A stretch of 36,591 bases of DNA from a bacterium. Its GTDB lineage: Bacteria > Patescibacteria > Dojkabacteria > SC72. Location: the NCBI GenBank assembly GCA_029553845.1, contig JAKPKF010000080.1, forward strand, positions 1 to 36,591. The letters run 5' to 3'. This document shows positions 1 to 36,591 of this stretch, piece after piece. A program made the translations under genes and the position numbers. Below the pieces are notes generated by a model. It ran no database searches, was not told the origin of the DNA, and worked only from the letters and a program-made list of their open reading frames with translations. Numbering within the stretch: the stretch's first letter is position 1; every line of letters begins with the position of its first letter.

Positions 1-156
1 GGTGCGTTGAAAATTATCTACTAACCATATAATTTCGACTTGTTTATCGGCGGATATTTCATTAATTTGTCGATATAATTCTACTACAAGACTGGAACCA
101 GGTATTAGCCTGGTTGGTACACCAGGAATTAATATACTAAGTTTAATATTTGACAT
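1..156 (-). CDS. Glycosyltransferase family 2-like protein, N-terminal part (cut by window edge)
   Basis: An ATG on the minus strand at 156 opens a frame that runs off the left edge, giving 52 residues. It begins MSNIKLSILIPGVPTRL and reaches VEIIWLVDN, which is the first beta strand, helix and second strand of a GT-A Rossmann-like fold with an acidic residue after the second strand, as in family 2 glycosyltransferases. No catalytic DxD can be seen because the rest is missing. It follows the tail-fibre genes in the same direction, so it may modify virion or host surface glycans. The fold assignment is inference from about 50 residues. Confidence 0.55.
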   Translation of the reverse strand, partial: MSNIKLSILIPGVPTRLIPGSSLVVELYRQINEISADKQVEIIWLVDNFQRT

Positions 157-222
157 AAGTCGATATTATAGTTGAGCCGTTAAATATCAACAATAAATTA
201 TATTGTATTTCTTTAGAATCTA

Positions 223-1080
223 TTATACAACATAATACGATAGTTGATTATTATGCATCTCTAACGCTTCATTTGTAGTATAACTTTGCGTAGCCCAAAC
301 AATCAACTCAAAATATCCACCGGTGCTTTGGTGGTATGATCTGTCCTGACCTAGGTTATTCCATTCAGCTCCTGACGTATTTGTGTGATGTATCACACAC
401 GGAGATTGTATTGGCGCATTATTACAATTAATAGCGGGGCTAAAAAGTTGACCCATACAGCGTGTAGTTCCGTTTTTAACTGAGCTAGCCGCGTATGAAG
501 AATCCCAAAGATTGTTTGTAGAAGTTCCATGATAATTATATGCACTGGTATGCCCCAATACCCAATCTTGAACACCATTTCCTTGTCGGTATTGAACTGC
601 ATGAACCGCAACCGGAGAATTTGCGGTGATTGTCAGTGGAGTTGCTGCACCATTCTCTACACCGTTGAACTTGATGTATGGTCTATTGTTAGATAAATAC
701 AAAGCTCCCGATTTAACAAATTGAGGCTGTGAACTATTTGTCGCTTGTATCATGTGGCGACCGTTACCTGATTGGTCGTACCAAGTGCGAACATAGGCAT
801 CACCGCTACCTACCCACGAAAGTATGCTAGCGGTGTCTAAATCGCAAGAAATGGTAGATCCGAAATCTTTCTCTGTATTATCACTTGATCTGCGTAAACG
901 TATTATATTACCATAATATGTTGATTTTAATGCACGAATACCATAACATGCCCACGGTATCGCAGTAGTTAAATTTAGAGGCCCGGTATATGGTACGTAT
1001 GATAATCCAGCCTGTATTGTTGATGTGTACGGTATCATAGTACCGTATCCCGCATATCTACCAGAACATCTTTTTATCAT
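223..1080 (-). CDS. Tail-fibre tip protein with arabinofuranosidase/lectin-like domain
   Basis: This 285-residue protein carries the pattern of arabinofuranosidase-catalytic/concanavalin-like domains found in phage fibre tips: YGIRALKSTYYG and IRLRRSSDNTEKDFG near residues 47-75, LDTASILSWVGSG at 81-93, then TWYDQSGNGRHMIQAT around 99-114, and RPYIKFNGVENG near 133. By analogy it should bind or cut a host surface glycan at the distal end of a fibre. It is the last gene of the fibre array and overlaps the upstream small structural gene by 4 bases, which implies translational coupling. Catalytic activity is not established; a purely adhesive role is possible. Confidence 0.7.
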   Translation of the reverse strand: MIKRCSGRYAGYGTMIPYTSTIQAGLSYVPYTGPLNLTTAIPWACYGIRALKSTYYGNIIRLRRSSDNTEKDFGSTISCDLDTASILSWVGSGDAYVRTWYDQSGNGRHMIQATNSSQPQFVKSGALYLSNNRPYIKFNGVENGAATPLTITANSPVAVHAVQYRQGNGVQDWVLGHTSAYNYHGTSTNNLWDSSYAASSVKNGTTRCMGQLFSPAINCNNAPIQSPCVIHHTNTSGAEWNNLGQDRSYHQSTGGYFELIVWATQSYTTNEALEMHNNQLSYYVV

Positions 1081-1451
1081 GATATATCCTTACCCCCCCT
1101 TAGTGAGATATTTACTGTTGATACTGATGCGACGCCGAAAAACGCATCATTAGTAGATGTTAATACATAAGGATATTTGGGTTCGATAAAGACTGTATCG
1201 TAAGCAGATAATGTCAATCTTACAGTTTCACAAGACATTGCAGCGGTACCCGTACTACCAGATACATTAGGTACTAAAAATAAAGCCACACTAGCACTAG
1301 AACTCGAATTTGTATTATGTATCTCGATTTCTGATACGTATGATGTGGTACTCGCTGGATTGATATAAATTGCTTGGCATGCTGATAGATCTAGGTTACT
1401 ACTTTGAGGTAGTACCGCAATATCCATTAGTTTTGAGTATGTGAGAGCCAT
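1077..1451 (-). CDS. Small beta-rich virion-like protein, paralogue A
   Basis: This 124-residue protein is clearly paralogous to the gene at 3111-3479. Both share an N-terminal KLMDI, YINPA, EIxIHNTNS, LVP, a central YDTxxIEPKYPYxL block and a terminal RGGK. The predicted pattern is a compact beta sandwich with no signal peptide or membrane segment. It sits between two fibre genes and its stop overlaps the next start. That order suggests an adaptor, hinge or collar subunit joining fibre modules, but the role is inferred from position only. Confidence 0.6.
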   Translation of the reverse strand: MALTYSKLMDIAVLPQSSNLDLSACQAIYINPASTTSYVSEIEIHNTNSSSSASVALFLVPNVSGSTGTAAMSCETVRLTLSAYDTVFIEPKYPYVLTSTNDAFFGVASVSTVNISLRGGKDIS

Positions 1452-1542
1452 ATTTGTATTTATTGTATGTTGTGGGTATATCTACAACCATTATAACGCG
1501 TATTTGTTATGCAAATACGATGCCAATAATGATCGTTCATTG

Positions 1543-3111
1543 TCAAGTAAGAGTAGGAGGTATGTTGAGCGTCGGTGCGAATGTATCATTAAAAAGACTC
1601 ACCCCATGAACCATCCGCATCATATAAACGGTGGCTGTCAACCCAGCAGAATAGGAATCGTCACGACTCAAGCACCGAAGAGGGTACTGATTGTCCGTGG
1701 AGTAATTCCCTGTGTCAGTCAGGGTTGGAGAAAGAAGTTGACCATTAACAAATGCTCTGATTACACCGGCTTGCCTAGAGATAGCAATGTGATATAACTC
1801 ACCACTCACGAATGGGAAACTCCAGTTTGACCCAGAGGTGAAACCACCGTGCTTAAACACTGCATTGAATCCAGTGGGAAAACCGTTAGTTGAAGTTGTC
1901 AAGTTCCAATGCCAGCTATTCTTATAAGAACCTTCACAACCAAACAGACGACTAAATACCGCAGATGTACCGTATGAATTACCCGTCGGCTTAAGTATAG
2001 TATCGATTGTGAAATCTCCGGCAGGCAGGAGCATGTCAACATTTGTAGGTCCGTTGATGTATCGAGACCCTCCTGAATTATTAGCATAGAACATCTGATA
2101 TCCTTCCCAGATATCACTATTCGCAAAAGATACATTCGAGGTCAATGACCAAGCATTCGGAGACCTATCAGTGATCGATGTCGTATTTGGTAGAATGAAA
2201 AGCTTGGTGTTCGACGCAGGGGAGTCTAGATTAGATTTAGATGCTTGTTTATACCTGACAATAACAATACCGGAACTACCATCACCACCCTTCCATTGAC
2301 CGGTGGTTCCGGAATAACCACCACCACCGCCACCAGACCCCGTACCTACTGTTGCAGCACCACCAGCAGCATTACTATACCCGGTACCTCCGTTAGTACC
2401 ACCCACATTAGCTGTACCACCACCATAACCACTCGCACCACCGCCGCCACCAGAGCCGTATACTACTGATGAGCCAGTAATTGTTGACGCTATACCCTCA
2501 CCGCCCCTACCGGCTACACCACTTGCACCAGAGGTTCCCGCTGCGCTCATGCCACCACCACCACCACCCACACCTTTATTATTCCAAACACCAGATCCGT
2601 TACCACCCGAATATCCTGGTGATCCGGTACCTCCAGTAGAACCATTTGTACCACCACCACCACAAGCACCAGAAGCGCCGGGGTTACCATCAGAACCTGC
2701 ACCACCACCGCCTAAGGCGGAAATACCATTAAATACAGTTGTACCTCCGTTAGGGGCAACATCAACACCATTAGTAGCACCAGCACCACTCGTACCTATA
2801 GTAACACTGTATGAACCAACACCCAATATTCGTGTTACGTTTGCAACCTCACCACCACCACCACCACCACCAGATGTATGACCACCACCGCCACCACCGC
2901 CCACTAATAAGACTTCTATTGGCGCAGAACCGCTATTAATTGTAAATGTGCCGGATGATGTAAAGGTATGAATAATATAATCTTTATATAATGACACGGT
3001 ACCACCCGTTGCAGTAATGAAATCCATACTAACATAATCTATACATGCCTCATGTATAGATCTGTATGATATAGGTCTGTCTAGGTATTGTGAAAGTCTA
3101 ACGATAGCCAT
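1543..3111 (-). CDS. Glycine-rich tail fibre with C-terminal LamG-like lectin domain
   Basis: The 522-residue product has three parts. Residues 1-70 form a short N-terminal region that probably attaches to the particle. Residues about 70-285 are extremely glycine-rich with runs of GGGG, as in phage polyglycine-rich receptor-binding proteins. Residues about 295-522 resemble a concanavalin/LamG sandwich: DFTIDTILKP, then YHIAISRQAGVIRAFVNGQLL, the typical strand followed by a VNG turn. Start and stop abut its small neighbours, with a one-base overlap at 3111. The glycine-rich part may pack as a polyglycine-II sandwich and contact the receptor. Fibre assignment is strong; the ligand is unknown. 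Confidence 0.75.
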   Translation of the reverse strand: MAIVRLSQYLDRPISYRSIHEACIDYVSMDFITATGGTVSLYKDYIIHTFTSSGTFTINSGSAPIEVLLVGGGGGGGHTSGGGGGGGEVANVTRILGVGSYSVTIGTSGAGATNGVDVAPNGGTTVFNGISALGGGGAGSDGNPGASGACGGGGTNGSTGGTGSPGYSGGNGSGVWNNKGVGGGGGGMSAAGTSGASGVAGRGGEGIASTITGSSVVYGSGGGGGASGYGGGTANVGGTNGGTGYSNAAGGAATVGTGSGGGGGGYSGTTGQWKGGDGSSGIVIVRYKQASKSNLDSPASNTKLFILPNTTSITDRSPNAWSLTSNVSFANSDIWEGYQMFYANNSGGSRYINGPTNVDMLLPAGDFTIDTILKPTGNSYGTSAVFSRLFGCEGSYKNSWHWNLTTSTNGFPTGFNAVFKHGGFTSGSNWSFPFVSGELYHIAISRQAGVIRAFVNGQLLSPTLTDTGNYSTDNQYPLRCLSRDDSYSAGLTATVYMMRMVHGVSLFNDTFAPTLNIPPTLT

Positions 3112-3479
3112 TATAGTTTCTTACCACCCCTAACCGTAATGTTTACACCAGATAATGTGGCTATACCGAAAATAGCCTCATTTAAATCTTCAAGAATATA
3201 CGGATATTTAGGTTCGATCCATATAGTATCATACGGTGCCAGTGTGCATCGTATAATCTCACTAGATAATTCAGGTATACCTAAAGATAATCCGTTATCT
3301 GGTACAAGATATAATACTAATGCAGCTGATACAGAATTGGTGTTATGTAGTTCAATGTCAGAAATGTATGTTGTAGTTTCTGCAGGGTTAATATATACAG
3401 AAGATGATGCAGATGCAGCTAACATCTTATTATATACCAAACTCGTAATATCCATTAATTTTGTATTGACTATTGCCAT
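3111..3479 (-). CDS. Small beta-rich virion-like protein, paralogue B
   Basis: This 122-residue protein is the sister of the gene at 1077-1451 and has the same blocks in the same order: KLMDI, YINPAETT, IELHNTNS, YLVP, YDTIWIEPKYPYIL and a final RGGKKL. The gene shares one base with the following fibre gene and lies 15 bases after the preceding one. The repeated order small protein, then fibre, suggests a duplicated two-gene cassette. A structural adaptor role is inferred from position; no enzymatic motif is visible. Confidence 0.6.
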   Translation of the reverse strand: MAIVNTKLMDITSLVYNKMLAASASSSVYINPAETTTYISDIELHNTNSVSAALVLYLVPDNGLSLGIPELSSEIIRCTLAPYDTIWIEPKYPYILEDLNEAIFGIATLSGVNITVRGGKKL

Positions 3480-3494
3480 GTTATTATTGTTTAT

Positions 3495-5351
3495 TTAACT
3501 GAACAACCACAAATTTCTCATATCTATATTTTGTGGTTTTGTGGTTCCCACCTCAACCATATTACCATTGATGTCGTATACTTGAGCAGTTTCACCATAT
3601 ACCGCATCTCCACCACCGCTAGGTACCGCATCTCCACCACCGCTAGGACCACCGCTTAATATAATGGTGTCTGTGCTTGATAGTAGCACGATACTACCTA
3701 CTGCAGATAATGTTCGGATAATACCCGCATTACTGTCTATAATTTCAACCCCACCACCAACATTTATATATGATGCGCTACCGGCAGCGTTACATGCCAT
3801 TATAGTTAATGTATCAGCACTAGTTAATATTCTTACTCCAGTTCCAGCAGATAGTGATTTTAATTGATTTGTAGTAGTTTCAATACCTATACCATATCCA
3901 CCACCTACGTTATCAAGATAGCTGGCACCCGTACCGCTAACATCGAATACAAGTGTATCACCTATGGGTATAATAGTAAGATTGCTACCAGCTGATAGGG
4001 TTTTGAATTCTAAAGTGTTATCAATCTGCTGTTTAAAAATTGTATCTGTACCATCACCGACATTTACTGCGGTGATACTTTCTGGTATAATACTTGAAAT
4101 AGTTAAAATGTCGGTGGATGACAATATTGTAGTACCACCTGTAGCTGATAGTGTTCTAATTTCAAGGGTATCTTCCTTAACTAATTGATCACCATTACCT
4201 GCATTAGTATACTTACCTTCATTAATATGTACTAATATAATCGCATAACCATCACCACCGTTACCACCAGCTCCACCTACGGTTTGAGTATAATAATTTC
4301 TACCACCACCACCACCACCACCACCACCTATAGTACCGCTAACACCTCTACCACCAATCACACCACCAGCGCCGCCGATAGAGGTATTCAATATAGTACT
4401 AATACCACCAGAAGCAGGACTATAATCACTGTAAGCATGACCACCACCACCGCCACCACCACCAGTATATAAACTAGTACCTGGTAGTGGCGGTATGAAT
4501 CCACCGTAATAATTACCACTTCTACCACCAGATCCACCATTCGGTGTACCGCCCGCACCTCCAGTTGCTCCTCCAAAATTTCCAGCAGTACCACCTACAC
4601 CACCTAATGTAGATAAAGATGTAGTACCGCAATTAATTATGGTCGGTGTTCCGTTTGCACCATACCCACCAGATCCAGATAATGATGTACCACCAGCACC
4701 ACCAGCACCACCAGCACCTATAATAATATCTAAACTACTACCGATATCAGATTTATCTAAGGTATATACATTAACTGCACCGCCTCCACCACCACCTCCA
4801 CCACCAGCGCCATTAACATAACCATATCCACCACCACCACCACCACCGCCACCACCAAATGCAGATATTTCTATACTATATGTATTATACGGTACAGAAA
4901 TATTAAATGACCCCGCTGTTGATAGTATATATGTTAATGTTTTTTCATATAAAGATTCAATAACTACAAGTGAATCAACCGATTTAACATTTATACCATA
5001 CCCACCACTAAGAGTATTAAACTGAACATTACCTGAATTATTACCACTATATACACTTATACCAGAACCTATACTTGATACACTCTTTACTTTAGTATCA
5101 AATATAATTGTATCAGTGGATGATAGTATAGTAACACCAGTACCAGCAGATAAAGTGCGTACGCTATTAGTATCTGCATCACCAATTTCAATTCCAGTAC
5201 CTAAATTACCTAATACTTGAATACTAGATAGTCTTGTTTCTAGATAATGCTTATTAATTACATCATCATTACTTTCTGCATAATGAGATACTGTAGCACT
5301 TAATGCATTCAGTATAGGTGTTTGATATGATTTATTAGCTTTTTGAATCAT
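3495..5351 (-). CDS. Large repetitive glycine-rich tail fibre protein
   Basis: The 618-residue product combines two kinds of repeat. A beta repeat occurs about six times with the form LSAGTGVTILSSTDTIIF (near residues 68, 115, 400, 445, 505 and 550), typical of elongated trimeric fibre shafts. Between about residues 160 and 375 is a glycine-rich block with many GGGG runs. The C-terminus has a tandem PSGGGDAV duplication. The frame is intact through all the low-complexity DNA. The start is fixed by a 4-base overlap with the upstream small structural gene. It is probably a fibre shaft plus receptor-binding region. Confidence 0.72.
   Translation of the reverse strand: MIQKANKSYQTPILNALSATVSHYAESNDDVINKHYLETRLSSIQVLGNLGTGIEIGDADTNSVRTLSAGTGVTILSSTDTIIFDTKVKSVSSIGSGISVYSGNNSGNVQFNTLSGGYGINVKSVDSLVVIESLYEKTLTYILSTAGSFNISVPYNTYSIEISAFGGGGGGGGGGYGYVNGAGGGGGGGGGAVNVYTLDKSDIGSSLDIIIGAGGAGGAGGTSLSGSGGYGANGTPTIINCGTTSLSTLGGVGGTAGNFGGATGGAGGTPNGGSGGRSGNYYGGFIPPLPGTSLYTGGGGGGGGHAYSDYSPASGGISTILNTSIGGAGGVIGGRGVSGTIGGGGGGGGGRNYYTQTVGGAGGNGGDGYAIILVHINEGKYTNAGNGDQLVKEDTLEIRTLSATGGTTILSSTDILTISSIIPESITAVNVGDGTDTIFKQQIDNTLEFKTLSAGSNLTIIPIGDTLVFDVSGTGASYLDNVGGGYGIGIETTTNQLKSLSAGTGVRILTSADTLTIMACNAAGSASYINVGGGVEIIDSNAGIIRTLSAVGSIVLLSSTDTIILSGGPSGGGDAVPSGGGDAVYGETAQVYDINGNMVEVGTTKPQNIDMRNLWLFS
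3601..3648 (-). repeat. 24-bp tandem duplication inside the fibre gene
   Basis: Two adjacent 24-base copies differ only at the last base. They encode PSGGGDAV twice near the fibre C-terminus. The length is a multiple of three, so the frame is kept; copy number could vary by slippage. Confidence 0.85.
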
Positions 5352-5653
5352 ATCGTAATATAAGATATTGTCGCACCTACTGCATTATTACTAGATGCAG
5401 TAATGTTTATCTTATCTCCTGCTGACAATAAGAATTTACCGGTATCTAAAAACAAACTATCATTACCTTGCAATTCTCTGGATGATAGTACTTTATTGGT
5501 AATACTTGCAGTACCTCCATTAGGTACTACATACATATTAACCGTTACTGTACTACTAAGAGAATTACATAATGACACTAATACTACAGCTATATTACCC
5601 GGTGATGTAAGGGCGTCTGTCCCGGATGTAGCTATTAATGCATTAGTAATCAT
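5348..5653 (-). CDS. Small beta-rich virion-like protein, divergent third member
   Basis: The 101-residue product has the same layout as the two small paralogues downstream: an N-terminal strand, a VNMYVVPNGG turn matching their LVP block, and a C-terminal strand-rich half. Conserved YPY and RGGK blocks are absent, so homology is tentative. Its ATG lies inside a perfect 13-bp inverted repeat (5651-5684), which could hide the start codon in mRNA. Its stop overlaps the large fibre gene by 4 bases. Likely a virion component; exact role unknown. Confidence 0.5.
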   Translation of the reverse strand: MITNALIATSGTDALTSPGNIAVVLVSLCNSLSSTVTVNMYVVPNGGTASITNKVLSSRELQGNDSLFLDTGKFLLSAGDKINITASSNNAVGATISYITI

Positions 5654-5684
5654 GTGTACAGCTATTACTTAAGCTGTACACATG
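5651..5684 (-). promoter_or_regulatory. Perfect 13-bp inverted repeat covering a start codon
   Basis: Arms at 5651-5663 and 5672-5684 are perfect reverse complements (CATGTGTACAGCT and its complement) around an 8-base loop. The ATG of the small virion-like gene is at the edge of one arm. In RNA this would fold into a stable hairpin that buries the start codon, and no Shine-Dalgarno sequence is obvious nearby. It lacks a T-run, so it is a poor intrinsic terminator. It could be a translational switch or a protein-binding operator. Confidence 0.6.
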
Positions 5685-5709
5685 AGTTATCAACAACTAC
5701 CAAATTGAA

Positions 5710-6720
5710 TTATTCCAACTTACTTTCATTAGAGAAGTACCACGATTTAGCTGCACTAGATATAAGACCACCCATTTTTGTTAGGTCTAAATTGTTAGCT
5801 CTAGCTGTATCTGATTCTTCCTTTAGAATATCATTATAAATCCACCGAATAAAATCACCGAGAGATGTACGATCTGTTGGTTTGTTTGCTTCTCTTAATT
5901 TATCTAAAGATTGCAAACATCTAGCTTCAGTTACTACAGAAGATACGAAATCTTTTTGATTTTTAATTAGCTCAACATCTACTGCGGCAAGTGTAGTAAC
6001 TTTACTTACACTATGTTTTTCACCCTTAACTTTCATCCAAAATTTGGGGGATTCCCACCCAGGGGTTACAACTTTCCATACAATACCTTCACCTACACCA
6101 GATACACCAAACGCTGCACCTACCGGGCATGAATTTTCAACTGCAAGTGTAAGTTCTTGCAGCTTGTTTTGTGATAATTCAGGATTATTAAAATCTATAG
6201 ATATTTTCCATGAAGGATAGTCGTATATGTTATATATTCCGATTTCATGATTACGTATATTGGATATCACACTACGAGGTTGCCATTCATCGTTGATATT
6301 AGCACCAAACACTATAAAGCGTTTAGATAAATTACTAATTGCTACACCCTTCTGTATTCCTTGACCACACCATTCACCAAATATAACTACATCATGTGCA
6401 GAATTACATACAGGTAAAAGTTTTAATATTTCTTTTTTCTTGTCGGTATAAGTACGCGCAAATCCTGCATTATCATTTAACGGTGTAATAATTCTTTCAC
6501 GACTTTGAAACCACAGTGCATCTTCACTCTTATTATAGCCTATGGCACCATTGGTTCCGTGTAGCTTAGTTGTACCTTCTAACTCTAATATAGGTAGTGG
6601 TTTCAATGGATCAAAAACCGCTACACCTGACTGATCTACACCAGTATACTGAGCAGTTTCCTTAACAGATCGTATAAGATTACGATATTGACCTATATCA
6701 GGAAATTTTATAAATTTCAT
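5710..6720 (-). CDS. RNA ligase, T4 Rnl2 family
   Basis: The 336-residue protein has the ordered nucleotidyltransferase motifs of Rnl2-type RNA ligases. Motif I is KLHGTN with the AMP-accepting lysine at K52; motif III is FGEWCG (115-120); motif IIIa is RFIVFGANI (135-143); motif IV is EGIVWK (212-217); motif V is FWMKVKG with lysines 231 and 233. The C-terminal third fits the Rnl2 helical domain. These enzymes seal nicks in RNA, often repairing cleaved tRNAs during infection. With the tRNA array and RNase Z nearby, a tRNA-repair role is likely but inferred. No polynucleotide kinase partner is seen in the window. Confidence 0.88.
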   Translation of the reverse strand: MKFIKFPDIGQYRNLIRSVKETAQYTGVDQSGVAVFDPLKPLPILELEGTTKLHGTNGAIGYNKSEDALWFQSRERIITPLNDNAGFARTYTDKKKEILKLLPVCNSAHDVVIFGEWCGQGIQKGVAISNLSKRFIVFGANINDEWQPRSVISNIRNHEIGIYNIYDYPSWKISIDFNNPELSQNKLQELTLAVENSCPVGAAFGVSGVGEGIVWKVVTPGWESPKFWMKVKGEKHSVSKVTTLAAVDVELIKNQKDFVSSVVTEARCLQSLDKLREANKPTDRTSLGDFIRWIYNDILKEESDTARANNLDLTKMGGLISSAAKSWYFSNESKLE

Positions 6721-6721
6721 A

Positions 6722-6940
6722 TTATGACCACTGATCTACAAACCCACCATCAAGAGTATAAACAGTATTACCATTAATGGTAATATCTAGTACTTCTTCT
6801 ACCCCACGACACTTTGACATTGCTTGTTTATGAGCATCGTAAACGTTAATACTGGGTACGAGAACTTCACGATTACTTTCGCTATCGAGCTGCTTAATAG
6901 CATCCGGTGTACCAATTTTTGCAACGTATTTCTTATTCAC
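6722..6940 (-). CDS. Small conserved-looking protein of unknown function
   Basis: The 72-residue product is separated from the RNA ligase start by one base, so the two are probably co-translated. It is soluble, mixed alpha/beta, with the central run INVYDAHKQAMSKCRGVEEVL, followed by two strands and an acidic, tryptophan-containing end. No known motif is recognised. Confidence 0.55.
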   Translation of the reverse strand: MNKKYVAKIGTPDAIKQLDSESNREVLVPSINVYDAHKQAMSKCRGVEEVLDITINGNTVYTLDGGFVDQWS

Positions 6941-7032
6941 TGCAGATATATGTTATAGTTAATGTGTTTGTTTAATGTTGAGAATCATATTCTATTATAA
7001 CTCAAAACATAATCAACTACTTTGTTAGTAGA

Positions 7033-7040
7033 TATAAATA
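7033..7040 (+). promoter_or_regulatory. Candidate T4-type late promoter element
   Basis: The octamer TATAAATA, identical to the T4 late-promoter core, lies 15 bases before the ATG of the gene at 7056 in a very AT-rich divergent region. In such sequence a chance match is possible, and no late sigma factor is visible in the window. Confidence 0.35.
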
Positions 7041-7055
7041 ATACTAAGTAAATGT

Positions 7056-7529
7056 ATGTATGATATTTCAACGATAATTATTGAAGCTATGGATGTAGAT
7101 GAGGATGAATTAGCTATGGGTATAGAAGTAGAAGCTGAACACACTAAAGATCTTAAAATGCGAAAGAAAATAGCTATGGATCATTTGAAGGAAGATCCGA
7201 AATATTATACAAAACTCAAGAATTCGGGTATACGCGGGGAATCCATAGATACTATAATAGGTTATAAAGCTCATACTACATTTAAATCTATACCACCACT
7301 AGGTATTAATAGACCTATACCAGTAGATGTATTGTTTTCTCGAAATACGAGAATGAATGAAAAACCATTTAGAGTTACATTATTTAGTAGAGATAAAATA
7401 TTAACCCATATTGAATTATCACATATTCCACTAATTGAGGAATTAAATGATTGTTATTATCAACAGAGAATATTTAAGTGGATTAAAACTGCAGATGATT
7501 GTGTTGAATTTAAGTTAGGTGTGTGGTGA
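7056..7529 (+). CDS. Protein with N-terminal DUF5661-like segment
   Basis: The 157-residue product contains DELAMGIEVEAEHT followed by KIAMDHLKEDPKYYTKL (residues about 17-53), which matches the DUF5661 signature seen in many phage and bacterial proteins; the function of that domain is unknown. The remainder is a separate alpha/beta region with no recognised motif. The gene is alone on the plus strand, convergent with the tRNA array, and ends at a shared terminator hairpin. Confidence 0.6.
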   Translation: MYDISTIIIEAMDVDEDELAMGIEVEAEHTKDLKMRKKIAMDHLKEDPKYYTKLKNSGIRGESIDTIIGYKAHTTFKSIPPLGINRPIPVDVLFSRNTRMNEKPFRVTLFSRDKILTHIELSHIPLIEELNDCYYQQRIFKWIKTADDCVEFKLGVW

Positions 7530-7542
7530 TTTTGATCAATAA

Positions 7543-7576
7543 AAAAGCTCTATTGATAATTTCAATAGAGCTTTAA
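7543..7576. terminator. Bidirectional terminator hairpin
   Basis: A 13-bp perfect stem with a 4-base loop, flanked by an A-run on the left and T-rich sequence on the right. It lies between the plus-strand gene and the minus-strand tRNA array, so it can stop both. Confidence 0.75.
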
Positions 7577-7578
7577 AT

Positions 7579-7669
7579 TGGAGGTAGGTGTGGGATTCAA
7601 ACCCACGGCCCGCTATTAACGAACTTCTGTTTTCAAGACAGACGCTTTAAATCACTCAGCCAACCTACC
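7579..7669 (-). tRNA. tRNA-Ser(TGA)
   Basis: 91 nt class II tRNA with anticodon loop CTTGAAA, long variable arm, TTTGAAT T-loop and encoded CCA. The discriminator base is U rather than the usual bacterial serine G. Confidence 0.92.
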
Positions 7670-7675
7670 GTAAAA

Positions 7676-7763
7676 TGGAGGAGAGTGTGGGATTCGAACC
7701 CACGGACCTGTTAAGATCAAAACTTTAGCAAAGTTTCGTCATAAACCACTCGACCAACTCTCC
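7676..7763 (-). tRNA. tRNA-Ser(GCT)
   Basis: 88 nt class II tRNA. Anticodon loop TTGCTAA sits between AAACT and AGTTT; a long variable arm and encoded CCA are present. Again the discriminator is U. Confidence 0.92.
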
Positions 7764-7768
7764 AAAAA

Positions 7769-7842
7769 TGGCACGTCCCTTGAGACTTGAACTCAAACAT
7801 GATGTTTTGGAGACATCTGTGCTACATTGACACTAGAGACGT
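7769..7842 (-). tRNA. tRNA-Trp(CCA)
   Basis: 74 nt, anticodon loop CTCCAAA in a GATGT/ACATC stem, G discriminator and encoded CCA. Confidence 0.92.
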
Positions 7843-7874
7843 ATATAAAATATTTTTACAGAAATAGTAATAAA

Positions 7875-7909
7875 GACCGATCACGATAACTAATATACCG
7901 TGATCGGTC
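7875..7909 (-). terminator. Hairpin, likely terminator of the small membrane gene
   Basis: An 11-bp perfect stem (GACCGATCACG and its complement) with a 13-base loop, followed on the minus strand by TTTATTACTATTT. It lies just after the small gene at 7934-8026. It separates that gene from tRNA-Trp downstream. Confidence 0.5.
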
Positions 7910-7933
7910 CGTGTATTTATCTATTACAATATG

Positions 7934-8026
7934 TTAATATGTCGGTTTCTTCTTATTGTATTGATCTAATACAATAAAGAAGAAACCAGCTACTACATAT
8001 ACCGTAACGGCGTCAATAACGATCAT
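7934..8026 (-). CDS. Tiny single-pass membrane protein within the tRNA array
   Basis: A 30-residue frame starting MIVIDAVTVYVVAGFFF and ending in a polar NKKKPTY tail. Residues about 2-21 form one hydrophobic helix followed by lysines, which predicts a cytoplasmic C-terminus. The ATG at 8026 is preferred over the in-frame one at 8035 because an AAGGA element sits 8 bases upstream of it. A terminator-like hairpin follows. Function unknown; a tiny lysis, superinfection-exclusion or membrane modulator is possible. Confidence 0.45.
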   Translation of the reverse strand: MIVIDAVTVYVVAGFFFIVLDQYNKKKPTY

Positions 8027-8114
8027 TGGCGTCATCCTTTTCTGTGTTAATTGCTCTCCTCCTATTGGACTTGAGCGGTTATATTGTGATTTATGATATC
8101 ACAAATTGTAACAT

Positions 8115-8189
8115 TGGTGCTCGTACCTCGAGTCGAACGAGGATTTATTGATTCGTAGTCAATTGATCTATCCATTGATCTATACGAGC
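8115..8189 (-). tRNA. tRNA-Arg(ACG)
   Basis: 75 nt, anticodon loop CTACGAA, encoded CCA, discriminator A. The first anticodon base A would need conversion to inosine by host TadA to read CGC. Confidence 0.9.
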
Positions 8190-8196
8190 ATAAAAA

Positions 8197-8283
8197 TGGA
8201 GGTGCGTACGAGAGTCGAACTCGTATAGGGAAAATTCCCACTCTTTTGCAGAGAGCTCCGTATCCAATTCCGGTCACCGCACC
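8197..8283 (-). tRNA. tRNA with Cys anticodon (GCA) and long variable arm
   Basis: 87 nt. Anticodon loop CTGCAAA is flanked by GCTCT/AGAGT. The variable region is 15 nt and can form a GGGAA/TTCCC stem, so the molecule is class II, whereas bacterial tRNA-Cys is normally class I. The discriminator is U, a known cysteine identity base, and CCA is encoded. The D-arm text GGAATTGG resembles leucine tRNAs. It is probably cysteine-accepting, but mixed identity is possible. Confidence 0.8.
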
Positions 8284-8421
8284 AATTTGCCAGTAAGTGA
8301 ACTCTCGCTCTGGCGTGCCATCAATTACGCGTCACTTCCGCGACTCACCGTAAGCTGACTCGAGTGAGTAATACCGAATTTAAAGACGTATTTATGTTTC
8401 GTCTGTCACCAGCGGTAAAAA
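8284..8421 (-). other. Structured non-tRNA gap in the tRNA array
   Basis: These 138 bases contain no tRNA and no convincing reading frame. On the minus strand they hold several short hairpins, including GCCAG/CTGGC, ACTCAC/GTGAGT and CGCG/CGCG stems, and the stretch is less AT-rich than its surroundings. It may be a small structured RNA or the remains of deleted tRNAs. Confidence 0.35.
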
Positions 8422-8496
8422 TGGTGGTAGTAGTGAGAATCGAACTCACATCGTAGAGCTTATGAGACTCCTGTTCAGCCGTTGAACTATACTACC
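8422..8496 (-). tRNA. tRNA with CAT anticodon (elongator Met or Ile2)
   Basis: 75 nt, anticodon loop CTCATAA in a weak stem, A discriminator, encoded CCA. The D stem GTTC/GAAC has pyrimidine 11 and purine 24, as in elongators. Methionine versus lysidine-modified isoleucine cannot be decided from sequence. Confidence 0.85.
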
Positions 8497-8654
8497 AAAC
8501 ATCTCTCGTTGGGGTAGTTATTTCCTATAATTATTCCGAACTACTCTAATAGGTTTCGTTCGCCGAGCGTGGTTATCTCGGTGCTACTGCTCCCTGTGGG
8601 ATTTCGGGCATTCTTGATATAAATACCAAGACCGATCTTACGATCTGAGAGAAT
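8497..8654 (-). other. 158-base gap in the tRNA array
   Basis: No tRNA is seen. On the minus strand there are hairpins CCGAG/CTCGG (9-base loop) and a longer TAGTT/AACTA pairing. An open frame crosses it, but its start lies inside tRNA-Gly, so it is probably not coding. Confidence 0.3.
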
Positions 8655-8732
8655 TGGAGCGCTCTGAGGGACTCGAACCCTCACTTCAAGTTTGGAAAAC
8701 TCGATTGCTGAACCGTTAAACAATAAGAGCGC
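8655..8732 (-). tRNA. tRNA-Gly(TCC)
   Basis: 78 nt, anticodon loop TTTCCAA, perfect GCGCTCT/AGAGCGC acceptor stem, U discriminator, encoded CCA. Confidence 0.9.
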
Positions 8733-8738
8733 GTAAAA

Positions 8739-8827
8739 TGGTGGGGATACCGAGACTCGAACTCGGATTGAGTTTTACCTCATTTCGCTGTCTAAAAGCG
8801 ACGCTTTACCAATTTTGCTATATCCCC
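8739..8827 (-). tRNA. tRNA-Leu(TAG)
   Basis: 89 nt class II tRNA with anticodon loop TTTAGAC in a TCGCT/AGCGA stem, long variable arm, A discriminator and encoded CCA. Confidence 0.92.
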
Positions 8828-8834
8828 GAAATAG

Positions 8835-8923
8835 TGGGGCCTAAGAAGAGATTTGAACTCTTGTGCGGAGAAACTCCGTCCGGTTTACAAAACCGGTGCA
8901 ATCAACCACTATGCGACTTAGGC
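8835..8923 (-). tRNA. tRNA with Thr anticodon (TGT) on a serine-like class II body
   Basis: 89 nt. Anticodon loop TTTGTAA in a CCGGT/ACCGG stem, so it should read ACA. The variable region is 17 nt with a CGGAG/CTCCG stem, a class II feature not expected for tRNA-Thr. The D-arm to anticodon-stem text GGTTGATTGCACCGGT is close to bacterial tRNA-Ser(UGA). The discriminator is C and CCA is encoded. Since SerRS ignores the anticodon and recognises the long arm, serine charging is conceivable. Confidence 0.8.
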
Positions 8924-8929
8924 GTAAGA

Positions 8930-9006
8930 TGGGAGCGGAAGATGGAATCGAACCACGTCAGTAAGCTTATGAGACTAACCGGGGAGCCAGCACCCCTTCA
9001 ACCGCT
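8930..9006 (-). tRNA. tRNA with CAT anticodon, possibly initiator-like
   Basis: 77 nt, anticodon loop CTCATAA, encoded CCA. The D arm pairs GGGG with CCCC, which would place a purine at 11 and pyrimidine at 24 as in initiator tRNAs. The acceptor stem has two T-T mismatches and the T stem is weak, so it may be degenerate. Confidence 0.7.
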
Positions 9007-9008
9007 AA

Positions 9009-9084
9009 TGGTACCCCCGACGAGATTTGAACTCGTATAGATAGACTGAAAATCTATTATCCTAAACCGTTAGATGACAGGGGC
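9009..9084 (-). tRNA. tRNA-Glu(TTC)
   Basis: 76 nt, anticodon loop TTTTCAG in an ATAGA/TCTAT stem, A discriminator, encoded CCA. It follows the neighbouring tRNA by two bases. Confidence 0.9.
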
Positions 9085-9088
9085 AAAA

Positions 9089-9167
9089 TGGTGCAAGAGG
9101 TGGTAGTTGAAACCACACGAATTAACTGATTAAGAGTCAGTTGCCCGTCCACTGTAGCTTCTCTTGC
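9089..9167 (-). tRNA. tRNA-Lys(CTT)
   Basis: 79 nt, anticodon loop CTCTTAA in a perfect ACTGA/TCAGT stem, GCAAGAG/CTCTTGC acceptor stem, encoded CCA. Confidence 0.9.
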
Positions 9168-9176
9168 GTATTTAAA

Positions 9177-9253
9177 TGGTGGACACAGATGGGAATCAAA
9201 CCCACAACATCCTGAATGCAAATCAGGTGCTCTATCAATTGAGCTACTGGCCC
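9177..9253 (-). tRNA. tRNA-Ala(TGC)
   Basis: 77 nt, anticodon loop TTTGCAT in a CCTGA/TCAGG stem, encoded CCA. The acceptor stem has the G3-U70 pair that marks alanine tRNAs, but its lower half is poorly paired. Confidence 0.87.
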
Positions 9254-9265
9254 GTATAATACAAG

Positions 9266-9343
9266 TGGTGGGGATACACAGACTCGAACCGTGACATCTT
9301 TCGGATGTAAACCGAAGGTTTTAACCAATTAAACTATATCCCC
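9266..9343 (-). tRNA. tRNA-Val(TAC)
   Basis: 78 nt, anticodon loop TTTACAT in a TTCGG/CCGAA stem, perfect GGGGATA acceptor stem, encoded CCA. Confidence 0.92.
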
Positions 9344-9350
9344 GAAATAG

Positions 9351-9442
9351 TGGTGGGTACGGTTGGAATTGAACCAACAATGTTACCTTATAGGAATAGA
9401 TTTACAGTCTATCGTGACACAACCAGTAGTCACCTCATACCC
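9351..9442 (-). tRNA. tRNA-Tyr(GTA)
   Basis: 92 nt class II tRNA, as expected for bacterial tyrosine. Anticodon loop CTGTAAA in an ATAGA/TCTAT stem, encoded CCA. Confidence 0.92.
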
Positions 9443-9447
9443 AGAAA

Positions 9448-9522
9448 TGGTGCTGTCGGTCGGATTCGAACCGACACTTTACGATTTAAAAGAACGCTAC
9501 TTTACCATTAAGTTACAACAGC
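9448..9522 (-). tRNA. tRNA-Lys(TTT)
   Basis: 75 nt, anticodon loop CTTTTAA, A discriminator, encoded CCA. The anticodon stem has one T-T mismatch. A candidate promoter lies just upstream. Confidence 0.87.
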
Positions 9523-9551
9523 ATGTATAAATTGTCAAAGATCTTAATATC

Positions 9552-9579
9552 AATATATAATATATTGACAATATTGCAA
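9552..9579 (-). promoter_or_regulatory. Candidate internal promoter of the tRNA array
   Basis: On the minus strand TTGCAA, a 16-base spacer and TATATT lie in the only AT-rich gap between tRNA-Phe and tRNA-Lys(TTT). It would restart transcription for the distal tRNAs. The -35 resembles the TTGCAT boxes found elsewhere in this window. Confidence 0.4.
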
Positions 9580-9585
9580 CTAAAA

Positions 9586-9660
9586 TGGTGGGATAAGTCA
9601 GACTTGAACTGACAACACAGAGTGCTTCAAACTCCTGCTCTACATTGGAGCTATTATCCC
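9586..9660 (-). tRNA. tRNA-Phe(GAA)
   Basis: 75 nt, anticodon loop TTGAAGC, perfect GGGATAA acceptor stem, A discriminator, encoded CCA. Confidence 0.9.
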
Positions 9661-9675
9661 AAATATAAATTAACA

Positions 9676-9750
9676 TGGCGCCCTATACGAGACTTGAACT
9701 CGTAACCTTTCCTTAGACAGAGGACTGCTCTACGTTAGAGCTAATAGGGC
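9676..9750 (-). tRNA. tRNA-Asp(GTC)
   Basis: 75 nt, anticodon loop CTGTCTA, G discriminator as expected for aspartate, encoded CCA. Position 37 appears to be U rather than a purine. Confidence 0.88.
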
Positions 9751-9756
9751 TTAGAA

Positions 9757-9836
9757 TGGCTTCTGAGAATGGAGTTGAACCATTATCGAAAACACAGATT
9801 AACAGTCTGCCGGCTTACCAGTTAGCCTACTCAGAA
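9757..9836 (-). tRNA. tRNA-Asn(GTT)
   Basis: 80 nt, anticodon loop CTGTTAA in a GCAGA/TCTGT stem, G discriminator, encoded CCA, slightly long 9-nt variable loop. Confidence 0.9.
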
Positions 9837-9841
9837 ACAAA

Positions 9842-9916
9842 TGGCTGGGACCGAGTGAATTGAACACCCATACTGCGAGTCAAAGTCGCGTATAATAACC
9901 GTTATATGAGATCCCA
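9842..9916 (-). tRNA. tRNA-Gln(TTG)
   Basis: 75 nt, anticodon loop CTTTGAC, a U1-A72 first pair and G discriminator as in bacterial glutamine tRNAs, encoded CCA. Confidence 0.9.
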
Positions 9917-9921
9917 AATAG

Positions 9922-9997
9922 TGGTAGTCAAGGTGGGGTTCGAACCCACTTCCGTTGCGTTATCAACACAATGCTCATCCATATGAGCTTCTTGACT
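9922..9997 (-). tRNA. tRNA-Ile(GAT)
   Basis: 76 nt, anticodon loop TTGATAA, perfect AGTCAAG acceptor stem, A discriminator, encoded CCA. Confidence 0.92.
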
Positions 9998-10016
9998 GTA
10001 AATATGAATAATTCAA

Positions 10017-10090
10017 TATAAGCGCGGGGATTTGAACCCCGGATCTTTCCGCCCCAAACGGAACGCGATACCAAGCTACGCTACGCTTAT
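10017..10090 (-). tRNA. tRNA-Pro(TGG) without encoded CCA
   Basis: The anticodon loop is TTTGGGG in a TTCCG/CGGAA stem. Unlike the other 21 tRNAs of the array it has no CCA after the A discriminator. Its acceptor stem is instead extended to a 14-bp perfect helix (arms 10011-10024 and 10084-10097). Maturation would need 3' trimming, for example by RNase Z, and CCA addition. It is the first tRNA of the array. Confidence 0.9.
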
Positions 10091-10169
10091 ATTGAATCAT
10101 CCTATATCTCGATTAGCGTTATTATAACTCCGACGCTTGAGCGGCTTTAGTAATTTCAAAGATCAAAAA

Positions 10170-10198
10170 TAAACCCCGAGCTTTTTCTTGCTCGGGGT
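10170..10198 (-). terminator. Terminator after the small gene below nrdG
   Basis: A 9-bp GC-rich stem (ACCCCGAGC and its complement) followed on the minus strand by TTTATTTTT. It ends the short transcript starting at the promoter near 10376 and isolates the tRNA array. Confidence 0.75.
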
Positions 10199-10217
10199 GT
10201 GATGGTTTTTTGGTTAG

Positions 10218-10328
10218 TTAAATAACCTTATCATCACACCTACCGAACTTAGTATTAAATGTATATGCTCCGGACATATCAATACTACATTCATTTCGGA
10301 GTGTTGTATGTTTCTGTGACGGTTGCAT
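10218..10328 (-). CDS. Small 36-residue protein of unknown function
   Basis: An ATG frame starting MQPSQKHTTLRNE and ending FGRCDDKVI. It has two cysteines, no membrane segment and no recognised motif. It is framed by a well-formed promoter 21 bases upstream and a strong terminator 20 bases downstream, so a dedicated short transcript is likely. No clear ribosome-binding site is present, and the transcript could instead be a regulatory RNA. Confidence 0.42.
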   Translation of the reverse strand: MQPSQKHTTLRNECSIDMSGAYTFNTKFGRCDDKVI

Positions 10329-10348
10329 ATTTATTAATTACTTAGACA

Positions 10349-10376
10349 ATAGTATGATGTTTTTTGTTAAAGTCAA
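10349..10376 (-). promoter_or_regulatory. Sigma70-like promoter
   Basis: On the minus strand TTGACT, a 16-base AT-rich spacer and TACTAT lie between the nrdG stop and the small gene at 10328. The flank TTATTGACTTTA resembles the TTATTGCAT promoters described elsewhere in the window. Confidence 0.55.
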
Positions 10377-10389
10377 TAACTTTTTCTAA

Positions 10390-10875
10390 CTATTTTGATA
10401 TAATTTCTGCGTATTGATTATCGGATGCTAAACTTACTCCTAATATTTTATCAACATGCGGAATTTGATCAGGTACAAATCTACCAAACTTAACAATTAT
10501 ATTAGGGTATTGAGATAATTGATTTATTTGATCAATTATCTCAGATTTATTATATCCGGTATATATTACAATATCTGCATTTGTACTAGATCTAAAATCA
10601 GAAATTAATCCAAGTAGAAATTCAAAAGAATCAAAAGCTTCTAAACCCCCGATTACTAAAGCTTTAGTAATCGGGTTTTCATTAAAACGTTTGACTATTG
10701 ATAATGTATCTACCGTGATAGTGGGTAGACGTGATATTAAACTATTATGACACTTAACTTTAAAATTACATTCCTTCTCACACTTAAAAGTGCATGTAGG
10801 AAATGCGATATACATAGATGGTGTCTTATAATTTACAAAATCTTCATCAACAATAGTTTTAACGTGTATCAACAT
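10390..10875 (-). CDS. nrdG: Anaerobic ribonucleotide reductase activating protein (NrdG-like radical SAM)
   Basis: The 161-residue protein has an N-terminal iron-sulfur motif with C28, C32 and C36 (CTFKCEKEC), followed by C42, then a Rossmann-like core with VIGGLEAF and DIVIYTGY strands typical of NrdG. It lies one base after nrdD, whose glycyl radical such enzymes generate using S-adenosylmethionine and a 4Fe-4S cluster. Canonical NrdG has CX3CX2C; here the spacing is CX3CX3C, which fits a divergent subfamily of activases. The stop is TAG. Function is well supported by context. Confidence 0.82.
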   Translation of the reverse strand: MLIHVKTIVDEDFVNYKTPSMYIAFPTCTFKCEKECNFKVKCHNSLISRLPTITVDTLSIVKRFNENPITKALVIGGLEAFDSFEFLLGLISDFRSSTNADIVIYTGYNKSEIIDQINQLSQYPNIIVKFGRFVPDQIPHVDKILGVSLASDNQYAEIISK

Positions 10876-10876
10876 A

Positions 10877-12799
10877 TTACACTAAATCCTTAGTCATCTC
10901 AGCATGATCATACCAGCGTCGGGTTGTGAATTCCTTAAATCTATCCTTAGAATATGCTTTAGATGGTACTAGGTACCCCACAATTCGTTGATATGTATCA
11001 AATACTGGTTCACCACACTCAGGGCAATTATTACTACCGACGAATCCGTGATGATTTTTACATACGTTAATCTTGGTGTTGAATGCGAAATACATTACAC
11101 CGCTTTTTGCAATATATTGTAACATTTCCCAGGCACTTTCAGTGTTAGGGAAATTATTTTCAATGTTGATATGTGCGATAGCACCACCAGAGCATTTCTT
11201 ATCTAAAATAGAACTCAATCTAACCTTTTCATTAATTGAGCACTTTTCAGATAACGGAATCCATTGATTTGAATATATGAACTTACCGGTAGATCCAAAC
11301 AATAGGTTATCTTTCTGACATAATACGATTGCGCAACGCTCAGCTGGAACAGATTCCACATTAAATGAATAATCTTTTGTGAATGAGTCTTTTACTTCGT
11401 TAATCGCATCGAATATCTTACTAGCTAACTCAATACCCTCAGGTGTATAACTCTTATATCCGAATTCATCTGTTTTAATATATCCAAATGATTCTACTAC
11501 TTCATACAATCCGAGAATACCTACCGTGCAATATTGTTTAGCCATTTCAATACCACCATCAGTATAATTAGGTAGTAGACCCTTTTCAATGTTTCGTTGA
11601 ATAATATGTCTAATAACATCTAATGTTTTACAACATAGAGTAACTCGCTTCTTTAATATACTAAGATACTTCTTTTCGTCCTTATTAGATTCAAGAGCAA
11701 CACGCATTAAATTGACAGTATTAACCTTAACAGAACCAATAGATAATGCGGTACCACCGATAGAATTAATAAAAGCGCTTAGTTTTGATGTATCTGATAC
11801 TAAACGGCAGCAGTTTGATAGAGATGTTACATCTTCACTAATAAAGAAATTACTATCATTCCATGTAGTATTATGATCACTACACCATTTAGCAAATTCT
11901 TCATCTACGAATTTACCATCTCTATACAGTAGTGAATAAGTTAATACAGGGAAAGTAAATAGATTTTCTTTACGGATATTAGATACCACTTCCATGAAAA
12001 TCTTTTGATGTGTAATAATGTTTTCAATCTCATCAATTACATACGTACCGTCGGGGTATTGAACGCCACCAAATAATGACTGTAGGTAATTACGATCAAA
12101 AATTGTCATATTTACGAATGCAGTTTGATCTACCCGCATGAATGGTTGATTCAATCGGTATACTAATTTCTGGAATATTTGACGGACATAATAATCCTTA
12201 TCTTTAATAATATGTCCTGTTTCACAGTCCTTTTTCCAGAAATAATATGTCCAGATTAATACATTTGCGATGCCCACCGCACCGCTAGATCTATTTGATG
12301 TATAACTGATATACTCAATAACATCATCAATAAATGTGGTTAGATGTTTAGGTGCTTTAGCATTGTATTTACCTAAGAAGAATAAACCTTCAGTTGCTAG
12401 TCGAGTTAAATCGTATGAATAGCAATATGGCATGAATGTCGATGTGTGAGAGTCATGTAGGTACATAGCCCCAGTATATTCAGCTTCAAGCCAATCCTTT
12501 GCTGTTTTTAGTCCATACTTCTTCTTAAGTTCATAGAATATCTTATTAAATGCAAAAAGTTTATCGTGTGATTTTCCCTTTTCAGATAATAAACTTCTAA
12601 TATCTCTCGTGGAAGCATTTGCATTAGAATCAATAGTTGCATCTGCAACACTCTTATCGATAAAACCATCAATAAAATCTGAGAAATTTAGTTGAGAATC
12701 ATGAAAGCCGTTAAGCAATTCAAAATCTTCACCATATTCGCTTGAAATCTTATGATATGCGCTTTCGAAATCTTTTTTAACTTTTACTGTAGTAATCAT
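10877..12799 (-). CDS. nrdD: Anaerobic ribonucleoside-triphosphate reductase (class III)
   Basis: The 640-residue protein carries the NrdD pattern throughout: LHDSHTSTFMPYCYSYDL in the N-terminal half, NRSSGAVGIANVLIWTYYF, and a C-terminal zinc region containing CPECG. The glycyl radical motif RIVGYL places the radical glycine at about G608. It reduces ribonucleotides to deoxyribonucleotides without oxygen, using NrdG for activation. The protein is shorter than the E. coli enzyme and seems to lack an N-terminal ATP-cone, so allosteric activity control may be missing. It overlaps the glutaredoxin gene by 4 bases and is followed directly by nrdG, forming a compact operon. Confidence 0.93.
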   Translation of the reverse strand: MITTVKVKKDFESAYHKISSEYGEDFELLNGFHDSQLNFSDFIDGFIDKSVADATIDSNANASTRDIRSLLSEKGKSHDKLFAFNKIFYELKKKYGLKTAKDWLEAEYTGAMYLHDSHTSTFMPYCYSYDLTRLATEGLFFLGKYNAKAPKHLTTFIDDVIEYISYTSNRSSGAVGIANVLIWTYYFWKKDCETGHIIKDKDYYVRQIFQKLVYRLNQPFMRVDQTAFVNMTIFDRNYLQSLFGGVQYPDGTYVIDEIENIITHQKIFMEVVSNIRKENLFTFPVLTYSLLYRDGKFVDEEFAKWCSDHNTTWNDSNFFISEDVTSLSNCCRLVSDTSKLSAFINSIGGTALSIGSVKVNTVNLMRVALESNKDEKKYLSILKKRVTLCCKTLDVIRHIIQRNIEKGLLPNYTDGGIEMAKQYCTVGILGLYEVVESFGYIKTDEFGYKSYTPEGIELASKIFDAINEVKDSFTKDYSFNVESVPAERCAIVLCQKDNLLFGSTGKFIYSNQWIPLSEKCSINEKVRLSSILDKKCSGGAIAHINIENNFPNTESAWEMLQYIAKSGVMYFAFNTKINVCKNHHGFVGSNNCPECGEPVFDTYQRIVGYLVPSKAYSKDRFKEFTTRRWYDHAEMTKDLV

Positions 12800-12993
12800 A
12801 GTGAATTTACAAAATTAATAGCATCTACAAAACCCATGCGTCGATCATTATAATCAAGTACAGGAGATTCTGTAATACCTAATTGTATCATTTCATCTAC
12901 ATTAGTAAATGTAGTGAACTCGATATTTTTTGACTTTAATTTACTCTCTAATACCCGACATTTTGGGCAATGGGTAGTATATAATATAATCAT
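12796..12993 (-). CDS. Glutaredoxin/NrdH-like thiol protein
   Basis: The 65-residue product starts MIILYTTHCPKC with the redox pair C9-C12, then IEFTTF, ESPVL with a cis-proline (thioredoxin fold) and a C-terminal helix. Glutaredoxins of this size recycle reductases or their partners. The 4-base overlap with nrdD suggests it serves ribonucleotide reduction or redox balance. Formate is the usual class III reductant, but thioredoxin- or glutaredoxin-dependent variants are known. Confidence 0.82.
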   Translation of the reverse strand: MIILYTTHCPKCRVLESKLKSKNIEFTTFTNVDEMIQLGITESPVLDYNDRRMGFVDAINFVNSL

Positions 12994-13008
12994 AATATAT
13001 AGAAAAAT

Positions 13009-13033
13009 ATACTAGCATATTAAATGCTAGTAT
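13009..13033 (-). terminator. Hairpin after the phosphoribosyltransferase gene
   Basis: A 10-bp perfect stem (ATACTAGCAT and its complement) with a 5-base loop, followed on the minus strand by ATTTTTC. It ends the upstream clamp-loader/phosphoribosyltransferase transcript before the glutaredoxin-nrdD-nrdG operon. The stem is AT-rich, so efficiency may be modest. Confidence 0.5.
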
Positions 13034-13056
13034 GTTACTTACGTCAATAATTTTTA

Positions 13057-13566
13057 TTAGCTATTTAGTGTATGAATGTCTGGACGATTACGATATAAAC
13101 CATTGTGATCTAACCCGTAACCAATAACAAAATTATTAGGTATATTAAACCCAACGAAAGTAGCTTCAAATGGTACTTTCCTACATTCCTTCTTATCTAA
13201 TAAAACACAAGTCTTAAGTGATCTTGGTTTCATATTAGATATTACATTAGTAATATTATGTAGTGTCAATCCGGTGTCTAATATATCATCTACTAATAAT
13301 ATATCAGTATTTTCGATATTATCAATATGATTAAGATTGTTAATCGCTAATACTCCAGTGCTCGTAGTACCTTTATAACTAGACGCTTTAATACTATCTA
13401 GATATATATAGCCGTTTAATTGCCGTATTAAATCGGCAGTAAACACTATAGATCCATTAAGAATACTGATAACGGTTAATGGGTGTGTAAGATCTCGAGA
13501 GTTATCAATTTCTTTTGCTAATTCAATAACTCTCTGCTGTATTTGGTTTTTATCTATTAAAATCAT
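13057..13566 (-). CDS. hpt: Hypoxanthine/guanine phosphoribosyltransferase
   Basis: The 169-residue product matches the type I PRTase fold. The PRPP loop is ILLVDDILDTGLTL near residues 88-101, preceded by the flexible-loop region IKASSYKGTT and followed by KTCVLLDKKECR and FVIGYGLDHNGLYRNRPDI, the purine-binding end of Hpt enzymes. It salvages hypoxanthine or guanine to IMP or GMP in the cytoplasm. Its start overlaps the stop of the clamp-loader gene by 4 bases, so replication and nucleotide supply genes are co-expressed. Phage-borne Hpt is uncommon. Confidence 0.88.
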   Translation of the reverse strand: MILIDKNQIQQRVIELAKEIDNSRDLTHPLTVISILNGSIVFTADLIRQLNGYIYLDSIKASSYKGTTSTGVLAINNLNHIDNIENTDILLVDDILDTGLTLHNITNVISNMKPRSLKTCVLLDKKECRKVPFEATFVGFNIPNNFVIGYGLDHNGLYRNRPDIHTLNS

Positions 13567-14504
13567 TGAGTATTTGCAAGAGCAATAATAGCTGCATAGC
13601 AGTTAATTTCTGGATCCATAACAGTAGTATGTCTAAACATATGTTCTGCTAATATGATCATAAATTTACGTTTACGTTCTTTATGTTGTGATAAATTTGT
13701 ATCAATATCTACAGCATTGAACATATCTTTGAGTAATCCGTGATAATCTTTATTATATACCGTATCGTTTTCAATAATATATCTACGTATAGCGGTTACA
13801 TCCTCACCAGATATTACCTTACTGAGTACACCCTGCGCGAAATCTAACCCAGCATTTAATTGCTGAATGTTAAGCTTTCCGTCTATTATACTCTTAGCTA
13901 CGACATTAATAATTTTTCTGATGTCAGGATATACATTCCTAATGAGAGTTATTAGGTTAATCTTTTGATCAGTATTTACAGAAATCTTTTCACTTACTAA
14001 TATTTCGCTTATACGCTTAATACAGCCTTCAATAGATGGTATAATATCATAATCCTGACATCTACTTTGTATAGCTTGAATGATTTTATATCGATAATTA
14101 GCGGTTAAAATGAATCGTACATTGTTGGAATATTCTTCCATACAATTACGTAAAGCTTGTTGAGCTTGAATTGATAACCCGTCCGCTTCATCCAGAATAA
14201 TAACTTTGAGCTTACCATCAATACTCTTAGTGGTAGCAAAACTCATTATCTTAGTACGAATAGTATCAATACCGTTTTCATCTGATGCGTTAATGTATAG
14301 ATATGTACAATCAAGAATATCAGTAACTATAATCTTAGCAAGAGATGTTTTACCCTGACCGGGCGGACTTACAAACAATAAATGGGGTATAGTTTGTTGA
14401 GATCTAAACTCTTCAAACTTCTCTTTTATGGTATCTGATAGTATAATCTCCCTGAGTACTTTCGGTCTATATTTCTCTACCCACAGATTTGAAAATATAT
14501 CCAT
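13563..14504 (-). CDS. Sliding-clamp loader subunit (RFC small / T4 gp44-like AAA+ ATPase)
   Basis: The 313-residue protein starts with the RFC signature WVEKYRPKVL. It has Walker A SPPGQGKT (46-53), Walker B VIILDEAD (101-108), sensor 1 FILTANY (131-137) and the arginine-finger SRC box (147-149). It should load the phage clamp onto primed DNA. In T4 this subunit works with gp62 and gp45, neither of which is visible here. The gene is in line with dUTPase upstream and hpt downstream, a DNA-replication/nucleotide operon. Confidence 0.9.
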   Translation of the reverse strand: MDIFSNLWVEKYRPKVLREIILSDTIKEKFEEFRSQQTIPHLLFVSPPGQGKTSLAKIIVTDILDCTYLYINASDENGIDTIRTKIMSFATTKSIDGKLKVIILDEADGLSIQAQQALRNCMEEYSNNVRFILTANYRYKIIQAIQSRCQDYDIIPSIEGCIKRISEILVSEKISVNTDQKINLITLIRNVYPDIRKIINVVAKSIIDGKLNIQQLNAGLDFAQGVLSKVISGEDVTAIRRYIIENDTVYNKDYHGLLKDMFNAVDIDTNLSQHKERKRKFMIILAEHMFRHTTVMDPEINCYAAIIALANTQ

Positions 14505-14509
14505 ATTTA

Positions 14510-14974
14510 TTATCGACCCGAATTACCGAAACCGGCTGCACCACGATTAGTTTCTTCTATTGTATCACTCCAGCCTACACTAGGTTTGATGAGTGGGAAG
14601 AATGCAAGTTGAGCAATTCTATCACCCTTTTGTACTTGATAGTCCTTATCTGAGAAATTATATAGTTTGATACCTAAATCGCCTCTATATGGGTTATCTA
14701 TAACACCTAAATGAGGTTGAATACCGTGTTTAAATCCCATACCACTTCTAGGTAATACAATAAACCAGATGTTTGGTGTTACACTAGCAACGGTTAATCC
14801 GGTCGGAACTATAGCAGATCCGTTTGCGGGGATAAAAACATCTTCAACTGCAGTAACATCTAGTCCGGTGTCTTCATCTCTCTTACTACCCGGTAATACT
14901 GCATCTGGATGAGTTTTCTTAAATTGAATACTATATTCTGATTCAAATGTATCGAAACAAGCTGATAATGACAT
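14510..14974 (-). CDS. dut: dUTP diphosphatase
   Basis: The 154-residue product shows the five trimeric dUTPase motifs in order: DTGLDV, PRSGMG, GVIDNPYRGDLGIKL with the catalytic-water aspartate, GDRIAQL, and the C-terminal glycine-rich RGAAGFGNSG arm. It converts dUTP to dUMP and pyrophosphate, keeping uracil out of phage DNA and feeding thymidylate synthesis. Length is normal. It is the first gene of the minus-strand operon starting in the divergent region near 15000. Confidence 0.95.
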   Translation of the reverse strand: MSLSACFDTFESEYSIQFKKTHPDAVLPGSKRDEDTGLDVTAVEDVFIPANGSAIVPTGLTVASVTPNIWFIVLPRSGMGFKHGIQPHLGVIDNPYRGDLGIKLYNFSDKDYQVQKGDRIAQLAFFPLIKPSVGWSDTIEETNRGAAGFGNSGR

Positions 14975-15053
14975 ATTTGTAAGTTATTAAATGTACAGGA
15001 TATATTATATGTTATATGCTTGTAAATTCTACTATATCATCTAAATATTTGAT

Positions 15054-15569
15054 ATGGCTGATGATTTTCCGTCTTTACAAGTTGATGACTTATTGAATCA
15101 ATTACGTACAACTCCCCCAGATTTTATCGTTAAGAGTGATAGTAGTAATAATTCTATACTAGAATCATTATCAACTGAACCTGTAAAAGAGGAGGATCTT
15201 GGTGATTATATTATCAAGAAGACGACAACCTTAGTGGATCAGACAATGTCTGCTTTTAAAGATATAAAAAATATAGCGGTAGCGTCTAATGACCCAGATA
15301 CAATATCAGCATTAGCTGATTTAGTAAAAGCTGCTAATTCTGCTATAGATAGCTTAAATAAAATCAATATGCAGAATAAAAAACTAAAATCTGCAAAAGA
15401 AGTTGCTGCTATATATGCTGCAGCAAAAGCTAAAGAAGATAAACCACCTTCCAGTACGAATATTATTACAATCGGTTCCAGAGAGGAAGTATTGAAAATA
15501 TTAGATCAAGCTAAACAAAAATCTTCAGCAATTGATGCTGAATATACGGAACAAACACTATCTACTTAA
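15054..15569 (+). CDS. Terminase small subunit-like protein (T4 gp16 type)
   Basis: The 171-residue protein has an acidic N-terminus, then DLGDYIIKKTTTLVDQTM, a long amphipathic helical hairpin (about 60-125) ending in LNKINMQNKK, and a C-terminal strand segment STNIITIGSREEVLKIL. This order matches T4 gp16: an acidic DYG element, two long antiparallel helices with a LHK/MKD-like end, then NI...GSP.ELMDE. It would recognise DNA for packaging and stimulate the large terminase. No large terminase lies in the window. The call rests on architecture read by eye and is moderate. Its end overlaps the convergent macro-domain gene by 8 bases. Confidence 0.55.
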   Translation: MADDFPSLQVDDLLNQLRTTPPDFIVKSDSSNNSILESLSTEPVKEEDLGDYIIKKTTTLVDQTMSAFKDIKNIAVASNDPDTISALADLVKAANSAIDSLNKINMQNKKLKSAKEVAAIYAAAKAKEDKPPSSTNIITIGSREEVLKILDQAKQKSSAIDAEYTEQTLST

Positions 15570-16077
15570 CGTACTTAGGATTTTTAACGAATACAACATT
15601 TACTAGATGGGTAATACAACCGTCATTGTAGAATACACTATTAACTATAGATTTCACGGTATCCCAATCCCCACCTGCTAATCCACAAGATAGGTTATAT
15701 GGTAACCCGACTAATATTGAATTAGTATCTAGTGTTGTATTATCTGTAGTTTTTGATAGTGCAAAACTCTTTACTTTTTGTAGTGCATCATTTAATGCAT
15801 CATAACTAACAAATCTACCATTAGAACCATAACTTGCCTGTGTATACATATTGATAATATGCTTACCTGTTTGTATATCACTGCATATAGAAATATTACC
15901 TAGAGTGTTCACTCCATTCTCACTAGCATTAGTATCTACCTTGTATACATCGGGGTATCGTTGTTTGATTTGTAGAGCTATACCGGCTCCCATCGTATTT
16001 CTGCAATTACAACTATGAGCTATAATATCTATACCTTGTGGAAAATCAAGCAAATCTCCTGTTATGGTATTAATCAT
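15562..16077 (-). CDS. Macro-domain protein, candidate ADP-ribose eraser
   Basis: From the ATG at 16077 the protein has 171 residues; a TTG at 16089 is a less likely start. It begins TGDLLDFPQGIDIIAHSCN, then NTMGAGIALQIKQRYP (loop 1, residues 28-42) and ends with LPYNLSCGLAGGDWDTV, the Poa1p/TARG1-type substrate loop with D137. Such domains bind or hydrolyse ADP-ribose, ADP-ribose-1-phosphate or ADP-ribosyl-protein links. It lies downstream of a PARP gene on the same strand, suggesting it reverses or buffers that modification. Its ATG overlaps the TGA of the broken upstream gene. Confidence 0.85.
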   Translation of the reverse strand: MINTITGDLLDFPQGIDIIAHSCNCRNTMGAGIALQIKQRYPDVYKVDTNASENGVNTLGNISICSDIQTGKHIINMYTQASYGSNGRFVSYDALNDALQKVKSFALSKTTDNTTLDTNSILVGLPYNLSCGLAGGDWDTVKSIVNSVFYNDGCITHLVNVVFVKNPKYVK

Positions 16078-16392
16078 AATGTAATACAATAAAGTATCTT
16101 ACACAGTATATGTAGTATTTGATCTTCATGAGAATTAATGTGTCTATCACATTTTATCATATCTATCACATAATGACATAGTAATTCTACGAATGCATAT
16201 ATTACATTACCTGTAATTAACTATACTACACCTGCATGTATAAGTGAATGTGACAATAACCAATATCGCCAATTAGGAGATTGTATATTATCTCTAGGTA
16301 TGTTAGGGTTTTTTACCTTTAGCCATTGCATCTGACTGTAATGCAAAATCAGCAACCGCATGACCAATAATTAGCTTAAACAGTAGTTCCAT
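16074..16392 (-). pseudogene. DUF3307-like small membrane protein, frameshifted and with an internal TAG
   Basis: The first frame gives MELLFKLIIGHAVADFALQ up to AKGKKP and stops at TAA (16303-16305). Shifting +1 at the CCC before that stop gives NIPRDNIQSPNWRYW, LLSHSLIHAGVV, then an in-frame TAG at 16221-16223, then LITGNVIYAFVELL and HEDQILHILCKILYC. Together these match the DUF3307 family (GH..ADF.LQ, H..IH, HxxxD..K, H.DQ.LHI). The final TGA overlaps the macro gene's ATG, as expected for an intact operon member. Two independent lesions suggest decay; CCC followed by TAA could also be a +1 recoding site, but that would not rescue the TAG. Confidence 0.7.
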
Positions 16393-16564
16393 AATTAGTG
16401 GGGGTTATGTTCTGTATCTGTATTTTATCTTTACAATCTTTACAATCTACTATAACTTTAGTGTTGAAACTCTCCGTATTTTTCTTACTCCAATCAATAT
16501 CATCATAATTATTACGAAATTGATTGGAGTAGTTATTTCTGGGTCTGTCACCTTTACCGTTCAT
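16376..16564 (-). CDS. Small conserved phage protein (MNGKGDRPR type)
   Basis: The 62-residue protein starts MNGKGDRPRNNYSNQFRNNYDDIDW, a pattern met in many small phage proteins with GKGDxPR followed by FR.NYD.I.W. The end has a CKDCKDK pair of cysteines. Function is unknown in all. It overlaps the start of the DUF3307-like gene by 17 bases and lies shortly after the gene at 16577. Confidence 0.6.
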   Translation of the reverse strand: MNGKGDRPRNNYSNQFRNNYDDIDWSKKNTESFNTKVIVDCKDCKDKIQIQNITPTNYGTTV

Positions 16565-16576
16565 ATGTCGTGTAAG

Positions 16577-16883
16577 CTAAACGTACTCGTTCCCAATGCA
16601 ATGCTCTCTATCACAATCCATACCTAGTGGATAATAACTTTTACTCATATTTTTATCCGCCCGTGCTATATTATCTTTTATGAATAATTCATCAAGTTCA
16701 GTTTGAATTTGTTTCTGGGTGTGTGGGGTGAGTAGTGAGTAGTGGCCACGCTTTAACTAGATCATCAGCGAAACAACAAGAATGTATCGTCATACGGCCG
16801 ACGAAATACCTAAACGACCAAAACACTAATTCATCCACACCACCCTGAAAACACTTAGATAGAAGCACATCTTTATTTTTCAT
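16577..16883 (-). pseudogene. Small phage protein of the FRYxxGRMT type, split by a +1 shift
   Basis: The first frame (start 16883) gives MKNKDVLLSKCFQGG, then VFWSFRYFVGRMTIHSCCFADDLVKAWPLL and a stop near 16698. The +1 frame then reads TQKQIQTELDELFIKDN through GMDCDREHC and ends at TAG (16577-16579). Phage proteins of this kind have FRYALGRMT, a tryptophan helix, then Q..I..E and a D-rich end, so both pieces look like one gene. The switch must lie in a CACCCC/ACACACCC stretch near 16715-16725. A sequencing error, mutation or programmed shift would each fit. The start overlaps the ACP-like gene's stop by 4 bases. Confidence 0.6.
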
Positions 16884-17695
16884 GTTAAATTAATAGTGTA
16901 TTTATTAAAGGCTATACTACGATCACCAACTAATTTATAACCAATCTTTCTAGCTGTAGTTGCTATGATTTCAACTGTAGTACCCGGTACTTTCTTAACC
17001 ATAGCTTTTTGTGCATTACGAAGTGTAGGATTATATCCCTTACTATGAGCTTTCATGATATATCCCTTAAGTAATGAATTTAGGTTATAAATCTTAGGTT
17101 TAGTGGTTGGTGAGTGGAGTTTTGATAAATTATTAACTACCGTCGGTTTATATCCAATCGTATCTACTACTATAGTGTATGGTGTTAAATGTTCACTATT
17201 ACAAAACCTAATACCCGCTGAATCGGTAATATTAATCTTTAATACGAATTCAAGATTCATAAGAAATTCAATACGATCTAAATCATCTAATTTTGATCCA
17301 AAATCAGTATGAATTGTAATATTACTCTTAGATATACCTGTAGCATCCTCAATTATAGATAACACTTCATCATATTTAGAATATGAAGTAACATCGATTA
17401 ATTGCGATACTAGCTTATATTCATACCATGAATTAGCACCATAGTTAGTATGTAATCTACGTGTAAGATTACCATTCATGTATAGTGATTCAATGACCTT
17501 TTTAACTGTTGAGTGTGAAACATTTTGAGTGTTTACATTATCAACTTTAAGCGAATCATTTTGAAATTCGGTTATAGTATATAGCTTATTATTTACATCA
17601 TCTCTTATTGCTTGTGTAACATCATAAGCGGAAAATACGCTATTTGCAAAGTCTGTGTTAATAATATCCGTAACAGCTTGAATTAGTGGTTTCAT
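16880..17695 (-). CDS. Winged-helix / ACP-like / RNAQKA-module fusion protein
   Basis: This 271-residue protein seems to have three parts. Residues 1-95 look like a winged helix (YDVTQAIRDDVN, then VSHSTVKKVIESLYMNGNLTRR). Residues 107-182 follow acyl-carrier-protein spacing: YDEVLSIIEDATG, ITIHTDFGSKLDDLDRIEF, LNLEFVLKINI, TPYTIVVDTI. The phosphopantetheine serine of the DSL motif appears as D138 in DDLD, so it should not carry acyl groups. Residues 205-258 (PTLRNAQKAMVKK, then ARKIGYKL) match the C-terminus of the rIIB protein. It sits directly after the PARP gene, so it may guide or be a target of ADP-ribosylation; that is speculation. Confidence 0.6.
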   Translation of the reverse strand: MKPLIQAVTDIINTDFANSVFSAYDVTQAIRDDVNNKLYTITEFQNDSLKVDNVNTQNVSHSTVKKVIESLYMNGNLTRRLHTNYGANSWYEYKLVSQLIDVTSYSKYDEVLSIIEDATGISKSNITIHTDFGSKLDDLDRIEFLMNLEFVLKINITDSAGIRFCNSEHLTPYTIVVDTIGYKPTVVNNLSKLHSPTTKPKIYNLNSLLKGYIMKAHSKGYNPTLRNAQKAMVKKVPGTTVEIIATTARKIGYKLVGDRSIAFNKYTINLT

Positions 17696-17747
17696 AAATG
17701 ATATGTGCTATATGATAGGTGTGAATCATTATATTTCAACAATATAA

Positions 17748-18995
17748 TTACTCAAATTCTACTAAATATGTGAGATCAAATTGGTTTTCATTATATACAA
17801 TCATTTCATTATTGATCACACCTGATACTCCAGCTTTAGCAAATGTAGAATTATATCCACTTTTAGGGTATGATCCGTAATAATTAACAGGAGTAAAAGC
17901 ATTACCCATTGCAACATTACAAAGGAACATAAAACAGTTCGTTTCATACTTACCGTCCCAATATCCATACGAGTAGTTTAAAGATTTAGTACTCTGATCA
18001 CTGAAATAGCATCCATGACCATATAGTTTACCGGCGATGGTCGCGGTATTAGGTGGTGTCACTTTAAGTCCACCCTTAAGGATTGATAATATATTAGCCT
18101 TTTTAGTACCGTGCCACAATTCTTGTATATTACCAATACTTTTACCTGTATTAAACCTCGATCTTACAGTTTCAATATGTACTGTATAAATTTCCTTGAT
18201 ATGTAACCTATGAGATGAGTGGCTAGATTTCTTAGTACTATCAAATTTTCGTTGAATCCTATTGCGCTCATTAACATCAGTACAGATATCCATTTCAACA
18301 TTAAATACTGGGGGTGTATTAGCCGTTAATGTGGGTACACCGGTTGTAGTGGGTTGTTGAGATGCTTGATAACTAGATTGTAGTGAATCAAGAATATCAT
18401 TCTGTTTGATCAATAGTTCATCACTACCAAAAATCTTACGAATATCAAACTTCATGCCAATATCTTGAGGTATGATTCTCAAATACTGAGAGATGTCTGA
18501 TTTAACATCATCTAAATTACGAGCTTTTTTAATCTTTGCTAGTATATCGCGAGCCTCATCAATACCGGTAGGTGTAACAATACCCAGCGGTGTAGTAAAT
18601 AAACCAGTATTTGCATTATACTGAATTTGTGTAGATGAGGTGATCTGGTGGATGTTAGCTTTGATTAACCTATCAATCAGCTTATCAAGTACTGGTGTCT
18701 TTGTTCGTATCTCTTTTTTAGCTATGACACTAACATCAGATATAACACTAACACTTGGTGTATTAGATGAAACCGTCTTGAGGTGTGTATACCCCTTACG
18801 AAGTTTTTCTTTTTCTTTTGTATCGAGAAAATGTTGACCCGCAGATGGATGTTTTTTAGATTGTGAAGCTTTACCTACACGACCCCACTCTACGATCACA
18901 TCATTATTATCATATAGTGTACCGGTCCAATACTTATTGTTATTAGCATCGACATCACACATGATGAGCCGTACGGTATTGATTATATTAGGCAT
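17748..18995 (-). CDS. WGR-domain poly(ADP-ribose) polymerase-like enzyme
   Basis: The 415-residue protein has the PARP1 C-terminal architecture. Residues about 8-72 are a WGR domain (EWGRVGKASQS, FLDTKEKEKLRKGY). Residues about 100-212 look like the helical regulatory domain. Residues about 230-415 form the ART domain with LWHGTKKANI (H295), YGHGCYFSDQSTKSLNYS (Y330) and NEMIVYNENQ (E397), giving the full H-Y-E triad of polymer-forming PARPs. It should transfer ADP-ribose from NAD+, probably stimulated by DNA ends through WGR. The RNase Z gene ends 4 bases upstream. T4 uses different, R-S-E-type ARTs, so a PARP-type enzyme in a phage is notable. Confidence 0.9.
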   Translation of the reverse strand: MPNIINTVRLIMCDVDANNNKYWTGTLYDNNDVIVEWGRVGKASQSKKHPSAGQHFLDTKEKEKLRKGYTHLKTVSSNTPSVSVISDVSVIAKKEIRTKTPVLDKLIDRLIKANIHQITSSTQIQYNANTGLFTTPLGIVTPTGIDEARDILAKIKKARNLDDVKSDISQYLRIIPQDIGMKFDIRKIFGSDELLIKQNDILDSLQSSYQASQQPTTTGVPTLTANTPPVFNVEMDICTDVNERNRIQRKFDSTKKSSHSSHRLHIKEIYTVHIETVRSRFNTGKSIGNIQELWHGTKKANILSILKGGLKVTPPNTATIAGKLYGHGCYFSDQSTKSLNYSYGYWDGKYETNCFMFLCNVAMGNAFTPVNYYGSYPKSGYNSTFAKAGVSGVINNEMIVYNENQFDLTYLVEFE

Positions 18996-18999
18996 GATA

Positions 19000-19848
19000 T
19001 TAGATTCTGAAGGTTTTGTTATACTGTACGGTGATTATTTGAGTCATACCGTTCAAACCGTTCACAGCATTAAAGATTTGATCTGTATTGTATCTACCAC
19101 TAAAGTGCGCGGCAACCATACGCTTAACATTGTATCTATTACACAAATCATATGACTCTTGCAGTGTATAATGTTTATCTCCCTTACGATCTTTATGATT
19201 AATAAAGGTACAATCCATTACTACATATTCAGCATCTTTAATATCATCACCATTAATCTTATATGCATCAAGCGCATATGCAAAAATGGTGGCTTTATAT
19301 GCTTCCATTATATAAGCTTTAGATACAATACCAGACTTAAGTAGTTCGGGTACGTTCCGACCTATATATTCTGGTCGTAGCTTATTCCGAGTTTCAACAA
19401 TTCGGTAACCTAGAGATAATACATTTTGTTGATGATGTGTTGTAAATGTCTCAATGTGAATTAATCCGTTAGTTCCGGGTATATTTATATTAGTACCACT
19501 TTTAACCGGAACCCATTGTAATTCAAAATTTAATCCACCTCGTATAGTATACTGATTGACGATAAAGATCTTAATAGATTCAACCAATACATCTCCATCC
19601 GGATAGTAAATGGTTAGTGGTTTATTCTTATCACCTCTCGCGGAATTACGAGACCATACTAATGATGGTAAACCTAAAATATGATCACCATGACCATGAG
19701 AAATACAAACCCGCTCCACACCAAAAATATGATTACCTTGATATGTTGCAAAACCTTCACCACAATCAAACAATGTTCTGGTTGGAATATGATAACACCA
19801 GGTGGAATACATTGCTTTTGATTGAATCTCAATGGTTGTATTATTCAT
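19000..19848 (-). CDS. rnz: RNase Z-like metallo-beta-lactamase endonuclease
   Basis: The 282-residue product has the RNase Z signature SHGHGDHILGLPSL with H51, H53, D55 and H56 binding zinc. It also has THHQQNVLSLGYRIVE, MDCTF and a late AHFSGRY metal histidine. RNase Z cuts tRNA precursors after the discriminator base. With the tRNA array present, a role in maturing tRNA-Pro, which lacks CCA, is reasonable; an encoded CCA usually blocks the enzyme. It may have other RNA targets. It opens the PARP operon and has its own promoter and an upstream terminator. Confidence 0.85.
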   Translation of the reverse strand: MNNTTIEIQSKAMYSTWCYHIPTRTLFDCGEGFATYQGNHIFGVERVCISHGHGDHILGLPSLVWSRNSARGDKNKPLTIYYPDGDVLVESIKIFIVNQYTIRGGLNFELQWVPVKSGTNINIPGTNGLIHIETFTTHHQQNVLSLGYRIVETRNKLRPEYIGRNVPELLKSGIVSKAYIMEAYKATIFAYALDAYKINGDDIKDAEYVVMDCTFINHKDRKGDKHYTLQESYDLCNRYNVKRMVAAHFSGRYNTDQIFNAVNGLNGMTQIITVQYNKTFRI

Positions 19849-19855
19849 GTATGAA

Positions 19856-19883
19856 ATTATGATGCATAGTAACTAACATGCAA
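19856..19883 (-). promoter_or_regulatory. Promoter of the RNase Z-PARP operon (TTATTGCAT type)
   Basis: On the minus strand TTGCAT, a 16-base spacer and CATAAT. The -35 is preceded by TTTTTTA, which also serves as the T-run of the neighbouring terminator. The TTGC box ends 31 bases before the ATG, like three other sites in this window. Confidence 0.6.
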
Positions 19884-19918
19884 TAAAAAACCCCCGATTA
19901 ATAAATCGGGGGTTTTTA
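19884..19918. terminator. Strong bidirectional terminator below rIIB
   Basis: A perfect stem of at least 14 bp containing CCCCCGATT and its complement, with an A-run on one side and a T-run on the other. It ends the rIIA-rIIB transcript on the minus strand. It sits directly upstream of the RNase Z promoter. Confidence 0.9.
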
Positions 19919-19929
19919 CTATTAGTTTA

Positions 19930-21009
19930 TTACTTTACTATTCGAACATCTGACAAACTACTATAATTATGATCTAATATATATCCTGCATCATAAAGTA
20001 TATCACGTATATCACCTACTGATACACCTTTAACGGCTTTTTGTGCATTACGAATGGTAGGAAAGATTCCTAACTTCAACCTACCATTAACATACTTGAT
20101 AAGTTTTACTTTAACATCTTCTGTTTTAAGTTTTTGTGTACCACCAATTTCAACATTACTAACTTTATTAACCTTCTTGGTGTTTTTAACAGGTGGTGCC
20201 CAAGTATCGAGGTTGATAATTTCTGTATGTGGTGGTATGCTATTATCACTCCAACCAATATCTCGAACTACTTTCATTTTACAGCATCTACCTTTAGAAT
20301 TTTCATATGTAGTCGGGATAGATACTACATCCATAGGATCTACTTCAACTAAAAATCTCTTAGATGATTTATCGCCACCGAAATGGTAGTTATAGTAGTT
20401 AATAGATGCAAAATATAAACCTCTACCAGAACATACACCCCTACTACTATCTACCTTCTCTCTATCCATTTCTACACATTTACCCACTTCATACAAAATA
20501 GTACCGGAATGGTGATCATAACCATCTGATCGTGTTACTTTATATGCAAGAAATGTACCATTGGTGGTAATCGGTAGATCATTAACCGCAATAAAATCTA
20601 GTAATCCAGATTGAATAATATTATCCGGATTTCTTGCAATCTTATTCAATAGATTATAATATGCGGTAATATCATATCCGCTATAAAACCAGTCAGCAAT
20701 TTTCTTAGTTAGTTTATTATTAAACGTTAACTTACCAACCGTAATATTACCATTATTATCAACCTTAAGTTTCGGTATTTTACTGTTTTTAGATTTCTTA
20801 TTAAATTCTTTAACTATCTTCTTTGTTGCTGTCTTAATGTATCCATATTCACCTAATAATGATTCAATACCAGATGGTGTACCAGTCTTTACAGAATTAT
20901 ATATCTTTTCATATCCGGGATCTGATTTTAATATTTGATATGATTTACCATTAAGAGTTACTACTAACTGCTTAGGTGTAGATATGTAGCTAATTTTTAA
21001 TTTTTTCAT
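19930..21009 (-). CDS. rIIB: rIIB-like protein with extra C-terminal RNAQKA module
   Basis: The 359-residue protein has the rIIB core: LLDFIAVNDLPITTNGTFLAYK, SGTILYEVGKCVEM, CSGRGLYFASINYY, FGGD, and VEVDPMDVVSIPTTYENSKGRCC. In T4, rIIB works with rIIA and is linked to lysis timing and protection against Rex exclusion; its biochemistry is poorly known. An N-terminal region resembles a DNA/RNA-binding tail. The last about 55 residues (FPTIRNAQKAVKG, then LYDAGYIL) repeat a module found in the winged-helix/ACP-like protein. The gene follows rIIA by 25 bases. Confidence 0.82.
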   Translation of the reverse strand: MKKLKISYISTPKQLVVTLNGKSYQILKSDPGYEKIYNSVKTGTPSGIESLLGEYGYIKTATKKIVKEFNKKSKNSKIPKLKVDNNGNITVGKLTFNNKLTKKIADWFYSGYDITAYYNLLNKIARNPDNIIQSGLLDFIAVNDLPITTNGTFLAYKVTRSDGYDHHSGTILYEVGKCVEMDREKVDSSRGVCSGRGLYFASINYYNYHFGGDKSSKRFLVEVDPMDVVSIPTTYENSKGRCCKMKVVRDIGWSDNSIPPHTEIINLDTWAPPVKNTKKVNKVSNVEIGGTQKLKTEDVKVKLIKYVNGRLKLGIFPTIRNAQKAVKGVSVGDIRDILYDAGYILDHNYSSLSDVRIVK

Positions 21010-21034
21010 GGTTGGTGATTATGATACTACTAAA

Positions 21035-23353
21035 TTATGATTGTTCAAGTGTTTGTTTTACTTTTCGATAATCATTTACAGCATGTATGTATTCATTGAT
21101 ATGATTAATGTTAGATATAAGACATTCCGATATAGTATTGACACTTATATATTTACTAATATTCGATACTAATGGGTATTTAGTAATGAAAGATGATAGT
21201 AAGTCTTTATATCTATCTTCCCTTGATTTAAATTGCGGTACATGGAACGCTGTATTTATGGCGTCTAATAAAAAATTCTTATTATATGTATTACTGCTGT
21301 CTGTAGTTACGACTAATATACTATGTTCTATTTCTTTAATAGTACTACGTATAATATTCTTTAAGTCTTCATGAATATCCCCATTACTAATCTCATTAAG
21401 TTTATCAATGATTTGTTTATTGGTTTCGATATTACTAATACCAAACGTAAAGGTAGGTACGTTATCAGCTATAGCTTGTAGAATATGGGTATTATTAGTT
21501 ACAAATGTTTGTACGTAATTATCAATAGTAATTAATTTACTATTAGATTTTAGTATCTTCGTAAATAATCTATTAGGTACATAATATATTTTAGCGTCTG
21601 TTTTTAGTTGTTCGCATATAACTCTAACTAATCTTTCAACATCACAGACACTTAAATTGTCACATATAGTATTTCCATGGTGAGTGGGTATGATTATACC
21701 ACCCCATTCTGTATACGGATCTGTGGTATTGATTTCTGTATATGTTACATTGTTTGTAGCTGCAGAATATTTAAGAATTATTGATTCATATACCTGTGCT
21801 GTTTTAATCTTTTTGGTCGGTTCAGTGGGTATTACATCCTCCCACTTCTTCATATAAAGTGTGGGATTGAATCCAAATACTTGTATGAAATGATTGAGAC
21901 CTAATTCAGTAAATGCATAATATCTACCGGGTGCTATAGTACGAGCTTTTTTAAGTTCGGGTGTTTTTTTAAGGTCGTTTTGATTGGTGATGATATAATA
22001 ACTATTAGAGATGTTTTCCCAATTAAAATTCATAGATCTGTATTCATTAGATCTTCTGTAATCAGAAGATATATGATACATACAAGCCTCAAACTGTTGC
22101 TTACCTTGTTCGATCTCCCTATATTTTAGTTTACCGGTAACAGGATCTCTCTCACCAACTATTTCTGGATCTAAATAACCATTTTTATCGGGTACTGCGG
22201 TTGAGGGTATGATAGGTGTATATTTGGATATAGTACTGAAGTGATCAAATAAACACGGTACAGTAACTGTTAGTTTAGTGTTAGGTTCTGTATACTTAAT
22301 GTTGATATCTGAATCACAATCAATAATTTTACATACAGATTTATAATAAGCTGCAACATCTACTAAATCCTTACACTTATTAACATTATCTTGAATAATC
22401 TGATATGCTTCATTATATGCTACATCAACAAGTTGATTAATAAATGCAGTAGTCTCCTTTGTATACTCAACAGCTTCTCTACTTGCATTGATAGTTATAG
22501 AGCCTATCGGTACATTAAATATAATATGGTTATATTTAAGAAACTTATGAGTGTGATCTATCGGATATTTTACAATACCCATCTTAATATAAGAAAAGGA
22601 TAATGAATCCTTACATTTATAACAAATCCAATTTGTACCTTCAAAGTATTTTACGGGTGGTTTGAAGTATTCAGATGTATCATAAACATACGGAATATTA
22701 ATATCATTAATATTCGTTACATTGAATTGAACATCATCTACACCATATATGAATCGTCTCAGTTCATAGCATAAATCTCTCCACATTTCTCGTGGAACAT
22801 TAATAGATATAGCAATACCGTTAGGCTCTGTGGTGTTAGATTGAGATAGTGTAGCAATTTTACCACACTTTGTCTCATCAATATAACATAAATATTCAGT
22901 ACGTGTACCATCTAGATATGATGTAACATTAAATGAGTCAGTAACACAAAAACCTACTAAGCGTCCGATACCCATCATACCGACAAACTTATTTGATATC
23001 GACCTAGTAGATTTACCTACTTTAGTGTATATATTACGGATTTTATCATCAGACATGCCAGTACCGTAATCACGAATAGTAAACGTAGAGTTGTTAGTAT
23101 CCGTTGGTAGTGTGTAATCTATACATTTATTCCTAACATCTAACTCAGAACCGCCATTATTGATAGCAAGCTCAACCATAGCATCATATGCATTAGAAGA
23201 AATCTCACGGATGAAACTACCAAGCTTATTTGAGTATAGTTTATTACGTATGATCTCAAGTATTAATGATACATCTTCTGTATCAATACCGAACGTATTT
23301 TCATCGAAGTCACCAGACCTCTCGATGGTTATTGATGAGTCGTTTCTAATCAT
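21035..23353 (-). CDS. rIIA: rIIA-like GHKL ATPase
   Basis: The 772-residue protein has a GHKL ATP-binding domain at its N-terminus: N-box IREISSNAYDAM (E50, N54, D57), DYGTGMSDDKI (D95, G97) and KFVGMMGIGRLVGFCVTDSF. That spacing and the pairing with rIIB fit rIIA rather than MutL, gyrase B or HtpG. A CxxC pair (CYKC) occurs near residue 245. T4 rIIA is membrane-associated and guards against prophage-encoded exclusion. It probably forms an operon with rIIB and the small gene upstream. Confidence 0.85.
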   Translation of the reverse strand: MIRNDSSITIERSGDFDENTFGIDTEDVSLILEIIRNKLYSNKLGSFIREISSNAYDAMVELAINNGGSELDVRNKCIDYTLPTDTNNSTFTIRDYGTGMSDDKIRNIYTKVGKSTRSISNKFVGMMGIGRLVGFCVTDSFNVTSYLDGTRTEYLCYIDETKCGKIATLSQSNTTEPNGIAISINVPREMWRDLCYELRRFIYGVDDVQFNVTNINDINIPYVYDTSEYFKPPVKYFEGTNWICYKCKDSLSFSYIKMGIVKYPIDHTHKFLKYNHIIFNVPIGSITINASREAVEYTKETTAFINQLVDVAYNEAYQIIQDNVNKCKDLVDVAAYYKSVCKIIDCDSDINIKYTEPNTKLTVTVPCLFDHFSTISKYTPIIPSTAVPDKNGYLDPEIVGERDPVTGKLKYREIEQGKQQFEACMYHISSDYRRSNEYRSMNFNWENISNSYYIITNQNDLKKTPELKKARTIAPGRYYAFTELGLNHFIQVFGFNPTLYMKKWEDVIPTEPTKKIKTAQVYESIILKYSAATNNVTYTEINTTDPYTEWGGIIIPTHHGNTICDNLSVCDVERLVRVICEQLKTDAKIYYVPNRLFTKILKSNSKLITIDNYVQTFVTNNTHILQAIADNVPTFTFGISNIETNKQIIDKLNEISNGDIHEDLKNIIRSTIKEIEHSILVVTTDSSNTYNKNFLLDAINTAFHVPQFKSREDRYKDLLSSFITKYPLVSNISKYISVNTISECLISNINHINEYIHAVNDYRKVKQTLEQS

Positions 23354-23357
23354 ACAA

Positions 23358-23606
23358 TTATCCTTCCATTACTGCTTCCATACTGTCCGCAAAATTAAAA
23401 ATGATGTTTGCGTCATTATGGCCTTCAGTATTATTCCATCGTAAATTTACAATAGATGAAACACCACCATTAAAACCGATGTATACCTCACATCGAGGTT
23501 GACGTTTATATGTATCAGTAAACCAATCCATAATCTTAGTATACACGGAATATGATTTCCGGAGCTTAGGATCTTTTTCAAAAGTTACAAACGTAAGATA
23601 GTTCAT
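23358..23606 (-). CDS. Small protein of unknown function upstream of rIIA
   Basis: The 82-residue product is soluble and rich in aromatic residues, with an N-terminal strand MNYLTFVTF, a KIMDWFTDTYKR helix and later strands. No family is recognised. It begins the rIIA-rIIB operon behind a TTATTGCAT-type promoter and ends 4 bases before the rIIA start, so co-translation is likely. Confidence 0.6.
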   Translation of the reverse strand: MNYLTFVTFEKDPKLRKSYSVYTKIMDWFTDTYKRQPRCEVYIGFNGGVSSIVNLRWNNTEGHNDANIIFNFADSMEAVMEG

Positions 23607-23612
23607 TAGTCA

Positions 23613-23641
23613 AAAGTATTAATTTTAGGGGTTAAATGCAA
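23613..23641 (-). promoter_or_regulatory. Promoter of the rIIA-rIIB operon (TTATTGCAT type)
   Basis: On the minus strand TTGCAT, a 17-base spacer and TACTTT, preceded by TATTTTATA. The TTGC box ends 31 bases before the ATG at 23606. Confidence 0.6.
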
Positions 23642-23664
23642 TATAAAATACAGAAAAATACATA

Positions 23665-23689
23665 AGACACATGAAAAATACGTGTGTCT
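23665..23689 (-). terminator. Weak terminator hairpin
   Basis: A 7-bp stem (AGACACA and TGTGTCT) lies after the stop of the gene at 23781 and is followed by TATGTATTTTTC on the minus strand. It separates the RadA transcript from the rIIA promoter. The remaining bases between 23607 and 23780 show no gene. Confidence 0.4.
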
Positions 23690-23780
23690 CAATAAAAATA
23701 TGAGTATTATTGTAGTTAGGTTGTATACTGAATGCCAGTGAGATTATGGAAAATACTAGAATACTTGAATAGACATCAGA

Positions 23781-23987
23781 TCACTGTTCATTTTTATGTG
23801 AGTCACAAATTAATTCATGTAACTCTCTATTCCAACCACATCGGTATTCTATATCTTCATCTGTAGATGAAACAGCATTATGAACATCAATCAAATCTTT
23901 ATGATATGTTCGATGTGTAGTACCATCCTGTAAATTAGTAGTTTCTACTGCAAATGGATATTCTGAGATATCAGGTAATGAAATCAT
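23781..23987 (-). CDS. Small acidic protein of unknown function
   Basis: The 68-residue product starts MISLPDISEYPFAVE and ends with a histidine/glutamate-rich helix containing two cysteines. No motif is recognised. Its ATG overlaps the stop of the 46-residue gene upstream, placing it third in the RadA transcript. Confidence 0.5.
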   Translation of the reverse strand: MISLPDISEYPFAVETTNLQDGTTHRTYHKDLIDVHNAVSSTDEDIEYRCGWNRELHELICDSHKNEQ

Positions 23988-24124
23988 TTTTTAATATTAA
24001 TGGGGAATTTAAAACGGGAAGTAAGATTGCTAGTACCGGTAGTAGTTGGTCCTTTATATGACGCAGTTAAATCCTTAACTACAGTATTTGACGTTTTTGT
24101 TTTATGCAGTCTTTGGGTTATCAT
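23984..24124 (-). CDS. Small basic 46-residue protein
   Basis: A frame starting MITQRLHKTKTSN and ending FKFPINIKK. It is basic, rich in Thr and Ser, and without a membrane segment. The stop TGA overlaps the next ATG by 4 bases and the start lies 7 bases after the RadA-like gene. This tight packing is the main support. It could bind nucleic acid. Confidence 0.5.
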   Translation of the reverse strand: MITQRLHKTKTSNTVVKDLTASYKGPTTTGTSNLTSRFKFPINIKK

Positions 24125-24131
24125 AACAAAA

Positions 24132-25067
24132 TTATTGATTGTTTAGTTTCCATTTAGCATTTGACCCTCTCCCGTCTTTAACGAGTATATTGTCAACATT
24201 AGTTAGAATTCTCAAATAGTGTTGTACTCTCCAGCTATCGTTGATAGCCGCATGTAATTCACCAAGCGTAGCGGTTTTATGCTCTGTAATATATTGAATA
24301 ATTTGATCGCGCTCTTTATCACCGCGTTTAGTTGCTTGATTCATTTTGTTAGACTCTTCAACTTGAATTACTTTCTCAAAATTAAATCCGGTTTCTGTCA
24401 TTTCAAACTTAATTTCACCGCAACGACCGAATCTATTTTTATATACACGAACAGTTTTAATAGTATCTACATCTTCATCTGTCTCAATTTCCATATTCAT
24501 ATCAACTGTATGTGGTACAAGTGTGCCACCTTTTGCTGTACCTACGGATGTAAGATGTTGAATAATACCCAATACGCATTCTTCTTTTTGTGCTGTAGCA
24601 ACCAGCTTTTTAATTGCGTATTTTTGTAGTGCTAACGGTTTAGTAATATGACGACATGTAAGGAATTGAAATGAATCGATAATTAATACATCTAAAAATT
24701 TCATCATTCCGCATAACTCATCAACATCAGTCATGTTAGCAATCTGAACTTTAGTTAAACCTAGACGTTTAGCGTTATAAGCAATCTGATAGATGTTCTC
24801 TTCACCGCTAGCATATCCGGTTAATTTACCATTAAGTTGTAATGATTCTAACATCTGTAACAGGTACGTAGTTTTACCAGTACCAGCCTTACCTGTTACA
24901 GTGAAGGACGAACCAGGTAAAAATCCTTGACCTCCTAGTAACTCATCAAACAATTTAATACCGGTCGTAAAACGCTGATAAAAAACAGGAGGTATTTCGA
25001 TTAGACCTACTTGTTTAAAACCTGTTTGCGTAAACTGAAGAGTTGTTTCTAATGTATCGTTAGACAT
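24132..25067 (-). CDS. RadA-like RecA-family ATPase with C-terminal winged helix
   Basis: The 311-residue protein has Walker A GKAGTGKT (59-66), Walker B LDVLIID (D131) and the KNRFG motif (210-214), which is the hallmark of RadA/Sms. The N-terminal zinc finger and C-terminal Lon-like domain of bacterial RadA are absent; residues about 245-311 look like a winged helix (QIIQYITEHKTATLGELHAAI). It probably acts as a DnaB-type helicase or strand-exchange motor in phage recombination or replication. It may fill the place of UvsX or a Dda/gp41-like enzyme. Confidence 0.8.
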   Translation of the reverse strand: MSNDTLETTLQFTQTGFKQVGLIEIPPVFYQRFTTGIKLFDELLGGQGFLPGSSFTVTGKAGTGKTTYLLQMLESLQLNGKLTGYASGEENIYQIAYNAKRLGLTKVQIANMTDVDELCGMMKFLDVLIIDSFQFLTCRHITKPLALQKYAIKKLVATAQKEECVLGIIQHLTSVGTAKGGTLVPHTVDMNMEIETDEDVDTIKTVRVYKNRFGRCGEIKFEMTETGFNFEKVIQVEESNKMNQATKRGDKERDQIIQYITEHKTATLGELHAAINDSWRVQHYLRILTNVDNILVKDGRGSNAKWKLNNQ

Positions 25068-25075
25068 TGATCAGT

Positions 25076-25103
25076 AAAGTAAAACTCTTGAGTTAATATG
25101 CAA
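25076..25103 (-). promoter_or_regulatory. Promoter of the RadA-like operon (TTATTGCAT type)
   Basis: On the minus strand TTGCAT, a 16-base spacer and TACTTT, preceded by TTTTTTA. The TTGC box ends 32 bases before the ATG. Confidence 0.6.
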
Positions 25104-25166
25104 TAAAAAAGTAGGATTATTTGAAGTATAATTGGTGGTTGAGATTAATCAACTTTATGTTTTTAG

Positions 25167-25194
25167 TTGAATACTATGTGATATATGGGATAAT
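25167..25194 (+). promoter_or_regulatory. Candidate promoter for the plus-strand cluster at 25217
   Basis: TTGAAT, a 16-base spacer and GATAAT. The -10 overlaps the in-frame ATG at 25193, so translation must start later, at 25217. Confidence 0.45.
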
Positions 25195-25216
25195 GATTCA
25201 TACATTTCATAAATAT

Positions 25217-25771
25217 ATGACAATTAATGAAGCTCAAACAATATCCGCACTCGCACGTAATGCTAACGGTTGTAAATTCGCCTCTGTTTTATACCGCTCT
25301 GTCGACACCAGAGAGCTTGCTCGCTATTCTCTACTCATTGGTGTTAGTTATGAAAATGCTGTAGATCGAGATCTTGAATTCTTATATAGGTTAAAAAAAT
25401 ATAAACCGTATGGAGATGCAAATACTCCAGCAGCACTAGTACATATTCAAGCCGTTGATGAATTAATTAATGGGCTTGAGCGTTCTAAGAGTAAATTTAA
25501 TCAAACATCGAATGCCGCAGACATCTATACTAATATCTGTAATGGTATTAAGAAGCATAAGGAAACGGGTGTATTCTATTTATGGGGGTTTGTACAACAG
25601 AAAACGGTTATTAACCCATCTACGGTACCATCTAAGTCAGTACAATCTAAACCCCTCACTATTGAAAAAAATAGAATACGTAGTAAACTTCATACAGACT
25701 CGTATCGACAATTTAAGATTGATAATATTGGTACGGTCAAAATTAACAATCAAACACTAGTATTAGAATAA
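25217..25771 (+). CDS. Phage protein of unknown function
   Basis: From the ATG at 25217 the product has 184 residues. The open frame extends back to 25121, but that part is hydrophobic nonsense overlapping the promoter. The N-terminal half (MTINEAQTISALARNANG, ASVLYRSVDTRELARYSLLIG, then a DRDLEFL helix) looks like a folded domain; the C-terminal third is basic with a linker. No family is assigned. It starts a four-gene plus-strand cluster divergent from the RadA operon. Confidence 0.6.
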   Translation: MTINEAQTISALARNANGCKFASVLYRSVDTRELARYSLLIGVSYENAVDRDLEFLYRLKKYKPYGDANTPAALVHIQAVDELINGLERSKSKFNQTSNAADIYTNICNGIKKHKETGVFYLWGFVQQKTVINPSTVPSKSVQSKPLTIEKNRIRSKLHTDSYRQFKIDNIGTVKINNQTLVLE

Positions 25772-25775
25772 CATT

Positions 25776-26240
25776 ATGGCATTAACTAAAGATGATGTAT
25801 TAGAAGCTCTACAGACCGCTAACATTGATCCTGCTAAGGTGCGAGACGTGGTAGAGAAGCTTAATCAGATTGAGGAAGAGAAGAAGGAAGAGAAAGCTGA
25901 AAATAAGACACCCAAACAAAAGACTCAGCATGTATTGTTTGTTATGGATGACGGTACACTTACCGGTAAAGAATTAATCGGTTATGCTGTTCAGATTCCA
26001 TCTGATAGATCACCATCTACAGCTTATGGTAGTTTTGTGGATTGCGTTCGAGGTTATAACAATGGAGCAAGAAAAGCAAAGAAACATCCCATTACTAAAG
26101 TGGGTGATGGTATGATTACGCTTCGTGGTAAGTGGCTTAAGGATGCTAAACTCAGCATTAAGACAAAAGAAGCGGTATTAGTGATGCCTGTAAAGAATGA
26201 TATTGATAATCCCACTAAGGAAGTTGTAACTAATGACTAA
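25776..26240 (+). CDS. Phage protein with N-terminal coiled coil, unknown function
   Basis: The 154-residue product begins with a small helical domain (MALTKDDVLEALQTANIDP), then a highly charged coiled coil (KLNQIEEEKKEEKAENK), then a beta-rich basic domain with VMDDGTLTGKELIGYAVQIPSD and RGYNNGARKAKKHP. The basic second half could bind nucleic acid. It follows the previous gene by 4 bases. Confidence 0.6.
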   Translation: MALTKDDVLEALQTANIDPAKVRDVVEKLNQIEEEKKEEKAENKTPKQKTQHVLFVMDDGTLTGKELIGYAVQIPSDRSPSTAYGSFVDCVRGYNNGARKAKKHPITKVGDGMITLRGKWLKDAKLSIKTKEAVLVMPVKNDIDNPTKEVVTND

Positions 26241-26257
26241 TTGGGTAAGTACTTAAT

Positions 26258-26503
26258 ATGCCCAAAACTAGTTATGTTGATATTAAGAGTAAGTTACATA
26301 GTATATTAGATTCGATTAAATCAATACCCGACTATGAAGATAAGAAGGCTGCTACTATTAGTGGTATAAACGATCTTAATATCAACGAAAATGATAAAAA
26401 GCGAATGTTAATGATAGTTAGATATCAGTGTCCGAATAGCTTTAAGCTTACCACGTATTTATATAATGCTATGCTTAAATTTGAGGGATTAGGTGTAAAG
26501 TAA
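26258..26503 (+). CDS. Small helical protein of unknown function
   Basis: An 81-residue, mostly helical protein with many lysines, starting MPKTSYVDIKSKLHSILDS. It is one base upstream of the next gene and in the same cluster. No motif is recognised. Confidence 0.55.
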   Translation: MPKTSYVDIKSKLHSILDSIKSIPDYEDKKAATISGINDLNINENDKKRMLMIVRYQCPNSFKLTTYLYNAMLKFEGLGVK

Positions 26504-26504
26504 T

Positions 26505-27098
26505 ATGGATGTATTTGTAATAAATACATTACCAGATAAATCAGTTGAAGCATTAACGGATACATTCTCTAATTTAGGGAATGTATCCGTTGTTTCACCA
26601 TATAGGGGTAGTCAGATAGATGAAGCTTTTCCGCTAACTCATATATATAACGATAATAATGGAAAGCTGGATTCTACTGGTGTAAATGTTCAACATTTGA
26701 CTGCAATTGAAAAAATTGTACAGCGGGGCGTCGGTGGTATTATTATCTTAGATACTGTTAGAGTAACTGATGTACGTTTTGTTACTACATACCCAATACC
26801 GAAGAATGCTGATATGTGTATATACACTTCACCAGGTGTACAGATAAATGGTATCGTTTTAAGTGGATCTAAATGGGTATTATTAGATAGTGATGATTCA
26901 ATTTTTAACAATGTGTGTAATTCATATTATATAACACCATCTGGTGCTAAAAAGATATATAGTATGAGAAATGAAATCCTAAGCACAGGTAAATCATTCG
27001 GTGAGTTTATACAATCAGTGTCTAATCATCTAGCTACAGATCGTATTATTACATATATGAGCTTTGATGCAGTGGTTACAAAACCAAAATATAGATAA
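26505..27098 (+). CDS. GT25-like glycosyltransferase-fold protein, possibly inactive
   Basis: The 197-residue product follows the order of family 25 glycosyltransferases: MDVFVINTLPDKS, an HLTAIEKIVQRG helix, a GIIILDTVRV strand, and YYITPSGAKKIY, which mirrors the usual LISR.GAEKL. The catalytic EDD after the central strand appears as LDT, so the enzyme may be inactive or a divergent sugar-binding protein. The call is by pattern only. The gene ends the cluster and runs into a terminator. Confidence 0.35.
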   Translation: MDVFVINTLPDKSVEALTDTFSNLGNVSVVSPYRGSQIDEAFPLTHIYNDNNGKLDSTGVNVQHLTAIEKIVQRGVGGIIILDTVRVTDVRFVTTYPIPKNADMCIYTSPGVQINGIVLSGSKWVLLDSDDSIFNNVCNSYYITPSGAKKIYSMRNEILSTGKSFGEFIQSVSNHLATDRIITYMSFDAVVTKPKYR

Positions 27099-27131
27099 AA
27101 AAATCCCAACCATGTGGTTGGGATTTTTTAG
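27097..27131. terminator. Intrinsic terminator after the 25217-27098 cluster
   Basis: A perfect stem containing ATCCCAACCA and its complement with a T6 tail, overlapping the stop codon region of the last gene. The tnpB element starts immediately after it. Confidence 0.88.
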
Positions 27132-27154
27132 TTATAGAATCGACGACCCTAAAA

Positions 27155-27175
27155 CCCGGTCGCTTTAGCGCTGGG
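27155..27175 (+). repeat. Left-end subterminal hairpin of the tnpB element
   Basis: An 8-bp imperfect stem with one bulged T and a TTTA loop. Such hairpins are read by TnpA in IS200/IS605 elements. Confidence 0.5.
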
Positions 27176-27273
27176 ATACAGAGTCGCAAGGGCGTTTGAA
27201 GAAAATTTTCAAAAAATGTAAGAAATTTTACGAAATAAGTTGAAAATTTCTAAAATTTAGTGTAAATAATTCC

Positions 27274-28482
27274 GTGGTCCTTAAAGCCTACAAATATCGA
27301 ATTTATCCAACCGAGTCTCAGAAAGTTCTACTTTCCAAGACTTTTGGTTGTGTTCGATATGTTTATAATCGAGGCTTACATTTGAAAACTTCAGTTTATC
27401 AAACTGAAAAGAAAGGTCTTTCCGTTTTTGAAATCATGAATCAAATGGCTAAATGGAAGGAAACTGAGGAAGCGAAATGGTTGAAAGAAGTTAATAGTCA
27501 ATCACTTCAAATGAGTTTGAGAAACTTAGATATGGCTTTTACTAGGTTTTTTAAAGAGAAAGGGGGGTTTCCTAAGTTCAAAAGTAAATATGACGGGCAA
27601 TCTTTTGCAAACCCCCAAGGTACAAAAGTTGATTGGGATAAGTCATTAGTTTCGATTCCAAAATTTAAAAAAGGAATTAAAGCGGTTTTTCATCGTCAAT
27701 TTGAGGGAAAAATCAAATCTTCAACAGTTTCAAGAACACCTACGGGAAATTTTTTCATTTCAATTTTAGTCGAGGAAAACGTTGATCTACCTAAACTTCC
27801 AGAAAAAGACGAAAATAAATGTATTGGAATTGACCTCGGTCTAAAAGACTTCGCAATCCTGTCTGACGGAACGAAGATCAAAAATCCGAAACATCTCAAA
27901 AGTAATCTAAAAAGATTGGCAAAAGCTCAACGTAAGTTAGCTAAAAAGAAGAAGTTATCAAAGAATCGAGAAAAACAAAAAAGAAAAGTAGCAAAAATTC
28001 ATGAAAAAGTAGCAAATTGTAGGAAAGATTTTCTTCATAAAACAACTGCTAGTTTAACCAAAAACCAAAGTTACACTAGTATAGCTGTCGAAGATTTAAA
28101 CGTAAGTGGAATGTTAAAAAATCAAAAATTATCTAGGTCAATTTCAGATGTAGGTTGGGGGGCTTTTAAACAGTTTCTCTCTTACAAATGTAATTGGTAT
28201 GGAAAAAATCTGATTGAAATCGGAAGGTTTGAACCGAGTTCAAGGCTTTGTGATTGTGGATATTACAATCATGAGTTGACTTTGAAAGATCGGGTCTGGA
28301 CTTGCCCGATTTGTAAGAAAACTCACGATAGAGATGTTCTCGCGGCGAACAACATTAAAAGGTTCGCTTTCAGAGAACAAAACACGTATAAAGAAGAATT
28401 TTTACCGCCGGAACAGCGGGATTTCAAGCCTGTGGAGAAAAACATTGGTTTTTCTGTGAAGCAGGAAGCCACAGCCCTTTAG
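27274..28482 (+). CDS. tnpB: TnpB RNA-guided endonuclease
   Basis: The 402-residue protein starts at a GTG (VLKAYKYRIYPTESQ, the typical TnpB opening with FGCVRYVYN). The RuvC residues are D187 in GIDLGLKD, E273 in AVEDLNV and D354 in HDRDVLAANN, all present. A lysine-rich bridge lies at 210-250. The zinc finger has C344/C347 but an unusual CDC (C326, C328) in place of CxxC. TnpB cuts DNA beside a short TAM using an omega-RNA made from the element's right end, which helps the element persist. It appears intact. Confidence 0.93.
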   Translation: MVLKAYKYRIYPTESQKVLLSKTFGCVRYVYNRGLHLKTSVYQTEKKGLSVFEIMNQMAKWKETEEAKWLKEVNSQSLQMSLRNLDMAFTRFFKEKGGFPKFKSKYDGQSFANPQGTKVDWDKSLVSIPKFKKGIKAVFHRQFEGKIKSSTVSRTPTGNFFISILVEENVDLPKLPEKDENKCIGIDLGLKDFAILSDGTKIKNPKHLKSNLKRLAKAQRKLAKKKKLSKNREKQKRKVAKIHEKVANCRKDFLHKTTASLTKNQSYTSIAVEDLNVSGMLKNQKLSRSISDVGWGAFKQFLSYKCNWYGKNLIEIGRFEPSSRLCDCGYYNHELTLKDRVWTCPICKKTHDRDVLAANNIKRFAFREQNTYKEEFLPPEQRDFKPVEKNIGFSVKQEATAL

Positions 28483-28490
28483 GGCTGTGG
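28469..28490. repeat. Right-end hairpin of the tnpB element
   Basis: A perfect CCACAGCCC/GGGCTGTGG stem with a TTTA loop that contains part of the stop codon. The 3' scaffold of the omega-RNA would come from this area and the guide from sequence just beyond about 28500. Confidence 0.75.
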
Positions 28491-28565
28491 TAGTTCACGT
28501 AATGTAAGATATACAGTAACACCACCAGATATAAACGATAGTACACATAATACTAATGTAACCAT
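28479..28565 (-). CDS. Possible tiny membrane protein, 3' end replaced by the insertion element
   Basis: An ATG frame of 28 residues starting MVTLVLCVLSFISGGV with one hydrophobic helix. Its last codons lie in the right end of the tnpB element, so the original C-terminus may have been displaced. No matching remainder is seen on the other side of the element. Weak evidence. Confidence 0.25.
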   Translation of the reverse strand: MVTLVLCVLSFISGGVTVYLTLRELPQP

Positions 28566-28604
28566 AATAAGATTACTTACATCTAACTTTACACGACAAA
28601 TGTG

Positions 28605-28633
28605 TTGATTTATGTCTAATGAGTTATTATTAT
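28605..28633 (+). promoter_or_regulatory. Candidate promoter for the gene at 28655
   Basis: TTGATT, a 17-base spacer and TATTAT, with the ATG 22 bases after the -10. Confidence 0.45.
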
Positions 28634-28654
28634 GGTCTTTGTTAAATTCAACAT

Positions 28655-28858
28655 ATGAAAAAGTCCAATAAGTCGTTCGATCTCACTGTTACCAAGGATG
28701 GTACTACTAATAACCAATCAGTTGGTACGCGATCCGGTGTCGCGAATTTTATTCGTGAACTACTGGGGGGTGTTCAATCTGGTAGTGTTAATATCAACAT
28801 TGAGGTTAAGGATGTCCCGGTATCAGTCACTCCGACCGATACTCCACCGTCTGCTTAA
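28655..28858 (+). CDS. Small protein of unknown function
   Basis: A 67-residue product with a basic N-terminus (MKKSNKSFDLTV), a short helix NFIRELLGGVQ and a proline/threonine-rich tail. It has its own promoter and a strong terminator, so it is probably a separate transcription unit. No family recognised. Confidence 0.55.
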   Translation: MKKSNKSFDLTVTKDGTTNNQSVGTRSGVANFIRELLGGVQSGSVNINIEVKDVPVSVTPTDTPPSA

Positions 28859-28865
28859 TATAATC

Positions 28866-28910
28866 AAAGACCTGGGGTATATTAATATCCCAGGTCTTTT
28901 TTTTTTTTTT
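28866..28910 (+). terminator. Intrinsic terminator with a 14-T tail
   Basis: An 11-bp stem AAAGACCTGGG and its complement, loop of about 12, followed by an uninterrupted run of 14 T. A long T-run is prone to length errors in replication or sequencing. Confidence 0.9.
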
Positions 28911-29077
28911 GGTGTGCTGCAGCTGCAGCTAAGGAATCGTCCGGCTACACGGAAGCTGATTTCTTCATTCAGCTTAAGACTGATACTGCGTTCGATTCAA
29001 TTGATGCTAATTATAATGCAGCTCTTGCATCTCTCGATACCGCCCTTCTTGATGCTCCTACTAATCAAACCAAGTAA
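28911..29077 (+). pseudogene. Orphan C-terminal gene fragment without a start codon
   Basis: Right after the T-run an open frame reads CAAAAAKESSGYTEADFF, continues with an NYNAALASLDTALLDAP helix and stops at TAA (29075). Codon use is like the real genes and the product is a sensible alanine-rich helix. No ATG, GTG or TTG exists in this frame between its upstream stop at 28883 and the alanines, so the 5' part seems lost. It ends 4 bases before the secreted protein gene. Confidence 0.45.
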
Positions 29078-29080
29078 CAA

Positions 29081-30109
29081 ATGAATATGATTAAACTTAT
29101 CCTAACTGTACTACTTACTTTTAGTGCAGTAAATGCCCAACCCACATTTATTCGTGGTGATCTAAATATTCGTTATAATACTCGTAGTATCGACGGTGAG
29201 GTAGAAGAGGGTGTTGATGATGTATATACTATGAATATTGTTGTATCTAATAGTGCTCAATTTCGTGGTACTATTATGTATCGACCATACATCAAGAATA
29301 CATTCTCTAACCAAGAAGGGTCAGCTACATTTAATCTTAATTTAGATGTTGTTAACCCTAATAACCCTACTCAATCTCGTAATATTGGTATGATGACAGG
29401 TAAGGTACCTATCGATTATGATAACATTTATGATTACTCTAATGGGGATGTTCAAGTTAGTATCTTCTCTATGGGTACTGCTAAGGGGTTTGATAGTAAA
29501 TATCGAGGTACTACTGCAGGTAAAGCTCCAGTTGATACCGGATTAATGTCTAATATTCGAAAGAAGATTTCTGATAGGATTAATATCTCTAAATCTGTAG
29601 GCGGTAAATCAGTTACTATTGCTGTTACTAAATACGACAAGATGGAATTTGTTAATCATATTATTGCTGCAGGTCCGGTACAAATCTATTCTGAAGTTAC
29701 GGTTAATGGATGTATGTTGTATGATTATGAGAGGTCTGCTTGGTATCTACAAGACATGTCAGTGACATATCCAGTTGATGGTCGAATGATGATTGATAAG
29801 ATTTCTGGTAATATTCGATGGAATTCAACTGAAAATAAGTATGAGTTTGATGTTAGAGTGAATGAACCCCCAATGACTGAAGCCTCGGTATTTTCAGGTC
29901 CGGCTGATGAATCTGCATTTTTCACTGTAGATAATACTATTGCATCTTTAACTGGAGATATGAAGTATCAAGATACCACCGTGAATAACATCGTAACCGG
30001 CTCATCAGTTAAGATTGATCTGGTGGGTAATAAGTTAACAAAGCATCAGACTATGTACTTGGCTAAGTTGTTACTGATTAGTAATATCGTACCGCTTAAC
30101 GCTGATTAA
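29081..30109 (+). CDS. Exported protein with signal peptide, unknown function
   Basis: The 342-residue product starts MNMIKLILTVLLTFSAVNAQ, a classical signal peptide with a likely cut after VNA (residue 19). The mature part is beta-rich and contains a PVDTGLMSNIRKKI linker and a second beta domain. No transmembrane helix follows and there is a single cysteine, so a periplasmic or secreted location is expected. Phage proteins exported by the Sec route are uncommon; it might act in superinfection exclusion, lysis or envelope remodelling. A terminator follows. Confidence 0.65.
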   Translation: MNMIKLILTVLLTFSAVNAQPTFIRGDLNIRYNTRSIDGEVEEGVDDVYTMNIVVSNSAQFRGTIMYRPYIKNTFSNQEGSATFNLNLDVVNPNNPTQSRNIGMMTGKVPIDYDNIYDYSNGDVQVSIFSMGTAKGFDSKYRGTTAGKAPVDTGLMSNIRKKISDRINISKSVGGKSVTIAVTKYDKMEFVNHIIAAGPVQIYSEVTVNGCMLYDYERSAWYLQDMSVTYPVDGRMMIDKISGNIRWNSTENKYEFDVRVNEPPMTEASVFSGPADESAFFTVDNTIASLTGDMKYQDTTVNNIVTGSSVKIDLVGNKLTKHQTMYLAKLLLISNIVPLNAD

Positions 30110-30116
30110 TACTACT

Positions 30117-30148
30117 CTAAAACCACCACATAATGTGGTGGTTTTTTA
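30117..30148. terminator. Terminator after the exported protein gene
   Basis: A perfect stem containing AAACCACCACA and its complement with a T6 tail. The tail is also the T-rich start of the next promoter. Confidence 0.88.
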
Positions 30149-30176
30149 TTGCGCTTATTAATATTCAATATACATT
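30149..30176 (+). promoter_or_regulatory. Promoter of the deaminase cluster (TTATTGC type)
   Basis: TTGCGC, a 16-base spacer and TACATT, preceded by TTTTTTA. The TTGC box ends 30 bases before the ATG at 30183. Confidence 0.55.
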
Positions 30177-30182
30177 CAATTT

Positions 30183-30587
30183 ATGCCTAATTTTACAAGA
30201 CTAGTTGATATTGCAAGGGCTATTAAACTCGAAAAACAGAGTGGTAGGAGTTTTCATGTAGCATTTGCATTAAGACATAGAAAGATTGTCGAAATTGGTG
30301 TAAACAACCTAAAAAAGTGTAGTCCTGCATCATTAAAATATAAACCATACAATGATTGGCATAGACCGGATTATAAAGCTCGAATTCACGCAGAAATGGA
30401 TTGTATTGGTAGGTTAAACAGATTAGATATAGATCATAAAAAGATCATTATTGTATCTATTCGTATAGATAATAATGGTAGGGTTTCTTGTGGTAAGCCG
30501 TGTCCAAACTGTTCATATCAACTGGGTTTAGCAGGATACACTAAAGTCTTTTATTCAGATTCTAACGGTCAATTTAACAAACTATAA
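30183..30587 (+). CDS. Cytidine/deoxycytidylate deaminase-fold protein
   Basis: The 134-residue product has the zinc-dependent deaminase signature: HAEMDCIGRL (HAE near residue 63) and GKPCPNCS (PCxxC near residues 101-104), separated by a strand. It probably deaminates a cytosine nucleotide or a base in nucleic acid. The substrate is unclear because the N-terminal region (FHVAFALRHRKIVEIG) is shorter than in dCMP deaminase. It could feed dUMP for dTTP synthesis alongside the dUTPase. It starts a plus-strand cluster. Confidence 0.75.
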   Translation: MPNFTRLVDIARAIKLEKQSGRSFHVAFALRHRKIVEIGVNNLKKCSPASLKYKPYNDWHRPDYKARIHAEMDCIGRLNRLDIDHKKIIIVSIRIDNNGRVSCGKPCPNCSYQLGLAGYTKVFYSDSNGQFNKL

Positions 30588-30588
30588 C

Positions 30589-30798
30589 ATGTTTAACATA
30601 GGTAATCATATTAGAGATTGTACACGACCGGTAATTACCGGTCATATATTCTGTAAAATACAAACAGAATCAAGAAAATGGAATCCAATCACAAAGAAGC
30701 CTGATGGAGAATTAGTAACTAAGGTTTCGTATATTGTGATTAGTAAAGCCACTAATCATTCATTTGAAATCGAACATAAAAATGCGGAGCTATTATGA
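30589..30798 (+). CDS. Small protein of unknown function
   Basis: The 69-residue product follows the deaminase by one base and overlaps the next start by 4 bases. It is beta-rich with a VSYIVISKAT strand pair and an acidic end. No motif is recognised. Confidence 0.55.
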   Translation: MFNIGNHIRDCTRPVITGHIFCKIQTESRKWNPITKKPDGELVTKVSYIVISKATNHSFEIEHKNAELL

Positions 30799-30953
30799 TT
30801 AAGAGGTTATGGATTAAGTTAAAGATGATTTCAGCTACTATTAACTATATAATAGTAGCTGAATTAGGTACTCGTGCGGAATATGAATCGTATGAGTCAC
30901 TATATAAAGTTTACATGCATTCATTGTATAATGAATTAAAAGCATCTAAGTAA
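30795..30953 (+). CDS. Small 52-residue protein
   Basis: The frame starts MIKRLWIKLKMISATINY and ends NELKASK. The N-terminus is basic and amphipathic, the rest helical and tyrosine-rich. ATGA overlap with the gene before and 6-base spacing to the next gene support it. Function unknown. Confidence 0.5.
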   Translation: MIKRLWIKLKMISATINYIIVAELGTRAEYESYESLYKVYMHSLYNELKASK

Positions 30954-30959
30954 ACATAT

Positions 30960-31409
30960 ATGAATAAAGATCAGCAACATTTAGAGCGTGCATATAGTAA
31001 AATTTTATCAGAATCTGTTAATTTAGATGATATGTCACCGATTGATTTGGATGATCACTATCATCCATCACAATATAATCGCCGAATTAAAACCGTAGTT
31101 AATGTTCGAGATGAAATTGAAAATGAACTTAAAATGCTGGGGTTACCATATCAAGGTAGTGTTCAGATATATGCAGTAAATGATATAGATGTATCAACAG
31201 ATGATCATTTAGAAATATATTGGTCAACACCCGAAGGTAAAGATGTTCAGATTGCTACATTTTTACCGACTAGGTGGATTGCATATGATGAGAATGGTAA
31301 TATTGCTACACAAGAACCATACACTTGGGGTAAAGCTAATCAAGCGGTTATTGATACCGTTAGAAAGGTATTAGATCCGTCATATGAATCAGTACCCGAT
31401 GAAGAATAA
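30960..31409 (+). CDS. Acidic protein of unknown function
   Basis: The 149-residue product is acidic (N-terminal DDMSPIDLDDHYH, C-terminal SVPDEE). It has a central mixed alpha/beta domain with VQIYAVNDIDVS and LEIYWSTPEGKDVQIATFLP. No family is recognised. It ends the deaminase cluster, 66 bases before tRNA-Arg(TCT). Confidence 0.6.
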   Translation: MNKDQQHLERAYSKILSESVNLDDMSPIDLDDHYHPSQYNRRIKTVVNVRDEIENELKMLGLPYQGSVQIYAVNDIDVSTDDHLEIYWSTPEGKDVQIATFLPTRWIAYDENGNIATQEPYTWGKANQAVIDTVRKVLDPSYESVPDEE

Positions 31410-31475
31410 AGTATAATTGTATTTGCATTTAGTGTGTTAGTTGTTATCATTTGTCTTGTCAATTAAGTTATAAAT

Positions 31476-31552
31476 GGGGTGGTAGCTCAACTGGATAGAG
31501 CATCGGTTTTCTAAACCGACGGTCGGGAGTTCGAGTCTCCCCCACCCCACCA
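31476..31552 (+). tRNA. tRNA-Arg(TCT)
   Basis: 77 nt, anticodon loop TTTCTAA in a TCGGT/ACCGA stem, GC-rich acceptor stem, encoded CCA. It reads AGA, a frequent codon in AT-rich genes, and complements Arg(ACG) of the main array. Confidence 0.93.
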
Positions 31553-31583
31553 ACTTAAGATAAAATTTAACAAAACAAGCATT

Positions 31584-31706
31584 GTGATTTCAGCATTTAT
31601 CATTCTATTAGTGTTAACATTCACGACTGGTGTGTATACCGGTTACAATTATTGTAATTATCGTAAAAAATATAATACAACCACGGATCAAAACCATGAA
31701 AAATAG
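31584..31706 (+). CDS. Small single-pass membrane protein (GTG start)
   Basis: A 40-residue frame starting at GTG with VISAFIILLVLTFTTGVYTG as one hydrophobic helix, then a tyrosine/lysine-rich tail. It overlaps the next gene by 11 bases. No strong ribosome-binding site is visible, so the start is uncertain. Confidence 0.42.
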   Translation: MISAFIILLVLTFTTGVYTGYNYCNYRKKYNTTTDQNHEK

Positions 31707-31932
31707 AATCGTTGTATGTATTATATCCATTCTGTGCGGTATTGGGTTTTTATATGCATCTCAACATTTAGCCACATTAGCTCATAACGCACCACGTGAT
31801 GATTACGGTCCATCAATATTAGAAACAATTTATACAATTCCGGCAGTATTTTTCATGACCTCCGGTATGTGTTTAACGATTGGTGGTGTTGTTGTAATCA
31901 TATCAACACTTTTATCTGAAATTAAGAAATAA
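31696..31932 (+). CDS. Small two-pass membrane protein
   Basis: From the ATG at 31696 the protein has 78 residues. Helices lie at about 5-22 (IVVCIISILCGIGFLYA) and 46-70 (FFMTSGMCLTIGGVVVII), with a short extracytoplasmic loop between. The open frame extends back to 31630, but that part overlaps the previous gene. A holin-like or exclusion role is possible but unproven. Confidence 0.55.
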   Translation: MKNRIVVCIISILCGIGFLYASQHLATLAHNAPRDDYGPSILETIYTIPAVFFMTSGMCLTIGGVVVIISTLLSEIKK

Positions 31933-31949
31933 CACAACCATAATTTACC

Positions 31950-32025
<76 letters not shown>

Positions 32026-32034
32026 ATTTTACCT

Positions 32035-32436
32035 ATGACTAACAACAATCAGAAACATCGTGACGTCAATCAAGTACCCAAGAATTTTGTATACAACCTT
32101 CGCCTCAGCGGTATTAAGGTTCGTATCAAGCATTATCGCTGGGTATATGATAGTCTAACTAATGATTATTATCTGGCTCATGTAACAAAAGAGAATAAGA
32201 AATCTGTAATTATTGATGATGCTCGCGGTGGTCGTACAGAGGTAGAAGTTACTATGCATGATGGTCGGTCATATTCTGCTAGTTCCATCTGCCATTATAT
32301 GGATAACTATAATAAGAGGTATGGTGTGTATACAGCAGCCACTCGAGCTCTTAAGGCTGCCAAGGAAGCATCAAAACAGCGTAAGGGTATATATTGTAAA
32401 ATTTTAGTGGGTGATGACTCGCATGTGGTAGTTTAA
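32035..32436 (+). CDS. Basic protein of unknown function
   Basis: The 133-residue protein is basic. A first half contains VYNLRLSGIKVRIKHYRW and VIIDDARGGRTEVEVT; a helical end carries YTAATRALKAAKEASKQRKG. It may bind nucleic acid. It starts 9 bases after tRNA-Met. Confidence 0.55.
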   Translation: MTNNNQKHRDVNQVPKNFVYNLRLSGIKVRIKHYRWVYDSLTNDYYLAHVTKENKKSVIIDDARGGRTEVEVTMHDGRSYSASSICHYMDNYNKRYGVYTAATRALKAAKEASKQRKGIYCKILVGDDSHVVV

Positions 32437-32460
32437 TACCGTTAATGTATTAAGGATACT

Positions 32461-32616
32461 ATGAAAGAGTTAATACATTTGCTTATTTTCATCATCCTAT
32501 GTATAGTATGTTTGGTGGTGTGGTTTGTAGTAAATTTCAGTACTAGTGGTGTTGTGTTTATGATTGGTTGTTGCGTGCTAATTATAACATATTTCAGCTC
32601 AGATGCTGTAGATTGA
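32461..32616 (+). CDS. Small two-pass membrane protein
   Basis: A 51-residue frame starting MKELIHLLIFIILCIVCLVV with helices at about 4-23 and 28-45 and a short acidic end. It is one of three tiny membrane genes in about 1 kb. A possible GGA element lies a few bases upstream of the ATG. Confidence 0.5.
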   Translation: MKELIHLLIFIILCIVCLVVWFVVNFSTSGVVFMIGCCVLIITYFSSDAVD

Positions 32617-32679
32617 GATAGTGATTATATCAGACCTTTAGTGCTTGATTGTTATACAAAACTCAAATAATATTGAGGT

Positions 32680-34377
32680 ATGAAATCAAACACTAAAGGT
32701 TCTGCGTTATTGGTAACTATTATTATCGGTACGGTGTTGTTGATAGCTGTAACTGGGATTCTCACTCTTTCGCTTAATGAGTATCGAGGATTATTAAAAT
32801 CTTATCTCGATACTGCAGCTTTTCATATTGCAGAATCGGGTATTGATCGAGCTGCTGCAGCTATTACGAATAATGATTTTTCAAATGCTGTAGATGTTAT
32901 ACCCTCAAGTGTTTCTAATGAATCGGGTATCTGGTATAAAGGAATGCGTAATGGTGTAGTTGTATATTATCGCGGATTCTTTCCTATGGTAGATTTAGGT
33001 AATGGTAGATCCGGTATGTGTTCTGTAATGTGTTATCCTACTACGAGTACTACATATACCATATATACTCTAGGTACTGCAACTAACGGTACAAACATCA
33101 CATCTCAACGAGCAATAAAGGTAGAATTTAAAGCTAATCAAAATACAGGTAGTGGTAATGGTGCTGCTATAGTAGCGAAGCGATCATTGAGTATTGGTTC
33201 GGGTTCCGACGAAAACCCGTTTGATGTAACTCGCGAATCGTATATTCGAGTAGCTAGTTATGATAGTAATAAGGGAGCTCCTAATATGGTAGTAGATATG
33301 AAGACTGGAGCGATTACTGGTAGTAATTATGATGACGATACATCTATCGGTGTTAGAGATGTTAATGGTACTGCTAACATATACTCTGCTATTGTATATG
33401 GTAATATCGTAACAGGTGGAGATAGGTCATCCATCATACTTCAAAATAATACTAAGTATGGTACTAAACAATGTACGTCAGGTAATCCATATGCCTGTAC
33501 GTTAGTAGATATAGATAGTGCTGCAGCATACTATAAAAATAATACTGCAAATATCGGCTATACGGGGTTTAATATATCCGATACTGGTGGTGTCGGTGAT
33601 AATATATCTACAAACTTTAAATTCAATGATAGCGATTTCAATATAGATGGTTTTAATACTGATGGATCATATAATACTGATGGATTAATTCAAACTAGAC
33701 TCACATACGACAAAGATGGCACTAAGCTAGTTGACTCAAGTAATGCCAATCTCAATAAGAATAAGGTATATATCGGTCCTAGTAATTACACTTCGGGATC
33801 TGGTACAAAATCGTATACTGTTGTTGATAATGTAAATGACATGGAAGAGATTGTCATTAGAGGTCAAGCTGTATTGATTGTTGGTAACAATATGAATAAT
33901 GCTAATTTGAAATTATCATTTGTAGATGATCAATCGACTCTTACATTAGTACTTGGTAATACTAGTACATCTAATGGTACATACACATTAATGACTCAAA
34001 ACGAGCTTAATAATATTGCCCCTGATGACAACATGCAAGGTGTAAATCAAAATATACAGAATGCTGATTATATACCATCAAGATTTAAGATTGAAAGTGC
34101 AGGAACACCAACTGTATGGTTCCGTGTTGGTAATAAGAGTAGAGCTTCAGCAGTAATCAAAGTACCTAATGGTAAGGCTTATATTGATTGTCAATCGGCA
34201 TCTAGACGTAATCAATTTAGGGGTCAGTTAATTGCTGACGATGTTACAATTCTAGGTAATTGTTGTCTAGACTTCTTCTATGATGTGCAATTAGGAAAAT
34301 CAAAGGATACCAAATCTAAATTATCATTAACTAGCTGGAAACAGATTCTACCATCAACATATGTTAATCAATTATGA
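32680..34377 (+). CDS. PilX-like protein with type IV pilin-type N-terminus
   Basis: The 565-residue protein opens MKSNTKG followed by SALLVTIIIGTVLLIAVTGIL, a prepilin peptidase-like G-S junction and 20-residue hydrophobic helix, then LNEYRGLLKSYLDTAAFHIAESGIDRAAAA, the classic PilX/pseudopilin continuation with AES. The rest (about 70-565) is a long beta-rich, Asn/Thr/Gly-rich ectodomain with two cysteine pairs, perhaps beta-helical. A GAGGT ribosome-binding site precedes the ATG. In bacteria PilX-like minor pilins prime pili and contact surfaces. In a phage it may alter host pili to block other phages or aid attachment; this is inference. Confidence 0.7.
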   Translation: MKSNTKGSALLVTIIIGTVLLIAVTGILTLSLNEYRGLLKSYLDTAAFHIAESGIDRAAAAITNNDFSNAVDVIPSSVSNESGIWYKGMRNGVVVYYRGFFPMVDLGNGRSGMCSVMCYPTTSTTYTIYTLGTATNGTNITSQRAIKVEFKANQNTGSGNGAAIVAKRSLSIGSGSDENPFDVTRESYIRVASYDSNKGAPNMVVDMKTGAITGSNYDDDTSIGVRDVNGTANIYSAIVYGNIVTGGDRSSIILQNNTKYGTKQCTSGNPYACTLVDIDSAAAYYKNNTANIGYTGFNISDTGGVGDNISTNFKFNDSDFNIDGFNTDGSYNTDGLIQTRLTYDKDGTKLVDSSNANLNKNKVYIGPSNYTSGSGTKSYTVVDNVNDMEEIVIRGQAVLIVGNNMNNANLKLSFVDDQSTLTLVLGNTSTSNGTYTLMTQNELNNIAPDDNMQGVNQNIQNADYIPSRFKIESAGTPTVWFRVGNKSRASAVIKVPNGKAYIDCQSASRRNQFRGQLIADDVTILGNCCLDFFYDVQLGKSKDTKSKLSLTSWKQILPSTYVNQL

Positions 34378-34709
34378 ACACACAATCTAGATTCCTATTA
34401 GATCTACATTACTTTTTCGCTCAAACTGATGGTACTTATGCAATACCTAACTCATCGGTGGGTGATTTACTTAAACGAGCTAAAATAGAAATCGAAGCAC
34501 TTCTACAACCACCACCAACTAAGAACTATATAAATCATTCAGTAGTTGAATTACAAAATATGATATTATCTAACACAATCAGTGATACGGATAAGCGACA
34601 AATCTTAGCTGAACTTAATTTTAGAACATTTAATACGGGGTATAAATTCGGTCGAACCGATGCAGAATTGTCAGAATTGTCAGCTAGAGATTTTGAAAAT
34701 AAATATTGA
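34374..34709 (+). CDS. Helical protein of unknown function
   Basis: The 111-residue product is mostly helical and overlaps the pilin-like gene by 4 bases, which implies coupled expression. It contains LLKRAKIEIEALLQPPPTKN and a charged C-terminal helix. No membrane segment or motif is seen. Confidence 0.55.
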   Translation: MNTQSRFLLDLHYFFAQTDGTYAIPNSSVGDLLKRAKIEIEALLQPPPTKNYINHSVVELQNMILSNTISDTDKRQILAELNFRTFNTGYKFGRTDAELSELSARDFENKY

Positions 34710-34751
34710 TTATTAACAATAAACAACTACTATTATATACCAATACACAAT

Positions 34752-34979
34752 ATGGACCTAAGAGCGCAAGTAATTGGATATTTACGAGTTACAGATCCTA
34801 CTCATCGTCTAACATATACAAAATATGTGACAGATGCAATAGAACGCGGTATTAAACCGATATCAGCTCAAGATTGGGATATTCTTGTTAGTATGGTGGG
34901 TGATCGACAAATGACTGATACTGCAGTCGAGCGCAACTTTATAATTAATATGAAGATTGCAATTGATAATAAACCGTAA
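34752..34979 (+). CDS. Small protein of unknown function
   Basis: A 75-residue helical product starting MDLRAQVIGYLRVTDP, reminiscent of small phage helical-bundle proteins. No motif is recognised. It lies 14 bases before a tRNA-like gene. Confidence 0.5.
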   Translation: MDLRAQVIGYLRVTDPTHRLTYTKYVTDAIERGIKPISAQDWDILVSMVGDRQMTDTAVERNFIINMKIAIDNKP

Positions 34980-34993
34980 ATTAATACTTTCAC

Positions 34994-35071
34994 GTCTCGG
35001 TATTGGCACAGTTTCCTAAACTGATAGCGCATAATTGGATAATGTGAGTTCGATCCTCACCCGAGATACCA
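34994..35071 (+). tRNA. Aberrant tRNA-like gene with CCT anticodon-type loop
   Basis: 78 nt. The acceptor stem GTCTCGG/CCGAGAT, a perfect GTGAG/CTCAC T stem with TTCGATC loop, A discriminator and CCA are all present. The only 7-base anticodon-type loop (TTCCTAA, anticodon CCT for Arg) lies about 8 bases after the acceptor stem, leaving no room for a D arm. A D-loop-like AATTGGAT comes after it instead. It is either a D-armless or rearranged tRNA, or a tRNA-like RNA. Confidence 0.6.
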
Positions 35072-35086
35072 AATTTTAGTATACAC

Positions 35087-35251
35087 ATGAATGAATTAAA
35101 AGAGCTTGAGTTTGATATTAGTGAAGCTGAATATGAGGCTTCTAAATTACTAGATAGTGGAAACACATCTGAATATCTCGAAATGCAAGATCATATTACA
35201 TCCTTAAAATTACGTAGGGATCGTATTATTAAGCAATCAAAATTATCATAA
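35087..35251 (+). CDS. Small helical 54-residue protein
   Basis: The frame starts MNELKELEFDISEAEYEASK and ends IIKQSKLS. It is one long charged helical hairpin, probably coiled-coil. No function can be assigned. Confidence 0.5.
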   Translation: MNELKELEFDISEAEYEASKLLDSGNTSEYLEMQDHITSLKLRRDRIIKQSKLS

Positions 35252-35291
35252 TGTAATAATTGTATTAAATAGATAACAATTTAACTATAAT

Positions 35292-35564
35292 ATGAGCAGA
35301 AAAACCACAACAAACGAAATCGACCATTAAACCGCAATGCATGTATTGTGTTAATATAGATAATAATACTATTGAAGATCCTACTAATAAGGCTTATATA
35401 GAAACAGAAATTTTAGTATGTGAATCACCCGAAAACTACTAACAAATGCAAAGAATAATGATTGGGATGTAAAGGATGGTAGTGAAGTTGTTGTATATAA
35501 AATCGTTCCAATTGGAATTATTAAAAGGGGCGGTTGGAGTTTTAATGGATTAAGTAATATATAA
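35292..35564 (+). pseudogene. Phage protein broken by two frameshifts
   Basis: The ATG at 35292 reads MSRKTTTN then stops. In the +1 frame comes KPQCMYCVNIDN, NKAYIETEILVCESPEN and a stop. A further -1 change gives TNAKNNDWDVKDGSEVVVY then KIVPIGIIKRGGWSFNG and a proper TAA at 35562. The three pieces read as one small protein with a CxxC and a GGW ending. Both breaks lie beside A-runs, so sequencing or replication slippage is a likely cause. Confidence 0.55.
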
Positions 35565-35569
35565 TTTTT

Positions 35570-35666
35570 GCGACGATAGTGTAGCGGAAACACGGCAAGT
35601 CCGAGCGCGGTATCCCGCAAGTAGGCATCCAAATGGCAATCGGAAGTTCGATTCTTTCTCGTCGCA
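35570..35666 (+). tRNA. tRNA-like element with enlarged, unpaired centre
   Basis: 97 nt. Acceptor arms GCGACGA/TCGTCGC pair perfectly, a D arm GTGT/ACAC with an AGCGGAA loop and a T arm GGAAG/CTTTC with TTCGATT loop are clear. The 47 bases between them hold a GCGG/CCGC hairpin but no standard 5-bp anticodon stem, so no anticodon can be assigned. CTA follows the discriminator instead of CCA. It may be a degenerate tRNA, an interrupted one, or a tRNA mimic. Confidence 0.5.
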
Positions 35667-35685
35667 CTAAAACAAATAAATTAAA

Positions 35686-35862
35686 ATGAAATCCTTAAAA
35701 TTTAAAAGCGGACTGCAAAAAATTCGAGATATTAAAACTCCGTGTCTTCATCCAGAACATAATCCACCTTCGCATATTTCATTACCCCCCGGTGAATATG
35801 TTCATATCTGTCCGGGGTGCGGAGAAAAGAGAACTTTTGTGGTTCCGAACTTGTTTTGTTAA
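35686..35862 (+). CDS. Small zinc-ribbon protein
   Basis: The 58-residue product starts MKSLKFKSGLQKIRDIK and has CLHPEHNPP, LPPGEYVHICPGCG and a final FVVPN. Two Cys/His pairs suggest one zinc site. Proteins with C.HPEH.PP and PG.Y.H.CP.CG occur in many phages, with unknown function. The ATG follows the tRNA-like element by 19 bases. Confidence 0.6.
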   Translation: MKSLKFKSGLQKIRDIKTPCLHPEHNPPSHISLPPGEYVHICPGCGEKRTFVVPNLFC

Positions 35863-36049
35863 GTGTATAAAAATAAAATGTCCAAAATGTGACGGGGCAG
35901 GTTATTTACTTTTACTAAATTTGAAAAACAAAAAGAAACGAACAAAACATAATTTCGGAATTTCTGGTACTTGTCCGGTTTGCGATACTTGGTTGCGTGG
36001 CGGCGAGAAATGCCCAAAATGTAGTAAAAAAGTTAAGAAAAGTTCTTGA
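35792..36049 (+). CDS. Zinc-finger protein with two CxxC pairs, start uncertain
   Basis: The convincing part reads CPKCDGAGYLLL, then GTCPVCDTWLRGGEKCPKCSKK, with three CxxC pairs as in small rubredoxin-like or zinc-ribbon proteins. The open frame begins at a GTG (35792) but overlaps the previous gene by 70 bases; a TTG at 35837 would reduce the overlap to 26. No ATG lies between 35862 and the first CxxC. Either an alternative start or fusion by frameshift to the previous gene is possible. Confidence 0.45.
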   Translation: MNMFISVRGAEKRELLWFRTCFVKCIKIKCPKCDGAGYLLLLNLKNKKKRTKHNFGISGTCPVCDTWLRGGEKCPKCSKKVKKSS

Positions 36050-36079
36050 CTTAATCCAGAGTTTTTTCATCATACATTT

Positions 36080-36349
36080 ATGAATGAAATCGGCGACCAA
36101 CTTGCTCCAGAAAGAGAATTTAATTCGCTTGAGAAGTTAATTTATTATACACATAATGAACATTTTCGCGTGGAGCAACGGAAAATTTGTGAAAACAAAA
36201 TAAAATTCCGCAGCGCAGCAGAAGCCAGACAATTTAATCAATCTCATGGGCACAATAGATATGTTCGTTTATACCCGTACAAATGTCCGGTTTGTGGATT
36301 TTTTCATTTGACTAAAAATAAACACGTTGATGAAAAAAGCATCCATTAA
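36080..36349 (+). CDS. Small phage protein with C-terminal zinc knuckle
   Basis: The 89-residue product contains KIKFRSAAEARQFNQSH and YPYKCPVCGFFHLTKNK. The pair CPVCG..H with a preceding basic helix is common in short phage proteins that may bind nucleic acid. The gene is intact and followed by about 90 bases without a gene. Confidence 0.6.
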   Translation: MNEIGDQLAPEREFNSLEKLIYYTHNEHFRVEQRKICENKIKFRSAAEARQFNQSHGHNRYVRLYPYKCPVCGFFHLTKNKHVDEKSIH

Positions 36350-36437
36350 AACGAACCAAAAAACCTTGACTTTCATAACAAAAATACCATTATCGGTTGT
36401 GTTACTTAAAATATAAAAAACTAAAACATATAAACAC

Positions 36438-36591
36438 ATGAATAATCTTAAAAATCGGTTTGACCGTTTCCTTTCAATTGCGCTAAACGGTACACGGGTT
36501 GCTGTTATTATCGCTTGTGCCATGTTAATGATTGAAAAATTAAATGAAGGTGTAAATAAACCTTTTGTAAATGTTTTCGTAAATTTTTTAA
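36438..36591 (+). CDS. Small membrane protein, 3' end outside the window
   Basis: The ATG at 36438 opens a frame that reaches the right edge (51 complete codons). It starts MNNLKNRFDRFLSIALNG, followed by one hydrophobic helix RVAVIIACAMLMI and a polar part. Function unknown. Confidence 0.5.
   Translation, partial: MNNLKNRFDRFLSIALNGTRVAVIIACAMLMIEKLNEGVNKPFVNVFVNFL

Follow-up and report, generated by a model that had tools for sequence, protein, structure and literature searches.

In animals, the signalling of DNA breaks depends centrally on PARPs. Enzymes of the PARP1/2/3 type also occur in bacteria and phages, such as HaPARP of Herpetosiphon, CdPARP of Clostridioides, XacN1 BBA65562.1 and the proteins of Cellulophaga phi4:1 and Aeromonas phage Aeh1. 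These enzymes have in common a PARP catalytic domain with an H-Y-E triad, and those of the HaPARP/CdPARP type show the order WGR-regulatory-catalytic. HaPARP and CdPARP are reported to be DNA-dependent in PMC5966428. Phage PARPs are already in print, as excerpts of PMC4245714 and PMC7824862 document, and a phage PARP as such is not new. Combinations of an ADP-ribose writer and an eraser in one phage have likewise been described; PMC9503650 lists ART-ARG in Aeromonas phages and sirtuin-Macro in phage Moab as predicted toxin-antitoxin pairs. The locus presented here, located in a large-phage stretch of 36,591 nucleotides (the window), also holds writer and eraser, but the writer is a PARP, and in PARP phages the eraser is mostly distant. 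It shares the triad with the enzymes named above and the domain order with those of the HaPARP/CdPARP type, and differs from them in a winged-helix partner gene beside PARP, of which the accessible parts of the publications on bacterial and phage PARPs do not tell.

The PARP gene and its neighbours

The PARP gene of the window (17748-18995, minus strand) encodes 415 amino acids in the domain order WGR-regulatory-ART. The WGR domain (about 18783-18974) scored 37.1 bits in Pfam with a cut-off of 22, and the ART catalytic domain (about 17751-18305) 98.6 bits with a cut-off of 26.7. For the helical regulatory region between them (about 18336-18713, limits as we read them from the alignments) the Pfam score was 17.2 bits versus a cut-off of 26.8; the alignment with PARP1, which covers the protein broadly, runs through this region, for which many of the homologues listed show PF02877. 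PHROG 23333 matched across residues 10-415. The triad consists of H295, Y330 and E397 and is invariant in 25/25. Domain order and triad had been proposed in the initial annotation and are borne out. WGR and ART pass their curated cut-offs. We class the protein as a PARP1/2/3-type enzyme and predict that DNA ends or nicks would switch it on through the WGR and helical domains.

In the collection of annotated phages no match over the full length exceeded 35.5% identity, compared with 50% to the nearest row of the PARP tree; metagenomic proteins are closer relatives than the annotated-phage matches. When the window PARP alone served as query, viral contigs gave no match; relatives in these contigs were recovered with an alignment as query.

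All genes of the locus lie on the minus strand. The stop of an RNase Z-like metallo-hydrolase gene (19000..19848; Pfam Lactamase_B_2 1.1e-10; TIGR02650 3.4e-43, below the TIGR02650 cut-off) is 4 bp from the PARP start. Downstream of PARP follow the gene of a 271-aa partner protein (16880..17695), a 61-aa ORF that overlaps its end (16698..16883) and a 62-aa ORF (16376..16564), both ORFs with no Pfam match. The stretch at 16090..16375 contains no intact ORF, its one-frame translation is interrupted by stops, and by eye it looks like a decayed small gene. It is followed by the gene of a macro-domain protein (15562..16089), for which the ATG at 16077 is the likely start. Promoter matches at the locus were found at chance level, giving no promoter or single-operon signal.

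A winged-helix gene downstream of PARP

Three domains were recognized in the partner protein. Residues 1-98 (about 17402-17695) match the winged-helix fold, a predicted DNA-binding domain, residues 104-183 (about 17147-17386) match the four-helix fold of acyl carrier proteins, and a C-terminal helical domain (about 16883-17083) is common to the partner and a rIIB-like protein. The gene had gone unmentioned in the initial annotation; it provided the strongest finding of our analysis. Acyl carriers have a DSL/ID attachment motif, the serine of which takes the phosphopantetheine arm. At this position the window partner and the proteins P0242-P0245 carry LDDLD, so that the attachment serine is missing, and in contrast to acyl carrier proteins the domain is fused between two others. 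An acyl-carrier link to PARP was rejected as a general rule, as PF00550 matched in just 6/50 PARP records (5 above cut-off; two at ≤1.4 kb from PARP) and in 0/38 controls, with a model that fails to detect some carrier-like proteins, for instance the one in L003.

The winged-helix gene is the most constant partner of PARP. Whole-record searches found a relative in 34/50 PARP records, as a single copy in 33, and in none of the 38 control phages, which were contigs picked by rIIA. In Cellulophaga phi17:2, a PARP phage that is in culture, no such partner was detected. Among the 35 winged-helix places, 26 lie ≤2.5 kb from PARP, where 1.1 are expected (0 of 20,000 random placements were as extreme), and 31 lie ≤15 kb away, all of them downstream and on the same strand. 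Clustering of the neighbourhoods of 82 PARP loci (the window and 81 fetched loci; 56 lineages) placed a winged helix ≤2.5 kb downstream at 38 loci in 22 lineages. Of the other families at this distance, the best is seen in 6 lineages on the downstream side and in 5 on the upstream side. Near PARP, a GIY-YIG homing endonuclease family turns up in 12 lineages and exceeds each of the two winged-helix families taken singly (11 and 7), but it lies on either strand and either side. DNA ligase (8 lineages), RNA ligase (7) and carrier-domain proteins (6) recur near PARP as well. Conversely, a 435,946-bp contig picked up via its winged helix alone turned out to encode a divergent PARP, 1.3 kb upstream of the winged-helix gene.

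On the PARP tree the winged-helix label takes 6 changes, compared with 18.3 for shuffled labels. Such clustering matches the expectation of vertical inheritance, and the two genes might be inherited side by side with no functional dependence. We regard this as quite unlikely, since the linkage holds at PARP identities down to about 40% and below while the other neighbours change, and since the pair recurs once on a bacterial contig, in an Armatimonadaceae MAG with neighbours that we read as bacterial. Another conceivable arrangement is that PARP acts as a toxin and the winged-helix protein as its repressor or antitoxin, which would repress the operon or hold PARP in check until its release halts the host or a rival phage. 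The two-gene order, the single copy in 33 of 34 records, the strict side and strand and a weak AbrB-like match of one partner (L010, PF14250 3e-4, below cut-off) fit this arrangement. In many toxin-antitoxin pairs, however, the antitoxin gene precedes the toxin gene, while here the partner comes after PARP; one set of 15 PARPs moreover has no winged-helix partner. We consider a toxin function of this kind unlikely.

The explanation we prefer, to which we give an even chance, is a PARP module of large phages with a PARP that would respond to DNA ends or nicks and the downstream winged-helix gene as its core and erasers as facultative additions. The winged-helix protein would either bring PARP to particular DNA or be its DNA-bound acceptor. 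Erasers, mostly encoded elsewhere in the genome and sometimes in the gene array of PARP, would clear ADP-ribose marks or products of such marks; the candidate in the window is the macro protein, and other macro domains or an ADP-ribosylglycohydrolase may take this role elsewhere. The data establish the enzyme families, the triad, the gene linkage and the eraser enrichment; DNA activation, ADP-ribosylation, binding of DNA through the winged helix and the removal step by the macro protein are inferred. More tentatively, and with rather less expectation of being right, we propose that large phages, together with one or more bacteria, answer DNA breaks with two genes: PARP would work with a dedicated winged-helix protein as its DNA-bound acceptor or targeting factor, and erasers from two or more unrelated folds would be recruited, so that ADP-ribosylation of viral or host DNA complexes becomes a reversible cycle. 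If so, PARP and the winged-helix protein would correspond in prokaryotes to PARP1 and its histones or HPF1. Because the winged-helix gene tracks PARP so closely, the targets of phage PARPs become a testable question, with a protein to co-purify, a candidate acceptor and a set of candidate erasers. No report of the pair was found in the open-licence literature, searched once with the winged helix by name, and a literature search for the WGR domain, phage genomes and PARP treated together gave no result.

The macro protein and erasers in PARP phages

The fold of the TARG1/Poa1p/DarG class scored above other macro domains for the macro protein, in agreement with the initial annotation, and Pfam, PHROG and alignments support the assignment. 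The catalytic lysine of the TARG1/DarG hydrolases is absent from the window protein. Alignment with DarG (5m3i) puts TQA at the place of TKK, i.e. the DarG lysines are missing at the aligned positions; Q84 is invariant in an alignment of 20 rows. PADLOC models matched neither PARP nor the winged-helix protein; the macro protein matched the DarG model over its macro part, and the full-length DarG model gave 49.5 bits with a cut-off of 250 over model positions 1-135 of 338. Membership in DarG was rejected because of this low score and the missing lysines; unlike DarG, the protein is stand-alone and lacks the C-terminal domain. A phage antitoxin mimic was also discarded as a parallel, being a 77-aa DarT binder according to PMC11481870.

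In sequence and fold the protein resembles Poa1p. H25 is equivalent to Poa1p H23 and T32 occupies the position of S30, as we read it from the alignment; both Poa1p residues are mutated in listed PDB entries. The macro protein could be unrelated to PARP and stand beside it by chance in a dense accessory array, either as a phosphatase of the Poa1p kind, disposing of ADP-ribose-1''-phosphate that stems from RNA repair, or as a counter to host ADP-ribose signals. This explanation covers the macro gene alone and is compatible with the PARP and winged-helix module. It agrees with the 22 tRNA genes (within 7579-10091), the RNA ligase and the RNase Z-like gene in the window, with the wide occurrence of macro relatives in records that show no PARP match, and with the argument, made in PMC9503650, that phage ADP-ribose-targeting domains act mostly on soluble derivatives. 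On the other hand, T32 departs from the Poa1p serine, Pfam gave no KptA match for the 20 ORFs searched out of the 83 listed for the window, and PARP phages carry erasers of two folds more often than controls do. We judge it quite possible, at somewhat less than even chances.

Large phages commonly carry macro domains, and erasers are enriched in PARP phages as frequent companions that seldom lie beside PARP. Macro genes are present in 31/50 PARP records and missing from 19/50; ADP-ribosylglycohydrolase was found in 12/49 phage PARP records vs 0/38 controls. The earlier proposal of a phage with both writer and eraser thus has support at the genome level. For records of ≥180 kb the macro count is 21/24, compared with 56% of jumbo phages in PMC9503650 (binomial 1e-3, the two surveys using different methods). 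The family phrog_335 was detected in 28/50 PARP records vs 8/38 controls (p 0.001) and at ≥100 kb in 23/35 vs 7/26 (p 0.004), but comparisons within size classes gave p 0.12 at 100-250 kb (10/18 vs 7/24) and p 0.17 at ≥180 kb (18/24 vs 3/7).

A dedicated writer-eraser pair, in which the macro protein removes the ADP-ribose added by PARP and the genes are co-selected, had also been suggested, and is compatible with the module as well. Besides the enrichment, ten macro places ≤10 kb from PARP and on the same strand argue for it (2.3 expected; 0 of 20,000 random placements), although they represent six PARP lineages (near-copies L009/L024, L011/L035 and L002/L004/L005) and the placement test ignores kinship. 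Against it, 21 of the 31 macro-bearing records have no macro ≤10 kb from PARP, relatives of the window macro were found in 2,885 phage records out of 50,697, as opposed to 15 for PARP, and the lysines of DarG are replaced. With macros distant, absent or far commoner than PARP, the refuting pattern named in the initial annotation largely applies to a dedicated pair, which we consider partly supported but doubtful. The PARG signature GGG-X6-8-QEE, given in PMC5966428, was seen in no ORF of ≥55 aa near PARP. Close arrangements do exist: the order PARP, winged helix, macro is repeated in L014, a macro gene adjoins PARP at 253 bp in L011/L035, and a non-homologous eraser lies ≤5 kb from PARP in L008, L011/L035 and L182, that of L182 being an ADP-ribosylglycohydrolase. 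In the 435,946-bp contig an ADP-ribosylglycohydrolase is located just downstream of the pair.

PARP and macro-domain genes of the window

The initial annotation had read two enzymes from the sequence, a WGR-regulatory-ART protein with an H295-Y330-E397 triad and a macro-domain protein of the Poa1p/TARG1 type, and this observation holds. The PARP gene (17748-18995, minus strand) encodes 415 aa with WGR and PARP domains above the Pfam cut-offs and a weak Pfam match for the regulatory domain. The closest solved structure is PARP1, with an alignment spanning all three domains, and H295, Y330 and E397 are invariant across an alignment of 25 sequences, that of the window among them. Residues 10-415 are matched by PHROG 23333, which is labelled simply 'polymerase'. 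The macro-domain protein (15562-16089, minus strand) is matched by Pfam and PHROG profiles, and its AlphaFold2 model (pLDDT 90.1) groups with TARG1, DarG and Poa1p, with the lowest Poa1p rows of the fold comparison not ranking clearly higher than macro domains of other classes. The DarG lysines, which we take to be catalytic, are aligned with Q-A in the window protein.

The two genes are not adjacent. Between them lie the gene for a 271-aa winged-helix protein (16880-17695, minus strand), two small ORFs (61 and 62 aa) and a 286-bp stretch in which no ORF is intact; this last stretch (16090-16375, flanked by the 62-aa ORF and the macro gene) resembles by eye the remains of a small gene. Promoter-like matches in the array were found at chance level only, and it is possible that the stretch from PARP to macro forms one operon.

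Candidate erasers in PARP-bearing phages

Among 50,697 phage records, PARP matches were found in 15 and macro matches in 2,885; the protein collection yielded 1,988 PARP relatives, and a 25-sequence PARP alignment matched 74 IMG/VR loci. Whole records were searched for 50 of the 82 PARP-bearing loci, namely seven of the eight annotated phage loci (without L008), all of L009-L037, the 14 of L038-L067 with contigs ≥64 kb and none of L068-L082; as the loci are numbered roughly in descending order of match, this set is biased to PARPs nearer that of the window. The macro family phrog_335 was found in 28 of the 50 records and PF01661 added three (31 in all), with 37 macro places in total. Ten of these places are within 10 kb of PARP, each on the PARP strand, against 2.3 expected (a result never equalled in 20,000 random placements); they represent six PARP lineages, and the placement statistic ignores near-copies. 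At L011/L035 the macro gene is 253 bp upstream of PARP, and at L014 it is 1.3 kb downstream. The proposal of a dedicated writer-eraser pair is partly supported by these near places, but 21 of the 31 macro-bearing records have no macro domain within 10 kb of PARP.

For comparison we used 38 phage contigs chosen through rIIA, being those ≥71 kb among the best 80 of 515 loci matched by alignment A7. None of these controls carries a PARP above the cut-off (one weak match falls under it). Co-conservation of PARP and macro domain has support at the level of the genome, usually at a distance: phrog_335 was present in 28/50 PARP records versus 8/38 controls (p 0.001), and on contigs ≥100 kb in 23/35 PARP records versus 7/26 controls (p 0.004). 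Genome size may account for part of this excess, since comparisons within size classes gave p 0.12 (100-250 kb, 10/18 versus 7/24) and p 0.17 (≥180 kb, 18/24 versus 3/7).

The second eraser, ADP-ribosylglycohydrolase (PF03747), was searched in a set in which L018 and L067 were swapped for L182 and a bacterial MAG (L164). It was found in 13 of 50 records with the MAG counted in, and without it in 12/49 versus 0/38 controls (p 9e-4); among records ≥180 kb the counts are 11/25 and 0/7, with just seven controls of that length. For jumbo phages PMC9503650 reports a frequency of about 5%. At L011/L035, L182 and also L008 the gene shares the PARP strand and is less than 5 kb away. Taken as a class, erasers do track PARP.

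A winged-helix partner downstream of PARP

The result worth following is the conserved pair of PARP and a winged-helix protein. ORFs were called up to 10 kb on each side of PARP and clustered without prior choice of family; PARP was recovered at 81 of the 82 fetched loci, which together with the window make 82 loci, grouped into 56 lineages by a PARP identity of 70%. Immediately downstream of PARP two families stand out. They have one domain in common, and most members show the motif F-[ST]-x-x-D-[VI]-T. The winged-helix domain is followed in the first family by a helical 'PTLKQIQ' domain and in the second, by our reading, by an AbrB-like part, for which L010 alone gave a Pfam match (PF14250, 3e-4, under cut-off). 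The 271-aa window protein groups with the first family and has an acyl-carrier-protein fold inserted between the winged helix and the helical domain (residues 104-183); the attachment serine position is D (LDDLD) in this protein and in its homologues P0242-P0245.

With a profile of the winged-helix domain, 38 of the 82 loci (22 of the 56 lineages) gave a match within 2.5 kb downstream of PARP; at any position the counts are 42 loci and 26 lineages, and 20 lineages have the domain within 1.5 kb. In whole records it was found in 34 of 50, as a single copy in 33. This gives 35 places, of which 26 lie at most 2.5 kb from PARP (1.1 expected) and 31 at most 15 kb from it (4.9 expected), the 31 all downstream on the same strand, and none of 20,000 random placements was as extreme. 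The four beyond 15 kb are in records G030 (E 0.004), G025 (9e-5) and G036 (3e-7), and as a second copy in G005. The domain was found in none of the 38 controls and none of the seven searched records from the annotated phage collection.

In a quick midpoint-rooted maximum-likelihood tree of 55 PARPs, 30 were labelled for a partner at roughly 15 kb or less, leaving out a weak L007 match (E 0.009). The label changes 6 times, versus 18.3 when shuffled; the window PARP falls in a starred set of ten rows, all with the partner, and a starred set of 15 rows has none. The pair therefore looks old, with at least one loss or replacement. In part of the partnerless set PARP has a carrier-domain gene nearby. 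A carrier-domain family was seen near PARP in lineages without the winged helix at L062 (11208-12254, retaining a DSID motif), with relatives in L003, L055, L060, L073 and L075. Homing endonuclease families (GIY-YIG and LAGLIDADG, assigned by running one member of each against Pfam) were found within 100 bp of PARP in 11 loci from ten lineages (L010, L025, L027, L028, L031, L047, L048, L051, L058, L080 and L081).

Three viral contig scans seeded with winged-helix alignments returned 16 loci (1, 9 and 6), 13 of them on contigs that had given an input row. The remaining three are all on PARP contigs: that of L041 (its copy has the same sequence as an input row), that of L028 (14 kb from PARP) and L182, absent from the PARP list, where a 550-aa PARP (4e-14; WGR 21.3 bits, cut-off 22) is followed 1.3 kb downstream by the winged helix and then by an ADP-ribosylglycohydrolase (2.4e-49). 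For six PARP-bearing contigs from bacteria or archaea, three of the genomes gave one winged-helix match each. In an Armatimonadaceae MAG (locus L183, on a 104-kb contig) the domain is about 1.6 kb downstream of PARP (pair at 7585-8898 and 10468-11235), near genes that, as we read them, encode RecN, NAD kinase and a sigma factor and appear bacterial; in the other two genomes the match is on a contig other than that of PARP.

Phage PARPs have been reported (PMC4245714, PMC7824862) and PART-family viral ARTs are covered in PMC9503650, whose phage writer-eraser pairs have writers other than PARP. A limited search of open-licence literature gave no mention of a winged-helix partner of PARP.

Possible roles and genomic surroundings

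From what is established for the family, a PARP built with WGR and helical domains should stay inactive until it encounters a DNA end. PMC5966428 describes two relatives from bacteria as DNA-dependent. In an infected cell, ends come from host DNA breakdown, replication intermediates and restriction, and the phage PARP would mark proteins or ends at such sites, with the winged-helix protein either directing it or receiving its mark. The variable tails of these proteins, one a carrier fold without the attachment serine, suggest adaptors. The window macro protein might remove the mark or act on soluble derivatives of ADP-ribose; the evidence slightly favours an independent role for it.

The window neighbourhood is typical of a large phage, with rIIA- and rIIB-like proteins, a clamp loader, a class III ribonucleotide reductase, an RNA ligase (5710-6720) and a dUTPase read from translation. 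An RNase Z-like gene (19000-19848) stops 4 bp ahead of the PARP start and, together with 22 tRNA genes (7579-10091) and the RNA ligase, possibly forms a phage tRNA maturation set. A TnpB-family RNA-guided nuclease (27274-28482) matches NF040570 above cut-off; in five lineages, that of the window included, a member of this family lies no more than 10 kb from PARP. The rIIB-like protein (19930-21009) and the PARP partner family have matching C-terminal domains (E 1.1e-7), as found with a profile that contains the window's own partner.
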